This document shows, in pieces, positions 1 through 46,376 of a DNA stretch of 46,376 nucleotides. Made by a program: the position numbers and the translations under genes. This DNA is from a virus. The stretch lies in IMG/VR virus record IMGVR_UViG_3300002144_000382, positions 1 to 46,376 of that record; one strand, written 5' to 3'. Positions within the stretch are counted from its first letter, which is position 1. Each line of letters opens with the position of its first letter. The notes under the pieces were generated by a model that saw nothing but the letters and a program-made list of their open reading frames with translations, searched no databases and was not told the origin of the DNA.

Positions 1-3000
1 GGTGCTACTGGTCTTACAGGTCCTCAAGGATCAACTGGTGCTACTGGTGCTGCAAGTACTGTGGCAGGTCCTACTGGTCCTCAAGGCCCTACTGGCCCTC
101 AAGGCCCTACTGGTGCTACTGGTGCGGATGGTGCTTTAAATGCATTGCCGCTTACTGGAGGTACTCTTTCTGGCAACCTTATTACTTCAGGTTCGGGTAA
201 TTATGTTCTTATTGGAGGTGCAGCTGCTAATAACGCTTATAATGCAGTATCTGCTACTACTGGACTTATGTTTGGGGGAGCTAATGACTCTAATAACTAT
301 TCTATTGGAACCAGTATGCAGGAGGTTGGTGGTAACTACACCAAGTTAAATATTAAGTGGCATACCGGATTGCGATTCTTTTCTATGCCACAGTATGGAG
401 GGGCCAGATTTTATTCTGACGCCGCAATGAATACTGAAACCTTCAGTATTAACTACCTAGATGGGCATGTTCGTGCTGCTAATAATTTATATGCTAACGG
501 TGGATACCTTGTATTTAATGCTTCTAACGACGGCTCAGGCTCAGGATTAGATGCTGACCTTTTGGATGGTCAGCAAGGTTCTTCGTTTGCCACTCTCTCA
601 GGCTCAAACAGTTTCTCAAATTCTTATAACGAGTTTGGTGACGGCACAGGCAGTGTTAGCAATGATGGCGGTTGGAATGCAAGGGTAAATATTGCAGGAA
701 GTTCTCACGCTAGGCTAGATGTAAAGTCTGTTAGTGATGGGATTATAACAACCATGTATTCTCATACAGGTCAGGCAGCTGGCAAGGTCGGAACTTACTC
801 TAATCATCCTCTACACTTAATGGTAAATGCCGATGCTAAAGCTATTCTTAGTACCGCAGGCTCTCTCAGCACAACCCCTCAAGGAACTTTATGGGGTAGT
901 TCAAACGATGGCTCAGGCTCAGGCTTAGACGCTGATTTGTTAGATGGTCAGCAGCCTTCTGCATTGTCCGTAAACTATGCAAATACAGCAGGTGCAGTAG
1001 CGTGGGGAAGCGTATCTAGTAAGCCTTCTCATATTATGAACTATGAGGGCTTCACCCTAAATGCGGACACAATGGGCACTAACACCACAGGCTTTACATA
1101 CGCTGTCGGTGCTCCTGCTGTCGGTCCGGTTGCTAGATTCAGTACTGGTGGAGGGTATGACCTGTGGCTAAACTCCCCCTATAGCGGTGGGCCCGAGCTA
1201 TATTTTAGAACTCGAAATGGCGATGCCGGTTCACTAAACGCATGGAACAGGATTTGGCACGCCGCCAACGACGGCTCAGGCTCTGGCTTAGATGCTGATC
1301 TGTTGGATGGTATCGATAGCGGCTCATTCTTACGATCTGATGCTGATGATACAGCCAGTGGACAATATCTATTTAGTAAAGTAAATGACCATGCTATTCA
1401 GATTGGAACGATTCGTGGTCTTGCAGTTGGTTCACAAGGCGGGCAATTCATACAAATGTATGAAAGAGTCAACATTGGTGGCCCTGCTGGGTGGGGCGAG
1501 TCCTCAACAACCGCCGCGCCATCCTATGGATTATCAACGTATGGCGGTGCAAGTTTAGCAACCCATAGCGGCTCTGTAACAATATCTGGAAACACAGCTT
1601 GGCACGCAGGCAACGACGGCTCTGGTTCTGGCTTAGACGCTGATTTGCTGGATGGTTTGCAGCTTCATACCGGTGTAAATAATGAAGCAAATAAGGTAGT
1701 AAGAACTGACTCAAACGGCTACATTCACGCTGGTTGGATTAATACTATTTCAGGGCAAAATACTACAGAGGTACCGTCAAGATTTTATGCTTCTGGTGAT
1801 GCTTATTTGCGTTATTATGATCGTAGCTGGATGCAAAATCATCTAGGATTGTCAGGTAAAACTAGCTTTGTTCCTCGATCAGCATCGAGCACCGCTGAAG
1901 CCTATAGAACCGGCTCTCAAGGTTGGGCGAGTCTTAATTTTAATGACATGTTTAACAGAGGCTCATGTTTTATTGATCTTTGGTCCCATACAAATGGGCC
2001 AACAACCGGGCATTCGACTGGTTTCCAATCACTTCATTATTCTGCGAGCAATACATATCATCACGGTATGCAGATGGTCATGCAGGATGGTAATCCTTCA
2101 GAGACATATCTACGAGGTTGGTGGTCGAGCGGCGGCACAGGTTACGCTTGGCAGAAAATTTGGACAACCGGTAACGATGGCGCTGGCTCAGGCTTAGATG
2201 CTGATTTGTTAGATGGATTACAGCCTTCTCAGTTGTCTGTTAGTTACGCAAACTCTGCCGGTGCCCTCGCAGCAGACACTTCTACTAGATTCAGGGTTAT
2301 AACTTTTACCGGTGAAGGGGGGGATTCTGGGAATGGAGCGATTCCAACATCTTACGGTATTTATCAGCAAGGAGGAGCATGGTCACACCCTTACCCAGAT
2401 TTGTGTATTGGGTTTCATACTGGTATAAAAATTGGGGGTCATTTTAGCTACAACGGCACTCGTTTTTATAATAACTCAGATTGGGCAACAGAGATATTTA
2501 GTGTTGGTAACGGAGACAATAATGTCCGTGTAATTTATAACTTATATAGAGGTGGTAATACCGTTTGGGATGCAGGCAACGACGGCTCAGGCTCCGGCTT
2601 AGATGCTGATCTGTTGGATGGGCAACAAGCCTCTGCTTTCATGTCGTCTGGCGGTGGGGGCTCTCCAACATTCACAGAAGTATACGCAAATTCGTGGTTG
2701 AGAAATAATAATGTCAATACGGGGTTATATAATCAAGGTGTAGGTGCTCACTGGTATGCTGGGTCAGGTGGTGAATGGAATATGGGCGGGGGTAATACTC
2801 ACCAATATCTCCGCATGAGAACACAACACGAAAGCACTATTATAGGAACTATGCATGCTAACACCTCTTATCAGCATGGGTTTCTAAATACTTCTGATGG
2901 ATGGAAGTTCTTTGCTGACAACAGTAATAACTTTTATTGCTACGGTAATATCACAGCGTATTACTCAGACACTCGTCTAAAGGATAACCAAACCCAACTC

Positions 3001-3342
3001 ACATCTGGTTCTGGACTAGCTTTAATTAACCAATTAAAAGTTAAGAGTTTTGTTTGGAACAATCTAACAGAAGACAACCCCTCTATTGAAACAGGTACTA
3101 CTGAAATTGGTCTGATTGCCCAAGAAGTAGAACACCTTATTCCTAATGCAGTTGTTATCAACGAAGCAAGTAACCCAAGTAGCGCGCAAATAGAACAGGC
3201 AGAAAAAGAAGGCTTACCTGTACCAGAAGTACCTAACTATAAAACTATTAATTACGATAAATTAATACCCTTCCTAGTTCAGTCAATTCAGGACTTATCT
3301 TCTGAAATCGACGAACTTAAAAGACAATTAACGGAGAAATAA
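1..3342 (+). CDS. Long tail fibre protein with S74 chaperone (5' partial)
   Basis: The reading frame is open from base 1, so the true start lies upstream; GTG at 61 is an internal Val codon. At least 1113 residues are visible. The first ~40 are collagen-like Gly-X-Y repeats (GPTGPQ, GATG). A long repetitive shaft contains six copies of NDGSGSGLDADLLDG, several preceded by W-H/T-A-x. The last ~130 residues are a peptidase S74 intramolecular chaperone: SDTRLKDN begins at the Ser codon 2965, followed by EIGLIAQEVE and a C-terminal coiled coil (IQDLSSEIDELKRQL). Known S74 proteins trimerise and then cut just before this Ser, releasing the chaperone. By position and architecture this is a receptor-binding fibre. 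Which T4 fibre gene it replaces (34, 36 or 37) cannot be said. Confidence 0.88.
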   Translation, partial: GATGLTGPQGSTGATGAASTVAGPTGPQGPTGPQGPTGATGADGALNALPLTGGTLSGNLITSGSGNYVLIGGAAANNAYNAVSATTGLMFGGANDSNNYSIGTSMQEVGGNYTKLNIKWHTGLRFFSMPQYGGARFYSDAAMNTETFSINYLDGHVRAANNLYANGGYLVFNASNDGSGSGLDADLLDGQQGSSFATLSGSNSFSNSYNEFGDGTGSVSNDGGWNARVNIAGSSHARLDVKSVSDGIITTMYSHTGQAAGKVGTYSNHPLHLMVNADAKAILSTAGSLSTTPQGTLWGSSNDGSGSGLDADLLDGQQPSALSVNYANTAGAVAWGSVSSKPSHIMNYEGFTLNADTMGTNTTGFTYAVGAPAVGPVARFSTGGGYDLWLNSPYSGGPELYFRTRNGDAGSLNAWNRIWHAANDGSGSGLDADLLDGIDSGSFLRSDADDTASGQYLFSKVNDHAIQIGTIRGLAVGSQGGQFIQMYERVNIGGPAGWGESSTTAAPSYGLSTYGGASLATHSGSVTISGNTAWHAGNDGSGSGLDADLLDGLQLHTGVNNEANKVVRTDSNGYIHAGWINTISGQNTTEVPSRFYASGDAYLRYYDRSWMQNHLGLSGKTSFVPRSASSTAEAYRTGSQGWASLNFNDMFNRGSCFIDLWSHTNGPTTGHSTGFQSLHYSASNTYHHGMQMVMQDGNPSETYLRGWWSSGGTGYAWQKIWTTGNDGAGSGLDADLLDGLQPSQLSVSYANSAGALAADTSTRFRVITFTGEGGDSGNGAIPTSYGIYQQGGAWSHPYPDLCIGFHTGIKIGGHFSYNGTRFYNNSDWATEIFSVGNGDNNVRVIYNLYRGGNTVWDAGNDGSGSGLDADLLDGQQASAFMSSGGGGSPTFTEVYANSWLRNNNVNTGLYNQGVGAHWYAGSGGEWNMGGGNTHQYLRMRTQHESTIIGTMHANTSYQHGFLNTSDGWKFFADNSNNFYCYGNITAYYSDTRLKDNQTQLTSGSGLALINQLKVKSFVWNNLTEDNPSIETGTTEIGLIAQEVEHLIPNAVVINEASNPSSAQIEQAEKEGLPVPEVPNYKTINYDKLIPFLVQSIQDLSSEIDELKRQLTEK
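526..2628 (+). repeat. Six dispersed 51-bp repeats coding NDGSGSGLDADLLDG + 2
   Basis: Copies start at 526, 904, 1267, 1612, 2173 and 2578, all in the fibre reading frame, with spacings of 378, 363, 345, 561 and 405 bp. The encoded peptide is nearly invariant (one Ser to Ala change in copy 5), while the segments between copies are all different. Codons vary (gatctg/gatttg/gacctt), so the peptide is conserved more than the DNA. They look like linkers between exchangeable beta-rich fibre modules. Confidence 0.9.
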
Positions 3343-3343
3343 A

Positions 3344-3619
3344 ATGACAGTAACATACGAACTTTTAGAAGAATACACCGGCACTCGTTCTAACGAAATG
3401 CCAGATCCAGATAACGAAGGAGCAACTATTACCTCTGAGTCTGCATGCCGAGACATCAAGGTGAAGTTTACCTGTGACGATTCTGGCTGCGTCCATGAGC
3501 GTTCGGTCAACGTCTGCTTTGATGCTGACGGTGCTTATGATCACGATGCTACTCTGGTTCGTGTAGGCGAAGTGGGTAACGGGGTTGCACATAAGATTGC
3601 ATGTGGCGTGATTAGTTAA
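3344..3619 (+). CDS. Small hypothetical protein downstream of the fibre
   Basis: A 91-residue protein starting one base after the fibre stop, with GGAG at 3333-3336 as ribosome binding site inside the fibre 3' end. It is therefore translated from the same message and probably made alongside the fibre. It is acidic, has four Cys (two in the CDDSGC stretch), no signal peptide and no membrane segment. I do not recognise the family. Position suggests a fibre accessory or assembly protein, but this is only context. Confidence 0.65.
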   Translation: MTVTYELLEEYTGTRSNEMPDPDNEGATITSESACRDIKVKFTCDDSGCVHERSVNVCFDADGAYDHDATLVRVGEVGNGVAHKIACGVIS

Positions 3620-3627
3620 TATAAATA
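3620..3627 (+). promoter_or_regulatory. T4-type late promoter (TATAAATA)
   Basis: Exact TATAAATA, the sequence recognised by RNA polymerase carrying the gp55 late sigma. It starts right after the preceding stop codon and 32 bp before the gp13 start, so the leader would be about 18-20 nt. It should drive the neck-terminase block. Confidence 0.85.
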
Positions 3628-3651
3628 GATACATCTCAATAGGAAAATAAG

Positions 3652-4401
3652 ATGGCTAAACCTAATTCAAGAAGTACATTAATAGATTATTGCTATAGAT
3701 CTTTGGGTGCTCCAGTAATAGAAATTAATGTGGACGAGGATCAGGTAGATGATAGAATTGATGAGGCTTTGCAATTCTATCAGACATATCATACAGATTC
3801 TATTGAAAAAATATACTTAAAACATCAAGTAACCCAAACAGATATCGACAATGGGTATTTGCCTATAAATGATCTAATCACAGATGTTATTAGGGTTATG
3901 CCTTTAAGAGATAGTAGTCCTTCTGATAATATGTTTGATATTAGATATCAGATGCATCTTAATGACGTTCACTCGTTAGGGTTTATGGGATCATTGGCAG
4001 AATATGAAATGACCCAGCAATGGTTAGCTTTATTGGACTTAATTATTGATAATGACGATAAGCACATTTCTTTTGAAAGACATAAAAATCAACTTAGAAT
4101 TGATATGGATTGGTCTACTGAAATTGCTGTAGGTAATTATCTAGTTGTAGAATGTTACCGTATACTAGACCCTGCATTATACTCAGACGTATATAATGAT
4201 TATTTCCTTAAAAAGTATGCTACATCATTAATTAAAAGACAATGGGGAGCAAACTTATCTAAATTCGAAGGTATGGTAATGCCTGGTGGCGTTACGTTTA
4301 ATGGTCGTCAGCTATTCGATGATGCTAATGAAGAATTAACGAAACTAGAAGAGGAAGTTAGACTTAACTGGGAACAACCAGTAGACTTCTACATAGGATA
4401 A
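3652..4401 (+). CDS. gp13: Neck protein gp13
   Basis: A 249-residue protein (T4 gp13 is 309). The N-terminal pattern S-R-x-T-L-I-D-Y-C-x-R-x-L-G-A-P-V-x-E-I-N-V is typical of gp13 in T4-like marine phages. It is followed by an acidic helix (DDRIDEALQFYQ) and the Y-L-K-x-x-V-T-Q segment. gp13 with gp14 forms the collar that closes the filled head and joins it to the tail. Start ATG has AGGAAAA upstream and a TATAAATA promoter. The next gene follows after 3 bp and is gp14, as in T4. Confidence 0.9.
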   Translation: MAKPNSRSTLIDYCYRSLGAPVIEINVDEDQVDDRIDEALQFYQTYHTDSIEKIYLKHQVTQTDIDNGYLPINDLITDVIRVMPLRDSSPSDNMFDIRYQMHLNDVHSLGFMGSLAEYEMTQQWLALLDLIIDNDDKHISFERHKNQLRIDMDWSTEIAVGNYLVVECYRILDPALYSDVYNDYFLKKYATSLIKRQWGANLSKFEGMVMPGGVTFNGRQLFDDANEELTKLEEEVRLNWEQPVDFYIG

Positions 4402-4404
4402 GAT

Positions 4405-5340
4405 ATGCCCAGAAGCGTTTATTTTTCACAAGCAGTAAAATCAGAACAGCATCTTTATGAAGATCTTGTTATTGAAAGCTTAAAGATATATGGGCAAGAT
4501 GTTTATTATTTGCCTAGGGAAATAGTTAACCGTGATTATATTTTTGGTGAAGACCCTGCGTCTCAGTTCGATGACGCTTATATGATCGAGGCTTACATAG
4601 AAAATACGGATGGGTTTGAAGGTGCCGGGGATTTGTATAGTAAGTTTGGATTAGAAATTAGGGACGAAGCTACGTTTATAGTTTCTAGACGACAGTGGGA
4701 AAGACTAATAGGTTTATTTAACAATACCATTAACGGTTCTAAGCCGAATATGGGTGATATAATATATCTACCAATGAGCTCTTCTTTCTTTGAAATTACC
4801 CACGTTGAAGACGATAAACCCTTTTATCAGCTATCAAACCTCCCAGTATATAAACTAAGCTGTTCCTTGTTTGAAATGAGTGACGAGAAATTTAATACTG
4901 GCATTGATGGTATAGACCTTATTGCTGGCAAAAGCGCTTATCAGCTAGTTATGGATTTATCTGTAACCTCGGGTCAACACCTAGAAATAGGCGAAATAGT
5001 AACACAGATATTAGACGCGGATTTAGGTATATCTGTATTTGGCACGGTTCAAACAGTTACTAAAACAAGCGACTTTTTGTCAACAATATCTATTTCTAAT
5101 ATCGGCGTATCCGGTATTGAAGAGGCTAAGAGCTTTATAGTATCAGGGGTTATTGGTTTGGTTGGATCAGAATCTGATAACACTTGCTACGTAACCAAGA
5201 TTTATGATGTAACAGACCAGACTGGCAATTTTAACTTAACAGATAGCCAATCTTCAAATTCTACTTTTGAATTCGAGGGGGATAGTATATTAGACTTTAG
5301 TGAAAGTAATCCATTCGGCGATCCATCGGAGACATATTAA
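4405..5340 (+). CDS. gp14: Neck protein gp14
   Basis: A 311-residue protein, longer than T4 gp14 (256). The N-terminal half carries the family pattern (LYEDLVIESLKIYGQDVYYLPR, DDAYMIEAYIE, F-I-V-S-R-R-Q-W-E-R). It is a structural head-tail connector component that works with gp13. The extra length is in the C-terminal part, which is Ser/Asp-rich and ends with low-complexity acidic sequence. Its stop overlaps the gp15 start (TAATG), indicating translational coupling. Confidence 0.9.
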   Translation: MPRSVYFSQAVKSEQHLYEDLVIESLKIYGQDVYYLPREIVNRDYIFGEDPASQFDDAYMIEAYIENTDGFEGAGDLYSKFGLEIRDEATFIVSRRQWERLIGLFNNTINGSKPNMGDIIYLPMSSSFFEITHVEDDKPFYQLSNLPVYKLSCSLFEMSDEKFNTGIDGIDLIAGKSAYQLVMDLSVTSGQHLEIGEIVTQILDADLGISVFGTVQTVTKTSDFLSTISISNIGVSGIEEAKSFIVSGVIGLVGSESDNTCYVTKIYDVTDQTGNFNLTDSQSSNSTFEFEGDSILDFSESNPFGDPSETY

Positions 5341-6101
5341 TGTTTGGCTCACACTTTTATCATGCAACAATGAGAAAATCAGTAGCTATATTTGGGACAC
5401 TTTTTAATAATATATCTGTTATTAGAAAAAGTTCGGATGGGGGTATACTTAACCAAATTAAGGTTCCTTTGGCTTATGGGCCTAAGCAGAAATATCTATC
5501 CCGGATTGAGACCGAACAAGGATCAGATACTCAAATGGCTATTAAGTTACCTCGTATGTCTTTTGAAATTACATCAATTGACCAGGATCTAAACCAAAAA
5601 CTTAATAAAAGTAATAAAATCGTAGAGAATCATGCTAGTGATGTTGGTAAAAAGAAGACTATTAAACAGATGGTTTCTTATAACATTTCAATGTCTTTAA
5701 ATATTATGGCAAAGAACCAGGATGATGGATTGCAGATAGTAGAACAGATTTTACCATACTTCCAACCCGATTATACGGTAACTATTAAGCCCATAGATTC
5801 CTTTGATTATAAGCAGGATGTTCCAATCGTTTTGAGTAGTGTTACTATAAGCGATGATTATGAAGGGGACTTTCTCACTAGAAGGGTTCTGGTATACACC
5901 CTAGAATTTACTATGAAAATGAAGTTTTTCGGCCCTGCTGGAGACCAGGTAGTAATAAGAGAGATTAGTCTGGATTATAAAGATATAGACAATCTGTTGT
6001 CAACTTTGATGGCAGAGGATTTAACTATTAACCCCACTACAGCAGATGAATCAGATAATTATACTGTGGTTACTTCAATAAGTGACAACAATTTTTCTTA
6101 G
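5340..6101 (+). CDS. gp15: Tail sheath stabiliser gp15 (tail terminator)
   Basis: A 253-residue protein (T4 gp15 is 272). The start MFGSHFYHATMRKSVAIFG and the following F-N-N-I-S-V and LAYGPKQKYLSRI stretches are characteristic of gp15. It caps the completed tail tube and sheath as a ring and provides the docking face for the head. Its ATG overlaps the gp14 stop by one base. Order 13-14-15-16-17 is exactly that of T4. Confidence 0.9.
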   Translation: MFGSHFYHATMRKSVAIFGTLFNNISVIRKSSDGGILNQIKVPLAYGPKQKYLSRIETEQGSDTQMAIKLPRMSFEITSIDQDLNQKLNKSNKIVENHASDVGKKKTIKQMVSYNISMSLNIMAKNQDDGLQIVEQILPYFQPDYTVTIKPIDSFDYKQDVPIVLSSVTISDDYEGDFLTRRVLVYTLEFTMKMKFFGPAGDQVVIREISLDYKDIDNLLSTLMAEDLTINPTTADESDNYTVVTSISDNNFS

Positions 6102-6114
6102 GTTATGAGATATT

Positions 6115-6540
6115 ATGGAAAACAAAAAAGACAAGCTTGCTGCCAGTCTCGAAAAGAATTTGCCTGCTAAAAAAGCTTCCGCGGTAGTGACCAAAGAGTA
6201 TCTTGATAAAAAAGATATAAAGGATGATTACGAGTTTTCTAGGAATACCTATAAAGAACTAATCTCTACTGGGGTTAGCTCTTTGGATGTATTAGCAGAG
6301 CTCGCACGCGAGAGCGAGCACCCACGCGCCTTCGAGGTGCTATCTAAAGCTATAAAAGATATCGGCGATGTAACTGATAAACTTATGGCTCTTCAAAAGC
6401 ATAAAAAAGAATTAGCTAAAGATGATAGAAAAGAACTAGATATTGGGGTGACGAATAATAATGTCTTTATAGGAAGCACCTCAGATTTACAAAGGATGTT
6501 AGCAGCAAAGGATTCTAAGGTAATTAATGCAAAGGATTAA
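6115..6540 (+). CDS. gp16: Terminase small subunit gp16
   Basis: A 141-residue, Lys-rich, probably alpha-helical protein (T4 gp16 is 164). Residues 64-75 (ARESEHPRAFEV) match the conserved gp16 core motif, and a helical region follows (SKAIKDIGDVTDKLMALQ). gp16 forms a ring that recognises phage DNA and stimulates the gp17 ATPase. The coding sequence at about 6297-6345 is much more GC-rich than its surroundings and contains an inverted repeat (see findings). It overlaps gp17 by 14 bp. Confidence 0.85.
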   Translation: MENKKDKLAASLEKNLPAKKASAVVTKEYLDKKDIKDDYEFSRNTYKELISTGVSSLDVLAELARESEHPRAFEVLSKAIKDIGDVTDKLMALQKHKKELAKDDRKELDIGVTNNNVFIGSTSDLQRMLAAKDSKVINAKD

Positions 6541-8128
6541 GAATAGTGAATTCGGATATCTCGGCAACCCCAACATAAAGAGGGATGGGATCGAGACTGA
6601 ATTTAACTTAAATGAGGTAGAGGAATATAAAAAGTGCATGGATGATCCTGCTTACTTTGCTTCTACCTATGCAAAAATTATATCGCTAGATGAAGGTTTA
6701 GTCCCTTTTAATCTTTATCCTTATCAAAGTGATATGTTTAAACACTTTAAAGAAAATAGATTCTCAATTGTTCTTGCATGTCGACAGTCAGGTAAATCTA
6801 TATCATCGGTTATATACTTATTATGGTATGCCATATTTCACCCGGAGAAAAACATTGCTATTCTAGCTAACAAAGGGGCTACAGCTCGCGAGATGTTAGC
6901 TAGAATTACCCTATCTTTAGAAAACTTACCCTTCTTTTTGCAACCAGGGTGCAAGGCTTTAAATAAAGGATCAATAGAGTTTAGTAATAATTCCAAGATC
7001 ATTGCTGCAGCAACCTCAGGATCTTCTATTCGGGGTTTATCTATTAACTTGCTATTCCTAGACGAGTTTGCTTTTATTGATAATGACTCAGAGTTTTATA
7101 CATCTACATACCCCGTGGTAACTTCTGGTAAAGATACAAAAATTATCATTACTTCTACAGCAAACGGTGTTGGTAATATTTTCCATAAAATATGGGAAGG
7201 CGCAGTACAGAATACCAATGAATTTAAAGGATTTAGAGTAGACTGGTGGGACGTTCCCGGAAGAGATGAAGAATGGAAAAGACAGACTATTTCTAATACT
7301 TCAGAATTGCAATTTGAGCAAGAATTCGGAAATACTTTCCACGGAAGGGGTAATACCCTTATTGCAGCTAATCATTTGATGGCACAAATGTCTAGAGAGC
7401 CTATATTGATTCAAGAAAATGTCATGATGTATAAAAAGCCTAGAGAAAGCCATAGTTATATTATGACGGTTGACGTGGCTAAGGGTAGAGGCCAAGACTA
7501 TAGTACCTTTAATATTATTGATGTATCTACTAATCCATTTCAGCAGGTCGCAACATTTAGGGATAATACTTTATCGCCTTTGCTATTTCCGGATATTATT
7601 TACAAATATGCCATGACATATAATGAAGCATATGTCATAGTTGAATCAAATGATCAAGGTAGTGTCGTCTGTAATGGCTTATATTATGACCTAGAATATG
7701 AAAACATGTACGTTGAATCGTCTATTAAGTCAGGTGCAATTGGTGCTACTATGACCAAAAGGGTAAAAAGAATCGGTTGTTCTACTATCAAAGACTTTAT
7801 AGAGCAAAGAAAACTGGAAATAATAGATTCAGAAACTATTATAGAAATGAGTACTTTTGTCGCAAATGGTAGTTCATATTCTGCATCAGGCACTAACCAT
7901 GATGATTTAATGATGAATTTAGTTATGTTTGGATGGTTTGCCTCTACCGATATATTTCAGAATTTAACCAATATTGACATGAAAGATTTACTATACAGGG
8001 AAAGATTAAAAGCTATACAAGACGATATGCTGCCATTCGGCTTTATAAATAATGGTAACGATAAATATCTAGTGGACGAGGAAACCGGGAATAGGACTAG
8101 CTGGATGGATGCGGAGCTCTGGGCTTAG
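6527..8128 (+). CDS. gp17: Terminase large subunit gp17 (packaging ATPase/nuclease)
   Basis: A 533-residue DNA packaging motor (T4 gp17 is 610). The ATPase domain has Walker A ACRQSGKS at 84-91, Walker B LLFLDE at 175-180 and the coupling motif TSTANG at about 209. The C-terminal RNase H-like nuclease has an acidic residue in MTVDVAKG (Asp316), Asp324, the ESNDQGS segment and a final TNHDD motif. It translocates DNA into proheads and cuts concatemers. The start at 6527 lies inside gene 16. No intein or insertion is visible. Confidence 0.95.
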   Translation: MQRIKNSEFGYLGNPNIKRDGIETEFNLNEVEEYKKCMDDPAYFASTYAKIISLDEGLVPFNLYPYQSDMFKHFKENRFSIVLACRQSGKSISSVIYLLWYAIFHPEKNIAILANKGATAREMLARITLSLENLPFFLQPGCKALNKGSIEFSNNSKIIAAATSGSSIRGLSINLLFLDEFAFIDNDSEFYTSTYPVVTSGKDTKIIITSTANGVGNIFHKIWEGAVQNTNEFKGFRVDWWDVPGRDEEWKRQTISNTSELQFEQEFGNTFHGRGNTLIAANHLMAQMSREPILIQENVMMYKKPRESHSYIMTVDVAKGRGQDYSTFNIIDVSTNPFQQVATFRDNTLSPLLFPDIIYKYAMTYNEAYVIVESNDQGSVVCNGLYYDLEYENMYVESSIKSGAIGATMTKRVKRIGCSTIKDFIEQRKLEIIDSETIIEMSTFVANGSSYSASGTNHDDLMMNLVMFGWFASTDIFQNLTNIDMKDLLYRERLKAIQDDMLPFGFINNGNDKYLVDEETGNRTSWMDAELWA

Positions 8129-8140
8129 GAATTTATTAAC

Positions 8141-8148
8141 TATAAATA
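8141..8148 (+). promoter_or_regulatory. T4-type late promoter (TATAAATA) for sheath gene
   Basis: Exact TATAAATA in the 86-bp gap after gene 17, 67 bp before the gp18 start codon. The leader would be about 55 nt and ends in GAGAGGA, a good ribosome binding site. Confidence 0.85.
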
Positions 8149-8214
8149 ATATAGTGAATATAACCGTATTATGAAAACATATTAACTAACTCAAAATTTT
8201 GAGAGGATAAAGCG

Positions 8215-9906
8215 ATGGCATTTCAAGTATCACCAGGTGTCGAAGTAAAAGAAATCGACGCTACAAGTGTGGTTCCAGCTGTTTCTACCAGTATTGGTGG
8301 ATTTGCTGGCTCATTTAATTGGGGTCCGGTAGAAGAAATAGTAACAGTTGGTTCTGAGAAAGAGCTCGCTGCAAACTTCGGAACATCAGATTCTAACACA
8401 TTCAAATACTTCCTTACAGCAGCGGCATTTTTAAAATATGGTAGCGCTCTTAAGGTAGTCCGTGCAGACGCAGGAGCAGTTAATGCTACTACTGACGGTA
8501 CTGGACAATTAATTAAAAACAAAGATGATTATGAAAATAATTATTCTTCAGGCGAGTTAAGCAAAGGGATTTGGGCATCCAAGTATCCCAGCGTTTTAGG
8601 AAACAGTATTAGTGTTTCTATCTGTACTCAAGGTATTACTAGCTTTACTGGTTGGGCTTATTCTAGCTCATTCGATTCAGCTCCTGGCACCTCAGAGTAT
8701 GCAACTAACTTGGGCAAAGGATCAGCCAATGACGAGATGCACATTGCTATTATTGATACTAATGGCCTGTTTTCAGGAACCGTTGGCGCAGTATTAGAAA
8801 CTTTTGCTTATGTTTCACAAGCATCAGATGCTAAGAAATCAGACGGCACATCTAACTATTATAAAGAAGTTATTAATGGTAGTTCGAAATATATTTGGTG
8901 GATCGATCACTCCCCTACTTTAAGCGATGCGGGTCAAGCACTTTCTAGTGCAAGTGTTACTGCATTCACAATATCTACTTCAGCTATTGATAATAACCTA
9001 AGTGGTGGTATAGATCCTTCTAGTGTTAGTGTTGGATCAATTCAAACAGCTTACAGCTTGTTCGAAGATTCAGAAACAGTTGATGTTAATCTTCTATTCT
9101 CTGTCCCTGATGCTAATGGTTCTAAGGATATTGCTGATCACCTAATAAGTATCGTAAATGCAAGAAAAGATTGTATGGCATTTGTATCTCCTCCTATTGA
9201 AGATACTGTTGGCACTTCTTCTCCTGCTGCAGACGTAAAGGTTTGGGCTGATTCACTTCCTTCAACCTCTTATGCTTCTACAGACTCTACCGCTCTTTAC
9301 GTCTATGATAAGTACAATGACGTATATCGATGGATTGGCGCTGCTGGTCATATGGCTGGTTTGTGTGCTAATGCTGATAGCGTAGCAGATGCTTGGTTCT
9401 CTCCAGCTGGTGTTAATAGAGGCCAATTGTTGGGTGTTACCAAGTTAGCGTTTAACCCGAAGAAAGCAGATCGTGATACACTTTATAAAGCTCGTGTTAA
9501 TCCGATTGTTGCATTCCCAGGTCAAGGAACAATGTTGTATGGTGATAAGACTCTACTGTCTAAGCCATCAGCATTTGACCGAATTAACGTTCGCAGATTG
9601 TTTATTGTATTGGAAAAGGCTATTGCAACTGCGGCTAAAGCACAGTTGTTTGAATTCAACGATGAATTTACAAGAGCCCAATTCCGCAATATGATTGAGC
9701 CATTTATGAGAGACGTTAAGGGAAGACGTGGACTTACAGACTTTTTGGTAGTTTGTGATACTACAAATAATACGGGTGAAGTTATTGATGGTAATAGATT
9801 CGTTGCTGATATTTATGTCAAGCCAGCTAGATCTATTAACTTCATTACTCTTAACTTCATTGCAACAAGAACAGGTGTCGATTTCAACGAAATCGCCGGC
9901 GTTTAA
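8215..9906 (+). CDS. gp18: Tail sheath protein gp18
   Basis: A 563-residue protein (T4 gp18 is 659, so the variable protruding domains are shorter). The start SPGVEVKEIDATSVVPAVST and GFAGSFNWGPV are the classical sheath N-terminus. The C-terminal part (MLYGDKTLLSKPSAFDRINVRR, FVVADIYVKPARSINFITLNF-like end) is the conserved core that forms the contractile lattice. It is preceded by its own late promoter and a GAGAGGA ribosome binding site, consistent with high expression. Confidence 0.95.
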   Translation: MAFQVSPGVEVKEIDATSVVPAVSTSIGGFAGSFNWGPVEEIVTVGSEKELAANFGTSDSNTFKYFLTAAAFLKYGSALKVVRADAGAVNATTDGTGQLIKNKDDYENNYSSGELSKGIWASKYPSVLGNSISVSICTQGITSFTGWAYSSSFDSAPGTSEYATNLGKGSANDEMHIAIIDTNGLFSGTVGAVLETFAYVSQASDAKKSDGTSNYYKEVINGSSKYIWWIDHSPTLSDAGQALSSASVTAFTISTSAIDNNLSGGIDPSSVSVGSIQTAYSLFEDSETVDVNLLFSVPDANGSKDIADHLISIVNARKDCMAFVSPPIEDTVGTSSPAADVKVWADSLPSTSYASTDSTALYVYDKYNDVYRWIGAAGHMAGLCANADSVADAWFSPAGVNRGQLLGVTKLAFNPKKADRDTLYKARVNPIVAFPGQGTMLYGDKTLLSKPSAFDRINVRRLFIVLEKAIATAAKAQLFEFNDEFTRAQFRNMIEPFMRDVKGRRGLTDFLVVCDTTNNTGEVIDGNRFVADIYVKPARSINFITLNFIATRTGVDFNEIAGV

Positions 9907-9922
9907 TTAGGAGATTATAGAA

Positions 9923-10447
9923 ATGGCAATTTTAGGTGTAGATGATTTCAAATCCAAGTTAGTTGGAGGCGGCGCTAGGTCCAACCTGTTTAAGGTTACC
10001 TTGAACTTTCCTGGCTATGCTTCAGGTAATGTTGAACTCACTTCTTTCATGTGTAAAGCAGCATCGTTTCCAGCATCAAACGTAGCTACTGTAACCGTAC
10101 CTTTCAGAGGACGTCAACTGCAAATCGCAGGCGATCGTACTTTTGATCCATGGTCAATTACAGTAATTAATGATACTGGTTTCGAAGTTCGAAATGCGTT
10201 TGAAAGATGGAGTAACGGCATTAATTCTCATGCGGCAAATACCGGGTTAGTTAACCCTTCTGATTACCAAGCTGATGCTATTATTGAGCAGCTTGATAAA
10301 GCAGGTAATGTTACTAAGAAGTATGATTTCAGAGGCATTTGGCCAAGCTCAATCGCAGCGATTGAAGTGGCTTATGATGCAGAAGGAATCGAAGAATTCA
10401 CGGTTGAGCTTCAAGTTCAATACTGGGAATCTGATACAACTTCGTAA
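9923..10447 (+). CDS. gp19: Tail tube protein gp19
   Basis: A 174-residue protein (T4 gp19 is 163), directly after the sheath gene as in T4. The motif PFRGRQLQIAGDRTFDPW (Gly-Asp-Arg core), followed by an alternating beta pattern and an NAFERW helix, identifies the tube fold. It polymerises into the inner tail tube through which DNA passes. RBS TAGGAGA lies upstream of ATG. A paralogue of this family occurs at 15654-16121. Confidence 0.93.
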   Translation: MAILGVDDFKSKLVGGGARSNLFKVTLNFPGYASGNVELTSFMCKAASFPASNVATVTVPFRGRQLQIAGDRTFDPWSITVINDTGFEVRNAFERWSNGINSHAANTGLVNPSDYQADAIIEQLDKAGNVTKKYDFRGIWPSSIAAIEVAYDAEGIEEFTVELQVQYWESDTTS

Positions 10448-10456
10448 AAATAGGTA

Positions 10457-10464
10457 TATAAATA
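10457..10464 (+). promoter_or_regulatory. T4-type late promoter (TATAAATA) for portal gene
   Basis: Exact TATAAATA 53 bp upstream of the TTG start of gene 20. The short leader contains the inverted repeat GGGGGCAG..CTGCCCC (about 10472-10494) just before the ribosome binding site. Confidence 0.85.
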
Positions 10465-10516
10465 GTATTAGAGGGGGCAGATTTGTTCTGCCCCTGATAA
10501 TATAGGAGATTATATT

Positions 10517-12010
10517 TTGGCAGAATTTTTTGGTTTCGAAATCAAAAGGAAGCAAGAAGATCTTCCTCTGGTTTCGTTTGTTCCTGATACGGAAGAGGAT
10601 GGCGCTGGTGTTATTACAACCGGTGGACATTTTGGTGTTTATGTTGACCAATCAGGGGGTGAAGCTAAAACAGAGGTAGACCTTATATACAAATATAGAG
10701 ATGCCGCTTCACAGCCAGAATGTGATGCAGCTATTGAAGATATTATTAATGAGGCAATTATTGGCGATCATAATGATGTACCAGTGGAAATTGTATTAGA
10801 CGAGGTTGAAGCCTCTGACAAAATAAAAGAAATGGTTAGAGATGAATTTTACGCCGTATTGGGCCTATTAAACTTTAATCAGTATGCGCATGATATTTTT
10901 CGTAGATGGTATGTAGATGGTAGGTTACCATATCATATTATTATCGATAATAAAAGTCCCAAAAAGGGGATTTTGGAATTAAGATATATTGACCCTACAA
11001 AGTTAAGAAAGATTAAAGAAATAGAGGAAAAAACTGATCCATTGACTGGTAACAAGCTAGTCGTGGGACAAAAAGAGTACTTCCTTTTTCAAGATGATAA
11101 AATGGGTTTAAATTCGCAAGGGCTTAAGATTCACCCAGACTCTATTGCTTATGCAACTTCGGGTTTATTGGATCCTTCCCGAAAAAGGATTATGTCCTAT
11201 TTGCAAAAAGCTATTAAGCCAGTTAACCAGCTTCGAATGATGGAAGACTCCTTAGTAATCTATCGAATCTCTCGTGCTCCTGAAAGACGGATATTTTATA
11301 TTGATGTTGGTAACTTGCCTAAGGGTAAAGCGGAAGAATACCTTCGCGGTATCATGAACCAATATCGAAACAAACTAGTCTATGATGCTAGTACTGGAGA
11401 AATAAAAGATGATCGCAAGCATATGTCAATGCTTGAAGACTTTTTCTTGCCCCGTAGAGAAGGCGGGCGTGGCACTGAAATCTCTACTCTGCCAGGCGGT
11501 GAAAATCTCGGGCAGATTGATGATATCATTTACTTCCAGAAAAAGCTTTATAGATCTCTTAACGTTCCGTTAAACAGATTAGAGCAGGAATCGCAGTTTA
11601 GTTTAGGTAGATCTAATGAAGTATCCAGAGACGAAATTAAGTTTAAAAAGTTTATTGATAGATTAAGAAAAAGATTCTCTGACTTATTCATGCAGTTATT
11701 AAAGACCCAACTGATTTTAAAAGGTATTATTACAAGAGAAGAATGGGCTTCATGGAAAGAATCCATACAGTTTAACTATATCGAAGACAACTACTTTTCG
11801 GAATTAAAAGAATCCGAGATGATTAGGGAGAGATTCGAAATGTTGGCTTCCCTTGATGAGTATGTTGGTAAATACATATCTAATGCTTGGGTACGTAAAA
11901 ATGTTCTTAAGTTTACTGATGATGAAGTTAAGACCATGGAAAAAGAGATTGCTGATGAGGATAAAGCTGGCGAAAATGATATGCCAGATCCAGATGATAT
12001 CCGATACTAG
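10517..12010 (+). CDS. gp20: Portal protein gp20 (TTG start)
   Basis: A 497-residue protein (T4 gp20 is 524). Recognised by FFGFEIKRK at the N-terminus, the LELRYIDPTKLRKIKEI core, PERRIFYIDVGNLPKGKAEE and the DFFLPRREGGRGTEISTLPG segment, all typical of T4-type portals. It forms the dodecameric DNA channel and nucleates prohead assembly. The start is TTG at 10517, supported by AGGAG at 10504-10508 with an 8-nt spacer and by the match of MAEFFGFEIK to the family N-terminus; no ATG is near. Confidence 0.95.
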   Translation: MAEFFGFEIKRKQEDLPLVSFVPDTEEDGAGVITTGGHFGVYVDQSGGEAKTEVDLIYKYRDAASQPECDAAIEDIINEAIIGDHNDVPVEIVLDEVEASDKIKEMVRDEFYAVLGLLNFNQYAHDIFRRWYVDGRLPYHIIIDNKSPKKGILELRYIDPTKLRKIKEIEEKTDPLTGNKLVVGQKEYFLFQDDKMGLNSQGLKIHPDSIAYATSGLLDPSRKRIMSYLQKAIKPVNQLRMMEDSLVIYRISRAPERRIFYIDVGNLPKGKAEEYLRGIMNQYRNKLVYDASTGEIKDDRKHMSMLEDFFLPRREGGRGTEISTLPGGENLGQIDDIIYFQKKLYRSLNVPLNRLEQESQFSLGRSNEVSRDEIKFKKFIDRLRKRFSDLFMQLLKTQLILKGIITREEWASWKESIQFNYIEDNYFSELKESEMIRERFEMLASLDEYVGKYISNAWVRKNVLKFTDDEVKTMEKEIADEDKAGENDMPDPDDIRY

Positions 12011-12022
12011 GATTAATTTTAT

Positions 12023-12030
12023 TATAAATA
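12023..12030 (+). promoter_or_regulatory. T4-type late promoter (TATAAATA) for prohead core genes
   Basis: Exact TATAAATA 19 bp upstream of the 12049 start codon. The leader would be very short (about 6-8 nt), and AAGAGGG at 12034-12040 would lie at or near its 5' end. Confidence 0.8.
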
Positions 12031-12048
12031 TATAAGAGGGTAATATAA

Positions 12049-12216
12049 ATGACAGTAAAAGACATTATAGATTCTGTAAAAGACGGAGATAGTCTAAATG
12101 CAGAAAAGTCCTTTAGTGCAGTAATGGCAGATAAGATAAGTGCTGCATTAGATAGCAAAAGAATAGAAACAGCCTCATCAATGATTGCTGGTCGTAAAAC
12201 AGAAGAAGATGCATAG
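12049..12216 (+). CDS. gp67: Prohead core protein gp67-like (55 aa)
   Basis: A 55-residue protein starting MTVKDIIDSVKDGDSLNAEK and containing FSAVMADKISAALDSKR. The V-K-D-I-I-D-S-V..G-D..A..SF..VMADKI pattern is that of the short gp67-type core proteins found between portal and protease genes in T4-like phages. In T4, gp67 is an internal prohead core protein degraded by gp21 during maturation. RBS AAGAGGG and a late promoter lie directly upstream. Its size makes it easy to miss. Confidence 0.7.
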   Translation: MTVKDIIDSVKDGDSLNAEKSFSAVMADKISAALDSKRIETASSMIAGRKTEEDA

Positions 12217-12218
12217 TA

Positions 12219-12452
12219 ATGATTTCGTTCCTTCAATTAAGAGAAAAAATCAAGCTCGATGCTGGTGAAAAAGAAGTTAGTACAGTAATGGGCGGCAAAG
12301 GAAAAAAGGCAGAAATATCTATCTCTAAAAAGGGGAATAGATACTCTGTCTATATTAATAGCGAAAAGCTGGATGATAACTTCACTAGCGAAAAAGAAGC
12401 TAAAACTGCAGCCGATGACTTTCTTAAGTTGATGGGTGAAGAATTACAATAG
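12219..12452 (+). CDS. Small basic protein, probable prohead core (gp68 position)
   Basis: A 77-residue, Lys/Glu-rich protein starting two bases after the gp67-like stop, so translation is probably coupled. The centre (AEISISKKGNRYSVYINSEK) reads as two beta strands, flanked by charged helices. It occupies the place of T4 gene 68 (141 aa, prohead core), but sequence similarity is too weak for me to confirm it. A capsid-core role is inferred from the location between gene 67 and gene 21. Confidence 0.6.
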   Translation: MISFLQLREKIKLDAGEKEVSTVMGGKGKKAEISISKKGNRYSVYINSEKLDDNFTSEKEAKTAADDFLKLMGEELQ

Positions 12453-12461
12453 GGATTAGAT

Positions 12462-13112
12462 ATGAAGCTAATTGCAGAATATTTTGAAAGCGATTTACAA
12501 CTTATTCAGGAAGCTGATAAGAATGGTAAAAAAAGTCTTGCGATTGAAGGAGTCTTCATGCAAGCCGACCAAAAGAATAGAAATGGTCGGATTTATGAAA
12601 AAAAGATTTTAGAGCGTGCTGTTGCAAAGTACGTAAAAGAACAAGTTAGTACTGGTCGTGCAGTTGGTGAGTTAAACCATCCGGAAGGACCACAGATTAA
12701 CTTGGATAAAGTTTCGCATCGTATTACTGAACTCCGTTGGGATGGCAGTGATGTGATAGGAAAGGCATCGATACTTAACACTCCAATGGGCAATATCGTT
12801 AGCGGTTTGCTTGAAGGTGGGGTTAAGCTTGGTGTATCAAGTCGTGGTATGGGTAGTCTTGTTCAAAAGAATGGCATTAATTACGTGACTGATGACTTTA
12901 TGTTATCCACCGTAGATATAGTCCAAGACCCTTCCGCTCCAGAGGCATTTGTCAATGGAATTATGGAAGGTGTAGATTGGATATGGGATAATGGTATTCT
13001 TAAACAACAAGAGATTGAATTAATTGAGACTGAAATAAAAACCGCTCGAAATATGGGTTCTTCCGATATTGAGATTAAAGCGTTTAAGAATTTCCTCTCG
13101 AAACTTGTATAA
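12462..13112 (+). CDS. gp21: Prohead core protease gp21
   Basis: A 216-residue serine protease (T4 gp21 is 212). Catalytic His is in GELNHPEG (His73) and the nucleophile Ser in GVSSRGMG (Ser126/127), the arrangement of herpesvirus-like/HK97-type prohead proteases. The N-terminal AIEGVFMQADQKNRNGRIY is the family signature. It digests the core and trims the capsid protein after prohead assembly, cutting after (L/I)-x-E. A matching site is present in gp23 here (ISE, residues 56-58). Confidence 0.95.
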   Translation: MKLIAEYFESDLQLIQEADKNGKKSLAIEGVFMQADQKNRNGRIYEKKILERAVAKYVKEQVSTGRAVGELNHPEGPQINLDKVSHRITELRWDGSDVIGKASILNTPMGNIVSGLLEGGVKLGVSSRGMGSLVQKNGINYVTDDFMLSTVDIVQDPSAPEAFVNGIMEGVDWIWDNGILKQQEIELIETEIKTARNMGSSDIEIKAFKNFLSKLV

Positions 13113-13133
13113 CTCTTATAGGAGAGAAAAGAT

Positions 13134-14213
13134 ATGTCTGAAGACACAAGGGTAGAAGTCTTAGAAGACATTTCAAATGAAGAGCTTGTTCAGGAAGAGC
13201 TCGTTGATGACGCACAAGTAATCGACGAGGATGTTCTCGAAGAAGGTAAGGCTAAAGCAGAAGAAGAAGGTGTTGAAATCGAAATCGACGGTGACGAAGA
13301 TGAAGATGAGGAAGAGGAAGAAACTCCTGCTCCTAAGATGGAAATGCCCAAAACTAAAGCTGGCGTTATTCAAGCTGCAGTTGAAATGTTGAAAAAGGCA
13401 AAGAAAGAAGATGCACAAAGCATGTTTGCCAAAATGACCAAGGTAGAAGAAAGCACTGTAGAAGAGGGTGATGTTCAAATCTCTCACATTGATTACTCTG
13501 AAGATCTTGATATTTTAGTAAATGAAGAAGCTACTCTTTCTGAAGGTTTCCGATTAAAAGCATCAACTATTTTTGAAGCAGCTTTGAAAAGCAAAGTTTC
13601 TGCTGAAATTGATAGACTTGAAGCTGAATACTCACAAAACCTAGAAGAAGAAGTTACTGAATTCCAAAGCTCACTAGTAGAGAAAGTAGATTCTTACTTG
13701 AACTATGTTGTTGAAAATTGGATGAAGGATAACGAAGTAGCAGTAGTTTCTGGTCTTAAGACTGAAATTGCTGAAGGCTTTATCACTTCTTTACAAACTG
13801 TATTTAAAGAGCACTATATTGAAGTACCAGAAGGCAAGACTGATCTGATTGATGAATTGTCCGATCAAGTTGCTGAGCTGGAAGAGTCTCTTAATAAATC
13901 CACCGAAGATAACATTCGTTTACACGAGGCTAATCAAGCTCACGCTAAGAAAGAAATTATTCGAAATGCATCTTCAGGACTGTCCGAATCAGAAGCTGAA
14001 AAACTTCAATCTTTCGTAGAAGATATCGATTTTGATAATACTGAAACCTTTGAAATGAAGGTTAAAGTTATTAAAGAATCATACTTTTCACAGAAGAATG
14101 AGTCAGTAGATGAAGCTAACAGTCTAATCGGCGAAGATACAGCACCTGCTGTAGCACTCTCCGAAGTAATGACTAGATACACTCAAGCAATTACAAACAA
14201 CCTTAAAAAATAA
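13134..14213 (+). CDS. gp22: Prohead scaffold core protein gp22
   Basis: A 359-residue, strongly acidic and helical protein, longer than T4 gp22 (269). Residues ~30-65 are a very acidic low-complexity stretch (EIDGDEDEDEEEEE), after which PKTKAGVIQAAVEMLKKAKK begins the conserved region. The C-terminal half (ELSDQVAELEESL, IRNASSGLSESEAEKLQSF, NNLKK end) is predicted coiled coil, the usual scaffold core. Position between 21 and 23 is diagnostic. It should be degraded by gp21 during maturation. Confidence 0.88.
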   Translation: MSEDTRVEVLEDISNEELVQEELVDDAQVIDEDVLEEGKAKAEEEGVEIEIDGDEDEDEEEEETPAPKMEMPKTKAGVIQAAVEMLKKAKKEDAQSMFAKMTKVEESTVEEGDVQISHIDYSEDLDILVNEEATLSEGFRLKASTIFEAALKSKVSAEIDRLEAEYSQNLEEEVTEFQSSLVEKVDSYLNYVVENWMKDNEVAVVSGLKTEIAEGFITSLQTVFKEHYIEVPEGKTDLIDELSDQVAELEESLNKSTEDNIRLHEANQAHAKKEIIRNASSGLSESEAEKLQSFVEDIDFDNTETFEMKVKVIKESYFSQKNESVDEANSLIGEDTAPAVALSEVMTRYTQAITNNLKK

Positions 14214-14237
14214 ACATCTTAATTGGAGAAAATAAAA

Positions 14238-15566
14238 ATGTTTACTGCTGATCAAAATTTGATGGAAAAATGGGCACCTGTCCTAGAGCATTCTGCTGCT
14301 CCTACTATTGCAGATAGCCATAAGCGCTCTGTTACAGCTCGTCTTTTGGAAAACCAAGAAATTGCTATGCGCGAAGATCGTGCACAATCTCAGGGTAACT
14401 ACATTTCTGAAACTGCTGCTAATGCTGGTTTCGGTGGTGCTAATGCTAACATGGCTGGCTTTGACCCCGTACTGATTTCTTTGGTACGTCGTGCAATGCC
14501 TAACCTGATTGCTTATGATATTGCTGGCGTTCAGCCAATGACCGGTCCTACTGGTCTGATCTTCGCTATGAAGAGCAAGTATGCAACTCAAGGCGGAACA
14601 GAGGCATTCTTTGATGAAGCTAATACCGGTTTTTCTGGTACTGGTACTCAACAAGCTGATCCTACTGGTTTGGGCGGTGTTACTGATGCAGTAGCTGGAG
14701 AAGGCATTGTTAATGAAACAGACGTATTGTCTGGTCTTGGTCTTGGTCTTAGTACTGCTGCTGCTGAAGCCCTGGGTAATACTGGTGGTAATTTTGGTGA
14801 AATGGCTTTCTCAATCGAGAAATCAACTGTTACTGCTAAGTCACGTGCACTGAAAGCTGAGTACACTATGGAATTGGCTCAAGACCTTAAAGCTGTACAT
14901 GGTCTGGACGCTGAAGCAGAACTTGCTAACATCCTTTCTTCTGAAATTCTGGCTGAAATCAACCGTGAGATGGTACGTACGGTTATGTCTAAAGCTAAGA
15001 TCGGTGCTCGTCAATCAAATACTGCCATTAACGGTATATTTAATGTCGAAACTGATTCTGACGGTCGTTGGATGGCAGAGAAGTTCAAAGGTCTTGTTAT
15101 GCAGCTTGAAAGAGAAGCTAACGTGATTGCTAAAGAAACTCGTCGCGGTAAGGGTAACTATGTTATCGTTTCTTCAGACGTTGCTTCTGCACTTGCTGCT
15201 TCTGGCATGTTGGACTACTCACCTGCTCTTTCTACTAACCTGAACGTTGATGACACTGGCAACACTTTCGCAGGTGTTCTTAATGGTCGTATGAAAGTTT
15301 ATATCGATCCATATGCTACTGTAGACTTCGCTTGTGTTGGCTATCGTGGTTCTAATCCGTATGATGCTGGTTTGTTCTACTGCCCATACGTACCATTAAC
15401 TATGGTTAAAGCTGTTGGTGAAGTTGACTTCCAGCCACGTATCGGCTTCAAGACTCGATATGGTATGGTTGCTAACCCATTCGTAGCTGCTGATGGTACT
15501 GGCGCTGATCGTTCAAATCCTTACTTCCGAATTTTCCGGATTGATGGTTTGATGACAACTGTATAA
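14238..15566 (+). CDS. gp23: Major capsid protein gp23
   Basis: A 442-residue protein (T4 gp23 is 521). ATG at 14238 with GGAG at 14225-14228 is the likely start; an upstream TTG at 14223 would overlap the ribosome binding site. The family core MVRRAxPNLIAYDIxGVQPM-PTG is present as LVRRAMPNLIAYDIAGVQPM, followed by a phenylalanine-rich shell domain. A gp21 cleavage site is predicted after Glu58 (ISE|T), giving a mature protein starting TAANAGFGG. Codon choice (ggt, gct, cgt) is visibly more uniform than in neighbours, as expected for the most abundant virion protein. Confidence 0.96.
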   Translation: MFTADQNLMEKWAPVLEHSAAPTIADSHKRSVTARLLENQEIAMREDRAQSQGNYISETAANAGFGGANANMAGFDPVLISLVRRAMPNLIAYDIAGVQPMTGPTGLIFAMKSKYATQGGTEAFFDEANTGFSGTGTQQADPTGLGGVTDAVAGEGIVNETDVLSGLGLGLSTAAAEALGNTGGNFGEMAFSIEKSTVTAKSRALKAEYTMELAQDLKAVHGLDAEAELANILSSEILAEINREMVRTVMSKAKIGARQSNTAINGIFNVETDSDGRWMAEKFKGLVMQLEREANVIAKETRRGKGNYVIVSSDVASALAASGMLDYSPALSTNLNVDDTGNTFAGVLNGRMKVYIDPYATVDFACVGYRGSNPYDAGLFYCPYVPLTMVKAVGEVDFQPRIGFKTRYGMVANPFVAADGTGADRSNPYFRIFRIDGLMTTV

Positions 15567-15591
15567 GCTTAAGTTTTTTAAATAAGCTTGG

Positions 15592-15619
15592 AAAAGGACT
15601 CTTCGGAGTCCTTTTTTTT
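15592..15619 (+). terminator. Rho-independent terminator with UUCG loop
   Basis: GGACTC-TTCG-GAGTCC with AAAA before the stem and eight T after it, 26 bp after the gp23 stop. The UUCG tetraloop makes it very stable. A second inverted repeat (AAGCTTA at 15565-15571 with TAAGCTT at 15583-15589) lies just upstream. It closes the capsid transcript and insulates it from the next late promoter 4 bp later. Confidence 0.95.
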
Positions 15620-15622
15620 GTG

Positions 15623-15630
15623 TATAAATA
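15623..15630 (+). promoter_or_regulatory. T4-type late promoter (TATAAATA) after the gp23 terminator
   Basis: Exact TATAAATA 3 bp after the terminator T-run and 24 bp before the ATG of the second tube-like protein. RBS GAAGGAGA lies at 15639-15646. Confidence 0.85.
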
Positions 15631-15653
15631 AAAGATAGAAGGAGATACAATAT

Positions 15654-16121
15654 ATGGCACTTACAACTAACAAAAACTTTTTAAGTCCTGTCGGCTTTAG
15701 TTTTAAAATTGATTCTGTTAATTACCCCAATTTGGAGTACTTTTGCACAGCGGTGACACTCCCGGGTTTAAGTATAGCCGAAGCGTCAATGCCGTATAGA
15801 GGCGCATCTTTAGCATTTACAGGTGATAGAATTATTTTTGATGACCTTAGCATTAGATTTAATATTACGGAAAACATGGAAAACTATATCGAGACATTCG
15901 ATTGGATCCATAGTTTAATTCAATCAAACAATGCGGAAAGTCTAAAAGTTGATGCTACTCTGATGGTATTATCTTCCCATAACAATGTAACAAAACAGAT
16001 TAAATTCTCAGGGGTATTCCCAAACAGTTTAAGCTCTGTGGAGTTTAACAGTCAAGCGGCTGATATAGAATACTTACAGGCAGATCTAAGTTTAAAATAT
16101 ACATCATTTGAGTTCGTTTAG
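15654..16121 (+). CDS. gp19-family tail tube-like protein (paralogue)
   Basis: A 155-residue protein resembling the tube protein at 9923: PYRGASLAFTGDRIIFDDLSI lines up with PFRGRQLQIAGDRTFDPWSI, sharing the Gly-Asp-Arg core, and both end with an alternating beta strand pattern. T4 also has a second gp19-related protein (gp54) in the baseplate. This copy may be a tail tube initiator or baseplate-tube adaptor. Its own late promoter, and its separation from the 18-19 pair, argue for a distinct role or dosage. Confidence 0.75.
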   Translation: MALTTNKNFLSPVGFSFKIDSVNYPNLEYFCTAVTLPGLSIAEASMPYRGASLAFTGDRIIFDDLSIRFNITENMENYIETFDWIHSLIQSNNAESLKVDATLMVLSSHNNVTKQIKFSGVFPNSLSSVEFNSQAADIEYLQADLSLKYTSFEFV

Positions 16122-16124
16122 TTA

Positions 16125-16153
16125 TTTACTTTATGTCATTTTTATGGTATAAT
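16125..16153 (+). promoter_or_regulatory. Early/middle sigma70-type promoter for uvsY-uvsW
   Basis: TTTACT (16125-16130), 17-bp spacer, TATAAT (16148-16153) preceded by TGG (extended -10). It lacks the G-run found before the other early promoters. RBS ATGGAGAG lies ahead of the uvsY ATG. Confidence 0.75.
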
Positions 16154-16185
16154 AGATATTAAGTAACCTATAATATGGAGAGATA

Positions 16186-16632
16186 ATGAATAACCTTGAG
16201 CAAATCCTTGAGATGTGGAAGAAAGATACCATAATCGATGAGATGGAGTTAGACGAAGCATCCAGAGATTCGGCTAAACTTCATGGAAAGTACCTTGAAC
16301 TATTAAGTGTAAATCGTCTTAGACATAAAAAGTTTGAGATGGACTTTAAGGTACTTTTAAAGAATAAATGGTTATGGTATAATGGGAAGTTAACAAAAGC
16401 GGAAATGGATGACCTTGGATGGGGTTATGATCCGTTAAATGGTCTTACAGTATTAAAGGGAGATATGGATAGATTCTATGATGCTGATCCTGATATACAA
16501 GCGGTGCAGGCTAAAATAGAATACCAATCTGAAATAAATGCAGCTTTAAAAGAGATTATAGATAATATTAAATGGAGACATAGTAATATTAAAAATATAA
16601 TCGATTGGAAGAAATTTACTAGTGGAATGTAA
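16186..16632 (+). CDS. uvsY: Recombination mediator UvsY
   Basis: A 148-residue, mostly helical protein (T4 UvsY is 137). The layout (EMWKKDTIIDEMELDEASRD..., K-x-L-L-K-N-K-W-L-W-Y-N-G-K, VLKGDMDRFYDADPDI, C-terminal IKWRHSNIKNIIDWKKF) follows UvsY closely. UvsY loads UvsX recombinase onto gp32-coated single-stranded DNA. Its stop overlaps the uvsW ATG (TAATG), giving a coupled uvsY-uvsW unit as in many T4-like phages. Confidence 0.88.
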   Translation: MNNLEQILEMWKKDTIIDEMELDEASRDSAKLHGKYLELLSVNRLRHKKFEMDFKVLLKNKWLWYNGKLTKAEMDDLGWGYDPLNGLTVLKGDMDRFYDADPDIQAVQAKIEYQSEINAALKEIIDNIKWRHSNIKNIIDWKKFTSGM

Positions 16633-18146
16633 TGCCTGAAATTATCCGGATTAAAAAGAAGAATGAAACGTTCTTGCACATCGACTGTGACCCTAGTACA
16701 CAGCACGAGTTAGCTGAACATTTTTGCTTCATGGTGCCCGGATATAAGTTTATGCCTGCATATAAGAACAGAATGTGGGATGGTAAGATACGTTTATATG
16801 ATCTTAGAAAAAAGACCCTTTATTGTGGTTTGTTTGATTATGTCAAAGAGTTTGCAGAGGTTCGAGGATATGGTATAGAGGTTGAAAATAATACTGTATA
16901 TGGAAGGCCGGATATACTAGAAAAACCTGATATAAAAGGGTTACTTGAAGATCTTAAGTTAACTGCCGGTGGGAGTATTATTACTCCTAGAGACTATCAG
17001 CTAGAAGCTCTGGAAGTTGCTTTATCTAAAACTAAATCTCTATTGCTTTCTCCTACTGCCTCTGGTAAAAGCTTAATTATATACCTTGCTATCCGATACT
17101 TCCTTAAGCATTACGATAAGCAAGTTCTTATTATTGTCCCAACCACATCTTTGGTTGAGCAAATGTACTCCGACTTTGCTGATTACTCTAAATGGGACGA
17201 AGGGTTTGATGCTGATACAGATATACACAAGATCTATTCCGGCAAAGAAAAATTCAACCTAGAAGCTAGCGTTATTATTACTACATGGCAATCGATCTAT
17301 AAACTGCCATTACCATGGTTTGAAAACTTCGGAATGGTGGTCGGGGACGAAGCCCACAACTTTAAGGCCAAATCACTGACCAGTATATTAGAAAAGTGTA
17401 ATGATGCAAAATATAAGATTGGTACAACAGGTACATTAGACGGAACAGCTACGCATCAGTTAGTATTAGAAGGACTATTTGGATCTGTGTATAAGGTTAC
17501 CACTACTAAAAAACTAATGGATAACCAGGATCTAGCACAATTGGAAGTTACTATTCTACTCCTAAAATATGGGGATGATTATAGAAAGGTAGTTTCTAAA
17601 CAGAAGTATCAAGAGGAATTAGATTTTATAGTTAGATACGAGCCTAGGAATAACTTCATATCTAATTTGGCTTTGGATCAAGATGGCAACACCCTTATAC
17701 TATTTCAATTTGTAGATAAACATGGCAAACCTCTGCATGCTATGATAGAAGAGAAAATAGCAGGTATGAACAGGCAATCTAGAAAGGTATTCTATGTCTC
17801 AGGGGAAACAGATGTTACAACCAGAGAAAGTATTAGAGCTATTACAGAAAACGAGGATAATGCAATTATTGTTGCTTCGGTAGGTACCTTTTCTACTGGT
17901 ATAAATATAAAGAGACTACACAATATAATCTTTGCTTCACCATCTAAGTCACAGATTAGGGTCTTGCAGTCTATAGGTAGAGGTTTAAGAAAAAGCTCAG
18001 ATGGTATCGATACTAAGGTATTTGATATAGCAGATGATTTACAATGGAAGAACAAAAAGAATTATACTCTGGAACATGCCAATATTAGGATCCAGATTTA
18101 TAATAAAGAGAAATTTGACTATAAAATATTTGAGATAAATATATAA
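16632..18146 (+). CDS. uvsW: DNA/RNA helicase UvsW
   Basis: A 504-residue superfamily 2 helicase (T4 UvsW is 503). It has an N-terminal UvsW-specific domain (MPAYKNRMWDGKIRLYD), Walker A SPTASGKS at 140-147, DEAH at 239-242, SAT-like TTGTLDG, and motif VI-like SIGRGLRKS near the C-terminus. It unwinds branched recombination intermediates and R-loops, switching replication from origin- to recombination-dependent mode. It is coupled to uvsY and abuts the next gene. Confidence 0.95.
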   Translation: MPEIIRIKKKNETFLHIDCDPSTQHELAEHFCFMVPGYKFMPAYKNRMWDGKIRLYDLRKKTLYCGLFDYVKEFAEVRGYGIEVENNTVYGRPDILEKPDIKGLLEDLKLTAGGSIITPRDYQLEALEVALSKTKSLLLSPTASGKSLIIYLAIRYFLKHYDKQVLIIVPTTSLVEQMYSDFADYSKWDEGFDADTDIHKIYSGKEKFNLEASVIITTWQSIYKLPLPWFENFGMVVGDEAHNFKAKSLTSILEKCNDAKYKIGTTGTLDGTATHQLVLEGLFGSVYKVTTTKKLMDNQDLAQLEVTILLLKYGDDYRKVVSKQKYQEELDFIVRYEPRNNFISNLALDQDGNTLILFQFVDKHGKPLHAMIEEKIAGMNRQSRKVFYVSGETDVTTRESIRAITENEDNAIIVASVGTFSTGINIKRLHNIIFASPSKSQIRVLQSIGRGLRKSSDGIDTKVFDIADDLQWKNKKNYTLEHANIRIQIYNKEKFDYKIFEINI

Positions 18147-18548
18147 ATGATGACCGATCAATCAATTGAAGAACTAAACATAAGACATTTTAAATTAAGG
18201 TCTGGGGATGAGATACTGGCATTAGTCTCTAATCGGAACAAAGATAATTGGATGGTGGAAGCACCCCTTTTAATCTCAGAAAATATGGCTGGGGGTAAAC
18301 AGTTATCTCACTGGTTCCCTTTCAGTACTACAAAGATGTTCAAGCTAATAGATTTTGATGTTATGCAACATTCATCGGTTGTATCAGAGATCAAGTCTAC
18401 CTACATTAAGTTCGCTTTGCGAACTCAACAAGTTGAACTCATTAAACAGAATGATGAAATACTCGAAGAGTATATGAATTCAAATAAGAGTGATGATGAT
18501 TCTTATTATGACCCCATTAATACTATGGATACAGAGACAATTCACTAG
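18147..18548 (+). CDS. Putative Sm-like fold protein
   Basis: A 133-residue protein starting immediately after the uvsW stop. Residues 12-45 (NIRHFKLRSGDEILALVSN...WMVEAPLLI) follow the Sm-fold pattern of hydrophobic strand, Gly-Asp/Glu turn and second strand. This matches the small protein at 33501 (VRLSSGEELIGDVKE...ITLSDAIILI). The C-terminal ~35 residues are acidic and disordered. Function unknown; an RNA-binding role would be an inference from fold alone. Confidence 0.6.
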   Translation: MMTDQSIEELNIRHFKLRSGDEILALVSNRNKDNWMVEAPLLISENMAGGKQLSHWFPFSTTKMFKLIDFDVMQHSSVVSEIKSTYIKFALRTQQVELIKQNDEILEEYMNSNKSDDDSYYDPINTMDTETIH

Positions 18549-18578
18549 TATATCATCCCTTCCCTGAGACGACACTCT

Positions 18579-18612
18579 ATTATATCATACTTTTTCATGT
18601 TTGTAAACCCCC
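18579..18612 (-). promoter_or_regulatory. Divergent early promoter on the minus strand
   Basis: Read on the minus strand: GGGGGTTTACA (G-run 18612-18608, TTTACA 18607-18602), a 17-bp spacer, then TATAAT (18584-18579). It matches the phage early promoter consensus perfectly, and its start site would be near 18572. It reads into the 3' end of the 18147 gene and uvsW in antisense. No plausible minus-strand gene follows. Confidence 0.75.
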
Positions 18613-18640
18613 TAAGTGAAATATATTTATTTACTAAATA

Positions 18641-18673
18641 GGGGTTTACATTCGCTTTGAAATATGGTATAAT
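18641..18673 (+). promoter_or_regulatory. Early promoter for gene 55
   Basis: GGGGTTTACA (-35 hexamer 18645-18650), 17-bp spacer, TATAAT (18668-18673) preceded by ATGG. RBS AAAGGAG lies at 18685-18691. The box TAGGGGTTTACA forms an inverted repeat with TGTAAACCCCCTA at 18602-18614, the -35 of the opposing promoter. Confidence 0.9.
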
Positions 18674-18696
18674 ATATCATTATAAAGGAGATACTC

Positions 18697-19269
18697 ATGA
18701 CAACTGAAAAAGCAAAGACTAAACCCCATTACATTGATAATAAACAATTCTCTTTAGCTGTGGTTGAATATGTTAAATCCGTTAGAGAAGCAGAGATTAA
18801 TGAAAAAGAAACCCCTAAGGTAACAAACTATATTGCTATGTGCTTTCTTAAGATATCCGAAGGCCTATCTCATCGTCCTAATTTTGTTCGATACACGTAC
18901 AGGGAAGAGATGGTGATGGATGCGGTTGAAAACTGTCTAAGAGCAGTAAACAACTATAGAATAGAAACTACGACTAGAACTGGCTTACCTAATGCATTTT
19001 CTTACTTTACTCAGATTTGCTTCTATGCATTTATTAGACGTATAACCAAAGAAAAGAAACAACAAGATATTAAATTTAGATTCATAGAGCGTATGGGTGT
19101 AGAAGACTTTATCCACACTGGCATGGATGATGGTCACTCTGCAGAGACCATGGCTTATGTAGATTCCCTTAGATCAAGAATTGATCAGGTCAAATATAAA
19201 GATGAGAAAATCAAGTCTTTTGCCAAAGAAGAAAAAGCAAGAGAAAAACTAGAACTCTTTATGGTATAA
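18697..19269 (+). CDS. gp55: Late-transcription sigma factor gp55
   Basis: A 190-residue protein (T4 gp55 is 185). Recognised by the region-2-like segment EEMVMDAVENCLRAVNNY...PNAFSYFTQICFYAFIRRITKEKKQQ, the reduced sigma core that binds host RNA polymerase and the TATAAATA element. The C-terminal KSFAKEEKAREKLELFMV is the hydrophobic/acidic tail that contacts the sliding clamp and flap in T4. Eight exact TATAAATA sites in this window are its expected targets. Strong AAAGGAG ribosome binding site. Confidence 0.93.
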   Translation: MTTEKAKTKPHYIDNKQFSLAVVEYVKSVREAEINEKETPKVTNYIAMCFLKISEGLSHRPNFVRYTYREEMVMDAVENCLRAVNNYRIETTTRTGLPNAFSYFTQICFYAFIRRITKEKKQQDIKFRFIERMGVEDFIHTGMDDGHSAETMAYVDSLRSRIDQVKYKDEKIKSFAKEEKAREKLELFMV

Positions 19270-19275
19270 CATTAT

Positions 19276-20337
19276 ATGAAAATCGCTATATTAAATGACA
19301 CTCATTGTGGTGTTAGGAATTCCTCTGATATTTTTCTTAACTATCAAAAGCTATTTTATAGCAAGGTATTTTTTCCGTATCTCAAAGAACATAATATTAA
19401 GAATATTTTACACCTTGGTGACTATTACGAGCATCGCAAGTTTGTTAACTTTAAAGCATTAAATCAGAACAGAAAAGACTTCCTAGAACCTATGAGGGAT
19501 AATGGTATTACTATGGATATTATCCCTGGTAACCATGACGTATACTTTAAGAATACCAATGAATTGTGCTCTTTAAAAGAGCTTTTAGGATACTTTACTT
19601 CCAACGTTAATATCATCATGAAGCCATCAGTGCTTGACTATGATGGGTGCAAGGTTGGAGTATTACCGTGGATTAATAACGCTAACTATGAAGAGTATAC
19701 CAAATGGATAAAGACGTGTGAAGCTTCTATCATTGGGGCTCATCTCGAGTTAAAGGGATTTGAAATGATGGCTGGGGTTACTAATCCCCATGGAATGAAT
19801 GCTGACATATTCTCTCGTTTTGAAATGGTTTTATCAGGTCATTTTCATACTAAATCAACCCAGGGTAACGTAACATATCTAGGCTCGCAGATGGAATTTA
19901 CTTGGTCTGATGTTGATGATCCAAAGTACTTCCACGTACTAGATACAGAGACTAGAGAGATCACGCCCGTACGTAATCCTATTACTATGTTTAAAAAAGT
20001 CATATATGATGATACTAATACCGATTATAACAACATTGATATTAGTCAATTTGAGCATAAATTCATAAAGATCATAGTAGTTAGTAAAAATGATCTTTAT
20101 ATGTTTGATCGATTTATTGATAGACTTCAGGGTATAGAAACTTATGAGCTAAAGATCGCAGAGAGCTTTGAGGAGTACCTGGGGGAAAGCGTAGATGATG
20201 AAAAGGTATCCTTAGAAGATACTTCCCAACTATTGGATTCCTATGTAGAAGCTGTAGATACTGATTTAGATAAAAATCACCTTAAAGTTCAATTGCGTAA
20301 ACTATACACAGAAGCCCAGAATTTGGAGGTTATATGA
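19276..20337 (+). CDS. gp47: Recombination nuclease subunit gp47 (Mre11/SbcD-like)
   Basis: A 353-residue metallophosphoesterase (T4 gp47 is 339). Metal-binding motifs in order: LNDTHCG (Asp8, His10), HLGDYYEHR, PGNHDVYF, and GHFHTKS. With gp46 it forms the exonuclease that resects DNA ends for recombination-dependent replication. Its last four bases overlap the gp46 start (ATGA). Confidence 0.95.
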   Translation: MKIAILNDTHCGVRNSSDIFLNYQKLFYSKVFFPYLKEHNIKNILHLGDYYEHRKFVNFKALNQNRKDFLEPMRDNGITMDIIPGNHDVYFKNTNELCSLKELLGYFTSNVNIIMKPSVLDYDGCKVGVLPWINNANYEEYTKWIKTCEASIIGAHLELKGFEMMAGVTNPHGMNADIFSRFEMVLSGHFHTKSTQGNVTYLGSQMEFTWSDVDDPKYFHVLDTETREITPVRNPITMFKKVIYDDTNTDYNNIDISQFEHKFIKIIVVSKNDLYMFDRFIDRLQGIETYELKIAESFEEYLGESVDDEKVSLEDTSQLLDSYVEAVDTDLDKNHLKVQLRKLYTEAQNLEVI

Positions 20338-22049
20338 TTCAATTTAAATCAGTAGCATGGCGAAACTTTTTGTCTACAGGGTCAGATGCAATTGAAATTA
20401 AGCTAGACAAATCCCCGTCTACCTTAATCGTAGGACAGAATGGTGCTGGCAAATCTACTATGCTAGATGCTTTGTCTTTTGGACTATTTGGAAAGGCACA
20501 CAGAGACATTAATAAAAACCAGCTGATTAACTCTATCAACGGTAAAGGCACAGAGGTTACCGTTGAGTTTAATATTGGTAACTCTGAGTTTAAAGTTGTT
20601 AGAGGTATAAAACCAACCAGATTCGAGATTTGGCAAAATAACAACATGATTAATCAGTCAGCAAATGCCAGGGATTATCAGAGGTTCCTAGAGCAGAATA
20701 TTCTAAAGCTTAATCATAAGTCTTTCCACCAAGTGGTTGTTTTGGGTAGTAGTTCCTTTATTCCTTTTATGCAATTGCCTGTATGGTCAAGACGCGGGAT
20801 TATCGAGGATCTTCTAGACATTAATATTTTCTCTAAGATGAACATGCTTCTTAAGGAAAGAAATGCAAAGATTAAAGAAGAATTGGTGGATATAACCCAT
20901 CAGATTGATTTATTTAAAACCCGAATAGATTCCCAGTCAAAATACATAAAAAGTCTTGAATCTTTAAACAAGGACCAGATAGCTCAGAAAATGGAGTCTA
21001 TTGAAATACATAAAGAAAAAATACAAGAGACCTTTAATGAATCTAAGACCTTAGGTAAAAACCTTCAGGTCCTTATGTCTGCTGAAGAAAAGACCAATCG
21101 GGACTTACTAGATCGTATGTCCCAGATGAAGTCATTTAACTTGCAACATAATTCTAAGATTAAAGAACTAGTTAGCCAATCTAAGTTTTATGAACTAAAT
21201 GACCAATGTCCAACCTGTGACCAGGGTATATCCGCAGATATTAAAGAAGACAAGATCTCTAATATAATCTCTAAGGCTAAAGAAGTTCAGACCGAAAAAG
21301 AATCACTAGGAAAGACCATAGAATCTTTGCAAAGCGAAATGTCGGAGGTTAGTTCGAATCTAAATATACTAAGACAAAAACAAGCCAAGATTAACTCTAA
21401 TAATGATGTTATAACAGTATTACAAAAAGAGATCGATAAGGTCCAAAGAGAGATAAATAATCTTTCTAGCCAAAATGGGGATAGTGCGGCTGCCAAAACA
21501 GAATTAAAAGATCTAGCTAAGGGTAAGGAAGATGCTACAGAACGAAAGCTCGAATATGTTGAAGAAAGAACCTATAATGAAGTTCTAGGAGAAATGCTGA
21601 AAGATACTGGTATTAAGACTAAAGTAATCAAGCAATATCTTCCTATCATGAACAGGTTTATTAACCAATATCTTCAGGTTTTGGACTTCTTTGTTGCTTT
21701 CCATCTAGACGAAAGCTTTAATGAAACCATTAGGTCTAGGCATCGAGACTCTTTTAATTATGCCTCATTTTCAGAAGGTGAAAAACAAAGGATTGACCTT
21801 GCCCTGCTTTTTACCTGGAGACAGATTGCCAGAATGAAAAATAGTGCTTCTACCAACCTACTAGTCTTAGACGAGACCTTTGATTCTTCGCTAGATTCTG
21901 AAGGTGTAGATAGTCTTACCAAGATCCTAACCACCCTCGAGGATAGCACTAATGTCTTTATTATCAGTCATAAAGGTGATATACTGGAAAACAAGTTTAG
22001 GTCCAAAATCGAGTTCTTTAAGCATAAAAACTTCTCAAAGATCAGATAG
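20334..22049 (+). CDS. gp46: Recombination nuclease subunit gp46 (Rad50/SbcC-like ATPase)
   Basis: A 571-residue SMC-family ATPase (T4 gp46 is 560). Walker A GQNGAGKS at 34-41; a long coiled coil broken by a zinc hook CPTC at 292-295; ABC signature FSEGEKQR at about 477; Walker B LLVLDETFDSSLD at about 508. It pairs with gp47, and expression is coupled by the ATGA overlap. Confidence 0.96.
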   Translation: MIQFKSVAWRNFLSTGSDAIEIKLDKSPSTLIVGQNGAGKSTMLDALSFGLFGKAHRDINKNQLINSINGKGTEVTVEFNIGNSEFKVVRGIKPTRFEIWQNNNMINQSANARDYQRFLEQNILKLNHKSFHQVVVLGSSSFIPFMQLPVWSRRGIIEDLLDINIFSKMNMLLKERNAKIKEELVDITHQIDLFKTRIDSQSKYIKSLESLNKDQIAQKMESIEIHKEKIQETFNESKTLGKNLQVLMSAEEKTNRDLLDRMSQMKSFNLQHNSKIKELVSQSKFYELNDQCPTCDQGISADIKEDKISNIISKAKEVQTEKESLGKTIESLQSEMSEVSSNLNILRQKQAKINSNNDVITVLQKEIDKVQREINNLSSQNGDSAAAKTELKDLAKGKEDATERKLEYVEERTYNEVLGEMLKDTGIKTKVIKQYLPIMNRFINQYLQVLDFFVAFHLDESFNETIRSRHRDSFNYASFSEGEKQRIDLALLFTWRQIARMKNSASTNLLVLDETFDSSLDSEGVDSLTKILTTLEDSTNVFIISHKGDILENKFRSKIEFFKHKNFSKIR

Positions 22050-22064
22050 CAGATATACCAAAAA

Positions 22065-22080
22065 GTTATAAGCTTATAAC
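22065..22080. repeat. Perfect 16-bp palindrome GTTATAAGCTTATAAC
   Basis: Lies 15 bp after the gene 46 stop and contains a HindIII-like AAGCTT core. As RNA it would be a weak AT-rich hairpin without a T-run, so a terminator is unlikely. It could be a dimeric protein binding site. Confidence 0.7.
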
Positions 22081-22099
22081 ATAATGTCCTAAAATAATG

Positions 22100-22150
22100 C
22101 CCCTTTTTTCATTAAAGGGGGTATACACCCCATCGTTTATGCGGTATAAT
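22100..22150 (+). promoter_or_regulatory. Early promoter of the VWA gene with overlapping hairpins
   Basis: -35 TATACA (22122-22127) after a G-run, 17-bp spacer, TATAAT (22145-22150) preceded by CGG. The G-run (22117-22121) can pair upstream with CCCCTTT (22100-22106) or downstream with ACCCC (22127-22131), two mutually exclusive stems. Confidence 0.75.
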
Positions 22151-22177
22151 ACTCGTGTAAAATAAGGAAAAACGGAT

Positions 22178-24301
22178 ATGCGAGAAAATCATTTTTTACC
22201 AAAGCTTCTAGCTAAAGAGAATATCACTATTCGCCATGGTAACTATAAGACTGCATGGTTCGATATTAAAAATCGAGTCTTAGGTCTTCCTACATGGGAA
22301 GATATGGACAAAGACGTTTATGACCTATTTACAGGTCACGAAGTTGGCCATGCACTATTTACTCCATGGGAAGGATGGCACGACAGCCCAGAAAAACTAG
22401 AAGGTTGTCCCCGCTCATATATTAATGTCGTGGAAGACGCTCGGATCGAAAAAGAGATCAGAAACGTTTATCCTGGTTTAAAGGGACCATTTCAAAGAGG
22501 CTACAAAAAGCTTTTAGACCTAGCGTTTTTTGGTCCAGTGGAAGATATTGATTGGGTCCAGACCAAATTAATCGATAAAATCAACCTTAAGGCTAAGCTT
22601 GGTAATCTTCTAGAAGTACCCTTTTCTAAAGAAGAATATGTATTTTTTGACCGGTCTCTTAAGACCGAGACATTCGAAGAGGTGGTTCAACTAGTACTAG
22701 ATATTGTCGCCTTTACTAAAGAAAATACCCCAGAGTTACTTGATAATCCCCCAGAAGAAGATAATTTCGGGGAGATGGAAAATGATGATATCCAATCAAG
22801 TGATTCAGATGAGGGTGAAAGTGAAAGTGAGTTAGAATCAAAAGATCCTGGTGATAGTAAAGGCGAATCTGATTCTGAAGACGACACAAAATCTATTTCT
22901 TTAGGTATTGAACCTCGCCACGTTCAAAACGAGACCTCTATTACAGATCAGATATTTAGATCTATGGAAAAATCCTTGATTAAGGTTGATGCTCATGGGT
23001 TTCAAGCCGTTAGCATAAACCAGCTTAAAAAAAGCCAAATATCAAACATTGTTATATCATATGACGAACTTCGAAGAAAAAGAAAAGAATCCTTAATAAG
23101 GTCTGGATCTCATATGCCAGATTTTATAAAATCTGATTACCCGAAGTATATTAAAGGCGTGAAAAAGAACATCCAGTTTGCTGTTAGAGAGTTCGAAATG
23201 AAGAAGGCTGCCTACCAGTATTCTCGGGCTACTGTTGGCAAAAAAGGCGTTATTGACGTAAATCGTTTGCACAGTTATAAAACCAACGAAGATATTTTCT
23301 CCCAGGTGACTAACTTGGCAGATTCAAAGTCCCATGGCATGATACTTCTTCTTGATTATTCAGGTTCTATGTATAATTCATTACCTCAGGTTTTGGATCA
23401 GGTTATGAACTTAATAGTCTTTTGCAAGCAGATCAACATACCATTTGATGTTTATTCCTTTAGTACCTATAACGAGTCTATTGATTATAAAGAATTACAG
23501 GATGGCGATCTAGATCTTAACGATCTTTCTATGCCCCATTTATGCTCATCATCGTTTAATAAAAAGGACTATGAAGATTCGATGATGCATCTATTCGCTA
23601 GATCGGTTTATAATGACTGCAGTTATGAATTTTGTGCTCGCGAAGAGAGGCTAGGTAGTACACCATTGGATCAAGCATTGATCGTCTCCCATGATCTTAT
23701 TAGAGACTTTAAAGCTAAGCATAAGGTTCAAAAAATGAACTTTATTACTTTTACTGATGGTGACTCCAACCCCATACGTTCGGTTAGAGATACCTCATTA
23801 CAAGTAGAGAGAGTACCTACACAACATTACGGAAGCTTATTTAGTGTAATGATCCAAAACAAAATGATAAGAGACATAACCAAAGCCCAATCAACAGAAA
23901 GGCTCCTTACCAGCATAAGGGAACGATATAACACAAATACCATAGGATTCTTTATGGCTGATTCGGTAAAGGCTTGGAATCGAAAGGCTCTAGATTGTAT
24001 GAAATCAGAATCCAAGATTACTCCAGAATCCCCATTTGAGTACCATAAGCTTGAAGAATACAAAACAAAATTATTAAAAGAATATAAAGCCAACAAATGC
24101 GTTTCTAAATCAAATATCCTTGGGTATAACCAATACTACCTTGTTAAAAGCGGTAGATCACTAGAAACCGTCGCAGATGAGTTCGAGACTAAGGAAAACG
24201 CCTCAAAGTCACAAATCCTAACCTCTTTCAAGAAGTTTTCTAAGTCCAAAAAGAACAATAAGGTCCTTATGACTAATTTCGCAAAAGCCGTTGCAGAATA
24301 G
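22178..24301 (+). CDS. HExxH metallopeptidase-like + VWA domain protein
   Basis: A 707-residue protein. An N-terminal putative zinc peptidase motif HEVGH (54-58) is followed by NVVEDARIE, which could give a third acidic ligand. Residues ~195-240 are an acidic Ser/Asp/Glu linker. A C-terminal von Willebrand A domain has MIDAS DYSGS (Asp393) and a later FTDGDS. This layout resembles the DUF2201-type peptidase/VWA proteins and CobT-like VWA subunits that partner MoxR-class AAA+ ATPases, and the next gene is exactly such an ATPase. The substrate is unknown. I infer a chaperone or remodelling complex rather than cobalamin synthesis. Confidence 0.8.
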   Translation: MRENHFLPKLLAKENITIRHGNYKTAWFDIKNRVLGLPTWEDMDKDVYDLFTGHEVGHALFTPWEGWHDSPEKLEGCPRSYINVVEDARIEKEIRNVYPGLKGPFQRGYKKLLDLAFFGPVEDIDWVQTKLIDKINLKAKLGNLLEVPFSKEEYVFFDRSLKTETFEEVVQLVLDIVAFTKENTPELLDNPPEEDNFGEMENDDIQSSDSDEGESESELESKDPGDSKGESDSEDDTKSISLGIEPRHVQNETSITDQIFRSMEKSLIKVDAHGFQAVSINQLKKSQISNIVISYDELRRKRKESLIRSGSHMPDFIKSDYPKYIKGVKKNIQFAVREFEMKKAAYQYSRATVGKKGVIDVNRLHSYKTNEDIFSQVTNLADSKSHGMILLLDYSGSMYNSLPQVLDQVMNLIVFCKQINIPFDVYSFSTYNESIDYKELQDGDLDLNDLSMPHLCSSSFNKKDYEDSMMHLFARSVYNDCSYEFCAREERLGSTPLDQALIVSHDLIRDFKAKHKVQKMNFITFTDGDSNPIRSVRDTSLQVERVPTQHYGSLFSVMIQNKMIRDITKAQSTERLLTSIRERYNTNTIGFFMADSVKAWNRKALDCMKSESKITPESPFEYHKLEEYKTKLLKEYKANKCVSKSNILGYNQYYLVKSGRSLETVADEFETKENASKSQILTSFKKFSKSKKNNKVLMTNFAKAVAE

Positions 24302-24327
24302 GCGAAAATATCATAAGTATTTTCGCC
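24301..24327 (+). terminator. 10-bp perfect hairpin at the end of the VWA gene
   Basis: GGCGAAAATA (24301-24310) pairs perfectly with TATTTTCGCC (24318-24327) around a 7-nt loop, beginning at the last base of the stop codon. No T-run follows, so it may stabilise the mRNA 3' end or act as a weak terminator before the next promoter. Confidence 0.5.
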
Positions 24328-24330
24328 CTA

Positions 24331-24364
24331 GGGGGTTACGGTTAGGGGTATTATATGGTATAAT
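24331..24364 (+). promoter_or_regulatory. Early promoter of the CobS-like gene (degenerate -35)
   Basis: TATAAT (24359-24364) preceded by ATGG. The -35 region is GGGGGTTACG (24331-24340), one base shorter than the GGGGTTTACA consensus, so the spacer is 17-18 bp and the promoter probably weaker. Confidence 0.7.
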
Positions 24365-24403
24365 ACTCCCATATTATTTAACAACGTGAGCATTACATAT
24401 ATT

Positions 24404-25516
24404 ATGAAAAATTCTACCCAAGTTATTCTTAAAGAGCTAGCTACGAGGTTCCCTGATACTTTAGAGTTTCGCCGTAAAACGGTGGAGGATATTTCTAAAG
24501 AAATGGGTTATACAGGAAAGGACTATAAGTCCCTTATGACCGATGAAAATCGGGTTCGAATTGGGACTTATAGCCTAGAAAATGTTATTTTGCCTTTTCG
24601 TAAAAAAGAACCAGAATTATTGAAACCTACCGGTCCTATTGAAATGCAATCAACGGTAAATAAAGAAAGAACTTACGCACAACTAGATCCAACATTTGTG
24701 CCATGGGGAGCTTATGATGATATTGTTAAAATTACCAGGACTGAGAGCTTCTTTCCTGTTTACATTAGCGGACTATCGGGCAATGGCAAAACCTTTATGG
24801 TCGAACAAGCCTGTGCAAAATTAAATAAGGAGTTTATTCGTGTTCAAATCAATCCAGAAACGGATGAAGATGATCTCATCGGCGGCTTTCGACTCATTAA
24901 TGGAGAAACGGTATTCTTTAAGGGCCCAGTGCTTAAAGCCATGGAGAATGGTGCAGTTTTACTTCTCGATGAAATTGATCGAGCTACAAATAAAATTATG
25001 TGTCTTCAAGGTATACTTGAGGGGAAACCTATACTCATTAAGAAAACGGGCGAAACGCTATATCCGAAAGCTGGATTCAATGTTATAGCTACTGCTAATA
25101 CTAAAGGTAAAGGCTCGGAAGATGGCAGATTCTCTGCTGCTTCAATCATCGATGATGCATTCTTAGAGCGCTTCACGATCTCCATTGATCAAAAATTCCC
25201 ATCGGTTTCAATCGAAAAAAAGATACTTGTTAACCACATGAAAAAGTTTGGTGCCGATGATGTGCAGTTTGTTAATCAACTTGTAGATTGGGCAGATATT
25301 ATTCGAAAAACCTTCTATGATGATGGTGTTGATGAGGTGATTTCAACGCGTCGACTATGCCATATTATACAGACTTTTTCAATTTTTAATGATCGTATGA
25401 AGGCTATTGAGCTTTGTATTTCAAGGTTTGATGAAGATACCAAAGAAGCTTTCCTAGATCTTTACACAAAAGTAGACTCGGACGTTAGCTTAACAACACA
25501 AACAGAGGATAATTAA
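24404..25516 (+). CDS. cobS: MoxR/CobS-like AAA+ ATPase
   Basis: About 370 residues from ATG 24404; an in-frame GTG at 24386 is an alternative. AAA+ motifs (numbered from the GTG start): Walker A GLSGNGKT at 129-136, Walker B AVLLLDEID, sensor 1 VIATANTKG and an arginine-finger-like DAFLERF. Many marine T4-like phages carry such a gene, usually annotated cobS after the cobaltochelatase subunit. Pairing with an upstream VWA protein fits the general MoxR-VWA scheme. No cobaltochelatase large subunit or cobalamin gene is present, so the name describes similarity only. Confidence 0.88.
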   Translation: MKNSTQVILKELATRFPDTLEFRRKTVEDISKEMGYTGKDYKSLMTDENRVRIGTYSLENVILPFRKKEPELLKPTGPIEMQSTVNKERTYAQLDPTFVPWGAYDDIVKITRTESFFPVYISGLSGNGKTFMVEQACAKLNKEFIRVQINPETDEDDLIGGFRLINGETVFFKGPVLKAMENGAVLLLDEIDRATNKIMCLQGILEGKPILIKKTGETLYPKAGFNVIATANTKGKGSEDGRFSAASIIDDAFLERFTISIDQKFPSVSIEKKILVNHMKKFGADDVQFVNQLVDWADIIRKTFYDDGVDEVISTRRLCHIIQTFSIFNDRMKAIELCISRFDEDTKEAFLDLYTKVDSDVSLTTQTEDN

Positions 25517-25517
25517 A

Positions 25518-25829
25518 ATGGATGATCGATTGAGACCACAATACAAATTTAATGAAGGTAACCTGATTGCCGAGTTCCAAGATTATATTGATTCTACCTA
25601 TAATGCACACTATGGCCAAGGGGGATTACAATCCTCGGAGGTCATTATAGACCGTGGTCATGGTCAAGGCTTCTTTCATGGAAACATTGACAAGTATAAT
25701 GGTCGATATGGTAAGAAGGGGGAAACCCCTGATGAATGGCGAAAGGACATTGTAAAGATTATCCACTACGCTCTTCTTGCACTATACGAGCATGATCGTG
25801 TGTGGGGATTGGAAGAAGAAAATTGTTGA
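25518..25829 (+). CDS. Small protein with DUF3310-like core
   Basis: A 103-residue protein one base after the ATPase stop, so co-transcribed with it. The stretch FHGNIDKYNGRYGKKGETPDEW, followed by IVKIIHYALLAL, resembles the R-G-N-x-x-K-Y-x-x-R-Y-x-x-K-x-G...D-x-x-K-x-x-x-Y-L pattern of DUF3310 phage proteins. The biochemical role of that family is unclear to me. It could be a third member of the AAA+/VWA unit or merely a neighbour. Confidence 0.65.
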   Translation: MDDRLRPQYKFNEGNLIAEFQDYIDSTYNAHYGQGGLQSSEVIIDRGHGQGFFHGNIDKYNGRYGKKGETPDEWRKDIVKIIHYALLALYEHDRVWGLEEENC

Positions 25830-25844
25830 AATTAAACCCTGTAA

Positions 25845-25878
25845 GGGGGTTTACAACGGTGATTAACTATGGTATAAT
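25845..25878 (+). promoter_or_regulatory. Early promoter for the sliding clamp
   Basis: GGGGGTTTACA (-35 25850-25855), 17-bp spacer, TATAAT (25873-25878) preceded by ATGG. AAACCC at 25834-25839 can pair with GGGTTT inside the -35 region. Confidence 0.9.
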
Positions 25879-25899
25879 AGTCGTCACAAAGAGGAAACT

Positions 25900-26571
25900 A
25901 TGAAAATATCAAAAAATACAATTAACACGCTAAAGAACTTTGCGAGCATTAACTCGAACTTAGTATTTAAGCCGGGCAACACCGTTAGAACTATTTCAGA
26001 ATCTAAAACTATTATGTCTTCTGCCCAATTGGAAGAGTCCTTTCCGGTTGAGTTTGGAATTTATGATTTAAATGAATTCCTTTCTGTGTATTCTTTATTC
26101 GAAGACCCAGAGCTTACCTTTGAAGATAAAACTGTTCTGATTCATGAAGGCTCACAACAGATTAGGTACTTCTTTTCAAATACCGAAATCTTAACGCAGC
26201 CATCCAAAGATATTATTATGCCAGAATCTGAATTTAAGATTACTGTTACAGCAACTGCATTAGACAAAATTCGTCGTGCTGCTTCTGTACTAGGGCATAG
26301 TGAAATCTCTATAGATGGCGAAGACGGCAAGGTATCTGCTGTAGTCTTTGATTCTAAAGATGCTACCTCTAATACCTATAAAGTCGACCTTGATGATAAT
26401 AATGACTGCAAAAATGAATTTAACTTCGTATTTAACATTGCAAATCTTAAAATGATCCAAGGCGATTACGACCTATCGATTTCTTCTAAGCTTATTTCTA
26501 ATTGGTCCAACTCTAATCAGCCAATAGAATATTTTATAGCTTTGGAAAAATCATCAATATTTCGCGCATAA
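25900..26571 (+). CDS. gp45: Sliding clamp gp45
   Basis: A 223-residue protein (T4 gp45 is 228) with the phage clamp N-terminus (LKNFASINSNLVFKPG) and the strand pattern FGIYDLNEFLSVYSLFEDPELTF. It forms the trimeric ring that tethers the polymerase to DNA and, in T4, activates late transcription together with gp55. It heads the clamp, loader, RegA block. RBS AGAGGAAA. Confidence 0.95.
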   Translation: MKISKNTINTLKNFASINSNLVFKPGNTVRTISESKTIMSSAQLEESFPVEFGIYDLNEFLSVYSLFEDPELTFEDKTVLIHEGSQQIRYFFSNTEILTQPSKDIIMPESEFKITVTATALDKIRRAASVLGHSEISIDGEDGKVSAVVFDSKDATSNTYKVDLDDNNDCKNEFNFVFNIANLKMIQGDYDLSISSKLISNWSNSNQPIEYFIALEKSSIFRA

Positions 26572-26639
26572 ATAAGTCTGTATGATTTATTATGCGTACA
26601 AAGAATTCTCATATATCATGCTGATAATGAGGATAATAT

Positions 26640-26667
26640 GGATAATGCCGAATATTCGGGTTAATCC
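26640..26667 (+). other. Hairpin with conserved ATGCCGAAT..TCGGGT core (copy 1)
   Basis: CCGAATATTCGG (26648-26659) is a perfect palindrome flanked by GGAT/ATCC arms. The core ATGCCGAATNNTCGGGT recurs at 30135-30151 in another intergenic region. No T-run follows. Confidence 0.6.
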
Positions 26668-26696
26668 TAAATTAGTCTAAAACTCGAGGAAACAAA

Positions 26697-26930
26697 ATGA
26701 CTGACGTAAATCAAGAAGTTCAAAGCGAAGAAACTGCTCCGGTTCAATTGCAGCTCCAAGACATCGCAATGTGTGTTCAAATCGTTGACGTATGTTCTAA
26801 GCGTGGTGCTTTTGAAGGCCCGGAAATGGAAGCCATTGGCGCTTTGCGAAACAGGGTAGCTAAGTTCCTAGAAGCTAATGCTCCTGCTAAGCCTGAAGGC
26901 GAAGCTCCTTCGGATGCAGTAGCAGAGTAA
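26697..26930 (+). CDS. Small acidic protein conserved beside gene 44
   Basis: A 77-residue protein with helical core LQLQDIAMCVQIVDVCSKRGAFEGPEMEAIGALRNRVAKFLEA and acidic, Pro/Ala-rich ends. Proteins with the same D-I-A..V-Q-I-x-D-V-x-S-x-R-G-A-F pattern are familiar from T4-like marine phages near the clamp genes, but no function is known to me. RBS is CGAGGAAAC. Codon use is highly uniform, suggesting good expression. Confidence 0.75.
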   Translation: MTDVNQEVQSEETAPVQLQLQDIAMCVQIVDVCSKRGAFEGPEMEAIGALRNRVAKFLEANAPAKPEGEAPSDAVAE

Positions 26931-26957
26931 CCACTTGCTCAACGCTACAAAGGTTAA

Positions 26958-26977
26958 GGACTTCCTTTAAAAAGTCC
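26958..26977 (+). terminator. Possible terminator GGACTT..AAGTCC
   Basis: A 6-bp perfect stem with an 8-nt loop between two small genes, followed by CTCTATATTATT, only moderately T-rich. Weak terminator or attenuator. Confidence 0.5.
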
Positions 26978-27010
26978 CTCTATATTATTAATTATAAATT
27001 GGATATTATT

Positions 27011-27268
27011 ATGCAAACTAGTGAAAAGGCAAATCTCATTGATTCCCTCCGTAAGGGTACAGTAACGGTAACATTTCAAAAGATCGACAGTGATGAAGTT
27101 AGGGTTATGCCCTGTACTCTCAACCCTGTTATTCTAGAAGCTAATGGTGTAGATATTACAGTAGATAAGGTTAGTCCCGAATCAGATAATATCGCAGTAT
27201 GGTCTTTAGATAAAGATGCTTGGAGATCTTTCCGTACTAATACCGTGCTCGGATGGGAAGTCCTTTAA
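27011..27268 (+). CDS. DUF2693-like small protein
   Basis: An 85-residue protein from ATG 27011 (an upstream TTG at 26999 is less likely). The pattern LRKGTVTVTFQKIDSDEVRVMPCTLNP...VWSLDKDAWRSFR is that of DUF2693, a small beta-rich family common in T4-like phages. Function unknown. Its stop overlaps the gene 44 ATG (TAATG), so it is co-translated with the clamp loader. Confidence 0.75.
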   Translation: MQTSEKANLIDSLRKGTVTVTFQKIDSDEVRVMPCTLNPVILEANGVDITVDKVSPESDNIAVWSLDKDAWRSFRTNTVLGWEVL

Positions 27269-28203
27269 TGAATGAGTTTTTGTGGTGTGAAAAGTATCGT
27301 CCTAAGAAAATAGCTGATTGCATTTTGCCCAAGCAAATCAAATCAACTTTTGAAGATATTGTTAGAGGAGGTGACCTACACAATATACTTCTGGCCGGCA
27401 CAGCCGGTCTCGGTAAAACTACCGTAGCAAAGGCATTATGCAATGAGCTAAACTTAGACTACTTATTTATTAATGGTTCCGAAGAATCAGGCATTGATAC
27501 TCTCAGAACCAAGATTAAACAATTCGCATCTTCTGTTTCTCTCCAGGGTGGCTACAAAGTAGTCATTCTGGACGAGGCGGATTATCTTAATGCTCAATCT
27601 ACACAACCAGCTCTTCGAGGCTTTATCGAAGAATTCTCTAGCAACTGCAGGTTTATTATGACTTGCAATTTCAAGAATCGAATTATCGAGCCTCTTCATT
27701 CCAGATGCTCTGTCATTGAATTTAATGTCTCTAAGAAAGATATGATTGGTTTGTGCAGTAGTTTCCATACTAGAGCAATGGATATATGTAAAAAAGAAGG
27801 TATTACTGTCGATCCTGCTGTTCTAGCCGAAGTTATCATGAAGCATGCGCCAGACTGGAGAAGGGTTTTAAACGAGCTTCAAAGATATTCAACATCCGGC
27901 ACTATAGATACTGGCATATTAGTAAATCTATCTGAACAGTCTATGGACAAACTAATGGGTATGCTAAAAAATAAAGACTTTAAAAATATGCGTCAATGGG
28001 CATCAGACAATATGAGTACCGAGCCTACTGCCATTTTTAGAAAGCTTTATGATAACATGTCAGACTATATTTTGCCAGCTAGCGGTCCACAATTGGTATT
28101 AATTCTTGCAGACTATCAGTATAAAAATAGCTTTGTTGCAGACCACGAGATAAACCTCGTAGCCTGCTTAACAGAGATAATGGCACAGGTAAATTTCAAA
28201 TGA
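27268..28203 (+). CDS. gp44: Clamp loader large subunit gp44
   Basis: A 311-residue AAA+ protein (T4 gp44 is 319). Start ATG 27268 overlaps the previous stop and is preceded by GGAAG; an in-frame ATG at 27253 would sit on that ribosome binding site. Motifs: EKYRP at 8-12, Walker A GTAGLGKT at 44-51, Walker B ILDEAD near 100-105, and the clamp-loader SRC arginine finger HSRCSVIEF. With gp62 it opens gp45 rings and loads them at primer ends. Confidence 0.95.
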   Translation: MNEFLWCEKYRPKKIADCILPKQIKSTFEDIVRGGDLHNILLAGTAGLGKTTVAKALCNELNLDYLFINGSEESGIDTLRTKIKQFASSVSLQGGYKVVILDEADYLNAQSTQPALRGFIEEFSSNCRFIMTCNFKNRIIEPLHSRCSVIEFNVSKKDMIGLCSSFHTRAMDICKKEGITVDPAVLAEVIMKHAPDWRRVLNELQRYSTSGTIDTGILVNLSEQSMDKLMGMLKNKDFKNMRQWASDNMSTEPTAIFRKLYDNMSDYILPASGPQLVLILADYQYKNSFVADHEINLVACLTEIMAQVNFK

Positions 28204-28397
28204 GTATGTTAGAGGTGGATACCTATTTATGCTGGAAAGTGTATTACTCTGATGACAAGGTTGGCTGGAGAGTTACATACTCCAAGTTCGGACAAATCCG
28301 ATATGAAAGAGTATTTAACACCGAGGATGAAGCCTTAGCTTATATAAGCGAAAGAAAACAGAAAGATCCTATTCTACTTAAGGAACAAGGAGAATGA
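28200..28397 (+). CDS. Small hypothetical protein between loader genes
   Basis: A 65-residue protein whose ATG overlaps the gene 44 stop (ATGA) and whose stop region overlaps the gp62 start. It is inserted between the two clamp loader genes, which are adjacent in T4. Two beta strands and a helix are likely (WKVYYSDDKVGWRVTYSKFG, TEDEALAYISERK). Tight coupling suggests production together with the loader. No recognised family. Confidence 0.7.
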   Translation: MSMLEVDTYLCWKVYYSDDKVGWRVTYSKFGQIRYERVFNTEDEALAYISERKQKDPILLKEQGE

Positions 28398-28774
28398 ATC
28401 CCTTTGAATATGTGTTAGCTATTAACACGTCAAAGAAAGATATAATGGTTGATGACGTATCCGAAAAGAGTTATAACCCTTTTTTAGTCAACAGATCATT
28501 ATCTTACTTTAATGACACCGTGTTATATGCTAATGAAATGAACATTAACCATCACATTGATCATCGTCTTCAATTCGATTTTTTCATAAATATAATAAGG
28601 AAGAGGAAGAGATTCTCTAAATGGGCTAAACCGATTGAATTAGAGAACCTAGAAGTCATTAAAGAATATTATGGTTATAGCAACGAAAAAGCTAAGTCTG
28701 TATTATTATTATTTTCTAATGACCAAATCGAAACATTGAAGAATAGGATGGATAAAGGTGGAAAACGAAAGTAA
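28394..28774 (+). CDS. gp62: Clamp loader small subunit gp62
   Basis: A 126-residue protein, shorter than T4 gp62 (187) but of the size seen in marine T4-like phages. It starts MNPFEYVLAIN and contains YNPFLVNRSLSYF, LQFDFFINIIRKRKRFSKWAKP and KEYYGYSNEKA, the recognisable gp62 core. It forms a 4:1 complex with gp44. The start overlaps the preceding small gene by 4 bp, with RBS AAGGAG. The 3' end overlaps regA. Confidence 0.9.
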   Translation: MNPFEYVLAINTSKKDIMVDDVSEKSYNPFLVNRSLSYFNDTVLYANEMNINHHIDHRLQFDFFINIIRKRKRFSKWAKPIELENLEVIKEYYGYSNEKAKSVLLLFSNDQIETLKNRMDKGGKRK

Positions 28775-29180
28775 AGAAGTGAGGTCGTGGATACCGGCCA
28801 ACATGCTAGAAATAAGCATTAATGAACCCGATGACTTCCTTAAGATTAGGGAAACACTAACTAGAATTGGGGTAGCTTCCAGAAAAGATCAGAAGCTTTA
28901 TCAGTCTTGCCATATTTTGCATAAACAGGGAAGATACTTCATAGTCCATTTTAAGGAGTTATTTCTATTAGATGGCAAGCCTTCAACGTTAATGGAAAAT
29001 GATCTTCATAGAAGAAATACTATTGCAACGTTGTTATCTGATTGGGGCCTTGTTACTATACTGGATATGTCTCAAATAGATGAAATAGCACCCCTTAGAC
29101 AAATCAAGGTTATACCGCACAAAGAAAAAGCCAACTGGAATTTGTGTCCTAAATATAATATTGGTAGTAAGCAACAATAA
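28758..29180 (+). CDS. regA: Translational repressor RegA
   Basis: RegA is a 122-residue RNA-binding repressor of early mRNAs in T4. Here FLKIRETLTRIGVASRKDQKLYQSCHIL and YFIVHFKELFLLDG match it closely. The start is uncertain. GTG 28758 (140 aa) has AGGA with a 9-nt spacer; ATG 28803 (125 aa, MLEISINEPDDF) aligns with T4 residue 1 but has a weak ribosome binding site. Position after gp62 is as in T4. Confidence 0.9.
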   Translation: MENESKEVRSWIPANMLEISINEPDDFLKIRETLTRIGVASRKDQKLYQSCHILHKQGRYFIVHFKELFLLDGKPSTLMENDLHRRNTIATLLSDWGLVTILDMSQIDEIAPLRQIKVIPHKEKANWNLCPKYNIGSKQQ

Positions 29181-29191
29181 CCAGATTTTTT

Positions 29192-29199
29192 TATAAATA
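29192..29199 (+). promoter_or_regulatory. T4-type late promoter (TATAAATA) inside the replication region
   Basis: Exact TATAAATA after regA, 32 bp before the ATG of the Ntn-hydrolase-like gene. Marks that gene as late-expressed, unlike its neighbours. Confidence 0.85.
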
Positions 29200-29230
29200 T
29201 AGTTATATAACTATAGGAAAACTACCATAA

Positions 29231-30124
29231 ATGTGCGTCGTAGCCGTAAAATACTTTAAAGATGTTGGCTGGATCGGTGTTAAAAACCGAGATCGTAATT
29301 ATCAACCAACTGTTCAAATAGTACAATCTAATCGTACTGGAGTTCAGCGGCTATATCTTGACGACCTAAAAACTCGATATACTGAAGGTGTTAACGAGTT
29401 TGGATTATCAATCCTTTCAGCTTCTCTATCAATTAAAAGCGATGAGAAAGAAGCTGATAAGGTTGATGGTAATGAACGAGATGCTTCGTATATGTCGCCA
29501 GATGGTAAAGACATACGTGATGCTCTATTGTCTAAGTCCCCTATGCAAGCCATTGAGTTACTAGTATCTAGAGAACTTGCTGGATGCACCTTTGTTTTTA
29601 ATGAAAAAGATTGTTATCTACTTGAAGGTGGATTCACCATCAAGAAAGAAGATGCTAAAGATCAAGAAGTTCCTCGTGATTACATATATAAAGTTATAAA
29701 GATTACTGACTATGCGGTTCGTACTAATCACGGTGTGGTACTACCTCAGTTGGGATATAAGGTAGATGCTGCCGATCCTTACTTTGCTCGAGCACGAAAG
29801 TCTTCAGAAGTACGTAGAAAAATCGCTTTGAACGGAGTTAAGAATTGTACTGATCCATTAGAAATGATGAATGCAATCTCAGAAACTCCTAATAAAGATG
29901 TATTCATGAATCCAATTCGTTTAGGAGATACTAATAAAGGCGATATGGTTACAACCGGTCAATTGATGTTAGTACCGGCAGAAAGAACTATGCACTATAG
30001 ACCAATATATAGTGAAGTGCAGTTTAAGTATAGTAAATTAAATGGTCCTGATTCTAAGACATTCTTTGAAATTATTTCATCTAAAAAGCTTCTTGGCTTT
30101 AAAGAGCACTTCAAAACTTTATAA
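29231..30124 (+). CDS. Ntn-hydrolase family protein (C45/choloylglycine hydrolase-like)
   Basis: A 297-residue protein beginning MCVVAV, placing Cys at position 2, where it would become the N-terminal nucleophile after Met removal. NRDR at 19-22 and RTNHG at 164-168 match the conserved N-R-D and T-N-H elements of the choloylglycine hydrolase/C45 acyltransferase type of Ntn hydrolases, which cleave amide bonds. No signal peptide. A late promoter directly upstream suggests a virion- or lysis-stage role. Substrate unknown; possible targets are peptides, N-acyl amino acids such as quorum signals, or a phage precursor. Confidence 0.7.
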   Translation: MCVVAVKYFKDVGWIGVKNRDRNYQPTVQIVQSNRTGVQRLYLDDLKTRYTEGVNEFGLSILSASLSIKSDEKEADKVDGNERDASYMSPDGKDIRDALLSKSPMQAIELLVSRELAGCTFVFNEKDCYLLEGGFTIKKEDAKDQEVPRDYIYKVIKITDYAVRTNHGVVLPQLGYKVDAADPYFARARKSSEVRRKIALNGVKNCTDPLEMMNAISETPNKDVFMNPIRLGDTNKGDMVTTGQLMLVPAERTMHYRPIYSEVQFKYSKLNGPDSKTFFEIISSKKLLGFKEHFKTL

Positions 30125-30127
30125 ATA
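30120..30127 (+). promoter_or_regulatory. T4-type late promoter (TATAAATA) for Hsp20
   Basis: Exact TATAAATA overlapping the stop codon of the preceding gene, 62 bp before the Hsp20 ATG. Confidence 0.75.
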
Positions 30128-30130
30128 CAT

Positions 30131-30157
30131 GTGTTATGCCGAATGGTCGGGTAACAC
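30131..30157 (+). other. Hairpin with conserved ATGCCGAAT..TCGGGT core (copy 2)
   Basis: GTGTTA/TAACAC outer arms and CCGA/TCGG inner arms around an ATGG loop. Nearly the same core as the hairpin at 26640-26667. It lies just after the late promoter, so it may cover the transcript 5' end. Confidence 0.6.
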
Positions 30158-30189
30158 ATTTACACCTTGCTAAATAATAGGAGGTCATT

Positions 30190-30642
30190 ATGACACATAG
30201 CAAACTGCACGTACCGCGCTCACTTTTTCTTGGGTTTGAAAATCTATTTGAAGACCTGGAGAGAATTCATTCTTCCGCAAGATCAGGGGATAACTATCCT
30301 CCACACAACGTTGTTAAAATCTCTGAAGGTGTCTTTGACATTGAGATGGCTGTTGCTGGTTTTAAAGAAGAGGATCTACGTATTGAAGTAAAAGATGGTA
30401 TTTTGCACATTTATGGATGTAACGCCCAGGATACTAGGGAATACGCACATAAAGGAATATCATCGCGCAAATTCGAGAAAAGCTTCCGCATCTCCGAATT
30501 TGTTGTAATAGATGGTGCTGATCTTAGAGATGGTATACTTGTCATTCACTTGAGAGTAGAAGTCCCAGAAGAAAAGCGTCCTAGGGAGATCAAAATCGGA
30601 TCGGCTGGGGCATCAAACAAAAACGTCTTTTTACAAGACTAA
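30190..30642 (+). CDS. Small heat shock protein Hsp20
   Basis: A 150-residue alpha-crystallin protein. NVVKISEGVFDIEMAVAGFKEEDLRIEVKDGILHI is the N-terminal half of the alpha-crystallin domain, and FEKSFRI...GILVIHLRVEVPEEKRPREIKI the C-terminal half with an R-E-I-K-I tail instead of a strict IxI motif. Many marine T4-like phages have one. It is probably an ATP-independent holdase, perhaps for capsid or tail folding given its late promoter. RBS TAGGAGG. Confidence 0.93.
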   Translation: MTHSKLHVPRSLFLGFENLFEDLERIHSSARSGDNYPPHNVVKISEGVFDIEMAVAGFKEEDLRIEVKDGILHIYGCNAQDTREYAHKGISSRKFEKSFRISEFVVIDGADLRDGILVIHLRVEVPEEKRPREIKIGSAGASNKNVFLQD

Positions 30643-30654
30643 TTGAGAGAAACT

Positions 30655-30682
30655 CAGTGGATTATTAATATCTAATCTACTG
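30655..30682 (+). promoter_or_regulatory. Hairpin overlapping the RBS of the 40-aa membrane peptide
   Basis: CAGTGGATTA (30655-30664) pairs with TAATCTACTG (30673-30682) through 10 bp (one G-U) and an 8-nt loop. Pairing can extend from CTC to GAG and cover the GGAG ribosome binding site at 30682-30685. It may limit translation of the downstream peptide. Confidence 0.5.
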
Positions 30683-30691
30683 GAGATAATT

Positions 30692-30814
30692 ATGGGTTAC
30701 ATCCGTAAGCATAAAGATTCGATTAAGTTTAACGCAAAAATAATTGCAGCAGCGAGCACCATGGTTTTGGCCTGGGTACTACCGTTTGCTACTATTTGGA
30801 TTGCCTCCACTTAA
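30692..30814 (+). CDS. 40-aa single-span membrane peptide
   Basis: MGYIRKHKDSIKFNAKIIAA is followed by a hydrophobic span (STMVLAWVLPFATIWIAST) to the end. A basic N-terminus, one predicted transmembrane helix and a good GGAG ribosome binding site 6 nt upstream support a real gene. It lies in the late Hsp20 transcript and ends just before a terminator. Small holin-like or membrane-active roles are possible but unsupported. Confidence 0.65.
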   Translation: MGYIRKHKDSIKFNAKIIAAASTMVLAWVLPFATIWIAST

Positions 30815-30830
30815 TTGATATGATAAACTC

Positions 30831-30859
30831 AAAGGAGCGAAGAAATTTGCTCCTTTTTT
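30831..30859 (+). terminator. Rho-independent terminator before the polymerase promoter
   Basis: AAAGGAGC and GCTCCTTT form an 8-bp stem around a 10-nt loop, followed by a TTTTTT run overlapping the 3' arm. It ends the late Hsp20 transcript 7 bp before the gene 43 promoter. Confidence 0.85.
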
Positions 30860-30866
30860 CATTTTA

Positions 30867-30899
30867 GGGGTTTACAACCTCGCTATATTATGGTATAAT
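30867..30899 (+). promoter_or_regulatory. Early promoter for gene 43
   Basis: GGGGTTTACA (-35 30871-30876), 17-bp spacer, TATAAT (30894-30899) preceded by ATGG. The gene 43 ATG is at 30906, i.e. at the expected +1. Confidence 0.9.
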
Positions 30900-30905
30900 A
30901 CTCGC

Positions 30906-33440
30906 ATGATAAAAAAAGCCTTCTATACAAATGTGTCTCGTTACGGTAATCAACTTCTATACCGTGGAATCGAAAATGGTAAAAGGGTTCAAAGGAAATT
31001 CAAATACCAACCTACGCTATTCGTAGCTACCCAAAACCCTACTGATTGGAAAGCCTTAGATGGCACACCAGTAGCCCCAGTACAATTTGATTCAATGCGC
31101 GATTCCAAAGAATGGCTTCAACAGAACAAAAGCGTCTCTGGCCGAAGCATCTTTGGAAACACCAAGCATATTGCATCATTCATTAATGACTATTTCCCTG
31201 GCGATGATATCGAATTCGATAGGTCCCAGATCAATGTAACAACAATCGATATTGAATGCCAGTCTGATGATGGCTTCCCCGAACCTAGCATTGCGGCTAA
31301 AGAAGTTACTGCTATATGCTTAAAAAATAATATCGATGATATCTACTATGTCTGGGGTTTACGCAGTTATGATGTAAGCAAATCCCTAATGAAAACTAAC
31401 AAAGTAATTTATAAAGAATGCTCTACAGAGCAAGAATTACTCACCTCTTTTGTAAACCATTGGGCTACACCCTCTAATACGCCAGATGTTATTACTGGTT
31501 GGAATTGCAGATTCTTTGATATTCCGTACCTTGTTAACAGGATGATACGAGTCTTTGGACCTGACCGTGGATCAGAGCTTGTTAACAAACTTTCTACCTG
31601 GGGTATGGTAGACGAACGAACTGTTAATATGATGAGCAGGGATCAGCAAACCTTTGAAATCCACGGCATTTCTTGCCTTGATTATCTAGAGCTATTCAAA
31701 AAGTTTGGATACTCCTATGGTGCCCAAGAGTCATATCGTCTGGACCATATTGCTAACGTTGTTCTTGGCGAAAAGAAACTCTCGTACCAAGAACACGGCA
31801 ACCTCTTTACCCTGTATAAGGAAGATCATCAAAAGTTTATCGACTATAACATTAAGGACGTTGAACTGGTAGACCGAATCGAAAATAAGATGGGATTGAT
31901 TACTCTAGCGCTCACAATAGCTTATAAAGGCGGCGTTAATTACCCGGAGGTAATGGGAACAACCTCTATTTGGGATTCTATTATTTTTAGAAAGCTATAC
32001 TCCCAAAAGACTATCGTACCATTTGCTACTGATAAAATGAGAAGCCCGTATCCAGGCGGATACGTTAAAGAGCCTATTACTGGAATGCACGATTGGGTAG
32101 TTTCCTTCGACCTTAACTCCCTTTATCCTTCTATTATTATGCAGTATAACATGTCCCCCGAAACTATAGCAGACGGGGAAATCTGCAACATAAACGTTGA
32201 TTCAATCTTAGCTAATCCTTCTATAGCGAATAGCAGGGGGAAATCGCTAGGTGCTAACGGACAATATTTCAATATCGATAAGATGGGGGTATTTCCTGCT
32301 ATTATTTCTGACCTATACGAAGAACGTGTAGGGATTAAACGATCCATGCTTGATTCCCAACAGGAGCTTCAGGGTATAAACAAGGCTGATAAGCAAGAAC
32401 TTCTAAGGCTCGAAAGGGATATATCCATCTCTGAAAACAAACAAATGGCTATTAAGATTCTACTTAACTCCCTTTATGGCGCTATTGGCAACAAATACTT
32501 TAGGTTCTTTGATCAGCGCATAGCAGAAGCCATTACTTTATCTGGTCAGCTTATTATTAGATGGGGCGAAAAAGCCATTAATGACTATATTAACAAGATC
32601 CTAGGAACTAATAAAGACTATGTTATTGCTATCGATACTGACTCTTTGTATGTAAACTTAGGCCCATTAGTTAAAGCTGTAAATCCACCAAACCCTGTCG
32701 ACTTCTTAGATAAAGTGTCTAAGGAAAAGCTAGAAGGTGTACTGAAAGAAGCATACGCTAAACTGTTTGATCAGCTTGGTGGCATCGAAAACAAGATGGT
32801 AATGAAAAGGGAAAACATTGCCAACCGCGGCATCTGGCAGGCTAAAAAGCGATATATCTTAAACGTCTTTGATAGCGAAGGCGTACGATACGCAGAGCCT
32901 AAAATCAAAATGACTGGAATCGAAGCTATTAAGTCTTCCACCCCTATGCCATGTCGTGATGAAATGAAAAAGATGTTTGGCATTATTATTAATGGTACCG
33001 AACAAGAAGTACAAGCAGCAATTGCGGACTTTAAAAAGCTATTCTATACCCTTCCTGCTCATGAGATAGCATTCCCTAGGGGTACAACCAAAGTTACTGA
33101 TTTTGCAGATAGAAATACAATCTATAAAAAGGGAACGCCTATACATGTCCGAGGAGCACTACTCTACAACAAGCTTATTAAGGACCTATCTCTGGACAAA
33201 AAATACACAGAAATTAAAAGCGGTGAAAAGCTTAAATTCATCTATCTTAAAAAGCCAAATCCTATCAAAGAAAATGTCATATCATTCCCCGACTACCTTC
33301 ATGAAGAATTTGGGCTAACCCGCTATATTGATTATGACCTACAGTTTCAAAAAACATATCTAGACGGCATTGAGTCAATACTTAATGCGATTGGCTGGAC
33401 CTCTGAAGAGATTTCAACCCTTGAACAATTTTTCGGATAG
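30906..33440 (+). CDS. gp43: DNA polymerase gp43 (family B)
   Basis: An 844-residue replicative polymerase (T4 gp43 is 898). Exonuclease motifs: Exo I DIE (Asp115/Glu117), Exo II FFDIP (Asp205), Exo III YNIKDVELVD. Polymerase motifs: A DLNSLYPSI (Asp402), B KILLNSLYGAIGN, C IDTDS (Asp577/Asp579). The C-terminus STLEQFFG resembles the T4 tail that binds the clamp (SLDFLFG). The N-terminus MIKKAFYTNVSRYGNQLLYR aligns with T4 residue 1, so the start is right even though it leaves almost no leader after the promoter. Confidence 0.97.
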   Translation: MIKKAFYTNVSRYGNQLLYRGIENGKRVQRKFKYQPTLFVATQNPTDWKALDGTPVAPVQFDSMRDSKEWLQQNKSVSGRSIFGNTKHIASFINDYFPGDDIEFDRSQINVTTIDIECQSDDGFPEPSIAAKEVTAICLKNNIDDIYYVWGLRSYDVSKSLMKTNKVIYKECSTEQELLTSFVNHWATPSNTPDVITGWNCRFFDIPYLVNRMIRVFGPDRGSELVNKLSTWGMVDERTVNMMSRDQQTFEIHGISCLDYLELFKKFGYSYGAQESYRLDHIANVVLGEKKLSYQEHGNLFTLYKEDHQKFIDYNIKDVELVDRIENKMGLITLALTIAYKGGVNYPEVMGTTSIWDSIIFRKLYSQKTIVPFATDKMRSPYPGGYVKEPITGMHDWVVSFDLNSLYPSIIMQYNMSPETIADGEICNINVDSILANPSIANSRGKSLGANGQYFNIDKMGVFPAIISDLYEERVGIKRSMLDSQQELQGINKADKQELLRLERDISISENKQMAIKILLNSLYGAIGNKYFRFFDQRIAEAITLSGQLIIRWGEKAINDYINKILGTNKDYVIAIDTDSLYVNLGPLVKAVNPPNPVDFLDKVSKEKLEGVLKEAYAKLFDQLGGIENKMVMKRENIANRGIWQAKKRYILNVFDSEGVRYAEPKIKMTGIEAIKSSTPMPCRDEMKKMFGIIINGTEQEVQAAIADFKKLFYTLPAHEIAFPRGTTKVTDFADRNTIYKKGTPIHVRGALLYNKLIKDLSLDKKYTEIKSGEKLKFIYLKKPNPIKENVISFPDYLHEEFGLTRYIDYDLQFQKTYLDGIESILNAIGWTSEEISTLEQFFG

Positions 33441-33473
33441 GGGGTTTACAAAGCCCCTGTTTTATGATATAAT
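33440..33473 (+). promoter_or_regulatory. Early promoter downstream of gene 43
   Basis: GGGGGTTTACA (-35 33445-33450), 17-bp spacer, TATAAT (33468-33473). It begins at the last base of the gene 43 stop codon. The G-run can pair with GCCCC (33453-33457), followed by TGTTTT. Confidence 0.9.
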
Positions 33474-33500
33474 AGTACAACTAATTTGGAGAAAACGTAA

Positions 33501-33779
33501 ATGATTAAACTAGTAAGATTATCGTCAGGCGAAGAGCTAATTGGCGATGTAAAAGAAACCCCTGATGGCATTACCCTTAGTGATGCTATTATTCTAATTC
33601 CCGCTGGTGAAGGTAAGATTGGGTTTATGCCTTTTATGCCATACACCGAAGCATCAGACGGTATTTCGATCAGCAATCAGTTTATCGTCTTTATGGTAAA
33701 GCCAGTACAAAATCTAATCGATAACCATCGTGAAGCTACTGGCAAAATTGCTTTGCCTCCCTCGAGCATTATACTATGA
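33501..33779 (+). CDS. Putative Sm-like fold protein (second)
   Basis: A 92-residue protein starting MIKLVRLSSGEELIGDVKE, followed by ITLSDAIILIP: a strand, a Ser-Gly-Glu-Glu turn and a bent second strand, as in the Sm1 motif, with a later hydrophobic strand (FIVFMVKP). The N-terminal part matches the protein at 18147 (FKLRSGDEILALV). Good ribosome binding site TTGGAG. It overlaps the following gene by 4 bp (ATGA). An RNA-related role is possible but unproven. Confidence 0.65.
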   Translation: MIKLVRLSSGEELIGDVKETPDGITLSDAIILIPAGEGKIGFMPFMPYTEASDGISISNQFIVFMVKPVQNLIDNHREATGKIALPPSSIIL

Positions 33780-34180
33780 GTAATGACTGGGTAAAAGATA
33801 TTGCTGATATGCAAGACAAGTTTGGAACCCGCGAATGGGTTAAAAATAACCCCGAAAAGCTAAAAGACTTTATGACCTTCAGACTTGACTTTATCGAAGA
33901 AGAGTTTATGGAAACTGTTAAAGCTTTTGTTGAAAATGATCCAGAAGAAATTGTTGATGGTCTTATTGATATTTGTGTAGTAGCTATTGGTACCTTGGAT
34001 GCTTTTGGTGTAAATGCTAACGAAGCTTGGAATAGAGTACTAGAAGCTAATATGGCTAAAAAAGTCGGAATTAAGAAAGAAAGACCAAATCCTTTAGGTT
34101 TACCTGACCTAGAGAAACCAAATGGATGGAAAGCACCATCTCACGAGGGCAATCATGGTATCCTTAACAATATTCAATAG
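33776..34180 (+). CDS. MazG-like all-alpha NTP pyrophosphohydrolase
   Basis: A 134-residue protein. The acidic metal-binding helices EEEFMETVKAF (residues 41-51) and EEIVDGLIDICVVAIGTLDA (58-77) form the E-x-x-E ... E-x-x-D pattern of the MazG / phosphoribosyl-ATP pyrophosphatase superfamily, and K-K-V-G-I-K-K is typical of phage members. It hydrolyses (d)NTPs to monophosphates; phage MazG proteins are thought to tune nucleotide pools or alarmones. Confidence 0.8.
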   Translation: MSNDWVKDIADMQDKFGTREWVKNNPEKLKDFMTFRLDFIEEEFMETVKAFVENDPEEIVDGLIDICVVAIGTLDAFGVNANEAWNRVLEANMAKKVGIKKERPNPLGLPDLEKPNGWKAPSHEGNHGILNNIQ

Positions 34181-35072
34181 CATATATGATAACAAAACTG
34201 ACAAGCGTATGGACTATAATACGTTTGAAGAGTTTGAGCATGTTTTGTATAAGCTATCAGAATCAACTAAGTACCCTACCAAGAAAGATGCACCGCTTAT
34301 ATCCCCGGCGGTGTATCTTCCTAAAACTACAAGGGCTAATGATAACGTAGTCTCTTGGGGCGGATTTGGAATTGTAGACGTGGATGATTATGAAGGTAGT
34401 GTTGATGATATCCATAACAAGTATTCCCAGTATAAGTATATTTGTTACTCTACAGCAAGCTCGACAAAGGAACACCCTAAATTTAGACTGGTATTCCCTT
34501 TAAATCAAATTATATCTAAAGAAAAGATAAAACATTTTTGGTATGCTCTTAATAAAGAGATTGGCGATATAGCAGACGCCCAAACAAAAGATCTTTCTAG
34601 GATGTATTACATACCAGGATCATATAAGGATGCTTACAATTTTATTTTTACTCATGATGGTGAAATTATGGACCCAATTGAAGTGATGAGTAAGCATCCT
34701 TATGTTTCACAAAACGAGTCATTTTTCGATAGATTGCCTGAATCTATTAAGATTGGTTTAATGGAGCATAGAAAAAAGACCCTAATCAATACCAACTATA
34801 CTTGGACAGGTTACGAAGACTGCCCATTCGTAAACAAGAAACAGGTTAACGAATATAAAGGTATTAGTGGCGGAGGTTGGTATCTTAAAATGTACCAGAT
34901 AATGGTATCTACCGCAGGAAACGCTATATCAAGAGGCTACCCTATAACATCCAAAGAGATAGAATATATCTGCAGAGATATTGATAACTCTACTGGCGGA
35001 TGGTATGGCAAGCGCGATATAGCAAAAGAAGCAGAGCGAGCTATAGAGTTCGTGTTTAAAAATAATCTTTAA
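34155..35072 (+). CDS. Possible prim-pol (archaeo-eukaryotic type) primase
   Basis: About 305 residues from ATG 34155 (GAGGG 5 nt upstream); an earlier in-frame ATG at 34122 has no clear ribosome binding site. GIVDVDDYEG (Asp75/Asp77) followed by YKYICYSTASSTKEHPKFRLVFPL matches the D-x-D and S-x-S...R-x-V-x-P-L elements of archaeo-eukaryotic primase domains; DLSRMYYIPG is similar to their third motif. The C-terminal half (ISGGGWYLKMYQIMVSTAGNAI..., helical end) is primase-associated in style. If correct it may supply primers with the gp41 helicase, as no T4 gp61-type primase is seen in this window. Confidence 0.5.
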   Translation: MVSLTIFNSIYDNKTDKRMDYNTFEEFEHVLYKLSESTKYPTKKDAPLISPAVYLPKTTRANDNVVSWGGFGIVDVDDYEGSVDDIHNKYSQYKYICYSTASSTKEHPKFRLVFPLNQIISKEKIKHFWYALNKEIGDIADAQTKDLSRMYYIPGSYKDAYNFIFTHDGEIMDPIEVMSKHPYVSQNESFFDRLPESIKIGLMEHRKKTLINTNYTWTGYEDCPFVNKKQVNEYKGISGGGWYLKMYQIMVSTAGNAISRGYPITSKEIEYICRDIDNSTGGWYGKRDIAKEAERAIEFVFKNNL

Positions 35073-35084
35073 GAGAGTGTCATT

Positions 35085-35324
35085 ATGAGAACCGAAACTA
35101 GAACCACCTATGAATCTAAGGTTAAAGTTATTTGCAACAAAGTCGAGGTAGAAGCAGACGTTGATAAGTATCAGCCTGGCAAGTATCTTGCTATTTGCAT
35201 TCAGGGGGTTAGGGTTAGTCTTAATTGTCAGAAAAATGGATCGTTCGTTGGATATTTTTCTGGAATGGAACTTGTATGCTTAGGCCCTCCTAGAGCTACA
35301 TCAACATATACGCAAAGGGTATAA
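35085..35324 (+). CDS. Small hypothetical protein
   Basis: A 79-residue protein with alternating beta pattern (KVKVICNKVEVEADVDKYQPGKYLAICIQGVRVSL) and three Cys. It lies between the putative primase and the nuclease with 12- and 4-bp gaps. RBS is AGAGAG. No family recognised. Confidence 0.65.
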   Translation: MRTETRTTYESKVKVICNKVEVEADVDKYQPGKYLAICIQGVRVSLNCQKNGSFVGYFSGMELVCLGPPRATSTYTQRV

Positions 35325-35328
35325 AATA

Positions 35329-35799
35329 ATGTTTGAATACAGAGCGAAAATACTACACATAGTGGATGGTGATACCGCAAGGGTCGATGTTGACCTTGGC
35401 TTTGGTATTGTTTATGCCAATCAAGCCGTTAGATTTTTTGGTATCGATACACCTGAATCCAGGACCAAAGATCTTACCGAAAAATGGTATGGAAAACTTG
35501 CCTCTAATTTTGTTAGTGATCATCTAAAAGTAGGCGAAACCTATAAAATGAAGACCACTATTGATAAGGGTAAGTTTGGAAGAATACTTGGTGAATTCTT
35601 TGTCAAGGGGTTTAAAGAAGATCTAGATCCATTTGGTCATAAAGTTCAAGAGGAATTCTCTCTGAACCAAAGAATGGTCGATCTAGGCTATGCTGTTGCT
35701 TACTTTGGTCAATCCAAGGATGATATCCAAGAGCAACATCTAAATAACCGAGTTATTTTAGCAAATAGGGGTTTACATCCCGGCCAATACATGGTATAA
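35329..35799 (+). CDS. Thermonuclease (staphylococcal nuclease-like)
   Basis: A 156-residue OB-fold nuclease. VDGDT at 12-16, RFFGIDTPE with Arg35 and Glu43 (the same numbers as the catalytic pair in staphylococcal nuclease) and KFGRILGEF with Arg85 complete the active site. It should cleave DNA or RNA in a calcium-dependent way. No signal peptide, so it acts inside the cell, perhaps in host DNA breakdown. The last 10 codons and the stop overlap an early promoter for the next gene. Confidence 0.9.
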   Translation: MFEYRAKILHIVDGDTARVDVDLGFGIVYANQAVRFFGIDTPESRTKDLTEKWYGKLASNFVSDHLKVGETYKMKTTIDKGKFGRILGEFFVKGFKEDLDPFGHKVQEEFSLNQRMVDLGYAVAYFGQSKDDIQEQHLNNRVILANRGLHPGQYMV

Positions 35800-35800
35800 T
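35767..35800 (+). promoter_or_regulatory. Early promoter embedded in the thermonuclease 3' end
   Basis: GGGGTTTACA (-35 35772-35777), 17-bp spacer, TATAAT (35795-35800) preceded by ATGG. The thermonuclease stop codon TAA lies inside the -10 hexamer. Confidence 0.9.
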
Positions 35801-35830
35801 GGTCCTATATTAAATAAAAGAGTAAATCTT

Positions 35831-36304
35831 ATGAAAATCACTGAAATATTTGGCCTTAGTCCTGACATTACTTTTAGCTCCGAAAATCTTTCCCCTGAAA
35901 CGCTAGAAGCTTTAGAGAAAGAAAGCAATCGATTAGCAAATAGTATATTTGGGGGAACATCTGCCAAGGCCTTATCTGGTCGAACCAGGTCTATGAGCGA
36001 TATACAAAGAGATTCTTATAATGGCTTATTGGCTGAATATTATCTTCGCGAAGATCTTGGATGGAAGGATGATCAAGGCCGCTGGAAAGATGTTATTTCC
36101 CCAACCGGTCTAAAGGCCGAGATTAAAACATATAGCTCAGAAAGTCCAGGAACTAAGTATAATCATATTATTAACCTTGAAAATAGAAAAACAAAATATG
36201 ACCATGTAATTATGTTTAAAAGAACAAATGGGGTTTATACCTATGACTCCTACTGGACTTATAACTATGATGAAAAACAGTATAATCTTGAGGAACAACA
36301 ATAA
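35831..36304 (+). CDS. Possible PD-(D/E)xK-type nuclease
   Basis: A 157-residue protein. The order GLLAEYYLRE (Glu69) - WKDV (Asp87) - LKAEIKTYSS (Glu97, Lys99) has the spacing of a restriction-endonuclease fold active site, with E-I-K as the E-x-K motif. The end is Tyr-rich (VYTYDSYWTYNYDEKQY). Phages use such nucleases in host DNA degradation or recombination. It overlaps the next gene by one base (TAATG). Function is inferred from the motif only. Confidence 0.5.
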   Translation: MKITEIFGLSPDITFSSENLSPETLEALEKESNRLANSIFGGTSAKALSGRTRSMSDIQRDSYNGLLAEYYLREDLGWKDDQGRWKDVISPTGLKAEIKTYSSESPGTKYNHIINLENRKTKYDHVIMFKRTNGVYTYDSYWTYNYDEKQYNLEEQQ

Positions 36305-36663
36305 TGAAAACACCAATGGAAGTGCTAAAAGCAGCTGCCGAGATTCAGCAGAAAAAAAGCAATGACTATCAAAACCCAAATTCTAGAGTTAAGCAAGCCC
36401 AGTACTACCCACGTGGCTGTTCGACTATCTCTGATATTATGTTTGGCAAGCTTCTTAGAATCCAGTCTGTTCTAGAAGCTATGGAATCTGATTCCAAATA
36501 CGAGCAGAACTTTGAATCATTAGAAGATTCTGCAATAGACCTAATTAACTACGCTACTTTCTTTGTATCGTATCTTAATGGTGGTATTTCAGGTCAAGAT
36601 CCTGATCGGGACTTTCTTAACAGAGTTAAAGAAAAGACAAGGAGTATTAATGTTGATGAGTAA
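36304..36663 (+). CDS. NMAD1/DUF1599-like protein (nucleotide-modification associated)
   Basis: A 119-residue helical protein. The pattern K-S-N-D-Y...YYPRGCSTISDIMFGKLLRI...SLEDSAIDLINYATFF matches the D-Y-x(n)-R-x-S-x-x-D-x-I-x-x-K-x-x-R-I ... D-x-I-N-Y layout of the DUF1599 / Nmad1 domain, which comparative genomics has linked to phage DNA base-modification clusters and which looks distantly MazG-like. It is directly followed by a ThyA-family gene and an asparagine-synthetase-like gene, supporting that context. Confidence 0.7.
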   Translation: MKTPMEVLKAAAEIQQKKSNDYQNPNSRVKQAQYYPRGCSTISDIMFGKLLRIQSVLEAMESDSKYEQNFESLEDSAIDLINYATFFVSYLNGGISGQDPDRDFLNRVKEKTRSINVDE

Positions 36664-37405
36664 TCATTTCGAATCAGACAATCTAGAAGATGGGCTAAAA
36701 GCCCTTCGATCTAAGTTGCTGACTGATGGATATGAAATTAAAACTGAAAGTTGGCAAGGTAAAGGCCCTGACGAATTTCCAGCCCACCTAGAACTGCTTC
36801 ATGCAGATCTTATTGTACAAATGGCAGCCACGGCTCACGAGGCCTCAACACTGCTAAAAGCTGCTCAACCATGGGCAGATGTGCATCACGAAGAACGGGT
36901 AGGGGGTTTACCTTTAAACCCACCGCCTTCGCACACAATGTGGCTTCGTGATACAGAAAAGTACTTAAGCAAAGATCAACAAGCATTTTCTCATTCATAT
37001 CCAGAAAGAATGTGGTGCGATACCACGACCGATGGAATTCGCTTCAAGTGGGGTAACCTTCAAACGGCAGTTGAATTACTTAAGAAAGAACCTAATACTA
37101 GACAGTGTTATGTTCCTATGTGGTTCCCTGAAGATTCTACTGCTGCTCTAGCAGGCGAACGCGTACCTTGCACCTTTGGATGGCATTTTATGTTAAGGGA
37201 TGGAAAACTCCATTGCTCATATCATATGCGATCCTGTGATGTATGCAGACATTTGCATAATGATCTTTATTTTGCAAACCGATTAGTTTTGTGGATGATC
37301 GAGCAATCCGGCATAGATGCTGTACCAGGCACTTTGCACTTCTCCGCTACTTCCTTACATTGTTTTGTAGTTGATAGATACGTTCTTAAAAATATGGTGA
37401 AATAA
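36650..37405 (+). CDS. Thymidylate synthase-superfamily (ThyA-like) nucleotide C5-modifying enzyme
   Basis: A 251-residue protein from ATG 36650 (AAGGAG 5 nt upstream); earlier in-frame starts are inside the preceding gene. The C-terminal 120 residues follow ThyA: LQTAVELLKKEPNTRQCYV, nucleophile Cys174 in VPCTF, DGKLHCSYHMRSCD (Arg194, Ser195, Asp197), Asn204 at the base-recognition position and His237. The N-terminal half is divergent. As ThyX is also encoded (42369), this protein is more likely a dUMP/dCMP hydroxymethylase-type enzyme that makes a modified base than a duplicate thymidylate synthase. Asn at the key position favours dUMP. Confidence 0.8.
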   Translation: MLMSNHFESDNLEDGLKALRSKLLTDGYEIKTESWQGKGPDEFPAHLELLHADLIVQMAATAHEASTLLKAAQPWADVHHEERVGGLPLNPPPSHTMWLRDTEKYLSKDQQAFSHSYPERMWCDTTTDGIRFKWGNLQTAVELLKKEPNTRQCYVPMWFPEDSTAALAGERVPCTFGWHFMLRDGKLHCSYHMRSCDVCRHLHNDLYFANRLVLWMIEQSGIDAVPGTLHFSATSLHCFVVDRYVLKNMVK

Positions 37406-37406
37406 T

Positions 37407-38720
37407 ATGTGTGGTTTTATAGCTGGAAGCGACCTACATCAGACAACTAGTCTTTCTGATGTTATAGAAAAAATCTCTTATCGGGGATTACCAGGACTTA
37501 AGGGCTTTGAAGAGTATGGTCGGCACCAGCTGGCACATTACAGTTTGCCCTTTGTTAACCTGAATCCAAAGGTTGCTATTCAGCCTATGCACGTTAATAG
37601 TATACCTTCATTATTTGTTGGGGAAATCTTTAATTATAATGAAATCTCTGATACTAAATATGATACGGACTCTAGAGCAATACACACCGAATACCTAAAT
37701 CATGGTCTTGATGTGTTTCATAAGTTCGATGGTTTTTGGTCATTCGTTACTATTAAGGATGATAGCTTATTTGCCGTAACTGATTATTTGGCCCAAAAGC
37801 CAATATATTATAGAACAGACTGCGAGGTTTTAGCGTCTGAGATTGATGTGCTTTTGACATTTGGTAAAAACACTAGGAACCAGTTATTTCATTCGAATGT
37901 AATGAAGTGGGGCTATGATCCTACTGGTAATACACCTTGGAATGAAATTAAACAGGTTCCTCCTGGACATTACTATCACAAGGGTGCAGTTATTCCTTAC
38001 TGGGATTGGTCTAAAGTGAAAAAGACAAATCTTAGGGATGACCTTAAAAAAGCCACTAGTCTGCGATTAGGGGGTCAAAGAAAACTGTCTATTCTTCTTT
38101 CTGGGGGTCTGGATTCTACCATTATATACGGACTAATCAAAGAGCTAGGTCGTGAGGTTACCGCTATACACGTAGAAAATCACGAGCATAGTTATGCCCA
38201 TATGGTGTGTGAAAGTCTCGTACAGGTGGAATTAGGAGGTGTTACGGATGAAGAAGCGGTCCTTATACACCAAACCCCTGTAGATCTAGGATCTGTTAAA
38301 CCCCAAATAGCTATGGCTCGCAAGCTCAGAGAATTAGGCTTTCATACTGTTCTTACCGGCGATGGTGCTGATGAGTTATTTGGCGGATATCGCAGAGCAG
38401 AAGATTATGATAGCCAGTATTCGGATGTCTTCTGCGAACTGCCTTATTACCATCTTCCTAGACTAGATCGTACTATGATGCACGAAACTATAGAACTTCG
38501 TTCCCCATTTTTAGCCCCCTCGATTGTAGCTCATGCTTTAGACGTGCCCTATGATCTAAGGAATGGCGAAAAAAAGGTCTTGAAAGATACATTTAAAGAT
38601 ATAGTTCCTAAAGAAATATTGGATAGACCTAAGCATGCACTTAAAACGGATGCTATTAGGTTATACCCTATTCAGCAGCGTGCTATTAATCAAACTATAT
38701 GGGATAAGTTATATGGGTAA
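37407..38720 (+). CDS. Asparagine synthetase-like glutamine amidotransferase
   Basis: A 437-residue protein, shorter than AsnB (~554). Class II amidotransferase domain: Cys2 nucleophile (MCGFIAG), YRGLPG, GEIFNYNEI, HKFDGFWSFV. ATP-pyrophosphatase domain: SGGLDS at 232-237 and GDGADELFGGY at 318-328, with a late ELRSPFLAP and K-H-A-L-K. It should transfer glutamine-derived ammonia to an adenylated carboxylate. In this context the substrate may be a modified nucleotide rather than aspartate. One base separates it from the ThyA-like gene. Confidence 0.85.
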   Translation: MCGFIAGSDLHQTTSLSDVIEKISYRGLPGLKGFEEYGRHQLAHYSLPFVNLNPKVAIQPMHVNSIPSLFVGEIFNYNEISDTKYDTDSRAIHTEYLNHGLDVFHKFDGFWSFVTIKDDSLFAVTDYLAQKPIYYRTDCEVLASEIDVLLTFGKNTRNQLFHSNVMKWGYDPTGNTPWNEIKQVPPGHYYHKGAVIPYWDWSKVKKTNLRDDLKKATSLRLGGQRKLSILLSGGLDSTIIYGLIKELGREVTAIHVENHEHSYAHMVCESLVQVELGGVTDEEAVLIHQTPVDLGSVKPQIAMARKLRELGFHTVLTGDGADELFGGYRRAEDYDSQYSDVFCELPYYHLPRLDRTMMHETIELRSPFLAPSIVAHALDVPYDLRNGEKKVLKDTFKDIVPKEILDRPKHALKTDAIRLYPIQQRAINQTIWDKLYG

Positions 38721-39150
38721 TAATTGGAATAATAAGTATATGGATCTAGCAAAGACCGTATCTAAATGGTCTAAAGACCCATCTGCTAAGATTGGTTCTG
38801 TTGCTATTAGCAGTTCAGGACAGGTATTAGCCCAAGGTTATAATGGTTTCCCTAGAGGGATCAATGATAGCGAGACCCGCTATAATGACCGAGAGGTTAA
38901 GTATTCCTATGTAGTACATGCTGAAATGAATACGATCTATAACGCATGTATGAATGGTGTTAGCTTGTCTGACTCTACTTTTTATGTTCATGGCTTGCCA
39001 GTCTGCAATGAATGCGCTAAGGGTATTATTCAGGTAGGAACAAAAAAAGTAGTTATGAGTGGGGATATGGATAATCCTCGATGGGTTGAATCATGCAAAA
39101 AAGCGTGTGATCTATTTGATGAAGCCGGGGTTAAATGGGAGTTTATTTAG
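38713..39150 (+). CDS. dCMP deaminase-like cytidine deaminase
   Basis: A 145-residue zinc deaminase (T4 Cd is 193). The catalytic HAE (His69, Glu71) and PVCNEC (Cys98, Cys101) bind zinc. The N-terminal YMDLAKTVSKWSKDPSAKIGSV...YNGFPRG is typical of dCMP deaminases. It converts dCMP to dUMP, substrate of ThyX and possibly of the ThyA-like enzyme. Start ATG 38713 overlaps the preceding stop by 8 bp. It ends just before the next early promoter. Confidence 0.9.
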   Translation: MGNNWNNKYMDLAKTVSKWSKDPSAKIGSVAISSSGQVLAQGYNGFPRGINDSETRYNDREVKYSYVVHAEMNTIYNACMNGVSLSDSTFYVHGLPVCNECAKGIIQVGTKKVVMSGDMDNPRWVESCKKACDLFDEAGVKWEFI

Positions 39151-39154
39151 CTTC

Positions 39155-39188
39155 GGGGGTTTACAATAAGCCCAAAGTGTGGTATAAT
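39155..39188 (+). promoter_or_regulatory. Early promoter for the bS21-uvsX-41 unit
   Basis: GGGGGTTTACA (-35 39160-39165), 17-bp spacer, TATAAT (39183-39188) preceded by TGG. GGGTTTA (39157-39163) can pair with TAAGCCC (39167-39173), placing the -35 in a small stem. Confidence 0.9.
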
Positions 39189-39219
39189 ATACAATCAAAC
39201 AAAAAAAGAGAGACATTAT

Positions 39220-39453
39220 ATGTTTAAAGAAGATAGGCAAAAACCCAATCGGAATAGCAAAGAAATTCCCTTTGATGTTCTTTTGCGAAGATTTAAGAAA
39301 GAAGTTGATAGGTCTGGTGTTTTGCAAGACCTTCGAAAAAAGGAATACTATGAGAAGCCTACCTGGAAGCGCAAGCGCGAAAAGGCGGAGGCAGTATCTC
39401 GCTGGAAAACTAAAGAGCGTTCCTTAAATATGAAACCCAAAAGGTTGTACTAA
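39220..39453 (+). CDS. rpsU: Ribosomal protein bS21 homologue
   Basis: A 77-residue, very basic protein. The core [19 protein letters not shown]...[21 protein letters not shown] and the end R-L-Y match bacterial S21 (P-F-D-x-A-L-R-R-F-K..C-E-K-A-G-V-L..R-x-x-E-x-Y-E-K-P-x-x-x-R-K-R) almost position for position. bS21 sits by the anti-Shine-Dalgarno end of 16S rRNA and affects initiation. Virus-encoded bS21 is known from aquatic phages. It is the first gene after an early promoter, fitting a role in redirecting host ribosomes. Confidence 0.93.
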
Positions 39454-39454
39454 T

Positions 39455-40516
39455 ATGTCCTCTATAATGGATAAACTCAAAAAGAACTCTAAGATTAAAA
39501 CAACAGATATCCTTTCTGATTCAATCTTTTTTACCAACGAGTTTGTAAAAACAGAAGTCCCTATGATTAATGTTGCTCTTTCGGGCGATATTGACGGTGG
39601 CTTAACATCAGGGCTTACAGTGTTAGCCGGTCCTTCAAAGCATTTTAAAACCTCATTTGCTTTGTTAATGGCTGGTGCATACATGAAAGAACATAAAGAT
39701 TCTATGATGTTATTTTATGATTCCGAGTTTGGCTCACCCCAGTCCTATTTCCAACAGTTTGGAATTGATACTGCACGGGTTTTGCATACCCCAGTTATGA
39801 ACATTGAAGAACTAAAATTCGATATTGTTAATCAGCTAGAGGCTATTGACCGGAAAGATAAAGTTATCATTGTCATAGATTCTATCGGTAATATTGCTTC
39901 TAAGAAAGAATTAGACGATGCTATGAACGAAAAAGCTGTTGCTGATATGTCACGAGCCAAAGCGTTGAAAGGTCTTTTCCGTATGGTAACCCCATATCTA
40001 ACAATGAAAGACATTCCCCTTCTTGCTATTAACCATACATATCAGGAAATGGGTTTATTCCCTAAAGCCATTGTGTCAGGCGGAACCGGCATCTACTATT
40101 CAGCAGATAACATCTGGATCATTGGACGGCAACAGAATAAGCAAGGAACAGAAATTAAGGGGTATAATTTTGTCATTAACGTTGAAAAGTCTCGATCAGT
40201 TAAAGAAAAATCCAAGATTCCTATTGGGGTTACTTGGGAGGGTGGTATTGCTACCTATAGCGGCTTGCTTGATATTGCTCTTGCTGGGGGTTACGTTGCT
40301 AAGCCTTCCAATGGTTGGTATTGTCTGGTTGATAGAGAAACTGGAGAAATGATGGAACCAAAAGTAAGAGAAAAAGATACGATGGAAAAAGCATTTTGGA
40401 CACCGGTGTTTAATGGTACCGACTTTAAAGCCTTCGTTAAGTCTTACTATCAGATTGGTCATAAGCCTTTATTGGATATAAACCTTGATATTCAGCAGGA
40501 TGTGTCGGGTGTATAA
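39455..40516 (+). CDS. uvsX: Recombinase UvsX (RecA-like)
   Basis: A 353-residue protein (T4 UvsX is 391). Walker A GPSKHFKTS at 59-67 is the UvsX-specific form; MLFYDSEFGSP, VIIVIDSIGN (Walker B) and LLAINHTYQEMG follow. It catalyses strand exchange with UvsY and gp32 help and drives recombination-dependent replication. The start is one base after the bS21 stop; AGG lies 11 nt upstream. Its 3' end overlaps the next small gene. Confidence 0.95.
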   Translation: MSSIMDKLKKNSKIKTTDILSDSIFFTNEFVKTEVPMINVALSGDIDGGLTSGLTVLAGPSKHFKTSFALLMAGAYMKEHKDSMMLFYDSEFGSPQSYFQQFGIDTARVLHTPVMNIEELKFDIVNQLEAIDRKDKVIIVIDSIGNIASKKELDDAMNEKAVADMSRAKALKGLFRMVTPYLTMKDIPLLAINHTYQEMGLFPKAIVSGGTGIYYSADNIWIIGRQQNKQGTEIKGYNFVINVEKSRSVKEKSKIPIGVTWEGGIATYSGLLDIALAGGYVAKPSNGWYCLVDRETGEMMEPKVREKDTMEKAFWTPVFNGTDFKAFVKSYYQIGHKPLLDINLDIQQDVSGV

Positions 40517-40838
40517 TAACATAAAAGATAGTCATTACTCTTTTCTAGAAAACGCTTCTTCTGATTGGTATGCTATTAAATTAAATGACAAATGGAAGGG
40601 GGTAACAGTAGTATATGGGACAGTGTCCATTAAAGAATCCCCCGAACTGGATTCTGCCACTCTCACCTTTAACTATAATATCCAAGATCCAGGAGAATAT
40701 AATCATGATGAGTTAAGAGAAGATGAGGGATTCAATAACTATTTGGGTGCAATTCTACAGTATATTATTTCAGAATCTTTATATAATAATGAGGCGTCAA
40801 TTGGAACAATCAAATCAGATCCAAACCCATATAATTAA
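40509..40838 (+). CDS. Conserved small protein between uvsX and 41 (GTG start)
   Basis: A 109-residue protein. The start is chosen as GTG 40509 (MYNNIKDSHYSF) because AGGA at 40497-40500 gives an ideal 8-nt spacer; an ATG at 40500 lies on that site. Beta-rich: WYAIKLNDKWKGVTVVYGTVSIKE, SATLTFNYNI, then an acidic helix ending FNNYLGAILQYI. It is a familiar marine T4-like phage protein of unknown role and overlaps both uvsX and gene 41. Confidence 0.75.
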   Translation: MYNNIKDSHYSFLENASSDWYAIKLNDKWKGVTVVYGTVSIKESPELDSATLTFNYNIQDPGEYNHDELREDEGFNNYLGAILQYIISESLYNNEASIGTIKSDPNPYN

Positions 40839-42192
40839 TCACCTTTTAAATGATGAAAGTTATTGCCGAAGGGTAATACCTTTTTTGCAAAAAGAGTACT
40901 TCGAGGGAGCGCATGGTGTAGTATTCGATCTTATTATTAAGTTCGTTGCAGCACATAATAAACTCCCTACAGCTCAGGTCTTATCCCTTGAGCTGCGTAA
41001 GGTCTCGGCGCCGGATGATCTTTTGATGAGTTCATCAGCTTTGATATCAGAAATAGCAGCCAAGTCAGATATTGACACAGACTATCTCATTATTGAGTCA
41101 GAGAAGTGGTGCCGGGACAGAGCGATTTATATTGCTATTATGGAATCCATTAGTATTATAGATGGTAGAGGAAAAGACCAAACGGAAGGAGCTATACCAG
41201 GGATACTATCAAAGGCCCTCGGCGTTTCCTTCGATCAGGCTATCGGTCATGACTATATTAATAACTCTGATGATCGATTTGAGTTTTATAATAGAACAGA
41301 AGAAAGAATACCATTTGATCTGGATTACTTTAATAAAATCACAAAAGGCGGATTACCCAATAAAACCTTAAACGTTGCCCTAGCAGGTACCGGCGTTGGT
41401 AAGTCTCTCTTTATGTGTCACTGCGCTGCTGGCGCTATGGAGCAGGGTAAAAACGTTCTCTATATTACTATGGAAATGGCAGAAGAACGAATAGCAGAAA
41501 GAATAGATGCTAACCTAATGGATATTCCCATTGACCAATTAGAAAACTTGCCAAAGAATGTGTTTGATAGTAAAATTGCTAAAATTGCTAAAAGTCATTT
41601 GGGTAAACTAATTATTAAGGAATATCCAACAGGTGCTGCTCATACGGGCCATTTTAGAGCTTTGCTAAATGAACTTAAACTAAAAAAGAACTTTGTCCCT
41701 CAGATGATTTACATTGACTATCTGAATATCTGCTCATCATCCCGTATGAAAGCCATGGGCGGATCGATAAATTCATATACATATATTAAAGCAATCGCAG
41801 AGGAAATCCGGGGTCTTGCAGTAGAGTTTAATGTACCCATCATGACTGCTACCCAGACTACTCGAAGCGGATTTGGTAATAGCGACGTAGGTCTTGAAGA
41901 TACCTCTGAATCTTTTGGACTGCCGGCAACAGCAGACCTTATGTTTGCCTTGATATCTAATGAAGAGTTAGAAGAAGCTAATCAAATCATGGTTAAGCAG
42001 CTTAAGAATCGATATAATGATCCTGTCAAGCATAAAAGATTTGTTATTGGGATAGATCGATCAAGAATGAAATTATATGATGTTGAAGAATCCGCACAAA
42101 GCGATATTATGTCAGATATGACAATCCCGGACAAACCCATAGCAACATGGGGTAATAACGAGAAGAAAGATTTCTCAAACTTTAAAGCATAA
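40801..42192 (+). CDS. gp41: Replicative DNA helicase gp41 (DnaB family)
   Basis: A 463-residue protein if TTG 40801 is the start, supported by GAGG at 40791-40794 with a 6-nt spacer; ATG 40789 would add four residues but has no ribosome binding site. T4 gp41 is 475. Walker A AGTGVGKS at 195-202, VLYITMEMAEERIAERIDAN, IYIDYLNIC (Walker B) and TATQTTRSG are RecA-core DnaB motifs. The hexamer unwinds DNA ahead of gp43. Confidence 0.95.
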   Translation: MEQSNQIQTHIINHLLNDESYCRRVIPFLQKEYFEGAHGVVFDLIIKFVAAHNKLPTAQVLSLELRKVSAPDDLLMSSSALISEIAAKSDIDTDYLIIESEKWCRDRAIYIAIMESISIIDGRGKDQTEGAIPGILSKALGVSFDQAIGHDYINNSDDRFEFYNRTEERIPFDLDYFNKITKGGLPNKTLNVALAGTGVGKSLFMCHCAAGAMEQGKNVLYITMEMAEERIAERIDANLMDIPIDQLENLPKNVFDSKIAKIAKSHLGKLIIKEYPTGAAHTGHFRALLNELKLKKNFVPQMIYIDYLNICSSSRMKAMGGSINSYTYIKAIAEEIRGLAVEFNVPIMTATQTTRSGFGNSDVGLEDTSESFGLPATADLMFALISNEELEEANQIMVKQLKNRYNDPVKHKRFVIGIDRSRMKLYDVEESAQSDIMSDMTIPDKPIATWGNNEKKDFSNFKA

Positions 42193-42205
42193 AAAGGAAT
42201 AAAAT

Positions 42206-42367
42206 ATGAACTGGTTAAAATCAAGAATGTTAGAAAGAACTTCATTGGACGGTATTACTATTATAGTATTGTGTGTATCCATCATACTTTTCGGAGGTAT
42301 TGCCAAAATGCTAGCTTGGGCAGGTTTACTCTACGGCGCAGCAGCTTTCGTAATTAAGGAGAAGTAA
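42206..42367 (+). CDS. 53-aa membrane protein
   Basis: A 53-residue protein with two likely membrane helices: GITIIVLCVSIILFGGIA and MLAWAGLLYGAAAFVI, ending KEK. AAGGA 7 nt upstream of ATG. It sits between gene 41 and thyX; its end provides the thyX ribosome binding site. Similar small proteins occur at this place in related phages. Role unknown. Confidence 0.7.
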   Translation: MNWLKSRMLERTSLDGITIIVLCVSIILFGGIAKMLAWAGLLYGAAAFVIKEK

Positions 42368-42368
42368 A

Positions 42369-43040
42369 TTGAAAGTAAAGCTTATATCTTATTCTCAGCT
42401 ACCTCCGGGTGTTGAGTCTGATATCGTAGATAATGACCTATTACAACTGGTAGCTTACTGTGCTAGGGTATCAAACCCTTCCAATCAGAATAACCCAGAT
42501 ACTTCTGAAAAGCTAGTTAAATACCTTATGAAACACAAGCATTGGTCCCCCCTAGAAATGGTTTCTGTTTGTTTGGAGGTCGAGACAACAAGAGATATAG
42601 CAAGACAGTTCCTTCGCCATAGGTCGTTCTCATTTCAGGAGTTTAGCCAGAGATACGCAGACCCAGTTAAAGATCTGAATTTCGAGCTTCGTGATGCAAG
42701 ACTGCAAGATCCCAAAAACCGCCAAAATAGTATTCCTCTTGATATGAGTGATGAATATGAAGGGGGATTACAGGATCGCTGGTATCAAAGGCAGCAAAGG
42801 GTGATTGATGAATCTCTGATGGCTTATAAATGGGCAATTGATAATGGTATTGCTAAAGAACAAGCTAGGGCTGTACTTCCAGAAGGCAATACTATGTCTA
42901 GATTGTATGCCAATGGTACGCTCCGCAGTTGGATACATTATATGGATCTTAGAGGAGCTAACGGTACACAGTCTGAGCATATAGAAATTGCTAAGGCTTG
43001 TGCTAAAGTAATATATGAGATTTTTCCATTAGAAGTATAA
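42369..43040 (+). CDS. thyX: FAD-dependent thymidylate synthase ThyX (TTG start)
   Basis: A 223-residue protein. The ThyX motif R-H-R-x7-S is complete (Arg83-His-Arg85 to Ser93: RHRSFSFQEFS), and LRSWIHYMDLR with E-H-I-E-I-A-K follows. It methylates dUMP to dTMP using methylenetetrahydrofolate and FAD. The start is TTG 42369, with GGAG at 42358-42361 and a 7-nt spacer; the N-terminus MKVKLISYSQ fits the family. It is the true dTMP source here, leaving the ThyA-like protein at 36650 free for another reaction. Confidence 0.95.
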   Translation: MKVKLISYSQLPPGVESDIVDNDLLQLVAYCARVSNPSNQNNPDTSEKLVKYLMKHKHWSPLEMVSVCLEVETTRDIARQFLRHRSFSFQEFSQRYADPVKDLNFELRDARLQDPKNRQNSIPLDMSDEYEGGLQDRWYQRQQRVIDESLMAYKWAIDNGIAKEQARAVLPEGNTMSRLYANGTLRSWIHYMDLRGANGTQSEHIEIAKACAKVIYEIFPLEV

Positions 43041-43076
43041 CATATATAACTAAATGTCATAGGTTATTTTCAGTTT

Positions 43077-43110
43077 AGGGGTTCTCACGGGGGCTATTAT
43101 ATGGTACAAT
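43077..43110 (+). promoter_or_regulatory. Early promoter of the small-gene cluster (variant)
   Basis: GGGGTTCTCA (-35 43082-43087), 17-bp spacer, TACAAT (43105-43110) preceded by ATGG. Two mismatches in -35 and one in -10 relative to the other copies, so probably weaker. Confidence 0.65.
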
Positions 43111-43140
43111 AGTCCTATATTAAACAAAAAGGGTAACATC

Positions 43141-43467
43141 ATGATTAAGGTCTATCAAATGAATTTAGTCAAAGAAAGTGAATCCGAAGACTACGAGAAT
43201 AACCTCGAGGCATTTCGTGGAAGGTATGATGGATCAAAATCATTTAACCCTTCCTTGTTTAAGTATTACTCTTGCAAAGCCCATCTTAATACAGATGATC
43301 TTGACGAGGCTTTTGTTCTTATGAACCGTTGGTCAGATTCTGACCGTTTAAAGATTGATCTTCTTTCGGATCGTGTAGCCAGTCTATCGGTTGGAGACAT
43401 ATTAGAAAGCGAATTAGGCACCATGTATATGGTAGACCCAATGGGTTTTCAGGAGGTAAGAGTATGA
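43141..43467 (+). CDS. Hypothetical protein (108 aa)
   Basis: No family recognised. N-terminal half mixed charged (YENNLEAFRGRYDGSKSFNPSLFKYYSCKAHL); the C-terminal half (VASLSVGDILESELGTMYMVDPMGFQEVRV) looks like a small beta domain of a type repeated in phage hypothetical proteins. It is first in an early-promoter unit. Its stop overlaps the next start (ATGA). Confidence 0.65.
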   Translation: MIKVYQMNLVKESESEDYENNLEAFRGRYDGSKSFNPSLFKYYSCKAHLNTDDLDEAFVLMNRWSDSDRLKIDLLSDRVASLSVGDILESELGTMYMVDPMGFQEVRV

Positions 43468-43607
43468 TAAAGCTATTGAACTACATTGTGCACATCTTAA
43501 TGTGTATAACAGGCCAATATGTAATCCAAGACAAGAAAGCCCTTAGGGATAACCCTGATTATGATTATTATGGGAATAAAATAGAGGAACCCGAAAAAAA
43601 TGCTTGA
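43464..43607 (+). CDS. 47-aa hypothetical protein
   Basis: MIKLLNYIVHILMCITGQYV is a hydrophobic N-terminus (possible membrane anchor); the rest is charged with DYDYYGNKIEEPEK. AGGAGG at 43451-43456 lies 7 nt upstream, one of the strongest ribosome binding sites in the window. The ATGA overlap with the previous stop supports coupling. Confidence 0.65.
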   Translation: MIKLLNYIVHILMCITGQYVIQDKKALRDNPDYDYYGNKIEEPEKNA

Positions 43608-43752
43608 ATTTTTTAGAAAAAAAGAGCCCATTGTGCTATTCGTACTTAGCGGGTTTTTCCTAACATTAGGTGTAACCCCCGTTGAGATGGGATTAGGCAT
43701 AGTTCTTATGGTTCATGCCATATGGAGTATGATAGAAGATGTCAATGAATAA
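43600..43752 (+). CDS. 50-aa membrane protein
   Basis: Basic start MLEFFRKKEP, then two hydrophobic spans (IVLFVLSGFFLTLGV and MGLGIVLMVHAIW). Its ATG overlaps the previous gene by 8 bp. Orphan; a membrane role is likely from composition only. Confidence 0.6.
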   Translation: MLEFFRKKEPIVLFVLSGFFLTLGVTPVEMGLGIVLMVHAIWSMIEDVNE

Positions 43753-43888
43753 TGATAAAAATGAAAGGGCAATTGCTAGTTTAACAAAAGCCATGAAACG
43801 TGCGCAAAATCCGGAATTTAAACAGCTTTGGGCTAATAAGATCCGAGAGCTTTTAAGCAAGGAGAAGAAGATTGAAGATCAAAATTGA
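43739..43888 (+). CDS. 49-aa charged helical protein
   Basis: MSMNNDKNERAIASLTKAMK then RAQNPEFKQLWANKIRELLSKEKK: probably two basic helices, compatible with nucleic acid or protein binding. Overlaps the previous gene by 14 bp. ATG 43739 or 43745 may be the start. Confidence 0.55.
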   Translation: MSMNNDKNERAIASLTKAMKRAQNPEFKQLWANKIRELLSKEKKIEDQN

Positions 43889-43976
43889 GCTAGAGGTGGA
43901 TACATCCCATCCTGAAGATAAAGATATACTAGAAGAGCTTATTGAATTACTAGAGAAATATAAAGGTAATTCCTAA
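43872..43976 (+). CDS. 34-aa acidic protein (TTG start)
   Basis: MKIKIELEVDTSHPEDKDIL followed by a helix EELIELLEKYKGNS. TTG start at 43872 has GGAG at 43861-43864 with a 7-nt spacer, the same arrangement as thyX and gene 20. Overlaps the previous gene in another frame. Very short, so support rests on the start site and tidy strand-helix pattern. Confidence 0.5.
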   Translation: MKIKIELEVDTSHPEDKDILEELIELLEKYKGNS

Positions 43977-44017
43977 AAATCACATTTTATATAACATAAT
44001 ATTCTAAAAAAAAGTAA

Positions 44018-44055
44018 AAAAGGGGGTTCACAGACCTCCTTTTATACGGTATAAT
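44018..44055 (+). promoter_or_regulatory. Early promoter overlapping a terminator-like hairpin
   Basis: -35 TTCACA (44027-44032) after GGGGG, 17-bp spacer, TATAAT (44050-44055) preceded by CGG. AAAAGGGGGT (44018-44027) pairs with ACCTCCTTTT (44034-44043) around a 6-nt loop containing part of the -35, giving a terminator with a T tail. Confidence 0.8.
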
Positions 44056-44090
44056 ACTCCCATACTAAACAACATTGGATAAACTATATT

Positions 44091-44459
44091 ATGAATACCT
44101 TACTTGATCAAACCGTGTTAATTTGTGAAAATATGAAAAAAAGCCTTGACTCTTGGTGCGATAGGTCTAACGTTAATCTCCCATCCTATAATGAAGCAAA
44201 ATACTACCCAGAAGAAGGGAGTGTTTATATTAAAATAATTAAAAGCGTATTTGAATATGGGAAAGAAAGAAAATCAGTATGTGGCTTTGTGGTTAAGAAA
44301 TCCCCCAAAAACGCTATCGATAACAAAACCAAAAGCCCATTCAATATTGGCGATATGCTAATGGCTAAGTCCTATACTGCTCCTGCTACAAACTTTGCTC
44401 GTGGTAACGCCTTTAAGGTTACCCCTGACACTAAAATCGATTGGACTGGAATAATGTAA
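44091..44459 (+). CDS. Hypothetical protein (122 aa)
   Basis: Mixed alpha/beta, basic C-terminal half (VCGFVVKKSPKNAIDNKTKS). The ending NIGDMLMAKSYTAPATNFARGNAFK resembles small phage proteins of unknown role that carry a G-D-x-L motif. First gene after an early promoter. Its stop overlaps the next ATG (TAATG). Confidence 0.65.
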   Translation: MNTLLDQTVLICENMKKSLDSWCDRSNVNLPSYNEAKYYPEEGSVYIKIIKSVFEYGKERKSVCGFVVKKSPKNAIDNKTKSPFNIGDMLMAKSYTAPATNFARGNAFKVTPDTKIDWTGIM

Positions 44460-44638
44460 TGATAGACTTTAAAAAACTTATTGAAGAAGCCACTACCCCA
44501 GGAAGTCTGCTCAGCGAAGCATACTTCCGGGATATGGTGGGTGCACCTACAATCGAAGAGTCCCAACATTGTATTTGTGGCGAGCCTCTAGATTCTTCAC
44601 ACCAATCTTGTTACGATCACATGGCTAATGGGTACTAA
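44459..44638 (+). CDS. 59-aa protein with Cys cluster
   Basis: Starts MIDFKKLIEEATTPGSLLSE; the C-terminal third HCICGEPLDSSHQSCYDH has three Cys and three His in 18 residues, a possible single zinc site. Overlap TAATG with the preceding gene indicates coupling. Function unknown. Confidence 0.6.
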   Translation: MIDFKKLIEEATTPGSLLSEAYFRDMVGAPTIEESQHCICGEPLDSSHQSCYDHMANGY

Positions 44639-44639
44639 T

Positions 44640-44849
44640 ATGGGTTTTAGAGCTTTTAAAGAAATTACTAAGTGGGATAGTCCTACTATGCCAAATCATA
44701 CCTACATCTTTAATGAAAAGGGTGAGTGCATCGGGTATAAAAAGTCTGGAGGCGGGTATACTCAATTTAAAAGCCCATCCAAGCAATTTTCAAAGTCTCG
44801 CAGAAAGTTCATAGAGCTAAAACCTGCTGAAAAGTATATGGTTGCCTAA
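44640..44849 (+). CDS. 69-aa hypothetical basic protein
   Basis: MGFRAFKEITKWDSPTMPNH, then TYIFNEKGECIGYKKSGGGY and a basic tail (SKQFSKSRRKF). ATG 44640 is one base after the preceding stop; an upstream in-frame ATG at 44628 is possible. No family recognised. Confidence 0.6.
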   Translation: MGFRAFKEITKWDSPTMPNHTYIFNEKGECIGYKKSGGGYTQFKSPSKQFSKSRRKFIELKPAEKYMVA

Positions 44850-45032
44850 GTGTCTAAGACTAGAAATTATGTTGCTAAAAACATTAACAAGTTTAATAAG
44901 CCTGTTACCCATGTTGATAAGAAAAAAGAAGTTAAAATAAAAGGTCCTGATATCTTGCTTGACGAGCTAGAAATAGGATATAAAAACAAAATAGTGAATT
45001 TAACATACACAGAGGAAAATACAAATGACTAA
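44850..45032 (+). CDS. 60-aa basic protein (GTG start)
   Basis: MSKTRNYVAKNINKFNKPVT followed by HVDKKKEVKIKG. The R-N-Y-V-A-K-N...K-F-N-K-P...D-K-K-K pattern recurs in small basic proteins of T4-like marine phages. The GTG start follows the preceding stop with no gap. Perhaps nucleic acid binding; unknown. Confidence 0.6.
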   Translation: MSKTRNYVAKNINKFNKPVTHVDKKKEVKIKGPDILLDELEIGYKNKIVNLTYTEENTND

Positions 45033-45285
45033 TATTATTATACCCAGCAGTCCTGAAGATAGAAAAAAGATCCAAGAGTGTATGGTTGAGATTAGTAATT
45101 CTATGTCACGCAGCGAAGGTGAGAAATGCTTTATTAAAGAAGCGATTGCGGCTTTAGAAGATGAGGTTGGCATCCCTAAAAAGATCCTTCGTAAAATGGC
45201 CACAGCTTACCATAAACAAAATATTACAGAAATGGTTACAGATATTGAAGATGTTGAGGCCTTGCTAGAAGCTACCAAATTATAA
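45025..45285 (+). CDS. dsbA: DsbA-like double-stranded DNA binding protein
   Basis: An 86-residue helical protein (T4 DsbA is 89). KCFIKEAIAALEDEVGIPKKILRKMATAYHKQN, followed by the acidic end DIEDVEALLEATKL, matches T4 DsbA (K-x-L-I-K-D-I-R..A-K-D-E-L-G-V..L-x-A-L-Y-H-K-x-N). T4 DsbA binds DNA near late promoters and enhances late transcription. RBS GAGGAAA. Confidence 0.75.
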   Translation: MTNIIIPSSPEDRKKIQECMVEISNSMSRSEGEKCFIKEAIAALEDEVGIPKKILRKMATAYHKQNITEMVTDIEDVEALLEATKL

Positions 45286-45461
45286 TGTACATTTATTATG
45301 CTATAACTGTGGTACTAATAATAGGTTCTGCATATACCTCTTATCGTATTGGGGTTAGAGAAGGCGCAGGCTCAATGCTTAATTATCTGCAGGCTAATAA
45401 AGTAATCAACATTGACAAGAATGATAACATCACTGCCAATTGTGACTTTAAAAACGTATAA
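45285..45461 (+). CDS. 58-aa membrane-anchored protein
   Basis: One N-terminal membrane span (MYIYYAITVVLIIGSAYTSY) followed by a short soluble tail with one Cys. ATG overlaps the preceding stop (TAATG). The stop codon lies within the late promoter of the next gene. Orphan. Confidence 0.6.
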   Translation: MYIYYAITVVLIIGSAYTSYRIGVREGAGSMLNYLQANKVINIDKNDNITANCDFKNV

Positions 45462-45464
45462 ATA
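45457..45464 (+). promoter_or_regulatory. T4-type late promoter (TATAAATA) for the last gene
   Basis: Exact TATAAATA, 28 bp before the ATG at 45493, overlapping the stop codon of the membrane peptide. AGAGGAA at 45477-45483 is the ribosome binding site. Confidence 0.85.
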
Positions 45465-45492
45465 GTATGATCTATAAGAGGAATCTTTTTAT

Positions 45493-46376
45493 ATGTTACG
45501 ACTTTCAAAGTATAAAGTTCTGCGAGAAGCTGCTAAGCTAGTACCTTCAGAGCTCCAAAAACCAAATGGAGCCACGGGCGAATCCAGAATAGATATCTTA
45601 ATTCGTCTCATTAAAAACGGTTCCCCTATTGAACTAGCATCTGGTGGGTCAGTTACTATTCAAAATACCCCAGAGCTTATTAAGGCTTTAGAGACCTGGA
45701 AAAATGATGGCTCCTCGAAAAAGTTCCCGATAGGCTTCTTGGATATAAAAGACAAAGCTTATACCTCCTCCGACCTTGCAAAATCAAAGGTATTCGGAGG
45801 AGGCATGGGTGGTGCTGGAGGCGGAACTTTAAACACTAAACAGACTGAGTCACATCAATGTGTTATGATACAAGCTATGTTAGATCATGGCATTCAAGAC
45901 ATTGATTATTTTACAGATGATATTATAAAAGATGCTTACAAAAAAGTATTTGTCGATGGATCATTAGAAGATATCTTAGGGATATCAGATTCATGGAAAT
46001 CCTCCTCATACCATTCTGCAATTATTCTGATTAAAGAAGGGTATGTTAATAAAAATCAAACTTTTCATAGAGGAGATAACAAAATGGTATCCATCTATGC
46101 AGCTAAAGACCTAGCATTTAAAAATAATGGATTCCCTTCTTTGAAAGATGATAAATGGAACCCCGGAGATATATGGGCCATTGATAAGTCATTCAATATA
46201 TCTAAAGAACTAAATATATCCTCCGTCTCTGGTATAAACCGATCTATCCTGGAACATTTTGTTTCTCGCCGACTGGTTGGTATATCTCTAAAGCTGGTTA
46301 AGAAATCTGCCAAGAAATATGAGTATAATATTAAGCTACCCCCCGATACTGATGACTATAAAATGGTTAAGATTAA
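45493..46376 (+). CDS. Hypothetical late protein (3' partial)
   Basis: The frame is open to the window end; 294 residues are visible. A Lys-rich protein with a glycine-rich loop FGGGMGGAGGGTLN followed by TKQTESHQCVMIQAMLDHG, a loop-helix pattern I associate with several phage proteins of unknown role. Mixed alpha/beta after that, with a helical region (LNISSVSGINRSILEHFVSRRL). The late promoter suggests a virion or late-stage protein. I cannot name the family. Confidence 0.7.
   Translation, partial: MLRLSKYKVLREAAKLVPSELQKPNGATGESRIDILIRLIKNGSPIELASGGSVTIQNTPELIKALETWKNDGSSKKFPIGFLDIKDKAYTSSDLAKSKVFGGGMGGAGGGTLNTKQTESHQCVMIQAMLDHGIQDIDYFTDDIIKDAYKKVFVDGSLEDILGISDSWKSSSYHSAIILIKEGYVNKNQTFHRGDNKMVSIYAAKDLAFKNNGFPSLKDDKWNPGDIWAIDKSFNISKELNISSVSGINRSILEHFVSRRLVGISLKLVKKSAKKYEYNIKLPPDTDDYKMVKI

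Follow-up and report, generated by a model that had tools for sequence, protein, structure and literature searches.

An early-type promoter conserved in marine T4-like phages points antisense into the uvsY-uvsW-Sm operon and may limit its expression

Some early promoters of lytic or temperate phages, lambda OOP among them, drive transcription antisense into the 3' portion of an adjacent gene and limit its expression. The promoter described here is likewise directed into the 3' part of its neighbour, but its sequence is unrelated, no terminator was found behind it and the limiting effect is a proposal. Known examples of antisense RNA in lytic T4-like phages are few. The first of them, according to a 2010 review (PMC2984593), was CfrI of cyanophage S-PM2, an RNA of about 225 nt that maps to psbA together with a homing endonuclease gene and was demonstrated experimentally (Millard et al. 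2010, as summarised in PMC2984593 and PMC5931967). Like CfrI, the present site would yield RNA antisense to co-expressed genes of a marine T4-like phage, but it lies at the Sm-like gene and gene 55, occurs family-wide and is known from sequence alone. Antisense transcription in Kyanoviridae has been mentioned in general terms (PMC10976474). In the literature searched, with subscription journals outside its coverage, no description of the site at the Sm-like gene and gene 55 was found, and no mapped 5' end or early RNA at this position.

In T4, the origins oriF and oriG are each made up of a promoter and an A+T-rich unwinding element, with oriF overlapping the promoter of uvsY; UvsW removes the R-loops formed at such origins (PMC3016281). 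The present promoter also neighbours recombination genes, and its transcript may stay on the DNA as at oriF, but it is of the early rather than the MotA type, the gene order is another and a skew signal is missing. Cyanomyoviruses lack MotA (PMC2984593). Compared with the sigma-70 early promoters of T4-like cyanophages (PMC2984593), the promoter shares hexamers and spacing with the sense-directed early promoters of its own genome, while the direction is opposite and, in two clades, a covarying repeat surrounds the start.

The window, i.e. the whole stretch of 46,376 nt that was analysed (IMG/VR record IMGVR_UViG_3300002144_000382), carries all of its likely genes on the plus strand. Behind the major capsid gene, at 15590-15617, stands a strong intrinsic terminator whose loop reads TTCG. 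Further along lie the recombination mediator gene uvsY (16186-16632; Pfam UvsY, E 5e-25), the helicase gene uvsW (16632-18146; Pfam UvsW_N and helicase domains) and an Sm-like (LSm) gene (18147-18548; phrog_471, E 9e-8), whose family profile matches 3by7 (E 1e-4) and a chain of the TIP60 cage (E 6e-6). Gene 55, encoding the late sigma factor, comes next (18697-19269; phrog_234, E 2e-50) and has its own sense early promoter at 18644-18673, which was found in 80 of 81 loci. Between the Sm-like gene and gene 55 the window contains no convincing intrinsic terminator. An early promoter (TTTACT-N17-TATAAT, 16125-16153, plus strand) stands just ahead of uvsY, where an early-like sense promoter was present in 39 of 50 loci. 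Since the operon owns an early sense promoter, the uvsY-uvsW-Sm unit is bracketed by convergent early promoters, the second of which lies on the minus strand downstream of the Sm-like gene.

This minus-strand promoter occupies 18608-18579 and reads GGGGTTTACA-N17-TATAAT (GTTTACA-N17-TATAAT) with GGGG directly before it, or, in its longer form, GGGGGTTTACA-N17-TATAAT (18612-18579). Its -35 element TTTACA bears the GGGGG extension typical of the phage's early promoters (18602-18612), and its extended -10 element is ATGATATAAT (18579-18588). The initial annotation had reported an exact minus-strand copy of the early promoter with a 17-bp spacer, and this was borne out: GTTTACA-N16-18-TATAAT occurs seven times in the 46-kb window against 0.02 expected from shuffles, six times on the plus strand and once, at the site in question, on the minus strand. 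All six exact sense copies have GGG or GGGG ahead of GTTTACA, and an end resembling ATGRTATAAT is common to the antisense promoter and the sense early promoters of the window; as both features are found on both, the antisense copy matches the phage's extended early consensus. Its hexamers and 17-nt spacing are those of the phage's own early promoters, which places it in the sigma-70 type. The annotation had called the antisense and gene 55 promoters back-to-back and also facing one another; the former description is right and the latter wrong, as the two diverge. It was correct that no minus-strand gene follows, and the start it expected near 18572 agrees with a 6-nt gap after the -10. The promoter thus lies on the strand opposite the genes that it faces, with no coding gene downstream, as is characteristic of promoters of cis-antisense RNAs. 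A megablast search of the region against named phages gave no match, and Rfam 15 at gathering score yielded no family at the site, the only match being a tRNA in C48C1.

Conservation within the clade of the window was assessed in 80 viral relatives retrieved by their gene 55 protein, giving 81 loci with the window. One of these (L071) ends 37 nt upstream of gene 55 and could not be scored, which left 80 testable loci. With T[TG][TG]AC[AT]-N17-TATAAT no further than 400 bp upstream of gene 55 as the pattern, the antisense promoter was exact in 79 of 80, and the sole deviating locus (L059) differs by one -10 base, TGTAAT for TATAAT. The remainder of the 650 kb of clade loci holds 94 plus-strand hits to the pattern and only two on the minus strand (L077:5949 and L080:11059), which belong to one lineage and are situated roughly 5 kb downstream from gene 55. 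Among 72 distinct sequences of the clade, the mean information per column was 1.98 bits in the -10 and 1.76 bits in the -35, compared with 0.64 bits in the spacer. Because the hexamers are kept while the spacer drifts, the antisense promoter is under selection.

Two further sets of 80 loci each, one retrieved through the gene 55 protein of S-PM2 and the other through that of the Pelagibacter phage HTVC008M, extend this pattern to more distant clades. A promoter with an exact TTGAC[AT] -35 was present in all 80 S-PM2-like cyanophage loci (7.0 in block shuffles) and in at least 77 of 80 HTVC008M-like loci (5.4 in block shuffles). With the further demand of a start-site TGT and a palindrome of four or more pairs, all 80 cyanophage loci still qualified, against 0.4 in block-shuffled and 0 in reversed sequence. 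Among the HTVC008M-like loci, promoter and TGT were found together in 75 of 80 (0.8 in block shuffles), and with the palindrome in 55 of 80 (0.2). The loci are mutually related, and these counts are therefore not independent events, although spacer and flanks differ widely among loci. Named carriers, mostly with an imperfect hexamer, are P-RSM6, S-H9-1, ACG-2014a, S-PM2, P-SSM7, S-ShM2, S-SZBM1, Syn30, Sf-FP1, C48C1 and HTVC008M; Melnitz has a weak version only. As judged from these genomes, the antisense early promoter is a fixed element in the architecture of marine T4-like phages (Kyanoviridae). The annotation had proposed, as one option, a relic of an inverted segment, and the antisense promoter is indeed an inverted copy of its gene 55 neighbour, with arms of 10 nt perfect and 15 nt near-perfect. 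Retention of this copy in close relatives, which the annotation itself had named as a check, was found in the clade and in both more distant ones. A relic or a chance promoter is practically ruled out by conservation in three clades despite the drift of the spacer, and given conservation this extreme the antisense promoter would be a working control element. A functional promoter at this site is, on the sequence evidence, almost certain.

The position of the promoter indicates which transcription unit it belongs to. In the clade of the window the Sm-like stop and the predicted antisense start beyond it are 23-42 nt apart (median 30), and the medians are 24 nt in cyanophages and 30 nt in HTVC-like loci. 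Some loci carry up to 945 bp of extra sequence between the antisense promoter and gene 55 (L013 and the HTVC-like L190, L199, L200, L212, L215, L216, L231, L233, L240 and L249), and the promoter still adjoins the Sm-like stop. As the insertions leave it in place there, the antisense promoter is anchored to where the uvsY-uvsW-Sm operon ends and not to gene 55. In L013 a small ORF lies in the inserted sequence (5696-6000), and similar insertions were seen in several HTVC-like loci.

Based on this arrangement, the reading that we prefer, with a probability of roughly 0.55, is that of a selected early promoter acting in cis, whose antisense RNA or head-on transcription limits or ends expression of the uvsY-uvsW-Sm operon. 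RNA polymerase on the minus strand would start 25-30 nt past the Sm-like stop and run into the Sm-like gene, the first that it reaches, then into uvsW and perhaps uvsY. Either the antisense RNA or the head-on encounter would fix the 3' end of the operon, lower or delay production of the Sm-like protein and UvsW until the early promoters are shut off, and shield the gene 55 promoter from sense transcription. Firing of the promoter and an untranslated RNA that acts in cis are what we infer from the sequence, the antisense effect being deduced from place and direction alone. T4 makes UvsW late because the protein removes origin R-loops (PMC3016281), and by analogy an antisense promoter active early could serve to restrain UvsW. 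The delay of the uvsY-uvsW unit that the annotation had suggested is plausible, given the operon's own early sense promoter and an antisense start locked to the Sm-like end rather than to gene 55. Nearly all of the marine T4-like phages examined carry the site, among them viruses of SAR11, Synechococcus and Prochlorococcus. It touches uvsY and uvsW, which steer recombination-dependent replication, the Sm-like protein and the late sigma factor. Were the preferred reading true, a core part of the early-to-late switch in very abundant ocean viruses would have been overlooked.

A second element, which the annotation had not mentioned, is an inverted repeat at the antisense start itself; it is strong only in the two sister clades. 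In the cyanophage clade the -10 is directly followed by AACTC-TGTCA-(A)GGGTT, and other members have AACAG-TGTCG-CTGTT, AACCT-TGTAG-AGGTT or AACTG-TGTAG-CAGTT. The HTVC-like repeats include CCGG-TATGT-CCGG, AACGG-TGT-CCGTT, AGACT-ATGT-AGTCT, GGTCT-ATGT-AGACC and CAGCG-TGTTGC-CGCTG. In both clades the stems thus vary with their pairing kept, and the start triplet TGT is constant. Arms from the same locus pair better than permuted partners, with z of 9.2 in HTVC-like loci (44 distinct sequences) and 6.3 in cyanophages (24 distinct), the p values of both being the floor of 5000 permutations; covariation in the clade of the window is weak (z 2.1, p 0.016). Changing stems with maintained pairing around a constant TGT make a structural prediction that can be tested directly in cultured phages. 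The repeat probably regulates the antisense promoter and may do so as a hairpin of the non-template strand, as an operator or as an RNA hairpin.

In the cyanophage and HTVC clades the palindrome extends from -6 to about +10. Since TGT stands at the expected transcription start, most of its 5' arm should fall outside the RNA, and the notion of a 5' RNA hairpin in all clades was dropped, as the cyanophage and HTVC-like repeat begins right after the -10 with its 5' arm upstream of the start. Read on the antisense strand, deviating pairs were G-T rather than A-C in 39 versus 0 instances in cyanophages and 28 versus 9 in HTVC-like loci; this excess favours folding of the antisense, i.e. non-template, strand, with many of the deviating pairs shared by descent. 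Being G-T when read on the minus strand, the deviating pairs also make a plus-strand RNA hairpin at the 3' end of the Sm-like mRNA less likely. These properties could also serve an RNA polymerase that occupies the antisense promoter or stalls on it, possibly with the aid of the inverted repeat; it would stop the sense polymerase just past the Sm-like stop and thereby act as the operon's terminator, with no role for its RNA. Such a roadblock would agree with the constant distance to the stop, with the lack of an intrinsic terminator there and with the largely untranscribed 5' arm, but the hairpin in the clade of the window is placed more downstream and would be part of the transcript, and we consider the roadblock unlikely. 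Tentatively, and with considerable doubt, the site may represent an undescribed architecture common to marine T4-like phages, with an antisense early promoter locked to the Sm-like end, in which transcription starts in the loop of a covarying non-template-strand hairpin that controls or stalls the polymerase, making it a convergent-transcription switch or a terminator for uvsY-uvsW-Sm.

The repeat in the clade of the window differs from those above in that it forms hairpins such as ATCC-GGGG-GGAT, which begin a few bases past the start site. In the window, a short inverted repeat GAG-TGTCGT-CTC can be read around the predicted start (18566-18577, minus strand); with only 3 bp, it would be the counterpart of the palindromes centred on the start in the sister clades. 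Folding further predicts a 5' hairpin of the antisense RNA, GTCGTCTC-AGGGAA-GGGATGAT (18552-18573, minus strand; -8.9 kcal/mol), which begins at the predicted start at about 18572/18573, and most members of the clade have a hairpin at the same place. Over the first 26 nt, the folding energy in this clade has a mean z of about -0.65 against shuffles, with the plus strand no different; because this is only mildly better than shuffles, a structured RNA is unproven here.

The predicted 5' hairpin, together with a conserved G/A-rich stretch and a GTATAC after the start in the clade of the window and the adjoining Sm-like gene, could instead point to a short RNA acting in trans, which would pair with other phage or host RNAs, perhaps helped by the Sm-like protein. 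To our knowledge, RNA binding by the phage Sm-like family is not known. The transcribed sequence varies between clades, while the promoter and its place by the Sm-like stop do not, and neither a conserved processing signal nor an Rfam family supports a small RNA. No conserved minus-strand terminator was found within about 480 nt downstream, where the one weak candidate (18266-18250) is at chance level. Synonymous codon identity shows no more than a slight increase over the final 40 codons of the Sm-like gene, a value confounded by close pairs. A trans-acting RNA is therefore a rather improbable explanation.

A replication origin of the oriF kind, at which an antisense R-loop would prime leading-strand synthesis, is suggested by the promoter near uvsW, by the A+T-rich spacer free of ORFs and by the purine-rich first 30 nt in the clade of the window. 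Purine richness is lost in the HTVC-like clade, however, and neither the window nor any of four whole genomes shows a shift of GC skew at the site. The promoter is moreover a full early type with a -35, while T4 origins use MotA middle promoters, and sense copies drive genes in some phages. An origin thus appears quite unlikely.

Expression of a small minus-strand peptide is very improbable. In the clade of the window the terminal His codon of the Sm-like gene (CAT/CAC) does supply an antisense ATG or GTG, but antisense ORF lengths scatter from 7 to 45 codons (10th-90th percentile), as local stop frequency predicts, and a small antisense ORF was rejected on account of this scatter. The Sm-like proteins of several cyanophages and of C48C1 have another residue than His at their end, and inspection by eye revealed no ribosome-binding site at a suitable spacing. 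As to the Sm-like C-terminus itself, it is almost always T-[IVL]-H in the clade of the window, with a variable tail before the tip; in an alignment of 32 members the final His never varies. C48C1 and several cyanophages lack this tip.

Returning to the cis-acting antisense promoter as the preferred reading, one observation speaks against confining the element to an antisense task. A scan of the collection for the cyanophage palindrome returned 80 loci. In 68 of these the hit is the divergent gene 55 copy, and the other 12 are cut contigs or copies ahead of other genes. S-PM2 has a second copy of promoter and palindrome at 162737 (around 3238 in L295), in sense orientation and 59 nt ahead of S-PM2p214. 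Further second copies (L338:153, L353:11453 and L370:1281, both on the minus strand, and L296:552) have sense genes 51-61 nt downstream. Because second copies precede sense genes, promoter and palindrome would constitute a promoter type that occasionally serves such genes, which supports a working promoter and cautions against limiting the palindrome to antisense action. The gene after the L338 and L353 copies matches phrog_447 and, weakly, homing endonuclease families.

The extended -35 appears to be lineage-specific, in the forms GGGGTTTACA, GTGTACA, CTGTACA and CGTTTACA (18602-18650 in the window; relatives L008-L087). A lineage's form is common to both divergent promoters of a locus, and this hints at a lineage-specific factor or a modified polymerase that reads the early -35.

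Follow-up and report, generated by a model that had tools for sequence, protein, structure and literature searches.

Why should a phage that carries its own FAD-dependent thymidylate synthase also encode a protein of the ThyA fold, and why should that gene be followed by one resembling an asparagine synthetase? Here we address this question for a marine, T4-like virus represented by IMG/VR record IMGVR_UViG_3300002144_000382, a fragment of the virus genome whose full 46,376 nt we refer to as the window. Modified bases usually determine a phage's exposure to restriction, CRISPR and type IV systems, and a first-pass annotation had read four consecutive genes in the window as a DNA base hypermodification cassette. 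All four are present, overlapping or abutting on the (+) strand: a small NMAD1/DUF1599-like protein (36304..36663; PF07659 E 9e-4, phrog_18404 E 3e-11), the ThyA-fold enzyme at the core of the cassette (36650..37405; PF00303 E 1.6e-8, phrog_160 E 4.6e-31), an AsnB-like two-domain protein (37407..38720; Asn_synthase E 1.9e-30, GATase_7 E 4e-9) and a dCMP deaminase (38707..39150; PF00383 E 9e-20, phrog_174 E 2.7e-35). The complete ThyX claimed earlier is there as well (42369..43040, +; PF02511 E 3.6e-40), scoring 150.5 bits against the TIGR02170 cut-off of 87.9, and with it an ordinary ThyA would be unnecessary. A base-modification cassette remains the best reading of these genes, with dTMP coming from ThyX; the dUMP-based route first proposed for it found no support. 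We consider it probable that cytosine is the modified base, with dCMP altered at C5, the AsnB-like enzyme amidating the substituent, and the product replacing cytosine. Cytosine hypermodification is already known from phages; the pairing of a ThyA relative with an AsnB-like enzyme would be an undescribed DNA disguise.

Genomic position and linkage

The cassette lies between the T4-like DNA polymerase gene (gp43; 30906..33440, +) and uvsX, which encodes the UvsX recombinase (39455..40516, +), an order shared with its relatives. This is the slot of gene 42 and beta-gt in T4, where the order is 43-42-bgt-uvsX-40-41, and the RB69 dCMP hydroxylase (ORF048c) occupies the equivalent polymerase–uvsX position.

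Among 80 IMG/VR loci retrieved with the ThyA-like protein, AsnB is adjacent or nearby in 76. Three of the others stop within 180 nt past ThyA, and one (L079) alone truly lacks AsnB, so that the two genes occur together in 76 of the 77 marine T4-like loci with enough downstream DNA. The reciprocal count is similar: starting from AsnB gave 62 further loci, many of which share contigs with the first set, and ThyA is present in 58; the other four have no more than 111 nt upstream. Taken together, these counts argue that the arrangement is not due to chance. The deaminase is linked to AsnB in the relatives, ThyA–AsnB–deaminase being the set conserved in 76 of the 77 loci, and a MazG/PRA-PH-like gene lies near ThyA in most of them (33776..34180 in the window, +; PF01503 E 1.8e-10). 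Four further phage genome types (L092/L247, L093, L248 and L249/L250), whose gene surroundings differ, likewise have AsnB close to a ThyA-fold gene; all were retrieved via AsnB or an upstream methyltransferase rather than via ThyA. In total, AsnB accompanies dCMP-type ThyA in five genome types. A methyltransferase of family PF01555 is absent from the 46-kb window and present in four of 13 records tested.

A ThyA-fold enzyme with a dCMP-type active site

The ThyA-like protein passes the PF00303 cut-off (34.4 against 24.3 bits) and falls well below the NCBIfam thymidylate synthase (TS) equivalog cut-offs (best 35.2 against 174.55 bits), while its AF2 model (pLDDT 76.7) matches TS-fold enzymes. 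The Cys174 nucleophile, Arg171, His79, His115, Asp197, Asp205, His237 and Phe239 are kept in 80–81 of 81 homologues; the residues singled out earlier (Cys174, Arg194, Asp197 and His237) were correctly placed and are conserved to the same degree, and a PC[T/S] motif is present in all 81 proteins. Cys174 and Asp205 correspond to C148 and D179 of T4 gp42, and both are invariant (81/81). At the position of Asp205, E. coli TS has N177; an Asp here marks dCMP enzymes, and the N-to-D change switches TS to dCMP (cited in PMC8670742). From these residues, dCMP is well supported as the target of the ThyA-like protein.

What the enzyme adds to C5 is a separate matter. The hydroxymethylase signature includes an Asp or Glu three residues before the catalytic Cys (C-3); in T4 this residue, Asp145, activates a water molecule for attack on the new C5 carbon (PMC6400193). 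In the cassette enzyme and its homologues C-3 is Arg171 (81/81), with the signature Asp/Glu absent. Within His115-Ser116-Tyr117, a His stands at Tyr-2 (81/81) where the signature calls for Ser or Thr (S94-x-Y96 in T4), and His79 aligns with the folate-activating Glu60 (81/81) in a region that is gapped and of lower model confidence. Every AsnB-linked ThyA examined has Arg at C-3, and Arg171 appears well placed to hold a carboxylate, as AsnB-type chemistry would need. The residue cannot be specific to AsnB partnership, however, since ThyA proteins of this Arg/His type also occur without AsnB, both in L079 and in phages carrying phrog_160 proteins.

The most serious alternative is that a known C5 chemistry comes first, yielding either 5-hydroxymethyl-dCMP as in T4 or 5-hydroxy-dCMP as in RB69 and AfhB, with AsnB then extending the hydroxyl-bearing base. 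The slot shared with T4 gp42 and RB69 ORF048c fits such a route, as does the best match by sequence (E 1.2e-6), Foldseek and VIA-align (Z 18.4; MilA Z 16.8) to AfhB, the flavin-dependent dCMP 5-hydroxylase of RB69/HY126, which was solved with dCMP and FAD (PDB 9iqu, 9iqc) and is the closest solved structure; Asp at the D179 position and Phe at 218 are common to the cassette enzyme and RB69. Yet the cassette enzyme has neither the folate set (E60, D145, S94) nor the flavin set of the RB69 group (F60, E145, N171), carrying H/R/D in place of the latter, and the fold likeness to 9iqu and 9iqc does not in itself imply FAD binding, since a shared fold reveals no cofactor. In the FastTree phylogeny the ThyA-like proteins and phrog_160 together make up a third group, on a branch separate from those of the folate-type T4 gp42, the flavin-type RB69/AfhB and TS. 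Moreover, AsnB chemistry requires a carboxylate, not a hydroxyl. We therefore regard initial hydroxymethylation or hydroxylation as unlikely, and prefer a different modification of dCMP. The parallel with T4 gp42 and its beta-glucosyltransferase thus covers the fold, the catalytic Cys, the dCMP-type Asp, the polymerase–uvsX slot and the tailoring gene next door, but that tailoring gene is AsnB-like rather than a glycosyltransferase.

The same H/H/R/D active-site set occurs in phrog_160 proteins annotated as thymidylate synthases in phages Zuko, Muddy, Emalyn and PMBT14, whose genes lie near those for a pyrophosphohydrolase/dUTPase, a kinase and mostly a dCMP deaminase. Unlike the cassette, these loci show no AsnB nearby and have a different, unassigned ORF directly upstream of ThyA. 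The large phrog_160 'thymidylate synthase' set probably consists of dCMP enzymes, and Arg at C-3 together with the His pair offers markers for finding and testing them.

The AsnB-like partner

The AsnB-like protein combines an N-terminal GATase with an ATP-PPase synthetase domain (SGGLDS, GDGADELFGGY). The N-terminal Cys (C2) and the SGGxDS residues S232, D236 and S237 are present in 74 of 74 members, leaving the ATP site intact, while the glutamine-binding Arg49 is replaced by Ser or Ala and Asn74 by Val in all 74 (mature E. coli numbering). It is predicted to be an amide-forming tailoring enzyme. Retention of the GATase domain makes ammonia the probable source of the amide nitrogen; its delivery is uncertain given the altered glutamine site.

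AsnB could instead be an auxiliary metabolic gene making free asparagine, with the ThyA-like enzyme modifying cytosine independently. Its top fold and sequence matches are indeed asparagine synthetases (model pLDDT 89.5; best PDB match E. coli AsnB 1ct9, E 4e-24). Against this, it does not reach the TIGR01536 equivalog cut-off (172.5 against 267.1 bits), its clade branches outside E. coli AsnB (support 0.992), the two glutamine-site residues are lost, and the gene keeps company with dCMP-type ThyA across the five genome types, all of which leaves an independent asparagine synthetase improbable. A tailoring role alongside ThyA, which we favour, has a precedent in CmoY, an AsnB-like ligase reported to amidate a carboxylate on cytosine in phage DNA (PMC12783734). 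A ThyA-like enzyme acting on dCMP fits the composition of metagenomic DNA with modified cytosine, which is enriched for genes for Asp177 ThyA, dCMP deaminase and PRA-PH pyrophosphohydrolase (PMC8670742). The 5hmC carbamoyltransferase cassettes found by MetaGPA hold these three plus a tailoring enzyme, which is a TobZ-like carbamoyltransferase there and AsnB here (PMC8670742).

The deaminase and the source of the modified base

The deaminase (motif HAE...CNEC), whose gene start overlaps the AsnB end by 14 nt, was given the opening step in the first-pass annotation: dCMP to dUMP, then ThyA-dependent hydroxymethyl-dUMP and amidation by AsnB, so that thymine-type bases would be hypermodified. The genes for this are present and adjacent, and known phage hydroxymethyl-dUMP pathways employ TS-fold enzymes. 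The invariant Asp at the N177 position, the dCMP preference that such a change confers and the missing hydroxymethylase signature nevertheless speak against the route, and we consider it very improbable. Because it is unsupported, the deaminase more likely supplies dUMP to ThyX, as in T4, than starts the modification.

The route least likely of all would make AsnB a CmoY that works on 5-carboxymethylcytosine derived from carboxy-SAM. In its favour, CmoY ligases are AsnB-like, one CmoY cluster includes a GATase (PMC12783734), and phage TurkishDelight carries a dcm-like methyltransferase, AsnB and CmoA side by side; the CmoY of S-B43 itself is a 271-aa protein lacking a GATase. Against it, CmoA (TIGR00740, which scores the TurkishDelight CmoA at 89.5 bits) was found in none of 17 records of relatives, among them near-complete ones and contigs of 114–157 kb, and a C5-methyltransferase (PF00145) in none of 12, and the cassette AsnB clade is separate from both the TurkishDelight protein and known GATase-type CmoY. 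The window's own virus is known from 46 kb only. The C5-methyltransferase-like protein of L093, used as a query without a positive control, had no match in 16 records. The CmoA/CmoX/CmoY systems thus resemble the cassette in their AsnB-type ligase; they differ in that neither CmoA nor CmoX was found in the relatives and a ThyA-fold enzyme here takes the place of the DNA methyltransferase.

Proposed pathway

We suggest that one or more NTP pyrophosphatases, with the MazG/PRA-PH-like protein as the candidate dCTP-depleting enzyme, would convert dCTP to dCMP. The ThyA-fold enzyme would bind dCMP through Asp205, Cys174 would attack C6, and C5 would receive a substituent; the chemistry involved is probably neither that of TS nor ordinary hydroxymethylation. 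With ATP, the AsnB-like enzyme would activate a carboxylate that this substituent carries or is to receive, and form the amide, acting either on the nucleotide or on DNA. The modified nucleotide would be phosphorylated and incorporated instead of cytosine, possibly protecting the DNA from host nucleases, while the deaminase and ThyX would turn leftover dCMP into dTMP. The dCMP-type active site, the catalytic Cys, the intact ATP site, the conserved linkage and the syntenic place are read directly from sequence; the added group, the AsnB substrate, the order of steps and the protection from host nucleases are what we infer.

More tentatively, the ThyA-like enzymes may represent a third catalytic class of the TS fold, neither folate hydroxymethylase nor flavin hydroxylase, that places an Arg171-held carboxylate group on C5 of dCMP for a dedicated AsnB-like enzyme to amidate, such that marine T4-like and several unrelated phages build an undescribed amide-bearing cytosine. 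No enzyme with an established route to a C5 carboxylate was found. If true, this would be a nucleotide-level route to amide-bearing cytosine in the marine T4-like clade, parallel to the post-replicative CmoX/CmoY route.

Neighbouring genes

The NMAD1-like protein had been put forward as a further link to base modification. The protein is present, but it matches PF07659 weakly (20 bits, under the Pfam cut-off of 25), its gene is not adjacent to the cassette in many relatives, and the isolate Melnitz, a relative, encodes a protein annotated 'nucleotide modification associated domain' at another place in its genome; we regard the NMAD1-like protein as weak evidence for base modification and its role as uncertain. 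Kinship with MazG was rejected after profile comparison (0.2% probability, with both alignments shallow).

Directly upstream of the cassette, as first annotated, lie an SNase-like thermonuclease (35329..35799, +; PF00565 E 4e-11) and a small PD-(D/E)xK-like nuclease candidate (35831..36304, +). The latter had no family match in profile searches, but its E69, D87, E97 and K99 are conserved among 17 homologues, and both proteins are compatible with a scheme for telling self from non-self DNA.

Gene content of the cassette

This 46,376-base viral fragment carries T4-type genes; its UvsW is nearest to that of Phage C48C1 (54% identity), with Methylophilales phage Melnitz and cyanophages at 51–53%. 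Pfam, PHROGs and NCBIfam searches supported the ThyA-like protein (36650–37405), a GATase plus Asn_synthase protein (AsnB-like, 37407–38720), the dCMP deaminase (38707–39150) and ThyX (42369–43040), the last being complete as the first-pass annotation had claimed. The genes of the cassette, on the + strand, exist and overlap as described there, except that the NMAD1-like member (36304–36663) is a weak, sub-threshold match in the same searches and contributes little to the reading. The idea of a base-modification cassette is probably right, with dCMP rather than the proposed dUMP as the most likely substrate.

A dCMP-type ThyA-fold enzyme

All 81 ThyA-like family members have Asp at position 205 (E. 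coli N177, T4 D179) and a PC[T/S] motif around the catalytic Cys. It is known that Asp at the E. coli N177 position changes the substrate from dUMP to dCMP, and metagenomic contigs with modified cytosine are enriched for it (PMC8670742); the residue is of the dCMP type and argues against dUMP as target. The C5-hydroxymethyl step proposed at first is likewise doubtful, because the hydroxymethylase signature, an Asp/Glu three residues before Cys and a Ser two before Tyr (PMC6400193), is replaced by Arg171 and His115 in 81/81. His79 aligns with the folate Glu60, a match to be read as indicative because the alignment has gaps there and the model is less confident.

RB69 ORF048c, its relatives and, by sequence, the dCMP 5-hydroxylase AfhB make up a flavin-type group with F60, E145 and N171, from which the window clade differs. 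In a FastTree tree this clade groups with the phages of phrog_160 (a PHROG of 'thymidylate synthases') and with L092 and L248, two other phage-type loci, apart from RB69, T4 gp42 and TS. Three further such loci (L093, L249, L250) have Arg at C-3 as in the window clade, yet retain Glu60. The structure predicted by AF2 has a TS fold (pLDDT 76.7) and matches AfhB best (Z 18.4), then MilA (16.8) and ordinary TS (~16), a modest preference.

Conservation and synteny

Scanning IMG/VR with the window ThyA-like protein gave 80 loci at 60–77% identity, onto which the window proteins were mapped. ThyA, AsnB and deaminase followed by UvsX and DnaB is the order in most; AsnB is absent from four, three of which end ≤180 nt past ThyA. 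In the fourth, L079, it is truly absent: the ThyA-like gene (3046–3792, 60% identity to the window's) is accompanied by NMAD1, MazG and a deaminase-like gene and adjoins portal-like genes, a natural example of the core lacking its tailoring partner. A second scan, with an AsnB alignment, gave 80 loci (62 new), though the two sets of counts are not independent because they have many contigs in common; ThyA lies upstream in 58 of the 62; the remaining four have ≤111 nt of sequence ahead of AsnB. Polymerase, cassette, UvsX and DnaB follow one another as in T4 43–42–bgt–uvsX–40–41, with the ThyA-like gene in place of gp42 and AsnB in place of beta-gt; RB69 has a dCMP-hydroxymethylase-like gene in the same interval.

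Several loci carry additional genes. In L051 and L054 an adenosylhomocysteinase-like gene and F10, an N6_N4-MTase-like gene, separate ThyA from AsnB, an arrangement suggestive of a SAM-dependent step in the pathway; in L046, L049 and L052 the same position holds another NPPY methyltransferase-like ORF. KdsA-, KdsB-, phosphomannomutase- and cytidylyltransferase-like genes upstream of ThyA in L036, L044 and related T4-like loci possibly serve sugar decoration of DNA or envelope. In L044 (~11344–14291) uvsX is apparently split into two ORFs around a 276-aa ORF (family F77), a possible intron or intein with endonuclease.

Other phage contexts

Two close relatives emerged when bacterial genomes were scanned with the AsnB alignment: L092 (38%), whose contig is also among IMG/VR virus contigs, and L093 (36%), which looks phage-like by gene content. 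L092 carries AsnB, C5-MTase-like, ThyA, MazG and deaminase genes; L093 carries kinase-like, dUTPase-2-like, F10, C5-MTase-like, AsnB, ThyA and deaminase genes. Using AsnB and F10 of L093 as queries added L248 (DUF6378, ThyA, AsnB, MazG, small nuclease) and the mutually related L249 and L250 (kinase-like, AsnB, dUTPase-2-like, F10, in L249 C5-MTase-like, then ThyA and deaminase). Because none of these five was found by a ThyA query, the presence of ThyA in them is not a circular result.

Many T4-like loci have F10 upstream of ThyA; it is absent from the window. The F10 proteins (L072:4015–4944 with T4-like homologues; L093:3800–4717) have a Cys-rich N-terminus, and their motif IV reads NGTPY in L093 and the T4-like example but NPPY in L249/L250. 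The C5-MTase-like proteins beside AsnB/ThyA (L092:7373–8791, L093:4740–5990, L249:8696–10045) have motif IV PPC changed to HPEC/HTDC and ENV to D[ND]L, and may act on already substituted cytosine. A small PD-(D/E)xK-like nuclease candidate lies near the window cassette (35831–36304); that after MazG in L248 (9737–10153) is possibly similar.

The AsnB-like enzyme and a possible pathway

The modelled AsnB-like protein (pLDDT 89.5) has structural matches in E. coli AsnB, human ASNS and beta-lactam synthetase, and its ATP site is intact. The GATase retains Cys2 and residues equivalent to E76 and D98, but S/A replaces R49 and V replaces N74 in 74/74, so glutamine use is uncertain. L092 and, by sequence reading, L249 keep the Arg and have the Val; L093 keeps both R49 and N74.

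In concept, the nearest described system is CmoA/CmoX/CmoY (PMC12783734). There, glycine is joined to 5-carboxymethylcytosine in DNA by an AsnB-like ligase, and use of ammonia is predicted for a cluster whose CmoY bears a GATase. The three genes cluster in TurkishDelight and were read in S-B43 (locus L090). Neither CmoA (contigs of 114–157 kb included) nor PF00145 (contigs up to 157 kb) was found in the window relatives, and in the AsnB tree L092 and L093 fall with the window clade, away from both the TurkishDelight CmoY-type protein and E. coli AsnB. The literature searched, with most subscription papers and bioRxiv outside its reach, yielded no paper pairing a ThyA-fold dCMP enzyme with AsnB. 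Comparative-genomics work by Iyer et al. in 2013 may be prior art.

We somewhat favour a cassette for cytosine modification in which AsnB is the tailoring enzyme. Judging from gene anatomy, a pyrophosphatase would convert dCTP to dCMP, the ThyA-fold enzyme would modify dCMP at C5, and AsnB would form an amide on a carboxylate that is part of the C5 group or later becomes part of it; the nucleotide would then be phosphorylated and incorporated, with deaminase and ThyX supplying dTMP. The specific carboxylate/amide chemistry is a tentative proposal. A carboxylate-bearing co-substrate is attractive because Arg171 occupies the site where T4 Asp145 activates the water attacking the new carbon; Arg171 is also present without AsnB, in phrog_160 and L079.

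The phrog_160 ThyA is preceded, immediately or nearly so, by another ORF (L082:8865–9926, L083:6784–7815, L084:7228–8016, also Muddy gp47 and Emalyn gp47). The three tested had no Pfam matches; by eye it resembles a second divergent ThyA-fold protein, with Cys and then R..D 11 apart as in dCMP-type ThyA, and the two proteins possibly form a heteromeric enzyme.
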